From assembly GCF_036785885.1 (NCBI RefSeq), contig NC_092330.1:11318525-11382524 (forward strand): a DNA stretch of 64,000 bases, in the 5' to 3' direction. Both the position numbers and the translations under genes were made by a program. The notes beneath the pieces were generated by a model. The model was not told where the DNA came from. It made no database searches and saw only the letters and a program-made list of their open reading frames with translations. This stretch comes from Coffea arabica. Its lineage: Eukaryota; Streptophyta; Magnoliopsida; Gentianales; Rubiaceae. Shown here piece by piece: positions 1 to 64,000 of this stretch (its first letter is position 1; the number at the start of each line of letters is the position of its first letter).

Positions 1-5
1 AAGAG

Positions 6-695
6 TTGGCCCAAATGGCACTAATGGCCGTTGGAGAAGATGAGGTAAGTTCTTATCACTCTTCTTGTGATGAAGATAATGAAGATGATGATGTGAAAAC
101 TCTTATGATTAAAATGCATAAAAGTTTGAAAAAATCTTATGCTAAAAATAAAGATTTGAAAACAAAAATAAATGATTTGTTGGAAGAAAACTCCAAACTT
201 TTTCAAGAAAACAAATGTTTGAGAATGGAAAATGATGATTTAAAAAATCAAAAAGGTGTTTTTGATTGCAAAAATAATTTGAAAAGGAAGTTGGAAGAGA
301 AAACAAAGTTTTATGAAAAAATGTTGGAGGAACAAAATTTGTTAAAGAAAAGAATTAATGACTTGAACGAGGTTCTCCAAAATGAAAAACAAAAGTTTTC
401 TCAAACAAAAGAAAGCAAATCTTTTCAAGGCACAAATAAGTTTGCTAAGAAAATTAGTTGCATTAAATCCACTTATGTGCAAAATACTTCTATCATGTGT
501 CACTTTTGTTGCCAATTTGGACACATGCAAAATGATTGCTATGTAAAGAAAAATATGAGAAAAGATATGAAATCCATGTGGATTGCTAGATCATGTTGTA
601 ATAACTCCCAAGGACCCTATTATGGTCTTGACTTGAAAAATAAAGGGGGAGTTTGTTTTTTGATTGATGCCAAAAGGGGGAGTAGGATTTATTGA
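6..695 (+). CDS. gag-like segment of the copia element (fossil)
   Basis: An open stretch of 229 residues that is part of the retroelement, not a host gene. Residues about 15-30 are acidic (EDNEDDD), residues about 35-135 are a lysine- and glutamate-rich coiled coil, and a CCHC zinc knuckle follows at about residues 164-177 (CHFC...GH....C). This order is typical of the C-terminal half of SIRE-type gag, which packages element RNA in the virus-like particle. Its N-terminal capsid part is not in the window, and it runs straight into the purine-rich 3' end of the element rather than into pol. It is a fossil piece. Confidence 0.6.
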   Translation: MAQMALMAVGEDEVSSYHSSCDEDNEDDDVKTLMIKMHKSLKKSYAKNKDLKTKINDLLEENSKLFQENKCLRMENDDLKNQKGVFDCKNNLKRKLEEKTKFYEKMLEEQNLLKKRINDLNEVLQNEKQKFSQTKESKSFQGTNKFAKKISCIKSTYVQNTSIMCHFCCQFGHMQNDCYVKKNMRKDMKSMWIARSCCNNSQGPYYGLDLKNKGGVCFLIDAKRGSRIY

Positions 696-796
696 AATTT
701 CTTTGCATGTTGGCACTTTCTAAGGGGGAGCTTTATTTGAACTTATTTGATAAAAGAAATCTTCATTTTGTTTGTCATCATCAAAAAGGGGGAGAT

Positions 797-1811
797 TGTT
801 GACCTTGGTCGATCAATCCTTGGTTTTGATGATTAACAAACCAAAATGTAGATTTGGTCTAATGTTTTTATGTGAGAAATTTGTTAGAATCAGGTTCAAT
901 GGTGTCAAGGAAAGAAAACCAACCAAATGAAGAAGCAAAATCAGGTCACTCATGTCGGACGGCCAAAAGGAAACTATCGGACGTCCGAAAGGATGAAGAA
1001 CATCAAGAAAGAAACTCTGTCGGACGCTCGTGAGGAAGCATCGGACGTCCGGAAGGATCGGACGCACGCCTCGGACGCACATCGATCGCATCGGACGTCC
1101 GAGAAATTTCGCAAAGATTTGATGACTCTCTGCCTACGTTCGGACGCAGGGTTCGGACGTCCGACAGGTGGTTCGGACGTCTGACAGGCACCTGTCGGAC
1201 GTCCGACAGGCCAACGGCTAGTTTTGACAGCAATTAATATTTGACCGTTGGAGAGTCTTTTGGAGCCATTTCTCACCTTCTATAAAAACCCCAAAGCACA
1301 AGAAGACTAGAGACTTTTGCCAACACAAAATACAAGCTTACAAGTGAGATTTTTGAGTAGAAAGATTCTTTGTTGGTTGTATAAGGGGTTGGGGAAGTTG
1401 GGTTGTGAGGTTGCTCAAGTGAAGGTTACTCTCTTGGAGTAGTAAAACCTTGGTGAAGGTGAACCAATCACTTGGAGTGGTAAAACCTTGGTGAAGGTTG
1501 CCTCATTTGTATAAAATAGTTCTTAATTGGGTGAGTGATCTTTCAAGTGTAGGTTGTTGAGGGTTAACTAGAATAGTTGTAAAACTCCTTGGCTCAACCA
1601 AAGAGTATTTGGGGTGAGGAAGGAGTGAGCCTTCACTTGTACATCTTGGTTAGCATCGCCATCAATTGAAGAGGCTATTGGTTTGATATTTGGTTTGCAT
1701 TTCTTATCTTTTCTCTTTAATTAAGTTTTCTTTATTGTGCTTAAATTTGATATATCTTTGTGCATCATTGTGAATTTGTTTGTACTCATTGGGTTGCACC
1801 GGGCTCTTACA
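797..1811 (+). repeat. copia 3' LTR
   Basis: A 1015-bp LTR beginning TGTTGACC straight after a polypurine tract and ending in CTCTTACA. A TATA box (TATAAAA, 1281-1287) marks the promoter, with a U3 of nearly 0.5 kb rich in a GGACGTCC palindrome. Two imperfect copies of a roughly 33-bp segment (TAGTAAAACCTTGGTGAAGG type) sit at about 1434-1500 downstream of the promoter. The 5' LTR is not in the window, so the target duplication cannot be checked. Confidence 0.65.
955..1210. promoter_or_regulatory. cluster of eleven TCGGACG motifs in the copia LTR U3
   Basis: TCGGACG occurs eleven times in 256 bp. Five occurrences are extended into the palindrome CGGACGTCCG. The core GACGTC is the C-box type of site bound by plant bZIP factors, and the cluster ends about 70 bp before the TATA box at 1281. 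An enhancer role is inferred from motif and position only. Confidence 0.5.
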
Positions 1812-1853
1812 GCATGAAACTAGGTATTTCCTTCTATCAAATTAGAGTAGACC

Positions 1854-2540
1854 TATTGGTTCTGGGCCAAAATAATCATATAAATAACAATAATTTCTCT
1901 AATCAAATTTAACAAAAATATGATACCTCAATATTGCATTAAAAAAGGCAAATAATTTGTAGGTGTAGGTTGACACATAGAGTAGGTTGCTCTTTTTAAA
2001 ACGATTCGTGCCGCTATAGAGTATCTTCCAATATAGTAAGTTTCAGCATGTCTCCTCTAAGATACAATAGCCCAGCTTATCTCATTGTAGTCTACTCCAA
2101 TCACACTATTGGAGTAGGACAGAAACCTCATATAACACCCTTCTTTACCCTATAAACTCCAATAGTAGTGAAGGAAAGAAAAGTAGAAGATTGTCCAAAA
2201 ATAGCAAAATATGTGTAAGACATGCTTGATATAAACCTCTATTTATAGGTTGAGAAATTAAGAGTATTAAAATACCAACATTAAGAATAATTAACATCTC
2301 ATATTTTCAGCTACAAATTTAAAAAAAACTAGATTCATTGTATAACGATAAAAATTCAGTAAAAGAATTTTGAATGATTGAATTTGTAGGGTACATAATT
2401 CAAGACAAAAATCTTGTTTTAAAGATATAAGTTACACTTTTGAATGATTGAATTTGTAGCTGAAAATTCATTAAAGAATTTGTAATTCATTGTGTTTGAA
2501 TTCAAAATAAACATGTGACTTTTTTTGAAAATATCCAACA
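1854..2540 (-). repeat. copia-like LTR, minus strand, 3' copy
   Basis: A 0.69-kb sequence matching 10554-11274 throughout. Read on the minus strand it begins TGTTGGATATTTT and ends near GGCCCAGAACCAA. A TATA box (TATAAATAGAGG) lies on the minus strand at 2236-2247. The bases just outside it (2541-2556) read AGTAGGAGAT on the minus strand, like the polypurine tract before a copia 3' LTR, which fixes orientation. By eye the two copies differ at roughly one base in eight, so the element is old. Confidence 0.55.
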
Positions 2541-3955
2541 ATCTCCTACTTATTTTAATAAAAAATATAATACTCAATACTCAACATTTAATAGGGCAAA
2601 GATTAAAAGTTCATGCATAATGAAGGTGACAATGCCTTCACACTTTCACTTAGTGTTCAGTAATTCCTGTACTAGAGTCAAAGTTAACTTGGCCTTTAAA
2701 CGATGACTACTTCAGGGCACATGGAATCGTATCACACATATGAACCTTTCAATGTTCTAAAGCAGGTTTTATAAGCCAGCACATTTATGACCTTGTGCTT
2801 TATCTCGATTTTTATGAGTGTTCTAGAGAATTGGAAGAATCTATTTAGGATGCTTCCATGACCACACTCATATAGATGAATCTATCCAAAATACTCCCAT
2901 GAGTTGATCCCACCCATAAGCACTACAGAACTTTTTAAGGGATTAAAAATCCCAACCTCACTTATCGTCATAGGATCACAAATGCACTTACACCATAGGG
3001 ATAGACAATTTAATAAAAGTAGTACATATTAATCAATCAAACCATTCTATGTTTCGTTTGTCTCCAATCTAGTTTTGGGATCTCTGATCCCTAAGTGGTT
3101 GTATCCTCATAGGTAAATTTTAACATATATTGGACTTTTGTCTTATCCCCGTCGATGTATATCATATCTTTGAGTCAATCAAGAGATTTTTTTCTTTACA
3201 CAAATAAAATAGTAAAGATATGATATTCTTGATATTTTTTTTCCAAATAACTCTCTTAGTGATTCAAATATATTGAACCAATCTTTTGGAGAGAAAATTT
3301 CTCATCCATTTATAATCGCCAAATAATATAGGCATATATTTGCTCACATCAAGTGAAGTCACATTATTTAACTCATGGGATTTTTGCTTTTGCAAAAGTA
3401 CCATAAAGGTATTTCAAGTACCATCACATTAAGCCCCACTTCTTCTTGATTACCAATATGCACTGCCCAAAACAGGTTAAGAAACACCGAGCATGACAAA
3501 TATCATACTCCAATGTATTTTTTCTGATTCATGAGCTGAGGAGATAATTAGATATTTTTTTCATTTTGATATATACATGGAAACAGTCATGTGATTATTC
3601 CTTTTTTTTTTTTCAATCTCTTCCCTTAGACTATACATAATTTTGAGTAAAGAATATAGAATAATAGACTATGCAACATTCTCCACAAAAAGAAATGTAG
3701 CATTTATCTGATAAAATGCTGATAGTTTTACATCAATTTGCACGAGGTCTACAAGGGTTAAAAAAAATTTGACTATGTGCAAGGAATGAATAGGAAGAAA
3801 GATGTCAATGCACTTTCTTATAACTTATAAAAGTAGAAGACAAAACTAGAAAATTTTAAAGCCCCACTATTTAAACATAACTTGAACCCTCATAATTGCA
3901 GATTTCTTAATACATCTTGAGACCACTATTTTTAAGACAATAACTAGGCACATGT
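2541..3955 (-). mobile_element. internal part of the minus-strand copia-like element, left piece
   Basis: About 1.4 kb between the 3' LTR at 1854-2540 and the gypsy LTR inserted at 3956. It continues at 10132-10553 on the far side of that insertion. No retroviral-type coding domain is recognisable, so the element looks non-autonomous or heavily decayed. The AT-rich tracts and short open frames here look like chance. Confidence 0.4.
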
Positions 3956-6926
3956 TATGAGGACCCAAAAATTCTCTTATTTTTATCGTAATTTACTGGC
4001 TTATTTAATTACTTATTCACCTGTTTTCTCTGAATAATTTATTTCAACCATTTTAAGTCCATTTGTATGGAACAACATCTCCCTTATGTTTTTAAAATGT
4101 TTCGTCAAAAAAATTTATTTTTTGAAGACTTGTTTAGTGAGGAATGACGAGTACATGCTTTTCGAGGCAAAATTCAATTCGAGAGTGCAATAATTTTGGA
4201 GAATTAAGAATGATCAATAGTAGACTAAAAAAAGTTAATTGAGAGATTAGATATGAGCGAGTAAAATTAAGCTTATACCGTGCGCGCGTCGAAAGATTCC
4301 CGAAAGTCGCGCCAGTACAAACTAATTGGGGATTTGAGGAATTAATACTAGACTTGTGTGAGGACTCATGTTTTTATTTGTAAGATAACTATTTTTATGG
4401 TTAATTACCTTAATATTAGTTACTTATATTATCGCTACAAGAATTTCATTTAGGTTTCGCTTTAACGTGCGCAAATCAGAAGTTTGCGTATATCGAGCCG
4501 GAATAGTTAAATGGAGATTTAAGAAATTTATTCTAGACTACTAAGAGTGAATAATTATAATGTTAAAGGAAGTACATTAGAGGTTTAGTGCACAAGTGAA
4601 GCAAACCCCAGAGAAAACGGACACGAAACGCGCGTGCGCGACACTATTTGTAGTTGACTTTTGGACAAAACTTTGGCCCCAAGTCTTTGAACTTCCAAGA
4701 GAAGCTTCATTCACCAGATTTCTCTCTCTCTCCTCACTCTTAGCTTGGCCGAAGTACACAAGGAAGAAGAAGGAGAAAACCCAACTTCACCTTGCACCAT
4801 TCTTGCTCCAATCTTGCCCCAAAAACACCATCCAACTTCTAACTACTTGGAGATTCACCTTGGCTTGGAGGAGGAGGTCTTCCAGCCGAGTTTCTTGGAG
4901 CTTTTGGTGACCAAAATTTCTGGTTTTTCATCATCTAAGAGGTAGTAATCATCCAACCGTCTAACCTTGGCTTTAGTGGGTTAATCTTTGCTAGGAAGCT
5001 TGTAGCTTCATTGTTATTGTTGTTGTTTGGTTTTAAATGGTTGGATTGGGCTCTATGAAATCCCACCTTGATGATATAGGACTGATATGATGATGATAAG
5101 TGTTGTTTGTGTTAATTATGTGATAAACAAGATGAGATTTGTTGGAAGTGGTAGGAAAACCGAAGGGATTGCATGGGGAAAATCTGACCGAATCTGCCCT
5201 GTTTTTCTCGAAGTTTTGATTCAAATTTTTGTTGCTCAAATGACCTTGAAACTGATATAGATATGTTGTATAGGATGTGTGGAAAGTTTCCACCAAAAAT
5301 CATGTGAATTGGTTGAGTAAAAGTTGGAATTTCGAAATTTTAGAAATCTGGAAAACTGTGTTCAGGTGGTCTGGACAGAGCATCTTTGAATGATCATAAC
5401 TCTCTGCTTAGATATCGAAATCAAGTGCCGTTTGTGGCATTTGAAACTAGACATCCATAGTTTTATAACGGTGTATCATGAACTTTCTAATTCGAAGTGA
5501 GTCATCTGTAGTGACTGATCAAATTTGGCTGCCCTGTTCTATCAGTGCAATCGAGAAAATTGTAGAAGCTGCAACTTGTGGCTCCATTTTCTCTTATTTG
5601 CAAACTGAATTTCAAAACAACTCCTTCTGATGAAATGTAGACTTTTGAATGTAGTTTCCAATGCCACCAATCATGCCTAATTTTGAAGTTGAATTGAGTG
5701 AGATGTGGTTTTATTACCGAACTGTACCAAATCTGGAAAACTCTAATTTTGGCTAGCCGAATGGCCTAGCTTGACTTGGGACTTGTTGTTTTGAAAATTC
5801 TGATGTCAATCACCTACCAAATGTATATTAGATGTTTCTTGGACCTTGGTTTCACAAATGAGCCAGATTTGAGTTGATTTCATTGGGCAAAATGTTGAAA
5901 AAGAAAACGGAAGCAAGAAAACAGATTTGCCTTGGAAATTCCTTAAACTTTGGCAGTTTTGTTAACTACCTTCCCGTACGAATTTTCAAATGAAATTTGA
6001 TAGAGAAATAACCCTCATATGGAAGTTTTATTGTACCAATTTTGATGTCATTCTAAGATCATTTCGATATACAAATGATGTGCCAAATTTGTTCTTCCAA
6101 ATCTGGAAAATGTTCAATTAGTCCTTATTTTTAGCTAACTTTTGAGCTGCTATATCTTGACACTCAAAACTCTGATTCTAGTTCCATTTATTGTGTTTAA
6201 AACTTTGATTGGAACTCTAATAGTTCTGTGAATTTTATAGGCTAGTTCACTTTCTGTGAATTTTGCCGAATTTCCAAAGTTTGCCGAAAACCAAGATCTA
6301 AACTGTCTTGTAGTGCGAATCAGTCACTTTAAGCTGAAATTTGAGTGTTTTCTATTTAGAATCTTGGAAAAGTGTCTTCTAAGAACTTTTAGTACTTTAA
6401 ACTAGTTTCCAACGGCGCCAAGTTTTCCAATTTTGGACCTACAGAGTGTAAGATATGATTTTTCAAATATTGCTCTTTAAAACTGAAATTTTTGAACTTG
6501 AAGGGAATTGAGTTTTTAGAAACTCTTCGCTACCCTTTGATATTGAATGACCATTTTAGACTTGATTTCTTGAGGGAAAACAGTTTTTCCTTGTATTATT
6601 AAACCCCACTTTTGAGCCTCAATTTACGAGTAATTAAGGCTCTCTTTCATGATATTTTCATAGATTGTACAAGTGTACAATCTCCCTTGTTAACTAGGGG
6701 TTTATAAGTGATAGTGCGTAATTGTAAATTATTATTTCCCCAGGCACTCAAAGGGACCTTCAAGAGGATCTTACAGTGGACGCCTAAACCCTCAATTGGG
6801 CACTACTTTCTTGTTTTTGATTGGTGAATGTCAAGTGTGTGAATAAGTGTTACGTGCTTAATTGTTATTAGTGATTAAGTATTTTGAAAATGCCGAGTCG
6901 AGTGTATACTTTATCGCACTCGTTCT

Positions 6927-7140
6927 CATTTAAGTGAAGCGTATTTGAATTACTTAAAGTGAATTACTTGAAGTGAATTACGTGAAATGACTATTTAAGT
7001 GAAGTGTATTTGAATTACTTAAAGTAAATTACTTGAAGTGAATTACGTGAAGTGAATATTTAAGTGAAGTGTATTTGAATTACTTAAAGTGAATTACTTG
7101 AAGTGAATTACATGAAGTGAATATTTAAGTGAAGTGTTTA
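6927..7140 (+). repeat. 65-bp tandem repeat inside the gypsy LTR
   Basis: Three full copies start at 6927, 6992 and 7057 with a partial fourth from 7122. The unit begins TATTTAAGTGAAGTG and is itself made of shorter AAGTGAATTAC modules. Copies differ at only a few bases. The block lies just downstream of a conserved hairpin (6899-6922). Confidence 0.85.
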
Positions 7141-7747
7141 AGTGATTATTTATGCTATGATTGCATAAGTCGATTGGAGTGAATCTCCTCAACTCTGAGT
7201 GATAATAACGGGGACGCCCAAATCTCATCGGCCGACCTTGCAACTCGAGTCGGCATGGGCTTAGTCGAGAAGCTTGGTGAGCCATGGGAAAAGCGTATAA
7301 GCGTGATCTATTGGACAGATCTTGCTTGGTATACTCGAGTAGTATCGCCTTCTATAAAAGAAGAGCGGGCTCGGCGCTGGGGTATGTAATGGTGAATGGG
7401 GAACTAGTAAGTGAAGTTTCTACGGACTAAATACCGACCCGGTTGACGAAGTGTCATCACGGGGAGGTAATTGATCGAGCATTGGCAAAGCAAGTGGAAT
7501 TTAGCTCTTGAGAGCTTCCATATCCTTGAATTGTTTCTGTTTACTTTTCTCACTCGAATTGTTAATTTCCTGAATACTACTGTTTCATTTGCTAAATTGT
7601 GATTGCTACTTGGATTACATGCTTGCATGTGTGTTTCTTGGCCTCACTGAGGCTCATCCCATTAGTTTGTTTTACTTAACAGGTTGGATGGGAAGATTTT
7701 GGAAATGCCGACTAGGTTATACTTTTGATTGGAATCTTGGTTGTAAA

Positions 7748-9893
7748 TGTGAGACCCCGTAATTTTCTCATTTTCTGGGTTTTATTCTATTTAATGGCAT
7801 ATTTTTCTGCATTTTCTTTATTAGGAAAATTTCTAGATAATTTTTATGAGTAAATATTCTTTTTTAGATGATTTTCTAGTATCGGTTAGTTTTCGAGAAA
7901 TTAAGAGCGTATATTGGACGTGGAACCCGCTAGTGCGGAAAGTTCGGTAAATTCGGCCAATTAGGTTAAGTTTTGTATACTGGGATTAATTTGCTAGATG
8001 TTAAGAGATAATTAGAGGTTGCTTAGATGGTTAATGATAGAGAGACAAATGGATAAGTGTTAAACTTACAAGGTGCCACGTGTCGCTTTTTCATTCGAGC
8101 TTGGACTTTAACCATTATTTTTTACCTTTACTAATACTCAATTTTGACCCAAAAATCACCCAATTTTGCAAGCCTTTGGCCGACTCTCTCTCTCTCAAGA
8201 AGACAAGAAAAGAAAACTCTCAACCTTTTGCTTCTAATCTGCCTTTTGTTTTCTAACCTAAACGTCATTTCCGTACTTATTATTAGCTTGATTTTTGTCC
8301 TTGTATTGTCTTGAGTCTATTGAACGGCTATTGAAATTAAATTGTTGTGTGTGTACCTTTGGATTTGAATGAAAAAATAATGAAGCCATAAATGGTTGGA
8401 AATAGGAAAATACAAAGGGCGTGCTGCCCAAATTTTCGCTCGAGGGCTAAGTTTCTATTTGAACTTGTATATTTTTCGTTTGGCAAATACTATGACCGTT
8501 TTCCATCTTAAAACATGATACCTTTTCCATTTGAACCTTCAAATGTTTATTTACTACTTCATACCAAAATATAGAGGTATGACCTAAGGTTTTCTCAGTC
8601 AAGACATGTAGGCCATAATACCTACTTGAATGTATATTGATTTTGAACCACATAAACGATTCCGAAAAATAATATTTCTAAGCCTATCTAGTTGGATTCC
8701 GACTTGACTGTGATTCAAGTGTTTTCCATTGGAACTATTATAACCCTCTGAGTTTGGTTTATGACACCCTAGTTATTTCCGTCCACAGATTCAAATGGTT
8801 TTTTTTTTTCACTTTAAAGTCACCTTTATCCGTTTTACTCGTAACTAGTCGAGTTCCTTGATTCCACTTACTTATTTTGCTAGATAAATTGTAATATTCT
8901 TCTCGTTGAATCATAGGTTTTCTCGGTGACCGAGGGTAAGATCCGATAGGACATTTTGGACGTTATTTTGCATAATTCGGTGAGTGTTCCTTGTTTGCTA
9001 TATTTTCTTGACTTCATGACTTGTATTATTGTTTGATAACGTGTTAAGTGCTTTCAATGATTTTCAAAACAAGTTTTCTAGGCGGGTGTGTACTTTATTG
9101 CACCCAACCTAAATAAATGTGAAATTTTCAAAGATTGAATGATTGGAACGTTACTTGTGCATGAATATAAGTCTTTTGGTTGAACTGGGCCCTGCCCTTT
9201 GTTATCGATCGACTCGAGCCAGAAGCAGACTCGGTCGGGCGATTTGGTGACCTGGGTGAACGTTTGGTATACTCGAGTATTACCTTGTAGGTTGGTGAAG
9301 GTTGGTGAAGCCTGGCCAATGTCCAGGAAGGGTTGAATGAAATGAACGAACGAACGAACGAGGGTTTTATTGATAAATGAAAAATGCATTTTCAAACGAA
9401 TGAAGGAATAAGGGGAATGACAGGAGAACGAACGAATGAACGAACGTATCCTTTTCATGTGTGACTTATTGTAAATATGGTAAATGTTTCTTGACTTATT
9501 GTTTGATTTATGGCTTGATCCTATGTTCGGAACCTTACTGAGCTTTTAGCTCATTCCTTTAGTTTTGTTTTCCTTAACAGGGGAAGGCGAGCAGGGGCGA
9601 GAGCTCTGTATCGACTGGTTGGGTCTAGTTTTGGTTTTGTTTTGGTTCTCGCCCTAGTGCTTGGCACGGGTTGGTTGTATGGTGACTTGAGAACTTTTGT
9701 ATTCTCAACGGTTGTACTTCTTTCTGAGATAGCAATGTATATAAGTTTTGTTTTAAGTTTTGGATCTTCGTTTTGCTGTTTCTTGTGGTTCTATTTCCGA
9801 TTTGTGTGAGTGAACGACTGAGTCCCGGCGAGAGCTGGGCAGGCGGTCCACTGAACCCTCTGGTTCGCCTAAGGGGAAAGTGGGGCTGTCACA
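7748..9893 (+). mobile_element. nested solo LTR, Tekay-like gypsy
   Basis: A 2146-bp LTR beginning TGTGAGACCCC and ending GGGGCTGTCACA, with a perfect 5-bp target duplication GTAAA at 7743-7747 and 9894-9898. It lies inside the older solo LTR 3956-10126. The start is closest to the LTR at 23314 (TGTGAGACCCC), and the end carries the AGGCG...CGCCT stem common to these families. Short GAAC tetranucleotide runs occur at about 9340-9450. Confidence 0.8.
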
Positions 9894-10131
9894 GTAAATG
9901 TTTAGTTGACTTTTAATGGTTGTATTTTGGGACTTGATGTATCTTTTGAGAACAAAATGTAAGATTTGGATATTCAGTTAAGGAAGCGACTTTTCTTCCT
10001 TTAGACTTGTATTATTTGGTATGTATCGTTAAATTTGAATTGAATTGTCTTGAGTCCTGGCGAGAACTGGGCAGGTGTCCCACGGATACTCTTGGGTTCG
10101 CCCTTGGGAGAAGTGGGGGCATCACACATGT

Positions 10132-10553
10132 TATATAGACATTTCACGGAGTATATATTTATAACACTTGAGTTCAAGTAAGTGCACCAACTATTTTAAT
10201 CTTTTAACTATATCATTATAAGGCTGGTATGTTGTTCCTTTATACCATCAAATTGGCAATCAAAACAAAGGAAGTAGTCAAATACAAATCTAGTGACTTT
10301 GCTAAGTATGCCAGTACATGGCATTGAACACAAGAAATATTTTTCTGAACTTCAATTTCATGCAATTTTAGCATCTAACAAAATGCATTGCAGTTGGTAA
10401 ATTGATGGAATTTATCAATCAATTACTTAATTGATTGTTATCAACTCTCGTCATAATCACACAAGATACATATAAATTTATTTGATTAGCTGATAACTAA
10501 TTCAATGCCTACAAGTATAGCAGTTCAATAGAAGCATAAGATTGTCTTAAAAT
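10132..10553 (-). mobile_element. internal part of the minus-strand copia-like element, right piece
   Basis: The continuation of 2541-3955 after the inserted gypsy solo LTR and its duplicated CATGT. It runs up to the second LTR copy at 10554. No coding domain is seen, and no clear tRNA-primer site is visible next to the LTR end, so joining both LTR copies into one element is an inference from orientation, spacing and the nest. Confidence 0.35.
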
Positions 10554-11274
10554 TGTTGGTTCTGGGCCAAAATAATTATATAAGTAACAATATTTTTTCT
10601 AATTAAATTTAACAAAGAAATTAACAGAAATCTCATACCTTAATATTGCATAAAAAGTTGCAAATAATTTGTACCATAAAAGTTAGTTTGGCATGGGTTG
10701 AGGCACAGACAAAATCGCTCTCTTTAAAACAATTTGTGCCCCTACAGAGTATTCTCCAATGTAGTAGGTCTTTGTATGTTGCCTCCAAGATACAATAGCT
10801 CAGTTTATCTCACTGTAGTCTATTCTAATCTACACAATTGGAGTGAGATAGAAATCTCACATAATACCGTTCCTTGCCTTATCAATTCCAACAGTAGTGA
10901 GGGGAAGAAAAGTAGAAGATAGTTTAGAAATAGCAAAAATTGTGTAAGATTTGGTTGATAGATACCTCTATTTATAAATTGAGAAATTAGGAGTATTAAA
11001 ATATCAACATTAAGAGGAATTAATACCTCATATTTTCATCTACAAATTGAAAAGGTTTAGGTTCATTGTATAATGGTAAAAATTCATTAAATGAATTCAT
11101 AAACCTTATCATTACATAGGTTACACAATTCAAGACATAAATATCACTTTAAAAACATAAGTTACACTTTTGAATGATTGAATTTGTAGCTGAAAATTCA
11201 TTAAAGAATTTGTAATTTATTGTGTTTGAATTCAAAATAAACATGTGACATTTTTTATATTAAAATATCCAACA
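10554..11274 (-). repeat. copia-like LTR, minus strand, 5' copy
   Basis: A 721-bp copy of the repeat at 1854-2540 with clean TGTTGG...CCAACA inverted ends. The minus-strand TATA box is at 10965-10976. Outer flanks of the presumed element are AGACC (1849-1853) and AGAAA (11275-11279), matching at 3 of 5 bases, which neither proves nor excludes a decayed target duplication. Confidence 0.55.
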
Positions 11275-14200
11275 AGAAAAAAGAATATATGCATTCAAAT
11301 GATTTTAGGCTAATAAAGGTATTCTAAAATCGCCTGCCAATAAACACAGGGAATTGGGATTACTGGGACTTAAGAAAAGTATTCTAATCAAACAAATTTT
11401 GACCTAAAGATGACATGAAATTGTACAAACTCAAAATAAAAAAAGAAATTGTACAACACCTTACACTAATAGATAAATGAATCGTTTCTAGTTATTTAAT
11501 GATAATTGAATGGAAAACTCTAATACTGATTAACGAGATTAACTTCGTGGCACTGTCCAATTAGGAAAGATTTAGTTGCATAACTAGTCTATCGACTGGT
11601 CTAAAAACTTAGCTGCTGAGCTACTAATCTTCGATCACTTGCTCCGAAAGTTAAATTGTTCAGGGTTTGGGTTTTATAACATTTTTTTTTTTGGGAGTTT
11701 TGGGAGTGGTGGGGGGGGGGGGGGGTTGCGAGGAGGGATGACAGGGGAGGCGTATTAAAGCTTTCTTGCTATCCAGCGGCTGTGGTATTTACTTCAACTT
11801 TGCTGTTCATATCGGTGGGGCCGTGCTCTTTGGAGGCCTTCGGTTACATGGCAAAAGAGTATGGTGGCCCACGTTCCGACACTACAGCAGAAGCCCCTAG
11901 TCCTGTGGGCATGCATGTTAGTTGCTGCTGAATGTATACCAAAGAAAACTTCCACATACAAGTCACAACCTCATAGGCCCCTTAAAGGATTAAGATGTAA
12001 CGATATGATCTATAGGCCAGCAATGCAGATAAACTAGAATATTGCAAAAAGCAATAACTACAGTGCTCAACCTTTCTCTCTGTCTATTCACCTCTGGACA
12101 ATGAATCCCAACTGAAAGAATCGGAAGTCAATAATGTTGAATATGCCAGTAGCATTGGTCGACATATGATCACTCCATACGTTGCTATAACTTTTTGTTC
12201 TGCAAAAAATGATCACCACGTCGATTCCACATCATACATTCAACAGATTGGTTTCCCAAAAGCAATGCCAACATCAGAACATTTTGAAATCCAGTCAAGT
12301 GAAACTTAGATAAGAAGGATGATATAAATATGCCTTGTAAAGTAGACTTATAGGCTGCGACAACATTATCTTTTTTTTGTACTTGGTTTACTCATTACTT
12401 CATAGTATAGCTACTTGGATTCTTCCTAGTCTGACAAAGTATTTAGGGTAGGCATTAGTATTTTGATTAGGCCCCACTTGGGACGAGAAGTAATTAAAAG
12501 CGGTAATCAAATATCATTCTCTCTGCTGTTTATGCTGAGGTTTAAGTAATGCTAATTGCAAAATGATGAGCTTCCAGTTTCTGAAGATCTTGAATCTTAT
12601 GTTTCTGATACACAAATCTCCACTAGAATAAAAAAACAGCAATTGCAAGAAAATCAATTACTAACAATTTAGAGAACATGGTATTATGTGTTAATCCTGG
12701 ATTAACAAGAAAGAAGGCATTGACAACATACTTTTCCAATTTGGATGCATTTATCTGGATCATTACCAGGTATTACTTATTTCTTCAGCCTGACAAACCA
12801 GTGTGCTGCTAAACTAATTGAGTTTCTAATCACTTGCTCAGGAATTTTGTCTGTTAATGGTTCTGTGCAGGACTCGGTAATGCCATTGGACTTGTTTTTT
12901 TTATAAGAGATTCTGATTTAAAAAATAGATAAATAAGAGATTCTGTTTGATGGATGCTTATTCTATTGGCACTATACTTGGAGTAAAATCAGTTTTTGGA
13001 CCTTGCCCTTTTATATTAGGGATCAGCTTTTAGTCATCATAGCAAAAAAATGAATCCATGAATACTTCCCAGATTCTCTGTTAAACACTGTTTATCTGCT
13101 TTCAAACTATTTGATTGCGTCAATCATGTCAAGTTTCCTGCAAATGGATAAAAAGCTAGGAAGTGTTTGTTCTGGTGAACTGGATGTTGAGATCAAGACA
13201 TTTGTGGAATCACAATAGCACAAGTCCTGCTAAAACTAATCCGTGGGATTCAAATTCCTCACTATCTGTATAAAGTAAGAGTTTTCTAAAGAATTACTAA
13301 AAACTAAATCAATTAGATACACAAGAAATACAATAGTAACCAATGAAATCGATGTTAGACCAAAAATTGAAGTATATAAATTCCACAAGAAAATTTGTTT
13401 CACCAAAATTGAGTTGTTTGAATATCTGGATGGTGGAATTCTTTGTCCTTCAATGATATACATTTTACGGCAAACATTGAATGGAAAAACTGAGATCTGT
13501 GTAATAACCTCGAATAAGCTAACGAAAGATATGTTTATTCTGAGTCTCAAACTGTAAATGGATCAGTCAACTTTGGTGACATAATTAGTCTAAGCCCCTT
13601 ATAGAGAGCAAAACTTTTGACAAATTACCATGTATGCTGAAAACAAGAAAGAGAGGCTTCTTAAAAATTGTCAGGGTATAGCTTTTTTCCAATCACAACA
13701 TGCTTGGTTCCTGGTCTAGAAAACAAAAACATCTGCCTACCTCATTAGCTTTTCGACAATTCAATCTTAATGAATACCAGGGAGACTTTTTTTCTTGCTA
13801 CAGATATTGCCTGGCTTCTTTACTATAACATATGTTCTGGAATTTCCGTTTCTGATGCAACTTACCTTAAATCATGGGCAAAAGATTCATTTTGAGGGAT
13901 TGCAGTGCAAAATTGGCTTATGAAGCATAACCATGATACCTTTTTCTTCTTGAATGGTTTGTTAGCTATGAAATCAAAAAGCGACTGGTATTAAGGTTTG
14001 ACATGAACAGGCATATGTTGGATAGTGCTTACTTAGGCAGGCAACGGAAACATCCACATGAAAGCCAAAACCTCATGCAACCAAAGCAATGATACTATTC
14101 TGCAACATATTGGGCAATTCTAGTTTAGGTATTGTTCCACTTATGTATATGCATCTCTTAGGCATATTTCTTTTAGTGATCAGCTTCATATGAAGGGGTA

Positions 14201-15066
14201 GTCATAGACCTCAAATCCCAATTTTTGCATTAAAAACTCTAACATATGACAAGCTTGACTAGCTCTAACATCTGATTTTGTTATCCACAACTTGTGTTGT
14301 GTAACGAAGAAGATAATCACATTGTGGCTTCATCAAGTAAGGACACAAAATTAGCTTGACAGCTTTATGATAATAGGATGGTCTGATTCTGCTTCCCAGA
14401 AACAGTAACTGTGTAAAACTAAAGTTTTTCAACTAGCAGAAGTCACCCTGTACAATTATCTTTAACCACTACATTGCTAAACAATACTTCAGAACTTGAA
14501 CTTCTCTCAACTCGTGTTACAACACCATTAATTTTCTCCTCTACACACTGTCCACATGTGGAACCACTGAAATCTCAGATCATAAAAGGAGTTGCATTTG
14601 GAGACATTAAGCATTTCAAGGTTTCCGTTCTCTGAGTTTCTTGTTGATTTGGTTGATTTGACAGAGTTGATATAATTTCAAACAAAGAAAATAACTTTAA
14701 ACTTTAGAGTTACTTAACTTGTTCTGGTTTTTTGTCATCAATTGTATCTCAGAAGCATAAATTTGCACAAGGACATCAATCAATCGTGTATGAGCAAAGC
14801 CATTTTATGATATTACTTGTAAATTGTAATCTTCACAGAAAGGTAAGGTGATTGATGCTCCATGCAGTACACTTATCACAAATATCATGCTCTAAAAACT
14901 TCAGTAATTATAAAAGGATTACAATTTTGATAATAATTGATAACCCTGCATTACAATATCAACAGAGTAGATTTTCATCATCACGGCTGTCTTCCATGTA
15001 CAATCTATACACCTCAAGAGAAAAAAGAGGGTAAAGGCTTGTTGATGCTTCACCAACATTTGTTAG
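11275..15066. other. intergenic, low-copy-looking, no gene recognised
   Basis: About 3.8 kb without internal repeats or recognisable coding domains. A run of 15 G lies at 11711-11725, after a run of T. A hydrophobic minus-strand open frame of 104 codons at 13236-13550 has no recognisable domain. I see no tRNA or other RNA gene. The right end is 3' flank of the GEM-like gene. Confidence 0.5.
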
Positions 15067-15862
15067 TCACTGAGCTTGAGATGCTATCACCTGCTGAAGA
15101 AACTTTAAGGTCTTTCGGAGATTTAAGAATCCCATGAACCAGAACTCAAAATTGTCCTGTGTAACTACTTCCATATACTTCTGTGATGGTATTTCCAAAT
15201 TCTGACTTGCACTTGCTCTCTTTATCTTTCTCAACGGGATTGAAACCTGCAAAGCACATTAAAAAAGTCTTCTTAGTAACTTTACTGAAGATTATCCCAC
15301 ATACATTGAGATCATCATAAACAGACTGCAAGAAGTACCTTATAATAGATTCTGAGTTGCTTTCCTGTTGGAGAAAGAATTTTGATTGATCTTTCACTGC
15401 AGAAAGCAACTTTATTCGTAGAAATGAAAAGTAGACCTGCAATTGGACCTGATGTTGTTGATAAATAGCATTGAGAAGCCTTCGACAATTTTTCACTATC
15501 GGTGACGCTGAAAAGCTGCTTGAACACCTTCTCCACTCCACCTAATTGAAGAATTCTTGCCCCCAAGCTTAACTTCCCCTTGACCGTTTCTGTTAACTTT
15601 GGTGCCAATCTAACTGCAAAGTTTTAAGAAAATGTTGAGGTAATTGCAGAATAATATGAATCAAAATATTCACGCGCAATCCCAATAAAATGCGGTAAAC
15701 AGAAAAATCAAGCCCTGAATGTGAAGTAATCCCTCCAGGATTTCAGTATGGCACCAAGTCAATTAAATATGTATCCTTACCATGCTCTCGGATGCCTTTT
15801 GCAAAATTGTCCCTTTTTATGCCGAATCTGTATTTCCTACTGATCAATGACTCCACTCCACC

Positions 15863-15899
<37 letters not shown>

Positions 15900-16117
15900 A
15901 ATAATATTAGTTGATAATTATATTCTTCATGATGTATATTGATAGGATTTGCTATGGTTCCTTAATCAGAAAGAACAGAATATGTCTTACCTTTTTCAAC
16001 TTTGGGATATTCATCTGAATGACCATTCTGCAATAATCTTTTTCTTGATTTATCAAGTAAATATGCTGCTGAGCATCTTGAATTTTGGATCACTTGACTA
16101 GAGAGTTGATTCTTCAT
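15067..16117 (-). CDS. GEM-like GRAM-domain protein, four exons
   Basis: Exons on the minus strand are 16117-15991, 15861-15781, 15613-15339 and 15246-15067, giving 220 residues. All three introns (129, 167 and 92 bp) are GT-AG, and frames join cleanly in phases 1, 1 and 0. The protein has the family layout: a start MKNQL, a KRLL segment, a GIREH stretch at the end of exon 2, then KLTETVKGKLSLGAR and GGVEKVFKQLF leading into the GRAM domain (about residues 97-176) and a C-terminal FEFWFMGFLN motif. GRAM domains bind membranes and phosphoinositides. GEM-like proteins of plants are linked to ABA response and seed or reproductive development. An in-frame ATG at 16207 lies too close to the TATA box to be used, so I chose 16117. 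No damage is seen, and it is the only well-supported host protein gene here. Confidence 0.9.
15866..15897. repeat. (AT)16 microsatellite in intron 1
   Basis: Sixteen AT units inside the first intron of the GEM-like gene, ending only about 4 bp from the 3' splice site (15862-15863). It takes the place where a pyrimidine tract would normally lie. Confidence 0.9.
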
Positions 16118-16214
16118 GATTTTACCTAGTATTGCACTCTGCAACTGCAATTGCAATGAACCTCGTCTGCAGAGAGATTTTGCTTGATTGGTGCCTGCAT
16201 TTTTCATTTGGAAC

Positions 16215-16224
16215 TCTATTTATA
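16215..16224 (-). promoter_or_regulatory. TATA box of the GEM-like gene
   Basis: TATAAATAGA on the minus strand, about 100 bp upstream of the start codon at 16117. The usual 25-30 bp distance puts transcription start near 16190. Upstream are a GCN4-type motif TGACTCA (16266-16272) and an RY-type CATGCATG (16376-16383), a combination known from seed promoters. Their use here is inferred. Confidence 0.6.
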
Positions 16225-17006
16225 GGGCTAAAGGTTGTTGATATTGGGCTTAACTCTTACTTGCATGACTCAGCTTTGGATCATCAGCAGGACAAAAGGG
16301 ATCAGACACAAGAACATGGGTATTTTCAAGATAATGTCCTCTATCTGCTTTAATAAAGAGAAAGTTTGGTAATCACATGCATGGCTTTCCCAGTTTAAGA
16401 TGTTGATGACTTAGATATATATAATATTCATGTAGTAGTTGTACCCAGTACAACTGTAGAATCAGTACATATAAAAGGTCTAGGATATTCTTCACACAAC
16501 TGTAGACAGAAGCAGCAGAATGTAACCTGTACTCTTTTTGAACATATTAAAGATCTTGTCATGGTTGAATCAGTACATACTCTTCAATAAACCTTTCGAC
16601 TTTTCCTTTCACAATGTCATGCTATAATAAAATAATTCCTTATGGATCTAAGAATTAAAAAAACATGTTATATTAGTCTTGTTAACTATTTTTAGAATGA
16701 AATCTTCTTAGTCGCTAGATTATATAATGGATGACATACACTTGAATTTCTTGATTTTAAAATTAACGTGCAAATTGTATGGATCACGGGTCTAGAGAAA
16801 AGTTTATCATATGCTATTGTCAAAAAATGTAGTATTTTGTCAGAAATTATATACTTAATCCACATACTAATTCTAGTAATGGTGAGACATTTTGAATCAA
16901 GGAGGCTAGGCCTTGTTCTCGTTTACTTTAGATTTTTGTAAAATCATATTATAAAAAGTGATTATAAAAGATAATCAGAATCAGAAAAAACTACTCTTTG
17001 GTTGAT
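16225..17006. other. upstream flank of the GEM-like gene, no gene seen
   Basis: Promoter-side intergenic DNA. Beyond the two motifs noted for the TATA box I see no coding potential or repeat. Confidence 0.5.
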
Positions 17007-17939
17007 TGTGTGATACGAATCCTGTTGATGACGAAATTCGCGACAATGAACCTCAGATCGATGGCAATTGTTATAGGTTTGAAATTGGCAGAATTTCGTA
17101 CTCCAGACCCCTCTAATCCCCATGATTGGAACCTCAATACTATCTTGACCCTTAATCCTACGAATTAGCAAATCCTAGGAATTGTTAGGAACCACCACAA
17201 TCAAGGACATTATTCTTGATTGATAAGCCGAACGAACACTAGACGATTCTAGATATACAAGGATAGCTTGTAGAGCCAAGAGAGCAAACTCTCTGGGAAA
17301 ATTTTGTGAAATAATTATATTCTACCATTAACGAATGAAGACCAATGTTTTATGTGTCTTGACACAAGAAAGCATAAACATGAGCTTAAGAAATGACACA
17401 ATTAACTGGACCTTAACACACATCCCAAAACCCTAACAAAGAAACACCAACCCAAGCTTAACGCTGGACTATATTATTTAGCAACTAATTAGCTACTAAT
17501 TCAAGCATCTTCAACAACAGCTTGGAGCAAAGTAACAAGACTTGTAGTGACTCTATGCTTGGCGCTCTAATTGATTCCTGGACAACTCAAACCATGCTCG
17601 TAGTGACTCGTTAAAGCGCTGGGCTCGAGCTTATGTCATTGGGCCCATTGGGACTACCATGGACCCAACTTGAGTGCTCGGATCGATCTAGATAGCATTG
17701 GATACTCCATCAGTCTCCTGCTCTTGAAAAGAATTTGTCCTTAAATCGACTTCATCGCTGCAAGAAAAGGACTCAAGTCAGATACATTAAAGGTGGCACT
17801 AACTCCGTATTCACTTGGTAGCTCAAGTTTGTAGGCATTATCATTGACGAGCTTGAATACTTGGAAAGATCCATCCCTGCGTGGTAGCAACTTTTTGCGA
17901 TGCGGAAAATGCTCCTTTCTAAGGTGAAGCCAAACCCAG
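17007..17939 (-). mobile_element. fragment of a Ty3/gypsy element, 3' end with probable LTR
   Basis: On the minus strand, about 17757-17938 encodes the end of a gypsy integrase region (VWLHLRKEHFP, then NDNAYKLELPSEYGVSATF and DLSPF), a signature shared by several plant gypsy clades. It is followed by a polypurine-like AGAGCAGGAGAC and a probable 3' LTR, about 17712 down to 17007, starting TGATGGAGTATCC. The LTR limits are uncertain. The rest of the element is absent: it abuts the LINE at 17940. This is a fossil fragment. Confidence 0.6.
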
Positions 17940-19519
17940 TTACTTGGTTAGCCGAACCGCCAGAATCCTGGAAATGATCTTGTTTACAAAGTTACATAAG
18001 CTGATCGGACGAAATTCAAAGAAACTCTTTGGATGCGCTACCTTTGCCAGCAACACTATAGAGGTAGTAGTTACTCGCCTCGACAGCTCTTCTCCACAGA
18101 AGAAACTTTGCACTGCTCTATAGACATCCCCACCAATTATATCCCAAGAAGAGGTAAAGAATTTGCTAGTAAAACCGTCAGGACCAGCAGCACTATCCCC
18201 GCCTATCGCAAAGACCACTATTCAAACTTAGTCGATGCAAGGAACCTCTTGCAAATACTCATTGTCTTCCTTCGAAATTAATCTAGGTATGACCCCAAGC
18301 ACCTCAGAGGTGGATGAAACCTCCTTCATCGAAAAAAGAGAAGAGAAATACCTGACTGCTTCAGCCCCTATGAATGCATCCTCAGTCACCCACTCCTGAT
18401 TAGAGTCATGTACCCCATGAATCACTGCTTGCATGCGTCGTTGCTTCACCACCGAGTGAAAAAATTTTCTATTCCTATCCCCCAAATGCAGCCATTTAAC
18501 CCTGGACCGTTGCTTCCACAGGGATTCCTCAATGGCTAGCGCACGTCTAAGCCGAGCCTGGCCTGTTGTAAATGCAATTGGGTATCATCAAATCACCCTC
18601 CCTCCATACATTGCTCCAAGCTTGCCACTTCCGCCTCAGCCTTCTTAACATTGTCAAAAAAATTCCGACTCGTTCTTTGTTCCATGCTTGAATACACTTC
18701 CTTAACCACTACAGCTTTGAGCAAAGGACGTACATCGGCGGCCCGTACACTCCTACTCCCAATATTGTTTCATGGCAGTTTCTACCCAAGTATTTATGAA
18801 CCTGAAAGGCCGAGGTTTACAATCCAAACGGGTAGAAACCGCCATGAGTAACAGAGCATGATCCGATGGATGTCATGTCAAATGAGAAACCTCCACGAAC
18901 AAATGAATGTCCAAACATGCTACATTCAACAAGAGACAATCCAATAGTTTTCAAATTCTCACTCTACCTTGGCAATTATTATACCAAGTAAAGTTTGAAC
19001 TGAGAAACCCCCATCAAACAAACCCGCAGAACTCATAAACTCAACAAAATCACTCGTTTCCGCCACCCTAAAAGGCCTTCCCCATCTCTTTTCCCAAGGT
19101 TCTATGACCACAATAAAATCTCCAACAACAATCCAAGGCTTTTGATGCGGCTGGCACCGAAGTAGCCCACCCCAAAGAACCTTTCTTTCCTCCACCGTAG
19201 AGGCTACATGTATAGTAGCAAAAGTAATTGGAGCTGATAAATGAGGGTGACAAATATCCAAAGACAAAAATTGATCCCCCTTTCCCGCCACAGAACAAAC
19301 AAAAGGAGATCGATAAAACACCTATACCAACCCTGCCGAATGAGTTATAACACAATCAAACCGTAGTCTAATACGATACTCCTCAGCGCAAGGCATGCAA
19401 ACATGAGTTTCACACACTACTAGCAGTTGGAGCTTATTTGAAATTACTATATTTTTTAATCTTCTAAAGTGAGAGGCCTTCAAAATGCCCCTTACATTCC
19501 AAAATAATGCGTTAATCAT
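17940..19519 (-). pseudogene. LINE ORF2, endonuclease and partial reverse transcriptase, broken
   Basis: It starts at 19519 (MINALFWNVRG, the APE-type endonuclease N-terminus). One in-frame stop at about 19322 precedes VFYRSPFVCSVAG; WIVVGDF (19068 side) corresponds to the conserved GDFN block, with the N changed to I. After a frameshift between 18959 and 18485 come HLGDRNRKFFHS and the first reverse-transcriptase block SAAGPDGF...FRPISLCNFVNKIISRILA (18218-17940), with another stop between them. The catalytic YADD region is missing. Only about 1.6 kb of a usual 3.8-4 kb ORF2 remains. Confidence 0.75.
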
Positions 19520-21111
19520 TGGAAAGAAGTTGAAACGAAACCCGTGAATTTTTTACTGTAGAACGGAGCTCCCTATCCAAAGGAAATTTTGCACGCACTC
19601 CTTTAGCTCTAGTCTTGGCCTTCGTAAAGGTATCATCTACTACCCAAAACAGATGTTCTGGTGCCTGGGTCATGATATGAATGTCATCCTCCAAACCTGC
19701 TCCTCTAGTTCCTCTAGGAGATAAATTCCCTGCTACTATCCGGATTGCAACCTGGTCCCCTATATCAGATTCATCAGCCACCAAGTTGCCTTGCGCAATT
19801 GCATCGCCAGGCACCTCCCCACCTTGCGCCATGTCCTGCTCCAATCCCTCTTGAAGCTGATGTGTAGTCGGATCCTTCAACAACAAAGATGACGGCGGAT
19901 TGCTCAACTTTTCCTGCGTTGGACCCAACTCCTTACTAGATGTCGGATCTTGCAGCTGGACAATTTCCTCTATCAAAGTTTTCAGCTTCCCACTTTGCCG
20001 ATTAGAAGCTTGAGTGTCAGGAATCTTGGCCTAATTAGTGGGAGGCTCCAAATCACCAAAACCAATCACCTGGTTTGCCTCAACTGCCCCAGCCAGACAC
20101 CATCTATAGTGAGACCTGTTGATTTCTGACACGGGACCAATCCATGCATGAGCTCTGGTAGCGAACCCAAGTTGGTCTCCTCCTGCTGCGTTATGGATCT
20201 GTCAGATAAAACACGTTACTGATTCAAGTATGGATGTGGGTCAGAAGCCTATTGCAAACCACCACTCATAGCCCTCACAGGTGAGGCCCCTTTGTCCAAA
20301 CCAATCCCAGCCGATCCTGCCACCGTACCCTTATTCTCTGGAAGCGAGGAGACCTGGTCTCCTTCCAACTCCCCCCTGCCCTTTGAAACCTTCGAAGCTT
20401 GAGAATGGAGAAGTCTCTTACAGAGATCCATCCCATGTCCCTGCTTACGACAATGCATGCAATAGGAAGGCAAATTCTCGTACTCAATACACTGCCAGAA
20501 GCCATCATCTTCTGCTCCAATCCACACTCGCTGGGCAACTCTCCGCACAAATCAACATCCACACAAACCCTAGCCACCGTTGGATGAGCTAATGCTGCCA
20601 TAGCTGAATCAATTGTTAGTAGAACACCAATGACACTTGCGATAGAAAACAATGTTGCCTTATCGAAAAAGTGCACTGGTAACCCCTTACAACCAACCCA
20701 AACTGGAGCATGGGATGATTCTACATTTAGTTTGAAATCAGGAGCCCATTTGAACACCCTCATAGGGAACTCCTGAATCATCCATAAACCCTGAAGGCAA
20801 CATTGATGAAAATCCCCTTCCAACGTGAACCGAATAAGAACATGTCTTTGATCCATTAAACCGAGCAAAAAAGTGTTGGCAAAACTAATGGAAGTGAATG
20901 ACATATGAATTATCTCCATATTTGGACGGCCATGGGAAAACTTGCCGACCAAAGCATAGGTGAAAGGAGCTGCCAATTTCTCTATTTCCTCCCATGAGAA
21001 GCACACTGCTGGCTCACCCCGATAACTGGAAGTAGGATTAATCTTCATCGGTAAGGAAGCTTGGTGCAGCAAGACATCAGCAAAAGAACGATTCGGAAAG
21101 GAAGCTTGCAC
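19512..21111 (-). pseudogene. LINE ORF1, DUF4283/zinc-knuckle protein, broken
   Basis: It starts at 21111 (MQASFPNRSFADVLL). A DUF4283 domain covers about residues 45-190, including the LVGKFSHGRP stretch and FSIASVIG. The CCHC zinc knuckle (CMHCRKQGHGMDLC) is encoded at 20461-20420 in a different frame: the shift lies near 20535, where one C seems lost so that PQRVWIG reads as PSECGLE. A further interruption separates this from the C-terminal part (19976-19512). In plant L1 elements this protein binds element RNA. The last codons overlap the ORF2 start. Confidence 0.75.
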
Positions 21112-21125
21112 CCCAATCGTAGGCT

Positions 21126-21459
21126 AAAGGGCAGCCATCGCGACAGCAACCACCACTCGACAACCCTAGCTTTGGATGGCCATTAGGAAACCCTAGTTTT
21201 CTCTCTTAAGCACAAATCCCCACACTACACACACACACACACACAAATTAACACAGAAATGCAACTTTTAAAAGTAAATAAAATACACCAAAACTAAATA
21301 ATAAAACACATTTAAAACACAAAAAATCGGAATTGGGATTTTGGAATCATATCTAAAAATTTAGAGTTCCTCAATTCCCAGTAACCTGGAGGGTTTTGAA
21401 CAAAATTCAAATCTGATTGCCATTTAAAAACGAGGTCCATCCCGCCACCCGTTAAAAAA
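21126..21459. other. LINE leader and flank with a short (AC)n run
   Basis: Probably LINE 5' leader to about 21200, then plain flank with nine AC units at 21227-21244. No gene is seen. Confidence 0.4.
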
Positions 21460-22095
21460 ATTAATATATAATTATAATATATATTATATATTATAATTAT
21501 AATATTTAATTATAATTATATATTTTATGATAATATTAGTATAATTATATAATAATAAATATAATTATATTTGTATAAAATATATTGTAAATTTTTTAAT
21601 ATTATATAATAATATATTTATATTATTTATAAATATATTTATAAATGTATATTATATGTGAATATAATTATAATATATATGTGTATATAATAATATATTA
21701 TATAATTATATTTATATTTATTATTATAAATATCAGTATATTTAATATATAATATACATTATAAATATATAATGTATTAGTATAATTAATATATACATTA
21801 TATATACATTAATATATACATTCTATATGTATATTATATAATTATAATTAGATATTTATATTGTAATATTTGTTTAATTATATATAATATTTAATTTAAT
21901 TAGTTACAAACTTATAATAGTGATATTATTAGTTATAGGTATTATATAATGTATATTAGCATATGTAATATAATTGATATTATCAATTATACTAATAATT
22001 ATACATGTTTACTAATAGAAATTATTAATTAGTTATACTAAATTTACTAATACATTTATACTAATATATTTAATTAGTAAAAATTTCTTATATCC
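21460..22095. repeat. extremely AT-rich block
   Basis: About 640 bp made almost only of A and T in TATAATTATA-like words with very few G or C bases, many of them self-complementary. There is no single repeat unit. It is bounded on both sides by normal-composition DNA. Confidence 0.9.
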
Positions 22096-23263
22096 CATTT
22101 CAAAAACGCCAACAAACCAAACATCAACTATAGTAATGATATAGATTCTGGGTACTGAACAAAACAATGTATTGGAATGACTGACTCCATTCCAAATCCA
22201 AGATAAATGATTCCAAGGTGCGAACCAAATGCCACCAAAGATTAAAACTTCATTAGATCATACCTTAGTTCACCTTGTGCATACTCTTATAGCCAATGAA
22301 CCTTTCCTGGCTAACAACGGCCTTAATTCCGCAAGTCTTTTATTAAGTATATCTAAGAGAGGGTTAAGAAATTCTTATAACCTTATTATCAAGATAATAT
22401 TTAGGAAAGTAAGAAGGGTTGAGAATTAAGTAAAGAAAACTTTATTTTATTGGGAGTGAAGTATTAACAATAGCATAGGAGGAATGTTTTCATGGATAAT
22501 CCACAAGGTTTGAGCCTCATGGTTTATATAGAGTATGCAAATTTACAATTTTCCATTGGACACCCCTTCTTTTTCGGGATCCAAGGGTATTACAATAAAG
22601 TAACATTTTCTAATCTTCTGCTGAATTTGGACGCAAAGGTGGTTCACGTGATGCGGGTTCCATTTATGCTTCCATCATATTGTTAAGATTCTCTATTCCT
22701 TCTAGTCCTATCAAATCTTCTAAATCGTCATTGCTTGCATTAGCTTCTTCAAAAATATCTCCAGTTCTTTCCAAGCTGTCTTCAAATTCTTGGAAGTATA
22801 CATTTAATAATTTTTTTACTTTTTGCAGAAAGCAAAAAACCAGAAAATCTATGTACAAAATCAATATTATACTATAGAAGTAGAATTTGAGAAACCTTAT
22901 ATAGAATGAAATCTCCTTCCTATCCATATAATCCAACTTATTGTAAAAGATTGAAGCAATGCAAACCTATTTCTGCCATCTAGCATACACTCAACCTAAC
23001 CATAGTTATATCAGAATAAAGCTAGCTTATCATGAAAATCTTTCAAAGGTATGCAAACCAGGTTGTAGCACCAAAATTAGACCAAACAATATGCGGATGC
23101 TAGTTAGCATATTATTTCCTTAAAGCACACATATCTTTGGGATATTGTAAACTAGACACAATACTAGTAGGATCAAATATACTAGAATTAGCACCTCAAC
23201 TATTAATGGATTATGGAGTCCTTGAAAAGGTACTTACTTTCAATAATCCAAATCAAGCAGATC
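22096..23263. other. intergenic, one unrecognised short open frame
   Basis: Mostly unassigned DNA. On the minus strand about 22846-22664 encodes an acidic stretch ending GLEGIENLNNMMEA, behind a pyrimidine-rich, AAAAAG-ending run that might be a 3' splice site. It could be the last exon of a decayed gene or of an element, but I do not recognise it. The segment 22490-22600 looks like the TATATAGAG leader of some copia LTRs, without definable ends. Confidence 0.3.
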
Positions 23264-23313
23264 TGTGACGACCCTACCGCCCCTCAGGGCGTACCCCAAG
23301 GTTTAGCGGACCG
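23264..23313 (-). repeat. 50-bp stump of an inverted gypsy LTR end
   Basis: Read on the minus strand this is the last 50 bp of an LTR: CGGTCCGCTAAACC, GGGGTACGCC and a GTCGTCACA terminus, closely like the end of the LTR at 26707-26756. It is cut by the start of the next LTR at 23314. Its remaining part would be expected beyond the right end of that element, which is not in the window. Confidence 0.75.
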
Positions 23314-26300
23314 TGTGAGACCCCGAAATTTTACGTGTCTTTATAACCCTTATATGAACTCACTTACCTTTGATTTTCGATTCCTTTAATGGTCGAATTT
23401 GAGCCAAGAGAGTGAATTTCGTTAAAAAAGTTTCATATTCTCAAGTTGTTAGAAAATCTTGAAATTTTCACAAGAGGCTCTACGCAGCTTTGGGAAATTG
23501 GCTATAACTTCGTACAGGAAAGTCGGAATTGAGTTCCGTTTGTTGTATTTAAAACTAGACTCATAGGGCTTCCTACTGTATCAAATTCAGAGTTTGATTC
23601 AATCCCTAAAAATTCCAGAAAATTGGTAAAGTTGGCTGAAAATTCAGTCCTACACAAGTTACAATAGGAATGTTGTACTAGCTTATGGCTCAATTTGGAC
23701 CAACTTATGAACTGAATCTCTTTGAGGTGTCTTCTAAAGATTATTAGTATTTGAAGTCTAGTTTTTAATAGGCTAAGATTTATGAAATTTTGATATTTAT
23801 AACTTAAATTATGATTTTTCTAAAGGAATGGCATAAGTTAGGGTTTTTTTGTGCATACTAGGGTTTTTGGTGTGTTTTGGTGCATTTTGGTAGCGTGATC
23901 ACTTGGTGAAATATGTGTACTAAATTTGGTGGATAAGAATGAGTATTAGGTAAGAAAATTGTGTGATTAGAAGTGTTAATAATAAGTAAGTGAACCATAA
24001 GTAAAAATACAAGTACGCGCGAGTTAGAGAAAAACAGCTCGAACCGACGTGCACCGTTTGCTACCGAATGAGTGCACCACTTGAACACTACTTTATTACC
24101 TTAATCTCCTTATTATTAATTGAGCAAAATCAGCCCTAAAATATCTCCTAAAGCTGCCGAAAGTTTGGACTAAAGAAAAGGGAGAAAAGAAAAAAAAATA
24201 AGTAGCCATCTTGAGTTGACACTTGCTGGCAATCCATGGAACTTTGACCAAATGACTTTCCTTCCTTCCAATCTTTCTTCTTGGATCCATTCTATTCCAT
24301 TTTTCTTCCATCTTGGCTGAAAATAAGAGAGGGAAAAGAGAGAAAAACAACTTCAACTCCAACCTTGATTCTTCCTTGTTGAACTGAAATTAACCGAACC
24401 AAACTGATTAAATTTACCTTTTGGTGCTTGGAAGGATTGGTGTGCTGAAATTTTGGGAAGATAGTTGTGTGTTTCTCACCTACAAGGAGTTTCTAGAAGG
24501 TACCATGGCTGTCTTTCTTATTTTTCTTCCTTAATCATGTTTAAGTTTGGATAGAAGCTCCTATTCTTGGCTAATGATGGTTATTTAAGTAGTTTTGATG
24601 GATATGGTGGATGTTTAGCTAGGGTTTACATTTTCAGCCTTGATTATGGTTATTTATCTAGTAATGGATGTTATAGAGTTAGTAATTTTGGTTTTGAAGA
24701 TTGAATGCTTATTAGATATGAAATTCTAGAGGAAACGTTCAAATTCCAGAAACTAAAACTAACCTGTTTAGCTTCTGACGTGTTTAATTCTTCCATGTTA
24801 GAGGCCGAATCAGGCTTAGGTCAAAACATGAAAGTTATAGGAAATGATGTTATATAGTTTCCTGTAAAATCTCAACTCCATTGGAGCACTGTATCATGTG
24901 AAATGACCAAAATACTCTTTACTGCCAAATGTACTATTTTGCAGACAGTTTTATGTTTTCCTCCGAGATGTTACATTTTGATATTGCAAAAGCACGAATT
25001 GGTTCTTGATATTTTCATGAGACTTGTATTTCTCTGTCTTAGCTTCGAAACAGTATAAAGTGTACCCCAATCCGATAAACGTAGCTCCAATTGTGATGAA
25101 AATGCTATAAGACATCAAATCTGCCATTTAGCTATTTGCCTTTAAACTTGATTTCCGGTTGCCATGTTAAGACTTGTGTTGTAATTAGATTATTTTGAGC
25201 CTAGTTGAAGGGCTATTGTGGTAACATTGCCTATGTGTTACATTAAAACTGATTTGAGGAAAATAATGAAGCCATAAATGGCTGGAAAATAGGTAAACAC
25301 AAGGGACATGCCGTCCAAATTTTCACTAGAGGTATAAACCAGCCTTTGGAATTCTGGTTCTGTAATCTGCAAAATCGACCCGGATTCACTAAAAACTTGG
25401 GTGAGTTGTCTTCATGAAAGTTGTAACCCTTTGTCTTAGTTTCGAGACGCTACCTAGTACACCTTGATCTGATAACCACAGCTCTGGTTATGGTCAAAAC
25501 CGTGCAACCCATTTTCATACCATTTTCATTTCCGCGCATGCGCACATACATTTCTTGGCCGTTTTTGCCATTTGGCCGTTTTAGTCCTTATTTTCATTTG
25601 TGATGGTTGTTTGACTGATGGTTAAGTATAATCTTCTGTCATAGGCAGTGACGAACAGGACGGAGTTGGTGGACCCATATAAAGTGCCTTGATTTGCGTG
25701 TTAACTATTTTGAGTGAGCAATTGGGTTGGTTTATATGATAAATTGCCAAAGTACCTGGTATATGTTAAATGGGTACTTAGGCGAGGGTGTACTTTATCT
25801 CACTCGACCTAACCCCATCCTTTGTTCTTGATTTAATATGTGAGAATACATGCCTTGTGTTGAGTATCACCCTTTTGCTGTGTGCTGTTGGGGTGATTAC
25901 ATGACTTGAGTTGAACCCCTTGTGTTGTGTGCTATTGGGGTGAGTACTTTGTTGAGAAATATCATCTAGTGACAGATTGGATATCTCAGGGCTTGGTTCA
26001 AGCCCGGTTCCAAGGGTAGACGGACTATTCGAACCAGCCGAGATTTGGTCGAAGTTAGTTCCATGCTAACCTTGGGATTTCGGTCTTTGTTAAAGCTTTG
26101 TTTAAAGCTAAACGATTTATTTTGCTCAAGCTGCTGTGTGCTGTTGACTGACCAGCGGGGGTTGATAAGGTGAACGGAGAAAGTTTAGTGGAGTCTACGG
26201 ACTATGAGTATTTTGGTTGACGGAGTGTCAACAGGTGGTCAAGCTCGGGGAATTGAACTGGTTTTAAAGCCACTCGTATCCTACCATTGTGATGTTACAT

Positions 26301-26756
26301 TTCTGTCTATTGATGTGAAATATCTTGGTTTACATGTTTATTTGGATGTGATTTTACATTTTTACCCCGATTATTCACTAAGCATATAGCTTACCCCATT
26401 CCATTTGATTTCCTTAATAGGGGCCGACGCGGGGAAAGCTTTGGAGTGTATAGACTTTTGGCTTATAGAATAAGTGATTTTGCCCTAGTACTTGTTATAA
26501 GTTGACTAGTCGGATGTATATATTTGTTGTGGTAATTATAGTTAGTAGTTTCTCTAGGGTTTACTTTCTGGTACTAGTGGTATGTATGGCTTAATGTAAT
26601 AGTTTATACGACTTTTGAAAATGTAATAGTGTATATAGAACTTTCTTGTAGCGTGAAATCTATTTTGTCATTTTAGAGTATCGAGTCCTGACGCGAGCTA
26701 GGCAGGCGATCCGCTAAGCCCTTTGGTACGCCTCTGGGCACGATGAGGTCGTCACA
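23314..26756 (+). repeat. 5' LTR of the non-autonomous element, 3443 bp
   Basis: TGTGAGACCCC at the start, GTCGTCACA at the end. A conserved TACTTTAT-loop hairpin is at 25784-25807 and the AGGCG...CGCCT stem at 26704-26733. Confidence 0.85.
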
Positions 26757-27199
26757 AGTGGTATCAAAGCTGCTTTGCGTGATCTCTGCGCGGAGTGAGC
26801 TTGGCCCAAGCGGTGATATGGTCCCGATTATGTGAATAAGTTTAAAGGACTAAGTGCTTTTCTTGGACGTATGCTATGAATCGTACCTGGTATAAGTGGA
26901 AATCCCTTATCATGGATAGATATGTACGTCAGGTAGGAATCTCTAGTAGGGGTGATTTACTCTTGGGACCGGCCGGCTCGAGATGTAAATTATCTTATTA
27001 TGGATTCTTGTACTTGAGTACCAAGTAGCGGAGAGTACTAGAATAAGTGTCTGTATCTTGATTGCACTTGAGATAAGTTTGTGGTAGCACTATAAGTGAG
27101 AAAAGTCACTTGAAAGTTGGAGAAAAATCCTGTAGCATCAAGTTTTGTGCGAGCAAAGGTTAGAATTTCGAGGACGAAATTCTTTTAAGGGGGAGAGAG
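26757..27199 (+). other. 443-bp internal region with primer site and polypurine tract
   Basis: It begins with AGTGGTATCAAAGC, a primer-binding site for initiator tRNA-Met, and ends with the hairpin ATTTCGAGGACGAAAT (27165-27180) and the polypurine tract AAGGGGGAGAGAG. There is no gag, pol or other frame of note. Confidence 0.85.
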
Positions 27200-30100
27200 T
27201 GTGAAGCCCCAAAATTTTACGTATCTTTATAACCCTTATGTGAAATCACTTACCTTTGATTTTTGATTCCTTTAATGGTCGAATTTGATCCAAGAGAGTG
27301 AATTTTGTTAAGAAAATTTTCTTATTCTCAAGTTGTTAGAAAATGTTGAAATTTTCGCAGGAGGCTCTACGTAGTTTTGGGAAATTGGCTATAACTTCGT
27401 ACAGGAAAGTCGGAATTGAGTTTCGTTTGTTGTGTTTGTTGTGTTTAAAACTAGACTCATAGGGCTTCCTACTGTATCAAATTCAGAGCTTGATTCAATC
27501 CCTAGAAATTCCAGAAAATTGGTAAAGTTGGCTGAAAATTTTGTCCTGCACAAGTTACAATAGGAATGTTGTAGTAGCTTATGGCTCAATTTGGACCAAC
27601 TTATGAACTGAATCTCTTTGAGGTTTCTTCTAAAGATTATTAGTATTTGAAGTCTAGTTTTTAATTGGCCAAATTTTAGGAATTTTTGATATTTATAACT
27701 TAAGTTATGATTTTTCTAAAGGAATGGCATAAGTTAGGGTTTTTTTGTGCATACTAGGGTTTTTGGTGTGTTTTGGTGCATTTTGGTAGTGTGATCACTT
27801 GGTGAAGTGTCTGTATTAAATTTGGTGGATAAAAATGAGTATTAGGCAAGAAAAGTATGTGATTAACAGTATTAATAATAAGTGAGTGAACCATAAGTAA
27901 AAATACAAGTACGCGCAAATTAGAGAAAAATAGCTCGAACCGACGTGCACCGTTTGCTACCGAATGAGTGCACCACTTGAACACTACTTTATTACCTTAA
28001 TCTCCTTGTTATTAATTGAGCCAAATCAGCCCTAAAATATCCCCTAAAGTAGCCGAAATTTTGGACTAAAGAAAAGGGAGAAAAGAAAAAAAAAATAAGT
28101 AGCCATCTTGAGTTGACACTTGCTGGCAATCCATGGAACTTTGACCAAATGACTTTCCTTCCTTCCAATCTTTCTTCTTGGCTCCATTCTCTTCCATTTT
28201 TCTTCCATCTTGGCCGAAAATAAAAGAGGGAAAAGAGAGAAAAATAACTTCAACTCCAACCTTGATTCTTCCTTGTTGAAATGAAATTAACCGAACCAAA
28301 CTAATTAAATTTACCTTTTGGTGCTTGGAAGGCTTGGTGTGTTGAAATTTTGGGAAGATAGTGGTGTGTTTCTCACCTACAAGGAGTTTCTAGAAGGTAC
28401 CATGGCTGTCTTTCTTATTTTTCTTCCTTAATCATGTTTAAGTTTGGATAGAAGCTCCTATTCTTGGCTAATGATGGTTATTTAAGTAGTTTTGATTCAT
28501 ATGGTGGATGTTTAGCTAGGGTTTACATTTTCAGCCTTGATTATGGTTATTTATCTAGTAATGGATGTTATAGAGTTAGTAATTTTGGTTTTGATGATTG
28601 AATGCTTATTAGATATGAAATTCTAGAGGAAACGTTCAAATTCCAGAAACTGAAACTAACCTGTTTAGCTTCTGACGTGTTTAATTCTTCCATGTTTGAG
28701 GCCGAATCAGGCTTAGGTCAAAACATGAAAGTTATAGGAAATGATGTTATATAGTTTCTTGTAAAATCTGAGCTCCATTGGAGCACTGTATCATGTGAAA
28801 TGACCAAAATACTCTTTACTGCCAAATGTACTGTTTTCCGGACTGTTTTATGTTTTCCTCCGAGGTGTTACATTTTGATATTGCAAAAGCACGAATTGGT
28901 TGTTGATGTCTTCATGAAACTTGTATTTCTCTGTCTTAGCTTTTAAACAGTATAAAGTGTATCCCAATTCGATAAACGTTGCTCCAGTTGTGACCGAAAT
29001 CCTATAAGACATCAAATCTGCCATTTAGCTATTTGTCGTTAAACTTGATTTCCGGTTGCTTTGTTAAGACTTGTGTTGTAATTAGATTATTTTAAACCTA
29101 GTTGAAGGGCTATTGTGGTAACATTGCCTATGTGTGACATTGAGACTGATTTGAGGAAAATAATGAAGCCATAAATGGCTGGAAAATAGGTAAACACGAG
29201 GGGCATGCCACACAAATTTTCACTAGAGGTATAAACCAGCCTTTGGAATTCTGGTTCTGTAATATGCAAAATCGACCTGGATTCATTGAAAACATGGATG
29301 AGTTGTCTTCATGAAAGTTGTAACCCTTTGTCTTAGTTTCGAGACGCTACCTAGTATACCTTGATCCGATAGCCACATCTCTGGTTATGGTCAAAACCGT
29401 GGAACCCGTTTTCATACCATTTTCATTTCTGCGCATGTGCACATGCATTTCTTGGTCGTTTTTGCCGTTTGGCCGTTTTAGTCCTTATTTCCATTTGTGA
29501 TGGTTGTTTGACTGATGATTGAGTATAATCTTCTGTCACAGGCAATGACGAACTGGACGGAGTTGCTGGACCCATATAAAGTGCCTTGATTTGCATGTTA
29601 ACTATTTTGATTGAGCAATTGGGTTGGTTTATATGATAAATTGTCAAAGTACCTGGTATATGTTAAATGGGTAATTAGGCGAGGGTGTACTTTATCTCAC
29701 TCGACCTAACCCCATCCTTTGTTCTTGATTTAATATGTGAGAATACATGCCTTGTGTTGAGTATCACCCTTTTGTTGTCTGCTGTTGGGGTGATTACGTG
29801 ACTTGAGTTGAACCCCTTGTGCTATGTGCTATTGGGGTGAGTACTTTGTTGAGAGATATCATCCAGTGAGAGATTGGATATCTCATGGCTTGGTTCCAAC
29901 CCGATTCCAAGGGTAGACGGACTATTCGAACCAGCCGAGACTTGGTTGAAGTTAGTTGCATGCTAATCTTGGGATTTCGGTCTTTGTTAAAACTTTGTTT
30001 AAAGCTAAGCGCTTTATTTTGCTCGAGCTGCTGTGTGCTATTGACTGGCCAGCGGGGGTTGATAAGGTGAACGGAGAAAGTTAAGTAAAGTCTACGGACT

Positions 30101-30408
30101 ATGAGCAGTTTGGTTGACGGAGTGTCAACAGGTGGTCAAACTCGGGGAATTAAACTGGTTTTAATGCCACCTGTATTCTACCATTGTGATGTTATATTTC
30201 TGTCTGTTGATGTGAAATATCTTGGTTTACAAGTTTATTTGGAAGTGATTTTATATTTTTACCCCGATTATTCACGAAGCATATAGCTTACCCCATTACA
30301 TTTGTTTTCCTTAACAGAAGCCGACGCGGGGAAATCTTGGGAAGGTGTATAGACTTTTGGCTTATAGAATAAGTGATTTTGCCCTAGTACTTGTTATAAG
30401 TTGACTAG
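27200..30408 (+). repeat. 3' LTR of the non-autonomous element, interrupted
   Basis: Collinear with 23314-26509, then cut at GACTAG by the Tekay element at 30409. The remaining 247 bp expected for this LTR would lie past the right end of that insertion and are not in the window. The TACTTTAT-loop hairpin is at 29680-29703. Confidence 0.85.
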
Positions 30409-33400
30409 TGTGAGGACTCGCAAAAACTATTATTTTGTGCCTAATTTATGGCTTAATAAATTATTTAATTGGATTTTATTTCCAAGGAATATTTTCTAGT
30501 CTTATTAGACCTAAATACATGGTAATATAACTTCGTTATATTTTCTCTCCATTGTCTTCATTTTTCATCTTCAATCCATGCACCAAAATCCACCCAAATC
30601 ACACCAAACTTGGAGATCTCTTAGCAAACCACTTGGAGACTACATTTAGCTAACAAAAGGCTGCATCTTCACGGTTTCTTGGAGCTTCAAGAGGGCCGAA
30701 ATTTTCTGGTCTTGCACACCTAAGGAAGAGGTAATGATCAACCCATGAATTCTTGTCTTTTGGAGGTTATATAGCAAGATTTAGCTCATGCATGCACTTA
30801 GCTAGCTTGTTTATGGTGAAAATGAAATGAGTGGGCTCTTGGAATTCCCACACTTGGGTTGTTGTTGCTGATGTGATGATTAATGGTGATTATATTGTTG
30901 GTTTAGTGATTATAATGATGCATTAGTGATGGGTAATTGGTAGGAACTTCATTGGTGTAAGAGGCTAGAATTTCCGAAAATGCCCCTGCCATGTTCGGCC
31001 ATTTCCAGGCCCATTTTTAATGGTTTAATTGCTTGAATTGGATGTTTGTAGGATGTATTAGATGTGTGAAAAATTTCATTGAAAAATAATGAGGTTTGAA
31101 TGGGCAAATGGATTTTTGTTCGAAACCAGCAAATCTGGAAACTGTCTCGCGTATGCCTCTGACCAGCAGTAGTATTTTGGCTATAACTCTGTCCTCGGAT
31201 GTCGAAATCATATGCCGTCGGTGGCGTTTGAAACTAGACATTCCTAGCTTTAATTTGGTATATAATTCACGTTCTGATTCCTTGTGAGCAAGCCGAACCA
31301 AATGTTTTAAGTTCGCTGTCCTGTTACTCTGTTCTTCTGGAATGAAGTGTTCAGGCAGCAACTTGATGCCCGAATTTGAACCAATTGGGTGCCGAATTTG
31401 GAAATGATTTCTTCTGTGATGTTTTAGTACTATGAATGTATTTTCCAACGGCGTAAGCCATGCTCAATTTCGAGCTATATTGACTGATTTGTGATTGAAT
31501 CAAGTGGACTGCTCTGTTTTGGAAAACCCTAATCTTTGGACTGGTTTGGGACCAAATCTTGGAATGAACTTGTTAGTTGATGTTTTGATATTAAACACTT
31601 ACCAAAGATATTATGGGTGTATCTTAGACCCTTATTTCACAAATGAACCATGGTTGGATAACTTTCTTGGTTAGACGATTGCAAATTGGGAAATGCAAGT
31701 CAAAGGCAGTTTGCCTTAGGATTTTCTTGAACTTCGGTTGGCTCATTAAGTACCTTACCGAAGGTCTTTTTCCCCGAAATTCGATAGAGAGATACCTTCC
31801 ATATAGTATTGAAATACTGCCAATTTTGGTGCCAATTCAAGTTCGTTTCGATACCTAATTAAAATTCTAAAGTTGGGGGTTCAAATCTGGAAATTCTTCT
31901 CCAGTCTTGAATTTGCTCAACTTCGGGCTACCGTATCTCGGTGCTCGAAACTCCGATTCTTGATCCGCTTATTTTGTCATACACTTCACTTGCAACACTA
32001 ATTGAGCTGCAAAATTCAGAGGCCGGTTTACAACGTACGAATCGTGCCGAATTTTCAAAGTTGGCCAAAAACCAACTTCGTTCTGCCTTGTGAACCAACC
32101 CTGCATCTTCAAGCTCATCTTTGACCACTTTTCGCTTTGATTCATGGAAAAGTGTCTTCTAGGAACTTATAGTACTCTCTAAGAGGTTTCCAACGGTATA
32201 AAGTTTTCCAATTCTCGACTTATACCGTGCGAGTTATGATTTTTCAAAGATTCATCATAAAACTGAAAAATATTCCAATTCCAAGAAAATAGAGTTTTTC
32301 AAAAACTCTTTATTCTTTTTATATTCTTAAAACGTTTTGCTTACGATTTTCATGATAAAAACTCAAATAATATTGTACCTAATAAAAGGCAAGTTAAACC
32401 TCGATTTACGTGTAATTGAGGTTCCTTTTTGCAAAATAATTCTTAGATTGTACTAGTGTACAATCTTTCTTGATAAGTGTGATTATCCACTCTTATATTG
32501 CCAGGCGCGCAAGGAGACCTTCAAGAGGATCTCACCGCGGACACCTGAACTCCCAGAAAATAATTCTTTTTGAATTGCTCGGTGAGTGTCAAGTGTGTGG
32601 AATTTGTTACTTGCTTGCTTGTGTAATTGTTGGAATTTTAAGAAAATGGGGACGGGTGCGTACTTTATCATACCTGTTCTACTTTCAAATGAATGAATGA
32701 AATGTATTGAATGAATGAATGAAATGCAACGTTATGTCATGAATGCTTGTGTCGTTGGAGTGAATCTCCTCGACTTTCAAATGAATGGGGGACGCCCAAA
32801 CTCATAGGCCGTCCTTAGACTCGAGCCAGCAATGGGCTTGGTCTGGGATTCGGACGAGCCATGAGATACACATAAGCTCGACCTAATAAGAGGTCTTGCT
32901 TGGCATACTTGTAGAGTATCGCCTAATAATAGACTTGTGGGCCCTTGGGGTGTACGGTGGACGGAGGAAAGTAAGTGGTGATCTACGGAAATGGAAATAC
33001 CGACCCGGTTGACAGGAGGGTCAATGCGGGAAGGTATACGAAGGACAACGGCAGATCAAGTGGAACTTAGCTCCTGAGAGCTACTATATCCTTGAATTGT
33101 TTCTGATTACTTTTCCTGTTTGAATAATTGATTGTTGAAGAGACGTGATTTTATTTATTAAACTTGGGTTTGTTAATTTGGCTAAGTGCTTGCATGTGTG
33201 TTCTTGGCCTCACGAGCGTTAGCTCACCCTATAGTTTTGTTTTCCTTAACAGGACCGACTCTTGGAGATATATGGAGAAACCATCCGTTGTAATTTTGTT
33301 AAGACTCCTGTTATAAAATTTGACTAGGCCCTGGTTCGCGTTGTACTTTTGGAGTTGTAAACTTGAAAAGTTTGGGCCCTGATGTGTATTTTGAATTCTA

Positions 33401-33604
33401 GTCGTTCATGATCACCCGATGTACTGGTTATACATTAAGTGACTTATTAAGCTTGAACGCTTCCGCATTATTGTATTCGTGTTGCTCTCATCGAAGTGTT
33501 TAGTTTGATTTTAAATTGAATGAAATCGCTTGAGTCCTGGCGAGAGCTGGGCAGGCGTCCGCGGATACCCTTTGGTCCGCCTTAGGGAGATGTGGGGCGT
33601 CACA
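30409..33604 (+). repeat. Tekay LTR, first copy
   Basis: TGTGAGGACTCGC at the start, GGGGCGTCACA at the end. Hairpins are at 32445-32466 (AGATTGTAC stem), 32652-32677 (TACTTTAT loop) and 33553-33582 (AGGCG...CGCCT). It is shorter than the middle LTR by about 0.5 kb. Confidence 0.9.
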
Positions 33605-33860
33605 GTTGGTATCAGAGCACTAGGTTAGAGGTCTATATGGGAGACATATTGGATACTCTACCTTTAAGACTCGATATGGGATGACTTAATCCTACCCTAA
33701 GTGATACTTGAGGCGAGCTAGCAACTAAGTTAGTCCTACCTCAAGTGACGATTGGGATGAACCAACGATTAAGTTAGGCATGCATTGCAGGATATTGGAA
33801 TTAGGTAGTGATTTAAGTTTCTAACCTGAAAAATATTATTATTGTTATTATTTTGCAGGG

Positions 33861-34382
33861 ATGGCTGATGGAAACGGAGCCCCGGCAGCTAATGGGAATG
33901 GTCATGCGAATGGTCATTATGTGCCTCTTAGGACTATTTACTACCGACCTCTAGCGGGAGGAGATCGAGTACGCTACTCACCGTATGATAGATACCCTCG
34001 ATGTTCGTGTAGGTTGACTTTCGCCTACCCGGACTATTTGGTGCTTGCTTTGGACGACGAGCGTCGTCAGTTGGTGGATGCCAACCGCGATCTACAGGAT
34101 GAGGTAGACGCGCTTAGGCAGATGGTGGGCGCTCAGGGTGAGCGGATTGCCGAGCTTGAGGAGGTGCTAGAGGGTGAGGTAGCCACGTCTGCAGTGGTTA
34201 ACCAGGAGCTTCGGGATACTAGGGCTCGACTCACTAGGTTAGCACGAGATGTCCGTACCCGGGCTTTCGAGATGATGGTTGATGCTACTAGTCTGGTTGA
34301 GGACGCTACTGCAGTGCTTCCTGATGATGAGGAGGAGGATCCCGAGGAGGAGGTTCCTCCTGATAGCCCCGCTATGGACTAG
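33861..34382 (+). CDS. extra open frame upstream of gag in Tekay copy 1
   Basis: 173 residues between primer site and gag. It begins MADGNGAPAANGNG, has a proline/tyrosine-rich part (residues about 20-60, with PRCSC), a long predicted coiled coil at about residues 65-135 (LDDERRQLVDANRDLQDEV), and an acidic tail (DDEEEDPEEEVPPD). A pyrimidine-rich run ending in TTTTGCAG lies right before the start codon and resembles a 3' splice site. I do not recognise the family. It is not gag, protease or envelope. It is identical in the second copy. Confidence 0.6.
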   Translation: MADGNGAPAANGNGHANGHYVPLRTIYYRPLAGGDRVRYSPYDRYPRCSCRLTFAYPDYLVLALDDERRQLVDANRDLQDEVDALRQMVGAQGERIAELEEVLEGEVATSAVVNQELRDTRARLTRLARDVRTRAFEMMVDATSLVEDATAVLPDDEEEDPEEEVPPDSPAMD

Positions 34383-34718
34383 GATCTTGGTCGTTGACTT
34401 TTTTTTGACTTTTGACTGGTACAGTTAGGACTAGTTAGGGTGACGCGAGTGCTGAGGCCATTGTATTTTGCATGCTTGTGTGGCCTACTTTTGGGCACTT
34501 GTTCTTACTTTAGTCTTCTGTGACTAAAAGTATACTTTTGAGCACCTGTGTGCTATATTTTGTGAATTGTCCCTAACTTGCTAATTGTACAAACATGACA
34601 TGCTTATGAATGTAAATTATTGTTAATTTCAATGCTTTCCTGATTAGTCCTAAATTCGATATAATTCTTGTTTTCTGCTTAAATTAATTTATTTCTTGCA
34701 CTAGGCACGTCTAGACTA

Positions 34719-37700
34719 ATGGAAGGACTAAGAAGTGGTCGAGGTCGTGGGCGAGCGTCTAGACAGGCCCAACCTCAGGGAGATGACCAGGGATCGGCAA
34801 CTGGACCGACCCAGGGACAGGGAAACGTTGAGGGTAACCAAGTGGCTACTGCCATCAATAGGATGACTGATATCCTAGAACGTCTAGCGGAGAGACAGGG
34901 TCCTGGACCATTTAACCAGCCTGGGGGCCAGGATAGAGGAGAGGATAGAGCCTTGGAAAGATTCCTAAAGTTTAACCCGCCTAAGTTTATGGGTGAACCT
35001 GACCCCGAAGTAGCGGAGAATTGGTTAGAGAGGATGACCAACATATTCGCCGCACTAGACTACACTGAGGATAGGCGAGTGAACTTTGCTGCCTTTCAAT
35101 TTGAGGGAATAGCCCGTTCTTGGTGGGATTTAATAAAAGGAAAATGGGAAAGAGCTCGAACCCCTTGGACTTGGGAGAATTTCACCCGGGAGTTTAATGA
35201 AAAGTTTCTTCCGCCCTTGATCCAAGAGAAAAGGGAGGACGAATTTATTAAGTTGAAACAAGGAATCCTTACCGTAGCAGAGTATGAAGGGAAGTTCACT
35301 AAACTTTCCAAATACGCTCCTGAGTTAGTAGCCGATGAACGGAGGAGGATTAGAAGGTTCATACAGGGACTTAATGTGGAACTTCAGGAGGGCCTGGCTG
35401 CGGCCCAAATCTCTACTTTTACTGAGGCTTTAGAGAAAGCGCAAAGGGTTGAGAATGCAAGATCTCAAGTGAGGGATTTCCACAATAGGAAAAGGAATTT
35501 CCCTAGTCACGCTACTGGGCAGACCAGTAAGTTCGTACACCCTTCTAAAAAGGGAAGAGGAGAAGGAGGAACGAGGACTGCTGGAGCTTCTAGGGGAGCT
35601 CTATCGAGGGGAGGTCGTCGTGGGACGACTCAGGTTAGGGGGGCACCATCTGTTGGATCGACTGTGACCCCTCAAGTTACATGTGGGTATTGTGGTAAAC
35701 CCAACCACTCTGAAAATGACTGCTGGAGAAAGCTGGGAAAATGCTTGCTGTGTGGGAGCACTGAGCATCAAATTGCAAATTGTCCGAAATCGCCAAAGAC
35801 AGGGGGAAGCCTGCAGAGGCCTGAGAAATCGACGTCTAAGCAGACCAGTGCCGGAGGGAGTCGACCGAAAGTACCGGCTAGGGTCTACGCGTTGGACTAT
35901 CCACAAGTTCCAGAGGCGACCGAAGTGGTCGAAGGTACAATTCCAATCTTTCACCGACTAGCTAGGGTTTTAATTGATCCGGGTGCAACGCACTCTTTTG
36001 TAAACCCTGATTTCATGAGTGGAATAGACTTGAAGCCAATTAAGTTACCATATGACTTGGAGGTTAAAACACCCACTGGGGACAAAAGTCTAATTGCTAA
36101 TATGGTGTATAAGAATAGTGAAATTTGCGTGAAGGAAAGAAAATTGCTGGCCGATTTGATAGGCTTAGCAATTAAAGGCTATGATGTGATCCTAGGGATG
36201 GATTGGTTAGCCCGATATAATGCTCAGTTAAATTGTAGGACGAAAATTGTAGAATTGTGTATTCCAGGGGAGGCAACCCTGAAATTGGATGTGAGGGGTA
36301 AGTTAGCCTCGTCTGCACTTATTTCGGGAATTCGGGCTAGAAAACTGTTAAGTAAAGGAGCTCAAGGGTATTTGGCTTTTCTTATTAATACCCCTAACGA
36401 TAAGGTGAATCTGGAGGACACACCGGTAGTAAAAGAATTTTCTGATGTTTTTCCTGAAGAATTGGAGTCTCTACCTCCGGAACGGGAAATAGCTTTTAAA
36501 ATTGATTTAGCTCCGGGAATAGCACCTATATCAAGGACACCATACAGGATGGCTCCAGCTGAGTTGAAGGAGTTGAAATTACAATTACAGGATTTGTTGG
36601 AACGAGGTTTTATACGAGAGAGTGATTCTCCGTGGGGAGCCCCAGTTTTGTTTGTAAAGAAGAAAGATGGGAGTTTGAGGTTATGTATAGATTATCGAGG
36701 CTTAAATGATGCTACGATTAAGAATAAATACCCACTGCCCCACATTGACGAACTGTTTGACCAACTACAAGGGGCGGTAGTATTTTCAAAGTTGGATCTA
36801 AGGCAAGGTTACTATCAATTGAGGATTTTGGAAAAGGACATACCTAAGACTGCTTTTAACTCGAGGTATGGGCACTTTGAGTTTGCAGTAATGCCCTTTG
36901 GGTTAACCAATGCACCTGCCGCTTTCATGGATTTAATGCATAGGGTTTTTAAGCCTTACTTGGATCAATTTGTGGTGATCTTCATTGATGACATTTTGGT
37001 GTATTCTAAGAATGTGAAAGATCATGAGAAACATTTGAGAATTGTTTTACAAATCTTGAGGGAACATCAGTTATATGCTAAGTTTAGCAAGTGTGAATTC
37101 TGGCTGAAGGAAGTGACTTTCCTAGGGCATATAATTTCTAAGGATGGGATTAAAGTGGATCCAGCTAAAGTGGAAGCTGTTTCGAAATGGAAACGACCGG
37201 AAAACCCAACGGAAGTTCGGAGTTTTATAGGATTGGCAGGATATTACCGGAGATTCATCCAGGATTTTTCGAAAATTGCTGGACCTATGACTGAGTTGAC
37301 CAAGAAAAATGGAAAGTTTATTTGGAGTTCTAAGTGTGAAGGAAGTTTTCAGGAGTTGAAAAGACGGCTGACTAGAGCGCCTGTTCTAGCTCTACCAAAT
37401 GGACATGATAGTTTTGTGGTTTACACAGATGCATCTAAGGAAGGTTTGGGATGTGTTTTGATGCAAAATGATAAAGTGATAGCTTATGCCTCTAGAAAAT
37501 TGAAGCCGCATGAAGGAAACTATCCGACCCATGATTTGGAGTTAGCGGCTGTGGTCTTTGCTTTGAAGAAATGGAGACACTATTTATACGGAGTGACCTT
37601 TGAGGTTTTTACAGATCACAAAAGCCTTAAGTACTTATTTTCTCAGAAGGAACTGAATTTGAGGCAACGTAGATGGATGGAATTTTTGGAAGATTATGAC

Positions 37701-39272
37701 TGCATTATTAAGTACCACCCTGGAAAGGCCAATGTAGTGGCCGACGCTTTGAGCCGTCAGGTACAAATGGCAGGATTGATGGTTAAGGAATTTCGATTGT
37801 TGGAGGAAGTTAGTTATTGGAATCCTCGATTAGAACCAAGGAAAGTGATTTTGGGGAATATTGTGATAACCTCCACTTTATTGGGACGTATTAAAGAATC
37901 TCAGGAAAAGGACCCTGAAATGCAAAAGTTGGTGGAGAAAGTCAAGATGGGAGACCAGACCGATTTCACTTTGGGATCAGATGGAATATTGAGATTTCGA
38001 AATCGGGTGGTTATGCCAAAGGATGAAGGACTTAGAAAAGAAAGTTTGGAAGAGGCACACCGATCAAAGTTTACAGTACATCCAGGAGGGAATAAAATGT
38101 ACCAAGACTTGAAGAGTCTATATTGGTGGAAAAATATGAAGAAGGAAATTGCCCAATTTGTTCAGACATGCTTGGTTTGTCAACAGGTTAAAGCCGAACA
38201 TCAGAAACCATCTGGGCTTTTGCAACCTCTAGAAATACCTGAGTGGAAATGGGAAAATATTACCATGGATTTTGTATCAGGCTTACCAAGGACACAGAGA
38301 GGCCATGATGCCATTTGGGTGATAGTAGATAGATTGACTAAATCGGCTCATTTTCTGCCGATTAATATGAAATATCCATTGGAGAAGTTGGCCAAATTGT
38401 ACTTGGATGAGATCATCAGATTACATGGTATACCTGTGAGTATTGTGTCGGATAGGGATCCAAGATTTGTTTCGAGGTTTTGGCAAAAGATGCAAGAAGT
38501 GTTGGGGACTAAGTTGAACTTTAGTACCACCTATCATCCCCAGACTGATGGACAATCTGAAAGAACAATTCAAACTCTTGAGGACATGTTGAGGACTTGT
38601 GTACTGGATTTTGGAGAGAATTGGAGTAAGTTCTTGACTTTAGTGGAATTTGCCTATAACAATAGTTTCCACTCTTCTATTCAAATGGCTCCATACGAAG
38701 CACTTTATGGTCGGAAGTGTAGATCCCCAATTTGTTGGGATGAAGTAGGCGAACGGAAAATCTTAGACACGACTACTGTATCTTGGATTGAGGAGGCTAA
38801 TGAAAAGGTGAAATTAGTACGGCAAAGAATTCAAACCGCTCAGAGTAGACAAAAAAGTTATGCCGACAATCGGAGGAAGGATTTGGAGTTCACTGTTGGA
38901 GATATGGTATTTCTCAAGATTACGCCTTTAAAAGCAAGTTTGATGTCCGGAAAAGGGAAGAAACTACAACCAAGGTTTGTAGGGCCTTATAAGATTATTC
39001 AGCGAGTTGGGAATGTAGCCTATAAGCTGGAATTACCACCGAGTTTATCTCGTATTCATAACGTGTTTCATGTGTCCATGCTTAAGAAGTATCATCCAGA
39101 CCCCTCTCATGTTTTACAACCGGAGAATATTGAGATTGATGAAACCCTGACCTATGAGGAGACCGGTAAAACTTCTGGATCGAAAGGTAAAGGAATTGAG
39201 GAACAAGCAGATACCACTAGTGAAAGTTTTATGGAAGAACCATGGAGTAGAAGGAGCAACATGGGAAGTTGA
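34719..39272 (+). CDS. Tekay gag-pol polyprotein (fossil element)
   Basis: A 1517-residue frame. Domains in order: gag capsid region (about residues 80-250, with [14 protein letters not shown]), two CCHC-type knuckles (about 323-355, [14 protein letters not shown] and [14 protein letters not shown]), protease ([12 protein letters not shown]), reverse transcriptase ([15 protein letters not shown]), RNase H ([11 protein letters not shown]), integrase with HHCC finger and the SDRDPRF and [11 protein letters not shown] blocks. Chromodomain-type sequence, which targets such elements to marked chromatin, is visible near the 3' end of the element. Order and chromodomain place it in the Tekay (Del) clade of chromoviruses. 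I treat it as a fossil copy with about one break. Confidence 0.9.
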
Positions 39273-39318
39273 AGAGACAATCAAGGAGAAGTATCCAGAC
39301 TTGTTCATCGACCAAGGT

Positions 39319-39355
39319 AAATTTCGAGGACGAAATTTTCTTAAGGGGGAGAGGA
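39319..39355 (+). other. hairpin and polypurine tract before the middle LTR
   Basis: AAATTTCG and CGAAATTT (39319-39338) form an 8-bp stem around a 4-base AGGA loop. After a short gap comes the polypurine tract AAGGGGGAGAGGA, which ends at the LTR start 39356. It primes plus-strand DNA in this family. Confidence 0.75.
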
Positions 39356-42300
39356 TGTGAGGACTCGCAAAAACTATTATTTTGTGCCTAATTTATGGCT
39401 TAATAAATTATTTAATTGGATTTTATTTCCAAGGAATATTTTCTAGTCTTATTAGACCTAAATACATGGTAATATAACTTCGTTATATTTTTAAAATGAT
39501 TCGTTTCGAAAATTAATTTCCTAGAGCGCGTTTAGTAAAAATAGTGAATAGTACTTGGAGATTTTATCCGCGTATTAGCACAATAAGCTTGGAATATTGG
39601 AGACTTGTACCATGGTCCTAAAATAGGTAATTTTAAGCATAAATATTCAAGTGATAGTTAGTAGTGCAATCGTTATAAGAATTTTTCGAAAGTTTCGCGT
39701 TATAGCGGTAAAATGGGCGGTACGCGTTTTCACACGCGCGACTTTATTTGAGGAACTTTAGACCCTTGTTTCGAGACAATTAAGAGTGAATAATATCTAT
39801 ATTAACATGAGTGCATTAGAGGTTTAGTGCACTAGTGAACCAAACGCGCGAGAAATCAAGTCCAAACGCACCCTAAATTACACTATTTCGAGTTGACTTT
39901 GAGGTGCATTTTGCACCACACAAAGAATCTTCCTTTGGAAGCCAATTGCATCAGCACTCTCTCTCTCTCTTCACCTCACTTGGCCGAACAACAAGAAGGA
40001 GAAGAGCTCTCCATTGTCTTCATTTTTCATCTTCAATCCATGCACCAAAATCCACCCAAATCACACCAAACTTGGAGATCTCTTAGCAAACCACTTGGAG
40101 ACTACATTTAGCTAACAAAAGGCTGCATCTTCACGGTTTCTTGGAGCTTCAAGAGGGCCGAAATTTTCTGGTCTTGCACACCTAAGGAAGAGGTAATGAT
40201 CAACCCATGAATTCTTGTCTTTTGGAGGTTATATAGCAAGATTTAGCTCATGCATGCACTTAGCTAGCTTGTTTATGGTGAAAATGAAATGAGTGGGCTC
40301 TTGGAATTCCCACACTTGGGTTGTTGTTGCTGATGTGATGATTAATGGTGATTATATTGTTGGTTTAGTGATTATAATGATGCATTAGTGATGGGTAATT
40401 GGTAGGAACTTCATTGGTGTAAGAGGCTAGAATTTCCGAAAATGCCCCTGCCATGTTCGGCCATTTCCAGGCCCATTTTTAATGGTTTAATTGCTTGAAT
40501 TGGATGTTTGTAGGATGTATTAGATGTGTGAAAAATTTCATTGAAAAATAATGAGGTTTGAATGGGCAAATGGATTTTTGTTCGAAACCAGCAAATCTGG
40601 AAACTGTCTCGCGTATGCCTCTGACCAGCAGTAGTATTTTGGCTATAACTCTGTCCTCGGATGTCGAAATCATATGCCGTCGGTGGCGTTTGAAACTAGA
40701 CATTCCTAGCTTTAATTTGGTATATAATGCACGTTCTGATTCCTTGTGAGCAAGCCGAACCAAATGTTTTAAGTTCGCTGTCCTGTTACTCTGTTCTTCT
40801 GGAATGAAGTGTTCAGGCAGCAACTTGATGCCCGAATTTGAACCAATTGGGTGCCGAATTTGGAAATGATTTCTTCTGTGATGTTTTAGTACTATGAATG
40901 TATTTTCCAACGGCGTAAGCCATGCTCAATTTCGAGCTATATTGACTGATTTGTGATTGAATCAAGTGGACTGCTCTGTTTTGGAAAACCCTAATCTTTG
41001 GACTGGTTTGGGACCAAATCTTGGAATGAACTTGTTAGTTGATGTTTTGATATTAAACACTTACCAAAGATATTATGGGTGTATCTTAGACCCTTATTTC
41101 ACAAATGAACCATGGTTGGATAACTTTCTTGGTTAGACGATTGCAAATTGGGAAATGCAAGTCAAAGGCAGTTTGCCTTAGGATTTTCTTGAACTTCGGT
41201 TGGCTCATTAAGTACCTTACCGAAGGTCTTTTTCCCCGAAATTCGATAGAGAGATACCTTCCATATAGTATTGAAATACTGCCAATTTTGGTGCCAATTC
41301 AAGTTCGTTTCGATACCTAATTAAAATTCTAAAGTTGGGGGTTCAAATCTGGAAATTCTTCTCCAGTCTTGAATTTGCTCAACTTCGGGCTACCGTATCT
41401 CGGTGCTCGAAACTCCGATTCTTGATCCGCTTATTTTGTCATACACTTCACTTGCAACACTAATTGAGCTGCAAAATTCAGAGGCCGGTTTACAACGTAC
41501 GAATCGTGCCGAATTTTCAAAGTTGGCCAAAAACCAACTTCGTTCTGCCTTGTGAACCAACCCTGCATCTTCAAGCTCATCTTTGACCACTTTTCGCTTT
41601 GATTCATGGAAAAGTGTCTTCTAGGAACTTATAGTACTCTCTAAGAGGTTTCCAACGGTATAAAGTTTTCCAATTCTCGACTTATACCGTGCGAGTTATG
41701 ATTTTTCAAAGATTCATCATAAAACTGAAAAATATTCCAATTCCAAGAAAATAGAGTTTTTCAAAAACTCTTTATTCTTTTTATATTCTTAAAACGTTTT
41801 GCTTACGATTTTCATGATAAAAACTCAAATAATATTGTACCTAATAAAAGGCAAGTTAAACCTCGATTTACGTGTAATTGAGGTTCCTTTTTGCAAAATA
41901 ATTCTTAGATTGTACTAGTGTACAATCTTTCTTGATAAGTGTGATTATCCACTCTTATATTGCCAGGCGCGCAAGGAGACCTTCAAGAGGATCTCACCGC
42001 GGACACCTGAACTCCCAGAAAATAATTCTTTTTGAATTGCTCGGTGAGTGTCAAGTGTGTGGAATTTGTTACTTGCTTGCTTGTGTAATTGTTGGAATTT
42101 TAAGAAAATGGGGACGGGTGCGTACTTTATCATACCTGTTCTACTTTCAAATGAATGAATGAAATGTATTGAATGAATGAATGAAATGCAACGTTATGTC
42201 ATGAATGCTTGTGTCGTTGGAGTGAATCTCCTCGACTTTCAAATGAATGGGGGACGCCCAAACTCATAGGCCGTCCTTAGACTCGAGCCAGCAATGGGCT

Positions 42301-43066
42301 TGGTCTGGGATTCGGACGAGCCATGAGATACACATAAGCTCGACCTAATAAGAGGTCTTGCTTGGCATACTTGTAGAGTATCGCCTAATAATAGACTTGT
42401 GGGCCCTTGGGGTGTACGGTGGACGGAGGAAAGTAAGTGGTGATCTACGGAAATGGAAATACCGACCCGGTTGACAGGAGGGTCAATGCGGGAAGGTATA
42501 CGAAGGACAACGGCAGATCAAGTGGAACTTAGCTCCTGAGAGCTACTATATCCTTGAATTGTTTCTGATTACTTTTCCTGTTTGAATAATTGATTGTTGA
42601 AGAGACGTGATTTTATTTATTAAACTTGGGTTTGTTAATTTGGCTAAGTGCTTGCATGTGTGTTCTTGGCCTCACGAGCGTTAGCTCACCCTATAGTTTT
42701 GTTTTCCTTAACAGGACCGACTCTTGGAGATATATGGAGAAACCATCCGTTGTAATTTTGTTAAGACTCCTGTTATAAAATTTGACTAGGCCCTGGTTCG
42801 CGTTGTACTTTTGGAGTTGTAAACTTGAAAAGTTTGGGCCCTGATGTGTATTTTGAATTCTAGTCGTTCATGATCACCCGATGTACTGGTTATACATTAA
42901 GTGACTTATTAAGCTTGAACGCTTCCGCATTATTGTATTCGTGTTGCTCTCATCGAAGTGTTTAGTTTGATTTTAAATTGAATGAAATCGCTTGAGTCCT
43001 GGCGAGAGCTGGGCAGGCGTCCGCGGATACCCTTTGGTCCGCCTTAGGGAGATGTGGGGCGTCACA
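39356..43066 (+). repeat. Tekay LTR shared by the two tandem copies
   Basis: 3711 bp. It serves as 3' LTR of the first copy and 5' LTR of the second. From about 40000 on it matches the first LTR at a constant offset of 9462 bp. Hairpins are at 41907-41928, 42114-42139 and 43015-43044. Confidence 0.9.
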
Positions 43067-43322
43067 GTTGGTATCAGAGCACTAGGTTAGAGGTCTATAT
43101 GGGAGACATATTGGATACTCTACCTTTAAGACTCGATATGGGATGACTTAATCCTACCCTAAGTGATACTTGAGGCGAGCTAGCAACTAAGTTAGTCCTA
43201 CCTCAAGTGACGATTGGGATGAACCAACGATTAAGTTAGGCATGCATTGCAGGATATTGGAATTAGGTAGTGATTTAAGTTTCTAACCTGAAAAATATTA
43301 TTATTGTTATTATTTTGCAGGG

Positions 43323-43844
43323 ATGGCTGATGGAAACGGAGCCCCGGCAGCTAATGGGAATGGTCATGCGAATGGTCATTATGTGCCTCTTAGGACTATT
43401 TACTACCGACCTCTAGCGGGAGGAGATCGAGTACGCTACTCACCGTATGATAGATACCCTCGATGTTCGTGTAGGTTGACTTTCGCCTACCCGGACTATT
43501 TGGTGCTTGCTTTGGACGACGAGCGTCGTCAGTTGGTGGATGCCAACCGCGATCTACAGGATGAGGTAGACGCGCTTAGGCAGATGGTGGGCGCTCAGGG
43601 TGAGCGGATTGCCGAGCTTGAGGAGGTGCTAGAGGGTGAGGTAGCCACGTCTGCAGTGGTTAACCAGGAGCTTCGGGATACTAGGGCTCGACTCACTAGG
43701 TTAGCACGAGATGTCCGTACCCGGGCTTTCGAGATGATGGTTGATGCTACTAGTCTGGTTGAGGACGCTACTGCAGTGCTTCCTGATGATGAGGAGGAGG
43801 ATCCCGAGGAGGAGGTTCCTCCTGATAGCCCCGCTATGGACTAG
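43323..43844 (+). CDS. extra open frame of Tekay copy 2
   Basis: A 173-residue product identical to the one at 33861-34382, again preceded by TTTTGCAG. See that entry for its make-up. Confidence 0.6.
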   Translation: MADGNGAPAANGNGHANGHYVPLRTIYYRPLAGGDRVRYSPYDRYPRCSCRLTFAYPDYLVLALDDERRQLVDANRDLQDEVDALRQMVGAQGERIAELEEVLEGEVATSAVVNQELRDTRARLTRLARDVRTRAFEMMVDATSLVEDATAVLPDDEEEDPEEEVPPDSPAMD

Positions 43845-44180
43845 GATCTTGGTCGTTGACTTTTTTTTGACTTTTGACTGGTACAGTTAGGACTAGTTAG
43901 GGTGACGCGAGTGCTGAGGCCATTGTATTTTGCATGCTTGTGTGGCCTACTTTTGGGCACTTGTTCTTACTTTAGTCTTCTGTGACTAAAAGTATACTTT
44001 TGAGCACCTGTGTGCTATATTTTGTGAATTGTCCCTAACTTGCTAATTGTACAAACATGACATGCTTATGAATGTAAATTATTGTTAATTTCAATGCTTT
44101 CCTGATTAGTCCTAAATTCGATATAATTCTTGTTTTCTGCTTAAATTAATTTATTTCTTGCACTAGGCACGTCTAGACTA

Positions 44181-47100
44181 ATGGAAGGACTAAGAAGTGG
44201 TCGAGGTCGTGGGCGAGCGTCTAGACAGGCCCAACCTCAGGGAGATGACCAGGGATCGGCAACTGGACCGACCCAGGGACAGGGAAACGTTGAGGGTAAC
44301 CAAGTGGCTACTGCCATCAATAGGATGACTGATATCCTAGAACGTCTAGCGGAGAGACAGGGTCCTGGACCATTTAACCAGCCTGGGGGCCAGGATAGAG
44401 GAGAGGATAGAGCCTTGGAAAGATTCCTAAAGTTTAACCCGCCTAAGTTTATGGGTGAACCTGACCCCGAAGTAGCGGAGAATTGGTTAGAGAGGATGAC
44501 CAACATATTCGCCGCACTAGACTACACTGAGGATAGGCGAGTGAACTTTGCTGCCTTTCAATTTGAGGGAATAGCCCGTTCTTGGTGGGATTTAATAAAA
44601 GGAAAATGGGAAAGAGCTCGAACCCCTTGGACTTGGGAGAATTTCACCCGGGAGTTTAATGAAAAGTTTCTTCCGCCCTTGATCCAAGAGAAAAGGGAGG
44701 ACGAATTTATTAAGTTGAAACAAGGAATCCTTACCGTAGCAGAGTATGAAGGGAAGTTCACTAAACTTTCCAAATACGCTCCTGAGTTAGTAGCCGATGA
44801 ACGGAGGAGGATTAGAAGGTTCATACAGGGACTTAATGTGGAACTTCAGGAGGGCCTGGCTGCGGCCCAAATCTCTACTTTTACTGAGGCTTTAGAGAAA
44901 GCGCAAAGGGTTGAGAATGCAAGATCTCAAGTGAGGGATTTCCACAATAGGAAAAGGAATTTCCCTAGTCACGCTACTGGGCAGACCAGTAAGTTCGTAC
45001 ACCCTTCTAAAAAGGGAAGAGGAGAAGGAGGAACGAGGACTGCTGGAGCTTCTAGGGGAGCTCTATCGAGGGGAGGTCGTCGTGGGACGACTCAGGTTAG
45101 GGGGGCACCATCTGTTGGATCGACTGTGACCCCTCAAGTTACATGTGGGTATTGTGGTAAACCCAACCACTCTGAAAATGACTGCTGGAGAAAGCTGGGA
45201 AAATGCTTGCTGTGTGGGAGCACTGAGCATCAAATTGCAAATTGTCCGAAATCGCCAAAGACAGGGGGAAGCCTGCAGAGGCCTGAGAAATCGACGTCTA
45301 AGCAGACCAGTGCCGGAGGGAGTCGACCGAAAGTACCGGCTAGGGTCTACGCGTTGGACTATCCACAAGTTCCAGAGGCGACCGAAGTGGTCGAAGGTAC
45401 AATTCCAATCTTTCACCGACTAGCTAGGGTTTTAATTGATCCGGGTGCAACGCACTCTTTTGTAAACCCTGATTTCATGAGTGGAATAGACTTGAAGCCA
45501 ATTAAGTTACCATATGACTTGGAGGTTAAAACACCCACTGGGGACAAAAGTCTAATTGCTAATATGGTGTATAAGAATAGTGAAATTTGCGTGAAGGAAA
45601 GAAAATTGCTGGCCGATTTGATAGGCTTAGCAATTAAAGGCTATGATGTGATCCTAGGGATGGATTGGTTAGCCCGATATAATGCTCAGTTAAATTGTAG
45701 GACGAAAATTGTAGAATTGTGTATTCCAGGGGAGGCAACCCTGAAATTGGATGTGAGGGGTAAGTTAGCCTCGTCTGCACTTATTTCGGGAATTCGGGCT
45801 AGAAAACTGTTAAGTAAAGGAGCTCAAGGGTATTTGGCTTTTCTTATTAATACCCCTAACGATAAGGTGAATCTGGAGGACACACCGGTAGTAAAAGAAT
45901 TTTCTGATGTTTTTCCTGAAGAATTGGAGTCTCTACCTCCGGAACGGGAAATAGCTTTTAAAATTGATTTAGCTCCGGGAATAGCACCTATATCAAGGAC
46001 ACCATACAGGATGGCTCCAGCTGAGTTGAAGGAGTTGAAATTACAATTACAGGATTTGTTGGAACGAGGTTTTATACGAGAGAGTGATTCTCCGTGGGGA
46101 GCCCCAGTTTTGTTTGTAAAGAAGAAAGATGGGAGTTTGAGGTTATGTATAGATTATCGAGGCTTAAATGATGCTACGATTAAGAATAAATACCCACTGC
46201 CCCACATTGACGAACTGTTTGACCAACTACAAGGGGCGGTAGTATTTTCAAAGTTGGATCTAAGGCAAGGTTACTATCAATTGAGGATTTTGGAAAAGGA
46301 CATACCTAAGACTGCTTTTAACTCGAGGTATGGGCACTTTGAGTTTGCAGTAATGCCCTTTGGGTTAACCAATGCACCTGCCGCTTTCATGGATTTAATG
46401 CATAGGGTTTTTAAGCCTTACTTGGATCAATTTGTGGTGATCTTCATTGATGACATTTTGGTGTATTCTAAGAATGTGAAAGATCATGAGAAACATTTGA
46501 GAATTGTTTTACAAATCTTGAGGGAACATCAGTTATATGCTAAGTTTAGCAAGTGTGAATTCTGGCTGAAGGAAGTGACTTTCCTAGGGCATATAATTTC
46601 TAAGGATGGGATTAAAGTGGATCCAGCTAAAGTGGAAGCTGTTTCGAAATGGAAACGACCGGAAAACCCAACGGAAGTTCGGAGTTTTATAGGATTGGCA
46701 GGATATTACCGGAGATTCATCCAGGATTTTTCGAAAATTGCTGGACCTATGACTGAGTTGACCAAGAAAAATGGAAAGTTTATTTGGAGTTCTAAGTGTG
46801 AAGGAAGTTTTCAGGAGTTGAAAAGACGGCTGACTAGAGCGCCTGTTCTAGCTCTACCAAATGGACATGATAGTTTTGTGGTTTACACAGATGCATCTAA
46901 GGAAGGTTTGGGATGTGTTTTGATGCAAAATGATAAAGTGATAGCTTATGCCTCTAGAAAATTGAAGCCGCATGAAGGAAACTATCCGACCCATGATTTG
47001 GAGTTAGCGGCTGTGGTCTTTGCTTTGAAGAAATGGAGACACTATTTATACGGAGTGACCTTTGAGGTTTTTACAGATCACAAAAGCCTTAAGTACTTAT

Positions 47101-47240
47101 TTTCTCAGAAGGAACTGAATTTGAGGCAACGTAGATGGATGGAATTTTTGGAAGATTATGACTGCATTATTAAGTACCACCCTGGAAAGGCCAATGTAGT
47201 GGCCGACGCTTTGAGCCGTCAGGTACAAATGGCAGGATTG
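44181..47240 (+). CDS. Tekay gag-pol of copy 2, incomplete
   Basis: Gag, protease, reverse transcriptase and RNase H as in copy 1 with no amino-acid difference seen; the element sequence ends at 47240 after the RNase H region. The open frame runs by chance about 190 bp further into MITE DNA, which has no coding meaning. This is a fossil fragment. Confidence 0.85.
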
Positions 47241-47440
47241 TACAAATATATCTTTTTCTCTTTTTTGTTAGAAATTATAAATTTTGGCAAATTTGTTCGG
47301 GTAGACCCGACCCGGAACCGAGACTCGTCGGGTCCGGATCCGGAACACCGAATAAAAGACCCGTCGGGTAAACGGGTCGGATCCGGGTCCGGGTCCGGAA
47401 TAATGAATTCCGGCCCGGACCTGGCCCGTTGACACCCCTA
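47241..47440. mobile_element. right 200 bp of a 5S MITE, left part missing
   Basis: It starts in the AT-rich middle of the MITE (TACAAATATATC) directly after Tekay sequence and ends with the normal right terminus ACACCCCTA. It belongs to the M2 type judged by its GGAACACC and ACCTGGCCC variants. Confidence 0.9.
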
Positions 47441-47475
47441 GGTGACCCCCTGGGAAATCCTCGTGTTGCACCCCT
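47441..47475 (+). pseudogene. 3' tail of a 5S gene at the array edge
   Basis: The target duplication GGTGACCC plus nucleotides 94-120 of 5S, with A at position 102, followed by the T-run. The 5' 93 nt are not present because the array begins inside the MITE. Confidence 0.9.
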
Positions 47476-47885
47476 CCCTTTTTTGTTTCGAAATCCAAAT
47501 TTCCCCTTCGTTCTTTATGCTGTAGTAATTTAGCTCCGTCGGAACGATTGCTTTATATTTTGCTTCTCATCGAAGCATGAAGGCGGATCTGAAGGCGCGA
47601 GACAAGTCAGGAACGGTACGGCTGGATCGAAGCCCGGATCGTCGGTCAAAGTTGTCGGCGCAAATGTATAAGCGCAAGCGTGAAGGATCAATTTCAGGAT
47701 AATTGAGAGTTGTGCGACGAGGGAAAAAAAAGGTGCAAAGCAACAAGAAAAAAATATAAAAGTAAATAAATAAAAGGATGTGAGGAAATTCATGAATTGA
47801 CGCTTAGAATGAATTCGGGTCCAGAAAAGCCAAACTGCTTCACAGGACGTGGCAGTTTAAAAGAATAAAGCGAAAGGAACATGGC

Positions 47886-48517
47886 GGGTGCGATCATACC
47901 AGCACTAATGCACCGGATCCCATCAGAACTTCGAAGTTAAGCGTGCTTGGGCGACAGTAGTACTAGGATGGGTGACCCTAGGCCGGTCAACGGGTCGGGT
48001 CTACACCCGGATCCGGATCGGATCCCTGGAATTTTTGCGGGTATGGGTAGGGATTTAATTCCGTTATCCGGATCCGATCCGTTTTTTCAAACAAAAAAAC
48101 GGGTCGGATACGGAATATAGTATTCCGACCCGTATTAGACCCGGATCCGGATATAAATGATTTAATAATTTATAAAAAATATATATTATCAATATAATTT
48201 GATTAGGATGATGTATTTGAGTAAAATCAATTTGATTTATTTTCTTATTTGGTTTTTTCTTTGCATTAGCTAGAAATTTGATTACAAATATATCTTTTTC
48301 TCTTTTTTGTTAGAAATTGTAAATTTTGGGAAATTTGTTCGGGTAGACCCGACCCGGATCCGAGACTCGCCGGGTCCGGATCCGAAACACCGAATAAAAG
48401 ACCCGTCGGGTAAACGGGTCGGATCCGGGTCCGGGTCCGGAATAATGAATTCCGGCCCGGACCCGGCCCGTTGACACCCCTAGGTGACCCCCTGGGAAAT
48501 CCTCGTGTTGCACCCCT
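47886..48517 (+). pseudogene. 5S rRNA gene interrupted by MITE, type M1 (first)
   Basis: The 5' part 47886-47978 is nucleotides 1-93; the 3' part after the duplicated GGTGACCC is 48491-48517. Relative to the intact genes it has T at 46, C at 70 and A at 102. Box A and the intermediate element are upstream of the insertion, and the insertion falls in box C. A normal 5S rRNA cannot be made without removing the 504-bp insert. Confidence 0.93.
47979..48482. mobile_element. hAT-type MITE in 5S, type M1
   Basis: 504 bp between two copies of the 8-bp target duplication GGTGACCC (47971-47978 and 48483-48490). Imperfect terminal inverted repeats: left TAGGCCGGTCAACGGGTC, right (reversed) TAGGGGTGTCAACGGGCC. 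Just inside are many GGATCCGG, GACCCG and GGGTCCGG words, like the subterminal repeats bound by hAT transposases; the middle is AT-rich (ATAAATGATTTAATAATTT). No transposase is encoded. The 8-bp duplication and TAGGG-type ends point to the hAT superfamily. A T5 run occurs 54-58 bp in and a T6 run shortly after. Confidence 0.93.
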
Positions 48518-48929
48518 CCCTTTTTTGTTTCGAAATCCAAATTTCCCCTTCGTTCTTTATGCTGTAGTAATTTAGCTCCGTCGGAACGATTGCTTTATAT
48601 TTTGCTTCTCATCGAAGCATGAAGGCGGATCTGAAGGCGCGAGACAAGTCAGGAACGGTACGGCTGGATCGAAGCCCGGATCGTCGGTCAAAGTTGTCGG
48701 CGCAAATGTATAAGCGCAAGCGTGAAGGATCAATTTCAGGATAATTGAGAGTTGCGCGACGAGGGAAAAAAAAATGGTGCAAATCAACAAGAAAAAAATG
48801 TAAAAGTAAATAAATAAAAGGATGAAGGGAAATTCTTGAATTGACGCTTAAAATGAATTCGGGTCCAGAAAAGCCACACTGCTTCACAGGACGGGGCAGT
48901 TTAAAAGAATAAAGCGAAAGGAACATGGC

Positions 48930-49049
48930 GGGTGCGATCATACCAGCACTAATGCACCGGATCCCATCAGAACTCCGAAGTTAAGCATGCTTGGGCGAGA
49001 GTAGTACTAGGATGGGTGACCCCTTGGGAAGTTCTCGTGTTGCACCCCT
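48930..49049 (+). rRNA. 5S rRNA gene, uninterrupted, variant
   Basis: A full 120-nt gene, but with three transitions relative to the other intact genes: A at 58 (in box A), T at 95 and T at 104. It is followed by CCCTTTTTT as terminator. TTTAAAAG lies at about -30 and C at -1, as in plant 5S promoters. It may be a less active or decaying copy. Confidence 0.9.
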
Positions 49050-49459
49050 CCCTTTTTTGTTTCGAAATCCAAATTTCCCCTTCGTTCTTTATGCTGTAGT
49101 AATTTAGCTCCGTCGGAACGATTGCTTTATATTTTGCTTCTCATCGAAGCATGAAGGCGGATCTGAAGGCGCGAGACAAGTCAGGAACGGTACGGCTGGA
49201 TCGAAGCCCGGATCGTCGGTCAAAGTTGTCGGCGCAAATGTATAAGCGCAAGCGTGAAGGATCAATTTCAGGATAATTGAGAGTTGTGCGACGAGTGAAA
49301 AAAAAGGTGCAAAGCAACAAGAAAAAAATATAAAAGTAAATAAATAAAAGGATGAGAGGAAATTCATGAATTGACGCTTAGAATGAATTCGGGTCCAGAA
49401 AAGCCAAACTGCTTCACAGGACGTGGCAGTTTAAAAGAATAAAGCGAAAGGAACATGGC

Positions 49460-50092
49460 GGGTGCGATCATACCAGCACTAATGCACCGGATCCCATCAG
49501 AACTCCGAAGTTAAGCGTGCTTGGGCGACAGTAGTACTAGGATGGGTGACCCTAGGCCTGTCAACGGGTCGGGTCTAGACCCGGATCCGGATCGGATCCC
49601 TGAAATTTTTGCGGGTATGGGTAGGGATTTAATTCCGTTATCCGGATCCGGATCCGTTTTTTCAAACAAAAAAACGGGTCGGATACGGAATATAGTATTC
49701 CGACCCGTATTAGACCCGGATCCGGATATAAATGATTTAATAATTTATAAAAAATATATATTATCAATATAATTTGATTAGGATGATGTATTTGAGTAAA
49801 ATCAATTTGATTTATTTTCTTATTTGGTTTTTTCTTTGCATTAGCTAGAAATTTGTTTACAAATATATCTTTTTCTCTTTTTTGTTAGAAATTATAAATT
49901 TTGGCAAATTTGTTCGGGTAGACCCGACCCGGAACCGAGACTCGTCGGGTCCGGATCCGGAACACCGAATAAAAGACCCGTCGGGTAAACGGGTCGGATC
50001 CGGGTCCGGGTCCGGAATAATGAATTCCGGCCCGGACCTGGCCCGTTGACACCCCTAGGTGACCCCCTGGGAAATCCTCGTGTTGCACCCCT
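49460..50092 (+). pseudogene. 5S rRNA gene interrupted by MITE, type M2 (first)
   Basis: The 5' part is 49460-49552, the 3' part 50066-50092. It keeps C at 46 like intact genes, with C at 70 and A at 102. M2 therefore looks like the type closest to the original interrupted gene. Confidence 0.93.
49553..50057. mobile_element. hAT-type MITE in 5S, type M2
   Basis: 505 bp. The left end TAGGCCTGTCAACGGG matches the right end at 14 of 16 positions, one better than the other types. It has its own variant GTCTAGACCC near the left end. Confidence 0.92.
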
Positions 50093-50502
50093 CCCTTTTT
50101 TGTTTCGAAATCCAAATTTCCCCTTCGTTCTTTATGCTGTAGTAATTTAGCTCCGTCGGAACGATTGCTTTATATTTTGCTTCTCATCGAAGCATGAAGG
50201 CGGATCTGAAGGCGCGAGACAAGTCAGGAACGGTACGGCTGGATCGAAGCCCGGATCGTCGGTCAAAGTTGTCGGCGCAAATGTATAAGCGCAAGCGTGA
50301 AGGATCAATTTCAGGATAATTGAGAGTTGTGCGACGAGGGAAAAAAAAGGTGCAAAGCAACAAGAAAAAAATATAAAAGTAAATAAATAAAAGAATGTGA
50401 GGAAATTCATGAATTGACGCTTAGAATGAATTCGGGTCCAGAAAAGCCAAACTGCTTCACAGGACGTGGCAGTTTAAAAGAATAAAGCGAAAGGAACATG
50501 GC

Positions 50503-51134
50503 GGGTGCGATCATACCAGCACTAATGCACCGGATCCCATCAGAACTTCGAAGTTAAGCGTGCTTGGGCGACAGTAGTACTAGGATGGGTGACCCTAGGC
50601 CGGTCAACGGGTCGGGTCTACACCCGGATCCGGATCGGATCCCTGGAATTTTTGCGGGTATGGGTAGGGATTTAATTCCGTTATCCGGATCCGATCCGTT
50701 TTTTCAAACAAAAAAACGGGTCGGATACGGAATATAGTATTCCGACCCGTATTAGACCCGGATCCGGATATAAATGATTTAATAATTTATAAAAAATATA
50801 TATTATCAATATAATTTGATTAGGATGATGTATTTGAGTAAAATCAATTTGATTTATTTTCTTATTTGGTTTTTTCTTTGCATTAGCTAGAAATTTGATT
50901 ACAAATATATCTTTTTCTCTTTTTTGTTAGAAATTGTAAATTTTGGGAAATTTGTTCGGGTAGACCCGACCCGGATCCGAGACTCGCCGGGTCCGGATCC
51001 GAAACACCGAATAAAAGACCCGTCGGGTAAACGGGTCGGATCCGGGTCCGGGTCCGGAATAATGAATTCCGGCCCGGACCCGGCCCGTTGACACCCCTAG
51101 GTGACCCCCTGGGAAATCCTCGTGTTGCACCCCT
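50503..51134 (+). pseudogene. 5S rRNA gene interrupted by MITE, type M1 (second)
   Basis: The 5' part is 50503-50595, the 3' part 51108-51134. Same diagnostic bases as the unit at 47886, which lies exactly 2617 bp to the left. Confidence 0.93.
50596..51099. mobile_element. hAT-type MITE in 5S, type M1
   Basis: 504 bp; target duplications at 50588-50595 and 51100-51107. Confidence 0.92.
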
Positions 51135-51546
51135 CCCTTTTTTGTTTCGAAATCCAAATTTCCCCTTCGTTCTTTATGCTGTAGTAATTTAGCTCCGTCG
51201 GAACGATTGCTTTATATTTTGCTTCTCATCGAAGCATGAAGGCGGATCTGAAGGCGCGAGACAAGTCAGGAACGGTACCGCTGGATCGAAGCCCGGATCG
51301 TCGGTCAAAGTTGTCGGCGCAAATGTATAAGCGCAAGCGTGAAAGATCAATTTCAGGATAATTGAGAGTTGCGCGACGAGGGAAAAAAAAATGGTGCAAA
51401 TCAACAAGAAAAAAATGTAAAAGTAAATAAATAAAAGGATGAGGAGAAATTCTTGAATTGACGCTTAAAATGAATTCGGGTCCAGAAAAGCCACACTGCT
51501 TCACAGGACGGGGCAGTTTAAAAGAATAAAGCGAAAGAAACATGTC

Positions 51547-51666
51547 GGGTGCGATCATACCAGCACTAATGCACCGGATCCCATCAGAACTCCGAAGTTA
51601 AGCGTGCTTGGGCGAGAGTAGTACTAGGATGGGTGACCCCCTGGGAAGTCCTCGTGTTGCACCCCT
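51547..51666 (+). rRNA. 5S rRNA gene, intact, canonical
   Basis: A 120-nt gene of the plant 5S type: GGGTGCGATCATACC at the 5' end pairing with GCACCCC at the 3' end (helix I), box A around 50-64, intermediate element GGCGAG around 67-72 and box C around 80-97, all undisturbed. Upstream is TTTAAAAG at about -30; downstream TTTTTT for Pol III termination. It has G at 70 and G at 102. It encodes the 5S RNA of the large ribosomal subunit. It is the first member of a five-unit higher-order repeat. Confidence 0.96.
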
Positions 51667-52077
51667 CCCTTTTTTGTTTCGAAATTCAAATTTCCCCTTC
51701 GTTCTTTATGCTGTAGTCATTTAGCTCCGTCGGAACGATTGCTTTATATTTTGCTTCTCATCGAAGCATGAAGGCGGATCTGAAGGCGCGAGACAAGTCA
51801 GGAACGGTACGGCTGGATCGAAGCCCGGATCGTCGGTCAAAGTTTTCGGCGCAAATGTATAAGCGCAAGCGTGAAGGATCAATTTCAGGATAATTGAGAG
51901 TTGCGCGACGAGGGAAAAAAAATGGTGCAAATCAACAAGAAAAAAATGTAAAAGTAAATAAATAAGAGGATGAGAGGAAATTCATGAATTGACGCTTAGA
52001 ATGAATTCGGGTCCAGAAAAGCCAAACTGCTTCACAGGACGTGACAGTTTAAAAGAATAAAGCGAAAGGAACATGGC

Positions 52078-52710
52078 GGGTGCGATCATACCAGCACTAA
52101 TGCACCGGATCCCATCAGAACTTCGAAGTTAAGCGTGCTTGGGCGACAGTAGTACTAGGATGGGTGACCCTAGGCCGGTCAACGGGTCGGGTCTACACCC
52201 GGATCCGGATCGGATCCCTGAAATTTTTGCGGGTATGGGTAGGGATTTAATTCCGTTATCCGGATCCGGATCCGTTTTTTCAAACAAAAAAACGGGTCGG
52301 ATACGGAATATAGTATTCCGACCCGTATTAGACCCGGATCCGGATATAAATGATTTAATAATTTATAAAAAATATATATTATCAATATAATTTGATTAGG
52401 ATGATGTATTTGAGTAAAATCAATTTGATTTATTTTCTTATTTGGTTTTTTCTTTGCATTAGCTAGAAATTTGTTTACAAATATATCTTTTTCTCTTTTT
52501 TGTTAGAAATTATAAATTTTGGGAAATTTGTTCGGGTAGACCCGACCCGGATCCGAGACTCGGCGGGTCTGGATCCGAAACACCGAATAAAAGACCCGTC
52601 GGGTAAACGGGTCGGATCCGGGTCCGGGTCCGGAATAATGAATTCCGGCCCGGACCCGGCCCGTTGACACCCCTAGGTGACCCCCTGGGAAATCCTCGTG
52701 TTGCACCCCT
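52078..52710 (+). pseudogene. 5S rRNA gene interrupted by MITE, type M3 (first)
   Basis: The 5' part is 52078-52170, the 3' part 52684-52710; T at 46, C at 70, A at 102. Its upstream spacer has GTGACAG instead of GTGGCAG. It directly follows an intact unit. Confidence 0.93.
52171..52675. mobile_element. hAT-type MITE in 5S, type M3
   Basis: 505 bp. Marked by GGCGGGTCTGGATCC in the right third. Confidence 0.92.
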
Positions 52711-53120
52711 CCCTTTTTTGTTTCGAAATCCAAATTTCCCCTTCGTTCTTTATGCTGTAGTAATTTAGCTCCGTCGGAACGATTGCTTTATATTTTGCTT
52801 CTCATCGAAGCATGAAGGCGGATCTGAAAGCGCGAGACAAGTCAGGAACGGTACGGCTGGATCGAAGCCCGGATCGTCGGTCAAAGTTGTCGGCGCAAAT
52901 GTATAAGCGCAAGCGTGAAGGATCAATTTCAGGATAATTGAGAGTTGTGCGACGAGGGAAAAAAAAGGTGCAAAGCAACAAGAAAAAAATATAAAAGTAA
53001 ATAAATAAAAGGATGTGAGGAAATTCATGAATTGACGCTTAGAATGAATTCGGGTCCAGAAAAGCCAAACTGCTTCACAGGACGTGGCAGTTTAAAAGAA
53101 TAAAGCGAAAGGAACATGGC

Positions 53121-53740
53121 GGGTGCGATCATACCAGCACTAATGCACCGGATCCCATCAGAACTTCGAAGTTAAGCGTGCTTGGGCGACAGTAGTACTA
53201 GGATGGGTGACCCTAGGCCGGTCAACGGGTCGGGTCTACACCCGGATCCGGATCGGATCCCTGGAATTTTTGCGGGTATGGGTAGGGATTTAATTCCGTT
53301 ATCCGGATCCGATCCGTTTTTTCAAACAAAAAAACGGGTCGGATACGGAATATAGTATTCCGACCCGTATTAGACCCGGATCCGGATATAAATGATTTAA
53401 TAATTTATAAAAAATATATATTATCAATATAATTTGATTAGGATGATGTATTTGAGTAAAATCAATTTGATTTATTTTCTTATTTGGTTTTTTCTTTGCA
53501 TTAGCTAGAAATTTGTTTACAAATATATCTTTTTCTCTTTTTTGTTAGAAATTATAAATTTTGGCAAATTTGTTCGGGTAGACCACAACCCGGATCCGAG
53601 ACTCGCCGGGTCCGGATCCGAAACACCGAATAAAAGACCCGTCGGATCCGGGTCCGGGTCCGGAATAATGAATTCCGGCCCAGACCCGGCCCGTTGACAC
53701 CCCTAGGTGACCCCCTGGGAAATCCTCGTGTTGCACCCCT
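53121..53740 (+). pseudogene. 5S rRNA gene interrupted by MITE, type M4 (first)
   Basis: The 5' part is 53121-53213, the 3' part 53714-53740; T at 46, C at 70, A at 102. Confidence 0.93.
53214..53705. mobile_element. hAT-type MITE in 5S, type M4, shortened
   Basis: 492 bp. A 13-bp stretch (GGGTAAACGGGTC) present in the other types is missing from the right subterminal region, and this copy alone reads GACCACAACCC where others read GACCCGACCC. Confidence 0.92.
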
Positions 53741-54150
53741 CCCTTTTTTGTTTCGAAATCAAAATTTTCCCTTCGTTCTTTATGCTGTAGTAATTTAGCT
53801 CCGTCGGAACGATTGCTTTATATTTTGCTTCTCATCGAAGCATGAAGGCGGATCTGAAGGCGCGAGACAAGTCAGGAACGGTACGGCTGGATCGAAGCCC
53901 GGATCGTCGGTCAAAGTTGTCGGCGCAAATGTATAAGCGCAAGCGTGAAGGATCAATTTCAGGATAATTGAGAGTTGTGCGACGAGGGAAAAAAAAGGTG
54001 CAAAGCAACAAGAAAAAAATATAAAAGTAAATAAATAAAAGGATGTGAGGAAATTCATGAATTGACGCTTAGAATGAATTCGGGTCCAGAAAAGCCAAAC
54101 TGCTTCACAGGACGTGGCAGTTTAAAAGAATAAAGCGAAAGGAACATGGC

Positions 54151-54783
54151 GGGTGCGATCATACCAGCACTAATGCACCGGATCCCATCAGAACTCCGAA
54201 GTTAAGCGTGCTTGGGCGACAGTAGTACTAGGATGGGTGACCCTAGGCCTGTCAACGGGTCGGGTCTACACCCGGATCCGGATCGGATCCCTGGAATTTT
54301 TGCGGGTAAGGGTAGGGATTTCATTCCGTTATCCGGATCCGGATCCGTTTTTTCAAACAAAAAAACGGGTCGGATACGGAATATAGTATTCCGACCCGTA
54401 TTAGACCCGGATCCGGATATAAATGATTTAATAATTTATAAAAAATATATATTATCAATATAATTTGATTAGGATGATGTATTTGAGTAAAATCAATTTG
54501 ATTTATTTTCTTATTTGGTTTTTTCTTTGCATTAGCTAGAAATTTGTTTACAAATATATCTTTTTCTCTTTTTTGTTAGAAATTATAAATTTTGGCAAAT
54601 TTGTTCGGGTAGACCCGACCCGGAACCGAGACTCGTCGGGTCCGGATCCGGAACACCGAATAAAAGACCCGTCGGGTAAACGGGTCGGATCCGGGTCCGG
54701 GTCCGGAATAATGAATTCCGGCCCGGACCTGGCCCGTTGACACCCCTAGGTGACCCCCTGGGAAATCCTCGTGTTGCACCCCT
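54151..54783 (+). pseudogene. 5S rRNA gene interrupted by MITE, type M2 (second)
   Basis: The 5' part is 54151-54243, the 3' part 54757-54783; C at 46, C at 70, A at 102. Confidence 0.93.
54244..54748. mobile_element. hAT-type MITE in 5S, type M2
   Basis: 505 bp, left end TAGGCCTG. It carries GGGTAAGGGT and GATTTCATTCC, shared with the M2 copies at 58934 and 63624 but not with 49553. Confidence 0.92.
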
Positions 54784-55193
54784 CCCTTTTTTGTTTCGAA
54801 ATCCAAATTTCCCCTTCGTTCTTTATGCTGTAGTAATTTAGCTCCGTCGGAACGATTGCTTTATATTTTGCTTCTCATCGAAGCATGAAGGCGGATCTGA
54901 AGGCGCGAGACAAGTCAGGAACGGTACGGCTGGATCGAAGCCCGGATCGTCGGTCAAAGTTGTCGGCGCAAATGTATAAGCGCAAGCGTGAAGGATCAAT
55001 TTCAGGATAATTGAGAGTTGTGCGACGAGGGAAAAAAAAGGTGCAAAGCAACAAGAAAAAAATATAAAAGTAAATAAATAAAAGGATGTGAGGAAATTCA
55101 TGAATTGACGCTTAGAATGAATTCGGGTCCAGAAAAGCCAAACTGCTTCACAGGACGTGGCAGTTTAAAAGAATAAAGCGAAAGGAACATGGC

Positions 55194-55825
55194 GGGTGCG
55201 ATCATACCAGCACTAATGCACCGGATCCCATCAGAACTTCGAAGTTAAGCGTGCTTGGGCGACAGTAGTACTAGGATGGGTGACCCTAGGCCGGTCAACG
55301 GGTCGGGTCTACACCCGGATCCGGATCGGATCCCTGGAATTTTTGCGGGTATGGGTAGGGATTTAATTCCGTTATCCGGATCCGATCCGTTTTTTCAAAC
55401 AAAAAAACGGGTCGGATACGGAATATAGTATTCCGACCCGTATTAGACCCGGATCCGGATATAAATGATTTAATAATTTATAAAAAATATATATTATCAA
55501 TATAATTTGATTAGGATGATGTATTTGAGTAAAATCAATTTGATTTATTTTCTTATTTGGTTTTTTCTTTGCATTAGCTAGAAATTTGTTTACAAATATA
55601 TCTTTTTCTCTTTTTTGTTAGAAATTATAAATTTTGGCAAATTTGTTCGGGTAGACCCGACCCGGATCCGAGACTCGCCGGGTCCGGATCCGGAACACCG
55701 AATAAAAGACCCGTCGGGTAAACGGGTCGGATCCGGGTCCGGGTCCGGAATAATGAATTCCGGCCCGGACCCGGCCCGTTGACACCCCTAGGTGACCCCC
55801 TGGGAAATCCTCGTGTTGCACCCCT
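55194..55825 (+). pseudogene. 5S rRNA gene interrupted by MITE, type M1 (third)
   Basis: The 5' part is 55194-55286, the 3' part 55799-55825. As in all M1 units the next gene is intact. Confidence 0.93.
55287..55790. mobile_element. hAT-type MITE in 5S, type M1
   Basis: 504 bp. It differs from other M1 copies by GTTTACAAAT and GGAACACC in the right half, variants of M2, hinting at gene conversion or crossover within the MITE. Confidence 0.92.
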
Positions 55826-56237
55826 CCCTTTTTTGTTTCGAAATCCAAATTTCCCCTTCGTTCTTTATGCTGTAGTAATTTAGCTCCGTCGGAACGATTG
55901 CTTTATATTTTGCTTCTCATCGAAGCATGAAGGCGGATCTGAAGGCGCGAGACAAGTCAGGAACGGTACCGCTGGATCGAAGCCCGGATCGTCGGTCAAA
56001 GTTGTCGGCGCAAATGTATAAGCGCAAGCGTGAAGGATCAATTTCAGGATAATTGAGAGTTGCGCGACGAGGGAAAAAAAAATGGTGCAAATCAACAAGA
56101 AAAAAATGTAAAAGTAAATAAATAAAAGGATGAGGAGAAATTCTTGAATTGACGCTTAAAATGAATTCGGGTCCAGAAAAGCCACACTGCTTCACAGGAC
56201 GGGGCAGTTTAAAAGAATAAAGCGAAAGAAACATGTC

Positions 56238-56357
56238 GGGTGCGATCATACCAGCACTAATGCACCGGATCCCATCAGAACTCCGAAGTTAAGCGTGCTT
56301 GGGCGAGAGTAGTACTAGGATGGGTGACCCCCTGGGAAGTCCTCGTGTTGCACCCCT
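56238..56357 (+). rRNA. 5S rRNA gene, intact, canonical
   Basis: Same as the gene at 51547, 4691 bp away, including the ATGTC upstream variant (other units have ATGGC just before +1). Confidence 0.96.
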
Positions 56358-56768
56358 CCCTTTTTTGTTTCGAAATTCAAATTTCCCCTTCGTTCTTTAT
56401 GCTGTAGTCATTTAGCTCCGTCGGAACGATTGCTTTATATTTTGCTTCTCATCGAAGCATGAAGGCGGATCTGAAGGCGCGAGACAAGTCAGGAACGGTA
56501 CGGCTGGATCGAAGCCCGGATCGTCGGTCAAAGTTTTCGGCGCAAATGTATAAGCGCAAGCGTGAAGGATCAATTTCAGGATAATTGAGAGTTGCGCGAC
56601 GAGGGAAAAAAAATGGTGCAAATCAACAAGAAAAAAATGTAAAAGTAAATAAATAAGAGGATGAGAGGAAATTCATGAATTGACGCTTAGAATGAATTCG
56701 GGTCCAGAAAAGCCAAACTGCTTCACAGGACGTGACAGTTTAAAAGAATAAAGCGAAAGGAACATGGC

Positions 56769-57401
56769 GGGTGCGATCATACCAGCACTAATGCACCGGA
56801 TCCCATCAGAACTTCGAAGTTAAGCGTGCTTGGGCGACAGTAGTACTAGGATGGGTGACCCTAGGCCGGTCAACGGGTCGGGTCTACACCCGGATCCGGA
56901 TCGGATCCCTGAAATTTTTGCGGGTATGGGTAGGGATTTAATTCCGTTATCCGGATCCGGATCCGTTTTTTCAAACAAAAAAACGGGTCGGATACGGAAT
57001 ATAGTATTCCGACCCGTATTAGACCCGGATCCGGATATAAATGATTTAATAATTTATAAAAAATATATATTATCAATATAATTTGATTAGGATGATGTAT
57101 TTGAGTAAAATCAATTTGATTTATTTTCTTATTTGGTTTTTTCTTTGCATTAGCTAGAAATTTGTTTACAAATATATCTTTTTCTCTTTTTTGTTAGAAA
57201 TTATAAATTTTGGGAAATTTGTTCGGGTAGACCCGACCCGGATCCGAGACTCGGCGGGTCTGGATCCGAAACACCGAATAAAAGACCCGTCGGGTAAACG
57301 GGTCGGATCCGGGTCCGGGTCCGGAATAATGAATTCCGGCCCGGACCCGGCCCGTTGACACCCCTAGGTGACCCCCTGGGAAATCCTCGTGTTGCACCCC
57401 T
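56769..57401 (+). pseudogene. 5S rRNA gene interrupted by MITE, type M3 (second)
   Basis: The 5' part is 56769-56861, the 3' part 57375-57401. Confidence 0.93.
56862..57366. mobile_element. hAT-type MITE in 5S, type M3
   Basis: 505 bp, same variants as the copy at 52171. Confidence 0.92.
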
Positions 57402-57811
57402 CCCTTTTTTGTTTCGAAATCCAAATTTCCCCTTCGTTCTTTATGCTGTAGTAATTTAGCTCCGTCGGAACGATTGCTTTATATTTTGCTTCTCATCGAA
57501 GCATGAAGGCGGATCTGAAAGCGCGAGACAAGTCAGGAACGGTACGGCTGGATCGAAGCCCGGATCGTCGGTCAAAGTTGTCGGCGCAAATGTATAAGCG
57601 CAAGCGTGAAGGATCAATTTCAGGATAATTGAGAGTTGTGCGACGAGGGAAAAAAAAGGTGCAAAGCAACAAGAAAAAAATATAAAAGTAAATAAATAAA
57701 AGGATGTGAGGAAATTCATGAATTGACGCTTAGAATGAATTCGGGTCCAGAAAAGCCAAACTGCTTCACAGGACGTGGCAGTTTAAAAGAATAAAGCGAA
57801 AGGAACATGGC

Positions 57812-58430
57812 GGGTGCGATCATACCAGCACTAATGCACCGGATCCCATCAGAACTTCGAAGTTAAGCGTGCTTGGGCGACAGTAGTACTAGGATGGGTG
57901 ACCCTAGGCCGGTCAACGGGTCGGGTCTACACCCGGATCCGGATCGGATCCCTGGAATTTTTGCGGGTATGGGTAGGGATTTAATTCCGTTATCCGGATC
58001 CGATCCGTTTTTTCAAACAAAAAAACGGGTCGGATACGGAATATAGTATTCCGACCCGTATTAGACCCGGATCCGGATATAAATGATTTAATAATTTATA
58101 AAAAATATATATTATCAATATAATTTGATTAGGATGATGTATTTGAGTAAAATCAATTTGATTTATTTTCTTATTTGGTTTTTTCTTTGCATTAGCTAGA
58201 AATTTGTTTACAAATATATCTTTTTCTCTTTTTTGTTAGAAATTATAAATTTTGGCAAATTTGTTCGGGTAGACCCGACCCGGATCCGAGACTCGCCGGG
58301 TCCGGATCCGAAACACCGAATAAAAGACCCGTCGGATCCGGGTCCGGGTCCGGAATAATGAATTCCGGCCCAGACCCGGCCCGTTGACACCCCTAGGTGA
58401 CCCCCTGGGAAATCCTCGTGTTGCACCCCT
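57812..58430 (+). pseudogene. 5S rRNA gene interrupted by MITE, type M4 (second)
   Basis: The 5' part is 57812-57904, the 3' part 58404-58430. Confidence 0.93.
57905..58395. mobile_element. hAT-type MITE in 5S, type M4, shortened
   Basis: 491 bp with the 13-bp loss of its type; it keeps the normal GACCCGACCC. Confidence 0.92.
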
Positions 58431-58840
58431 CCCTTTTTTGTTTCGAAATCAAAATTTTCCCTTCGTTCTTTATGCTGTAGTAATTTAGCTCCGTCGGAAC
58501 GATTGCTTTATATTTTGCTTCTCATCGAAGCATGAAGGCGGATCTGAAGGCGCGAGACAAGTCAGGAACGGTACGGCTGGATCGAAGCCCGAATCGTCGG
58601 TCAAAGTTGTCGGCGCAAATGTATAAGCGCAAGCGTGAAGGATCAATTTCAGGATAATTGAGAGTTGTGCGACGAGGGAAAAAAAAGGTGCAAAGCAACA
58701 AGAAAAAAATATAAAAGTAAATAAATAAAAGGATGTGAGGAAATTCATGAATTGACGCTTAGAATGAATTCGGGTCCAGAAAAGCCAAACTGCTTCACAG
58801 GACGTGGCAGTTTAAAAGAATAAAGCGAAAGGAACATGGC

Positions 58841-59473
58841 GGGTGCGATCATACCAGCACTAATGCACCGGATCCCATCAGAACTCCGAAGTTAAGCGTG
58901 CTTGGGCGACAGTAGTACTAGGATGGGTGACCCTAGGCCTGTCAACGGGTCGGGTCTACACCCGGATCCGGATCGGATCCCTAAAATTTTTGCGGGTAAG
59001 GGTAGGGATTTCATTCCGTTATCCGGATCCGGATCCGTTTTTTCAAACAAAAAAACGGGTCGGATACGGAATATAGTATTCCGACCCGTATTAGACCCGG
59101 ATCCGGATATAAATGATTTAATAATTTATAAAAAATATATATTATCAATATAATTTGATTAGGATGATGTATTTGAGTAAAATCAATTTGATTTATTTTC
59201 TTATTTGGTTTTTTCTTTGCATTAGCTAGAAATTTGTTTACAAATATATCTTTTTCTCTTTTTTGTTAGAAATTATAAATTTTGGGAAATTTGTTCGGGT
59301 AGACCCGACCCGGATCCGAGACTCGGCGGGTCTGGATCCGAAACACCGAATAAAAGACCCGTCGGGTAAACGGGTCGGATCCGGGTCCGGGTCCGGAATA
59401 ATGAATTCCGGCCCGGACCCGGCCCGTTGACACCCCTAGGTGACCCCCTGGGAAATCCTCGTGTTGCACCCCT
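58841..59473 (+). pseudogene. 5S rRNA gene interrupted by MITE, type M2 (third)
   Basis: The 5' part is 58841-58933, the 3' part 59447-59473; C at 46. Confidence 0.93.
58934..59438. mobile_element. hAT-type MITE in 5S, type M2 left half with M3-like right half
   Basis: 505 bp. The left end has M2 variants plus CCCTAAAATTT, but the right third reads GGCGGGTCTGGATCC as in M3. This mosaic suggests exchange between units inside the MITE. Confidence 0.9.
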
Positions 59474-59883
59474 CCCTTTTTTGTTTCGAAATCCAAATTT
59501 CCCCTTCGTTCTTTATGCTGTAGTAATTTAGCTCCGTCGGAACGATTGATTTATATTTTGCTTCTCATCGAAGCATGAAGGCGGATCTGAAAGCGCGAGA
59601 CAAGTCAGGAACGGTACGGCTGGATCGAAGCCCGGATCGTCGGTCAAAGTTGTCGGCGCAAATGTATAAGCGCAAGCGTGAAGGATCAATTTCAGGATAA
59701 TTGAGAGTTGTGCGACGAGGGAAAAAAAAGGTGCAAAGCAACAAGAAAAAAATATAAAAGTAAATAAATAAAAGGATGTGAGGAAATTCATGAATTGACG
59801 CTTAGAATGAATTCGGGTCCAGAAAAGCCAAACTGCTTCACAGGACGTGGCAGTTTAAAAGAATAAAGCGAAAGGAACATGGC

Positions 59884-60515
59884 GGGTGCGATCATACCAG
59901 CACTAATGCACCGGATCCCATCAGAACTTCGAAGTTAAGCGTGCTTGGGCGACAGTAGTACTAGGATGGGTGACCCTAGGCCGGTCAACGGGTCGGGTCT
60001 ACACCCGGATCCGGATCGGATCCCTGGAATTTTTGCGGGTATGGGTAGGGATTTAATTCCGTTATCCGGATCCGATCCGTTTTTTCAAACAAAAAAACGG
60101 GTCGGATACGGAATATAGTATTCCGACCCGTATTAGACCCGGATCCGGATATAAATGATTTAATAATTTATAAAAAATATATATTATCAATATAATTTGA
60201 TTAGGATGATGTATTTGAGTAAAATCAATTTGATTTATTTTCTTATTTGGTTTTTTCTTTGCATTAGCTAGAAATTTGATTACAAATATATCTTTTTCTC
60301 TTTTTTGTTAGAAATTGTAAATTTTGGGAAATTTGTTCGGGTAGACCCGACCCGGATCCGAGACTCGCCGGGTCCGGATCCGAAACACCGAATAAAAGAC
60401 CCGTCGGGTAAACGGGTCGGATCCGGGTCCGGGTCCGGAATAATGAATTCCGGCCCGGACCCGGCCCGTTGACACCCCTAGGTGACCCCCTGGGAAATCC
60501 TCGTGTTGCACCCCT
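59884..60515 (+). pseudogene. 5S rRNA gene interrupted by MITE, type M1 (fourth)
   Basis: The 5' part is 59884-59976, the 3' part 60489-60515. Confidence 0.93.
59977..60480. mobile_element. hAT-type MITE in 5S, type M1
   Basis: 504 bp with the M1 GATTACAAAT variant. Confidence 0.92.
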
Positions 60516-60927
60516 CCCTTTTTTGTTTCGAAATCCAAATTTCCCCTTCGTTCTTTATGCTGTAGTAATTTAGCTCCGTCGGAACGATTGCTTTATATTT
60601 TGCTTCTCATCGAAGCATGAAGGCGGATCTGAAGGCGCGAGACAAGTCAGGAACGGTACCGCTGGATCGAAGCCCGGATCGTCGGTCAAAGTTGTCGGCG
60701 CAAATGTATAAGCGCAAGCGTGAAGGATCAATTTCAGGATAATTGAGAGTTGCGCGACGAGGGAAAAAAAAATGGTGCAAATCAACAAGAAAAAAATGTA
60801 AAAGTAAATAAATAAAAGGATGAGGAGAAATTCTTGAATTGACGCTTAAAATGAATTCGGGTCCAGAAAAGCCACACTGCTTCACAGGACGGGGCAGTTT
60901 AAAAGAATAAAGCGAAAGAAACATGTC

Positions 60928-61047
60928 GGGTGCGATCATACCAGCACTAATGCACCGGATCCCATCAGAACTCCGAAGTTAAGCGTGCTTGGGCGAGAGT
61001 AGTACTAGGATGGGTGACCCCCTGGGAAGTCCTCGTGTTGCACCCCT
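60928..61047 (+). rRNA. 5S rRNA gene, intact, canonical
   Basis: The third canonical copy, 4690 bp after the one at 56238, with the same ATGTC upstream variant. Confidence 0.96.
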
Positions 61048-61458
61048 CCCTTTTTTGTTTCGAAATTCAAATTTCCCCTTCGTTCTTTATGCTGTAGTCA
61101 TTTAGCTCCGTCGGAACGATTGCTTTATATTTTGCTTCTCATCGAAGCATGAAGGCGGATCTGAAGGCGCGAGACAAGTCAGGAACGGTACGGCTGGATC
61201 GAAGCCCGGATCGTCGGTCAAAGTTTTCGGCGCAAATGTATAAGCGCAAGCGTGAAGGATCAATTTCAGGATAATTGAGAGTTGCGCGACGAGGGAAAAA
61301 AAATGGTGCAAATCAACAAGAAAAAAATGTAAAAGTAAATAAATAAGAGGATGAGAGGAAATTCATGAATTGACGCTTAGAATGAATTCGGGTCCAGAAA
61401 AGCCAAACTGCTTCACAGGACGTGACAGTTTAAAAGAATAAAGCGAAAGGAACATGGC

Positions 61459-62091
61459 GGGTGCGATCATACCAGCACTAATGCACCGGATCCCATCAGA
61501 ACTTCGAAGTTAAGCGTGCTTGGGCGACAGTAGTACTAGGATGGGTGACCCTAGGCCGGTCAACGGGTCGGGTCTACACCCGGATCCGGATCGGATCCCT
61601 GAAATTTTTGCGGGTATGGGTAGGGATTTAATTCCGTTATCCGGATCCGGATCCGTTTTTTCAAACAAAAAAACGGGTCGGATACGGAATATAGTATTCC
61701 GACCCGTATTAGACCCGGATCCGGATATAAATGATTTAATAATTTATAAAAAATATATATTATCAATATAATTTGATTAGGATGATGTATTTGAGTAAAA
61801 TCAATTTGATTTATTTTCTTATTTGGTTTTTTCTTTGCATTAGCTAGAAATTTGTTTACAAATATATCTTTTTCTCTTTTTTGTTAGAAATTATAAATTT
61901 TGGGAAATTTGTTCGGGTAGACCCGACCCGGATCCGAGACTCGGCGGGTCTGGATCCGAAACACCGAATAAAAGACCCGTCGGGTAAACGGGTCGGATCC
62001 GGGTCCGGGTCCGGAATAATGAATTCCGGCCCGGACCCGGCCCGTTGACACCCCTAGGTGACCCCCTGGGAAATCCTCGTGTTGCACCCCT
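61459..62091 (+). pseudogene. 5S rRNA gene interrupted by MITE, type M3 (third)
   Basis: The 5' part is 61459-61551, the 3' part 62065-62091. Confidence 0.93.
61552..62056. mobile_element. hAT-type MITE in 5S, type M3
   Basis: 505 bp, as at 52171 and 56862. Confidence 0.92.
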
Positions 62092-62501
62092 CCCTTTTTT
62101 GTTTCGAAATCCAAATTTCCCCTTCGTTCTTTATGCTGTAGTAATTTAGCTCCGTCGGAACGATTGCTTTATATTTTGCTTCTCATCGAAGCATGAAGGC
62201 GGATCTGAAAGCGCGAGACAAGTCAGGAACGGTACGGCTGGATCGAAGCCCGGATCGTCGGTCAAAGTTGTCGGCGCAAATGTATAAGCGCAAGCGTGAA
62301 GGATCAATTTCAGGATAATTGAGAGTTGTGCGACGAGGGAAAAAAAAGGTGCAAAGCAACAAGAAAAAAATATAAAAGTAAATAAATAAAAGGATGTGAG
62401 GAAATTCATGAATTGACGCTTAGAATGAATTCGGGTCCAGAAAAGCCAAACTGCTTCACAGGACGTGGCAGTTTAAAAGAATAAAGCGAAAGGAACATGG
62501 C

Positions 62502-63120
62502 GGGTGCGATCATACCAGCACTAATGCACCGGATCCCATCAGAACTTCGAAGTTAAGCGTGCTTGGGCGACAGTAGTACTAGGATGGGTGACCCTAGGCC
62601 GGTCAACGGGTCGGGTCTACACCCGGATCCGGATCGGATCCCTGGAATTTTTGCGGGTATGGGTAGGGATTTAATTCCGTTATCCGGATCCGATCCGTTT
62701 TTTCAAACAAAAAAACGGGTCGGATACGGAATATAGTATTCCGACCCGTATTAGACCCGGATCCGGATATAAATGATTTAATAATTTATAAAAAATATAT
62801 ATTATCAATATAATTTGATTAGGATGATGTATTTGAGTAAAATCAATTTGATTTATTTTCTTATTTGGTTTTTTCTTTGCATTAGCTAGAAATTTGTTTA
62901 CAAATATATCTTTTTCTCTTTTTTGTTAGAAATTATAAATTTTGGCAAATTTGTTCGGGTAGACCCGACCCGGATCCGAGACTCGCCGGGTCCGGATCCG
63001 AAACACCGAATAAAAGACCCGTCGGATCCGGGTCCGGGTCCGGAATAATGAATTCCGGCCCAGACCCGGCCCGTTGACACCCCTAGGTGACCCCCTGGGA
63101 AATCCTCGTGTTGCACCCCT
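62502..63120 (+). pseudogene. 5S rRNA gene interrupted by MITE, type M4 (third)
   Basis: The 5' part is 62502-62594, the 3' part 63094-63120. Confidence 0.93.
62595..63085. mobile_element. hAT-type MITE in 5S, type M4, shortened
   Basis: 491 bp, matching the copy at 57905. Confidence 0.92.
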
Positions 63121-63530
63121 CCCTTTTTTGTTTCGAAATCAAAATTTTCCCTTCGTTCTTTATGCTGTAGTAATTTAGCTCCGTCGGAACGATTGCTTTA
63201 TATTTTGCTTCTCATCGAAGCATGAAGGCGGATCTGAAGGCGCGAGACAAGTCAGGAACGGTACGGCTGGATCGAAGCCCGGATCGTCGGTCAAAGTTGT
63301 CGGCGCAAATGTATAAGCGCAAGCGTGAAGGATCAATTTCAGGATAATTGAGAGTTGTGCGACGAGGGAAAAAAAAGGTGCAAAGCAACAAGAAAAAAAT
63401 ATAAAAGTAAATAAATAAAAGGATGTGAGGAAATTCATGAATTGACGCTTAGAATGAATTCGGGTCCAGAAAAGCCAAACTGCTTCACAGGACGTGGCAG
63501 TTTAAAAGAATAAAGCGAAAGGAACATGGC

Positions 63531-64000
63531 GGGTGCGATCATACCAGCACTAATGCACCGGATCCCATCAGAACTCCGAAGTTAAGCGTGCTTGGGCGAC
63601 AGTAGTACTAGGATGGGTGACCCTAGGCCTGTCAACGGGTCGGGTCTACACCCGGATCCGGATCGGATCCCTAAAATTTTTGCGGGTAAGGGTAGGGATT
63701 TCATTCCGTTATCCGGATCCGGATCCGTTTTTTCAAACAAAAAAACGGGTCGGATACGGAATATAGTATTCCGACCCGTATTAGACCCGGATCCGGATAT
63801 AAATGATTTAATAATTTATAAAAAATATATATTATCAATATAATTTGATTAGGATGATGTATTTGAGTAAAATCAATTTGATTTATTTTCTTATTTGGTT
63901 TTTTCTTTGCATTAGCTAGAAATTTGTTTACAAATATATCTTTTTCTCTTTTTTGTTAGAAATTATAAATTTTGGCAAATTTGTTCGGGTAGACCCGACC
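63531..64000 (+). pseudogene. 5S rRNA gene interrupted by MITE, type M2, cut by window end
   Basis: The 5' part 63531-63623 is complete (C at 46, C at 70); the 3' part lies beyond the window. Confidence 0.92.
63624..64000. mobile_element. hAT-type MITE in 5S, type M2, left 377 bp
   Basis: It has the CCCTAAAATTT variant of the copy at 58934. The window ends within it. Confidence 0.92.

What the first reader, a model, noticed from the sequence alone, without database searches (positions are those of the whole stretch)
47241..64000. A hAT MITE fixed inside 5S rRNA genes and amplified with the array
Fourteen of eighteen 5S genes carry the same roughly 505-bp MITE at the same base (after nt 93) with the same 8-bp duplication GGTGACCC. 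A single insertion therefore spread through the tandem array by unequal exchange or conversion, so most genes here cannot encode normal 5S rRNA. rDNA is normally homogenised toward functional copies; here the interrupted form is winning locally. I do not know of a described case of this kind, though 5S arrays with transposons in spacers and 5S-derived retroelements (Cassandra) are known.
Basis: partly seen in the sequence, partly recalled or inferred. Interest (0 to 1): 0.92.

Follow-up and report, generated by a model that had tools for sequence, protein, structure and literature searches.

The report
Transposon-split 5S genes dominate coffee array
In what is very likely Arabica coffee, 63 of 101 5S ribosomal RNA genes read on one chromosome are split at the same base by the same small transposon, likely because a single old insertion was copied by the array's own recombination, so these genes are predicted to be dead weight carried between intact ones.

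Summary
In the window 14 of 18 5S genes carry the same 491-505-bp MITE after nt 93, with the same 8-bp duplication GGTGACCC. The array runs on to 30 genes, 22 split. The genome is very likely Coffea arabica. The same insertion occurs at all ten 5S-bearing spots sampled in and just beyond a ~1-Mb 5S locus 10 Mb away on the same chromosome (41 of 71 genes split), and in blocks at 19.8 and 24.0-24.1 Mb. Eight 5S genes from four spots on a second chromosome, probably the homoeolog, have none. nt70 is C in 63 of 63 split genes and nt102 is A in 62 of 63 split 3' parts; 37 of 38 intact genes have G at both. So this is one insertion spread by exchange, not repeated targeting. Intact genes almost always stand alone between split ones (1 of 90 neighbour pairs is intact-intact): composite repeats of mostly one intact plus one to four split units. 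Split copies are predicted to be non-functional; expression, raw reads and the diploid parents could not be tested.

The parts
47241..47440 (+). 3' 200 nt of a MITE, left edge of the 5S block, fused to gypsy
47441..47474 (+). TSD copy plus 3' end of the split 5S gene whose 5' part is lost
47886..47978 (+). split 5S gene, nt 1-93
47979..48482 (+). MITE 504 bp
48483..48516 (+). second GGTGACCC and 5S nt 94-119
48930..49048 (+). intact 5S gene (changes at nt 58, 95, 104)
49460..49552 (+). split 5S gene, nt 1-93
49553..50057 (+). MITE 505 bp
50058..50091 (+). second TSD and 5S 3' end
50503..50595 (+). split 5S gene, nt 1-93
50596..51099 (+). MITE 504 bp
51100..51133 (+). second TSD and 5S 3' end
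51547..51665 (+). intact canonical 5S gene; start of the first 4.69-kb higher-order repeat
52078..52170 (+). split 5S gene, nt 1-93
52171..52675 (+). MITE 505 bp
52676..52709 (+). second TSD and 5S 3' end
53121..53213 (+). split 5S gene, nt 1-93
53214..53705 (+). MITE 492 bp (13-bp deletion)
53706..53739 (+). second TSD and 5S 3' end
54151..54243 (+). split 5S gene, nt 1-93 (nt46 C lineage)
54244..54748 (+). MITE 505 bp, query
54749..54782 (+). second TSD and 5S 3' end
55194..55286 (+). split 5S gene, nt 1-93
55287..55790 (+). MITE 504 bp
55791..55824 (+). second TSD and 5S 3' end
56238..56356 (+). intact canonical 5S gene; start of the second higher-order repeat
56769..56861 (+). split 5S gene, nt 1-93
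56862..57366 (+). MITE 505 bp
57367..57400 (+). second TSD and 5S 3' end
57812..57904 (+). split 5S gene, nt 1-93
57905..58395 (+). MITE 491 bp
58396..58429 (+). second TSD and 5S 3' end
58841..58933 (+). split 5S gene, nt 1-93
58934..59438 (+). MITE 505 bp
59439..59472 (+). second TSD and 5S 3' end
59884..59976 (+). split 5S gene, nt 1-93
59977..60480 (+). MITE 504 bp
60481..60514 (+). second TSD and 5S 3' end
60928..61046 (+). intact canonical 5S gene; start of the third higher-order repeat
61459..61551 (+). split 5S gene, nt 1-93
61552..62056 (+). MITE 505 bp
62057..62090 (+). second TSD and 5S 3' end
62502..62594 (+). split 5S gene, nt 1-93
62595..63085 (+). MITE 491 bp
63086..63119 (+). 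second TSD and 5S 3' end
63531..63623 (+). split 5S gene, nt 1-93
63624..64000 (+). MITE, cut by the window end; continues in L001
45012..47240 (+). gypsy flank that is repeated 100% identically right of the block (74441-76669 in window coordinates)

Best explanation
This is a tandem 5S ribosomal RNA gene array, very likely on one chromosome of Coffea arabica, in which 63 of 101 genes read are split at nt 93 by one small DNA-transposon insertion (a MITE) that was likely inserted once and then multiplied by the array's own recombination rather than by further transposition. The split units now alternate with intact ones in composite repeats (mostly one intact gene plus one to four split units), so the dead gene with its MITE would work like an enlarged spacer that hitch-hikes with the functional gene. 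Shown: same insertion point and duplication in nearly all copies read; markers linked to the insert; mosaic units and higher-order repeats; presence in several blocks on the same chromosome; absence in eight sampled genes of a second chromosome. Inferred: unequal exchange or replication-based amplification as the copying step; loss of function of split genes (the internal promoter is left, but nt 94-119 are displaced and in two units checked the first run of five T lies at position 147, so a Pol III transcript would likely be a ~150-nt chimera without the 3' strand of helix I); displacement of the window's block from the main locus into a gypsy element as a separate later event.
For: Same position and TSD: 13 of 13 complete copies in the window; over the block and the samples together both sides are GGTGACCC in 54 of 57 copies with both ends read, three differ by one base on one side. 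Linked markers: nt70 C in 63 of 63 split genes, nt102 A in 62 of 63 split 3' parts; nt70 G in 37 of 38 and nt102 G in 38 of 38 intact genes. Two split lineages: nt46 and a TIR base are linked in all 22 copies of the window block (14 T-G, 8 C-T); of the sampled copies that fit the script's motif (37 of 41) 23 are T-G, 10 C-T and 4 C-G, the last likely intermediates or recombinants. Exchange: spacers of split and intact units share 4 polymorphisms; one intact gene in L021 carries the split-lineage markers at nt46 and nt70 but the intact-lineage nt102, as a crossover would leave. Amplification: units 51547, 56238, 60928 and 70328 are identical; the first two 4.69-kb higher-order repeats are 99.7% identical (16 substitutions in 4,690). 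Scale: MITE hits at 11.37-11.39, 19.80-19.81, 21.48-22.42 and 24.10-24.13 Mb, all 41 listed on C21, and 23.99-24.12 Mb; 41 of 71 sampled genes split. Alternation: 1 intact-intact pair of 90 neighbours against 11.4 expected, 0 of 2000 shuffles as low. Canonical intact genes: 24 of 29 complete ones in the samples, 5 of 8 in the block. Second chromosome: no insert in 8 genes at 4 spots.
Against: Gene-to-spacer diversity does not differ between split and intact units (about 0.36 and 0.37 when the two gene parts, made on 97 of the 101 genes, are weighted by length), so there is no sign of relaxed constraint in split gene halves; recent spread may explain it, or the test lacks power. The alternation statistic treats clonally amplified units as independent. 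Only the best 40 of 732 candidates were scored, so copies on other chromosomes or outside 5S cannot be excluded. Spots were sampled, not the whole locus; one spot (L024) has more intact than split units (7 to 6) and five are even or nearly so. One split 3' part has C at nt102. No reads, RNA or parental genomes were tested.
Confidence: 0.86

Rival explanations
1. Repeated, site-specific insertion: a transposon family that targets the same 5S site again and again, as Pokey, Dada or R elements do in their target genes.
For: Same site in every copy read, and DNA transposons with such habits exist (PMC3706591, PMC3849761; passages read).
Against: Split genes share two substitutions outside the duplication, nt70 (63 of 63) and nt102 (62 of 63), that 37 of 38 intact genes lack; independent insertions would hit the common intact form. 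Copies lie in higher-order repeats that carry spacer and insert variants together.
Confidence: 0.04
2. Assembly artefact: one rare interrupted unit was multiplied by a tangled assembly graph.
For: Tandem repeats of 99-100% identity are hard to assemble, and the window block sits in near-identical gypsy copies.
Against: The assembly size matches the published HiFi/hifiasm assembly of 1,198 Mb made from DNA cut to 20 kb (PMC11018527, passages), so reads would span many 0.5-1.0-kb units; split units occur at many places, on both strands, with their own variants.
Confidence: 0.05
3. A relic: the split-bearing arrays of this chromosome are silent heterochromatic satellite, and working 5S genes lie elsewhere, so selection never saw the insertion.
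For: The window block is a 27-kb island inside gypsy copies 10 Mb from the main locus; PMC10805892 cites FISH reports of two further 5S loci (section 6 read); a canonical gene also exists on C22.
Against: 24 of 29 complete intact genes in the main-locus samples are exactly canonical, while 1 of 8 on C22 is; that is not what a dead array next to a live one would look like, though samples are small.
Confidence: 0.3
4. Split genes are functional: the insert is removed from the RNA or tolerated as an expansion segment.
For: The internal promoter region is upstream of the insert and kept (promoter positions recalled).
Against: In two split units checked, runs of five and six T begin at insert positions 54 and 104-105 (gene positions 147 and 197-198) and would end Pol III transcripts; no splice system for 5S rRNA is known to me (recalled).
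Confidence: 0.02

Closest known systems
Pokey and its MITEs mPok in Daphnia 28S rRNA genes (PMC3849761, passages)
   Same: Non-autonomous DNA-transposon copies inside rRNA genes of a tandem array, coexisting with intact units under concerted evolution.
   Different: Pokey is piggyBac-like with TTAA duplications and keeps inserting at its site; here a presumed hAT MITE with an 8-bp duplication likely arrived once and was copied by the array.
Dada transposons in U6, U1 and tRNA genes (PMC3706591, passages)
   Same: DNA transposon inside multicopy small RNA genes.
   Different: Dada has 6-7-bp duplications and true target choice; here the marker test speaks against targeting, and an autonomous partner was not sought.
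Mutsu retrotransposon in zebrafish 5S genes (mentioned in PMC3706591 and PMC11202950, passages)
   Same: A mobile element inside 5S genes.
   Different: Non-LTR retrotransposon with its own target specificity.
Tribolium freemani 5S clusters with truncated genes tied to a Jockey-like element (PMC11202950, passages)
   Same: Pseudogene copies homogenised together with an element in a 5S array.
   Different: Genes with a 30-bp deletion, 32 of 113 copies, beside a retroelement and a satellite; here a MITE inside the gene body, 63 of 101 genes read.
Cassandra TRIM elements (PMC7215508, passages)
   Same: Links 5S sequence and mobile DNA in tandem arrays.
   Different: 5S is inside the element's LTR; here the element is inside a true 5S array.

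Membership tests
hAT-type MITE | 8-bp target site duplication | tested here: met
   GGTGACCC on both sides in 13 of 13 complete window copies and in 54 of 57 copies of block and samples with both ends read
hAT-type MITE | Terminal inverted repeats | tested here: met
   Ends TAGGCCTGTCAACGGG / TAGGGGTGTCAACGGG; 19 of the first 26 positions agree in one copy; likeness to hAT ends is recalled, not tested
hAT-type MITE | Short and without transposase | tested here: met
   491-511 bp; in one copy six ORFs of 40 aa or more, longest 83 aa reading in from the gene; no family search made
hAT-type MITE | Further copies elsewhere with other duplications, and an autonomous hAT partner | tested here: inconclusive
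   One search scored only 40 of 732 candidates; all 41 matches listed lie on C21 in the 5S-bearing regions. Only short weak matches in 264 kb outside the array. Partner not sought
Site-specific rDNA transposons (Pokey, Dada, R elements) | Independent insertions at one target site | tested here: not met
   Copies share linked flanking substitutions nt70 (63 of 63) and nt102 (62 of 63)
Cassandra TRIM | 5S sequence within long terminal repeats of the element | tested here: not met
   The element lies within the gene and has inverted ends; intact 5S genes are full-length in a tandem array with spacers of 411-414 bp
Functional 5S rDNA array | Tandem canonical 5S genes with spacer | tested here: met
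   Intact genes at 115.2 bits; 24 of 29 complete intact genes canonical in main-locus samples
Functional 5S rDNA array | Transcription | not testable with these tools
   No reads or RNA available

The most novel reading that the evidence does not exclude
A ribosomal gene killed by a transposon has been turned into the structural spacer of a new composite 5S repeat and has taken over a megabase 5S locus: the array now propagates as intact-plus-split blocks, so concerted evolution spreads the broken form instead of purging it, and the split copies still make a short chimeric 5S-MITE Pol III RNA.
Probability: 0.35. Interest if true: 0.85.

Novelty: new variant of a known kind. Interest (0 to 1): 0.74.

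Why it matters
rRNA gene arrays are the textbook case of homogenisation toward working copies. Here the broken form is in the majority among the genes read, across a megabase locus, and because it is marked by an insert and two base changes, exchange, conversion and selection in an rDNA array can be followed unit by unit. It asks how many intact 5S genes a plant needs, and whether composite repeats let dead units ride with live ones. It also gives a 1.0-kb versus 0.5-kb marker that may tell coffee subgenomes and accessions apart. A published C. arabica assembly paper speaks of a conserved ~0.5-kb 5S monomer and does not mention split units in the section read (PMC10805892).

Tried and rejected
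Genome-wide count of split junctions by pattern, a 5S spacer search and an Rfam 5S search of the own genome did not complete (machine busy; pattern; a pattern for intact junctions: 25; spacer: 77, 79, 81, 83, 85, 111, 114; RF00001: 89, 94, 104, 108, 113, 118). The intact-gene search was busy and then gave nothing because very common words are skipped, so it says nothing about copy number. The left-junction search was busy and answered in 105. The split junction was not found in viral contigs (none expected). A plain alignment of whole units misplaced the insert (its 'fixed differences' and split-intact distances are not used); the part-by-part alignments replace it. The motif counts missed genes with changes in the motif or at spot edges (67 and 97 genes); the alignment-based recount finds four more (71 and 101) and is used for all fractions.

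I considered that both block edges mark a mobile unit: each gypsy/5S junction has one full-length match, itself, among the 40 candidates scored (of 1,587 and 3,746), so this block was probably placed once; the edges lie in the MITE with no clear shared motif, and the 2,229-bp gypsy duplication at its sides may just reflect the tandem gypsy copies. Dating was dropped: MITE copies differ from their consensus by 4.5 changes on average (57 copies), but exchange between copies makes a clock reading unsafe; the founding polyploidy is put at 350,000-610,000 years (abstract of PMC11018527).

Literature: I saw no report of a MITE fixed in 5S genes of a plant among the titles and abstract starts listed (25 of 51 papers; 1 of 1; 11 of 12; 0; 9 of 9; 2 of 2; 6 of 6; 10 of 10; 20 of 968); one search looked for coffee assemblies. 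Passages only were read of PMC12222929 (it mentions insertions in Hydnora 5S arrays in general terms), PMC7215508, PMC3706591, PMC3849761, PMC11202950 and PMC11018527 (with its abstract); section 6 and passages of PMC10805892. Only open-licence papers are held.

Full report
Observation. Rfam finds 18 5S genes in 47886-63648, all on the + strand, 4 full matches and 14 whose 3' end does not fit (alignments of 7). A script shows that these 14 are cut after nt 93 by an insert that begins TAGGC and ends CCCCTA; the 13 with both ends in the window are 491-505 bp long and have GGTGACCC on both sides. The insert has inverted ends (19 of the first 26 positions agree in one copy) and, in one copy, no ORF over 83 aa. 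An 8-bp duplication with such ends fits a hAT MITE; that family name rests on recalled features, since copies outside 5S could not be searched in full and a transposase partner was not sought.

Where it is. The window is C21:11318525-11382524 of a 1,197,963,845-base assembly. C21 is 45,802,622 and C22 62,661,540 bases long; both lengths occur as contig lengths of Coffea arabica proteins found with the window's gypsy polyprotein, and the total fits the 1,198-Mb HiFi assembly of PMC11018527 (passages; that paper counts 132 scaffolds, the tool 131 contigs). So the plant is very likely Coffea arabica. PMC10805892 (section 6) places assembled 5S loci on chromosome 11 of both subgenomes in another assembly; that C21 and C22 are this pair is an inference.

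The block. With 200 kb of right flank the array has 30 genes, 22 split and 8 intact, and ends at 74440 in window coordinates; no other 5S gene is found in the rest of that flank. Both edges lie inside MITEs and abut a Ty3-gypsy element that stands in tandem with a 9,462-bp period on both sides; 2,229 bp of gypsy (45012-47240) recur at 74441-76669. Each junction has a single full-length match, itself, among the candidates scored. So this looks like an island of 5S units placed once into gypsy DNA. Two full copies of a 4.69-kb higher-order repeat (intact plus four split) differ by 16 substitutions and one indel; a third, cut by the window end, differs from them by 2-3 substitutions and an indel over 3.07 kb.

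The wider picture. A search with one MITE lists 41 matches, all on C21: this block, 19.80-19.81 Mb, 21.48-22.42 Mb and 24.10-24.13 Mb; only 40 of 732 candidates were scored. Further identical MITE pieces lie at 23.99-24.12 Mb. I sampled 15 spots between 21.10 and 22.75 Mb: 5S genes are present at all nine spots from 21.35 to 22.29 Mb and at 22.75 Mb, absent at 21.10, 21.25, 22.45, 22.50 and 22.60 Mb. The ten 5S-bearing spots hold 71 genes, 41 split and 30 intact; one of the intact ones is cut by the end of its spot. By spot the split:intact counts are L027 2:2, L028 3:0, L021 8:4, L029 2:2, L022 7:4, L030 2:2, L023 7:5, L031 2:2, L024 6:7, L035 2:2. An earlier motif count gave 40 of 67 because four genes with changes in the motif or at spot edges were missed. 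If the stretch 21.35-22.42 Mb is filled at this rate, it would hold roughly 1,300 units, some 750 of them split; this is extrapolation.

One insertion, not many. Over block and samples nt70 is C in 63 of 63 split genes and nt102 is A in 62 of 63 split 3' parts (one has C); nt70 is G in 37 of 38 and nt102 G in 38 of 38 intact genes. These bases lie outside the duplication, so they mark the one gene that was hit, or changes fixed in the founder soon after. Both sides of the insert read GGTGACCC in 54 of 57 copies with both ends read; three differ by one base on one side; in six more the far end was not read. Two lineages of split gene differ at nt46 and at a TIR base, linked in all 22 copies of the window block (14 and 8); in the samples 23 and 10 copies fit and 4 are of a third type, out of 37 that the motif caught. 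The exceptional intact gene, in L021, has the split-type nt46 and nt70 but intact-type nt102: a crossover between a split and an intact gene within nt 71-101 explains it best.

How it spread. Spacers of split and intact units are mixed: they share four polymorphisms, and an intact unit can be only two changes from a split one. Identical units recur up to 19 kb apart, and higher-order spacing of 4,691 bp recurs in the blocks at 19.80 and 24.11 Mb (coordinates). Unequal exchange or replication-based amplification of multi-unit blocks fits; the exact process is inferred. Intact genes rarely neighbour each other, 1 of 90 pairs against 11.4 in shuffles, none of 2000 as low; since units are copied in blocks, this shows composite repeats rather than a test of selection.

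What it does. The split gene keeps nt 1-93, thus the internal promoter region (position recalled). In the two split units checked the first run of five T is at position 147 and the first of six at 197-198; in the intact unit checked it is at 124, just past the gene. A Pol III transcript would likely end within the insert and lack the 3' strand of helix I, so a normal 5S rRNA is not expected. Intact genes persist in canonical form: 24 of 29 complete ones in the samples and 5 of 8 in the window's block. Against a simple story, gene-to-spacer diversity is alike in split and intact units (0.36 and 0.37, worked out from then on 97 genes), so I see no relaxed constraint in the split halves.

The other chromosome. 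Of 23 spots fetched on C22, four, at 32.0, 32.5, 33.0 and 34.0 Mb, carry 5S genes: 8 genes of at least 113 nt, none split; one 36-nt end piece in L056 was left out. Units there are 89-90% identical to C21 units (L054 and L055). One of the 8 is canonical, the others have 2-8 changes (Rfam scores 84-112 for the seven in L054-L056). So the insertion is absent in this small sample of the other array, in keeping with an event private to one lineage.

Verdict. The kind of thing, mobile DNA inside tandem RNA genes, is known; the passive spread of one MITE-broken 5S gene to a majority of the genes read in a large plant locus, as alternating composite repeats, is a new variant as far as the searches show.

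Noticed in passing
30545-47240 and L002-L004 (window coordinates 74441-99146): Ty3-gypsy element in head-to-tail tandem copies of 9,462 bp, 99.9-100% identical, on both sides of the 5S block; one search shows pairs of matches ~9.5 kb apart also at C21:24.42-24.43 Mb and C11:48.30-48.31 Mb.
   Followed up: partly
C21:19.80-19.81 Mb and 24.10-24.13 Mb: MITE blocks that share the 4,691-bp spacing and identical MITEs with the window block, on opposite strands; perhaps copies of one displaced piece.
   Followed up: partly
L054, L055, L056 (C22): 5S genes of the second chromosome carry 2-8 changes from canonical in 7 of 7 cases there, while L058 has a canonical one; parts of that array may be decaying.
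   Followed up: partly
L027 and L035 (C21:21.35 and 22.75 Mb): Genes at these two outer spots are more diverged than inside the locus, split and intact alike (two intact genes at 96.6-98.3% in L035), as if the edges of the array escape homogenisation.
   Followed up: no
window coordinates 184772-210405 and 226503-252138 (right flank, L013-L019): A 25.6-kb direct duplication at 99.8% identity to the right of the array.
   Followed up: no
21464-22093: AT-rich palindromic tandem region.
   Followed up: no
23313-30409: Two 3.2-kb direct copies at 94% identity just left of the gypsy tandem.
   Followed up: no
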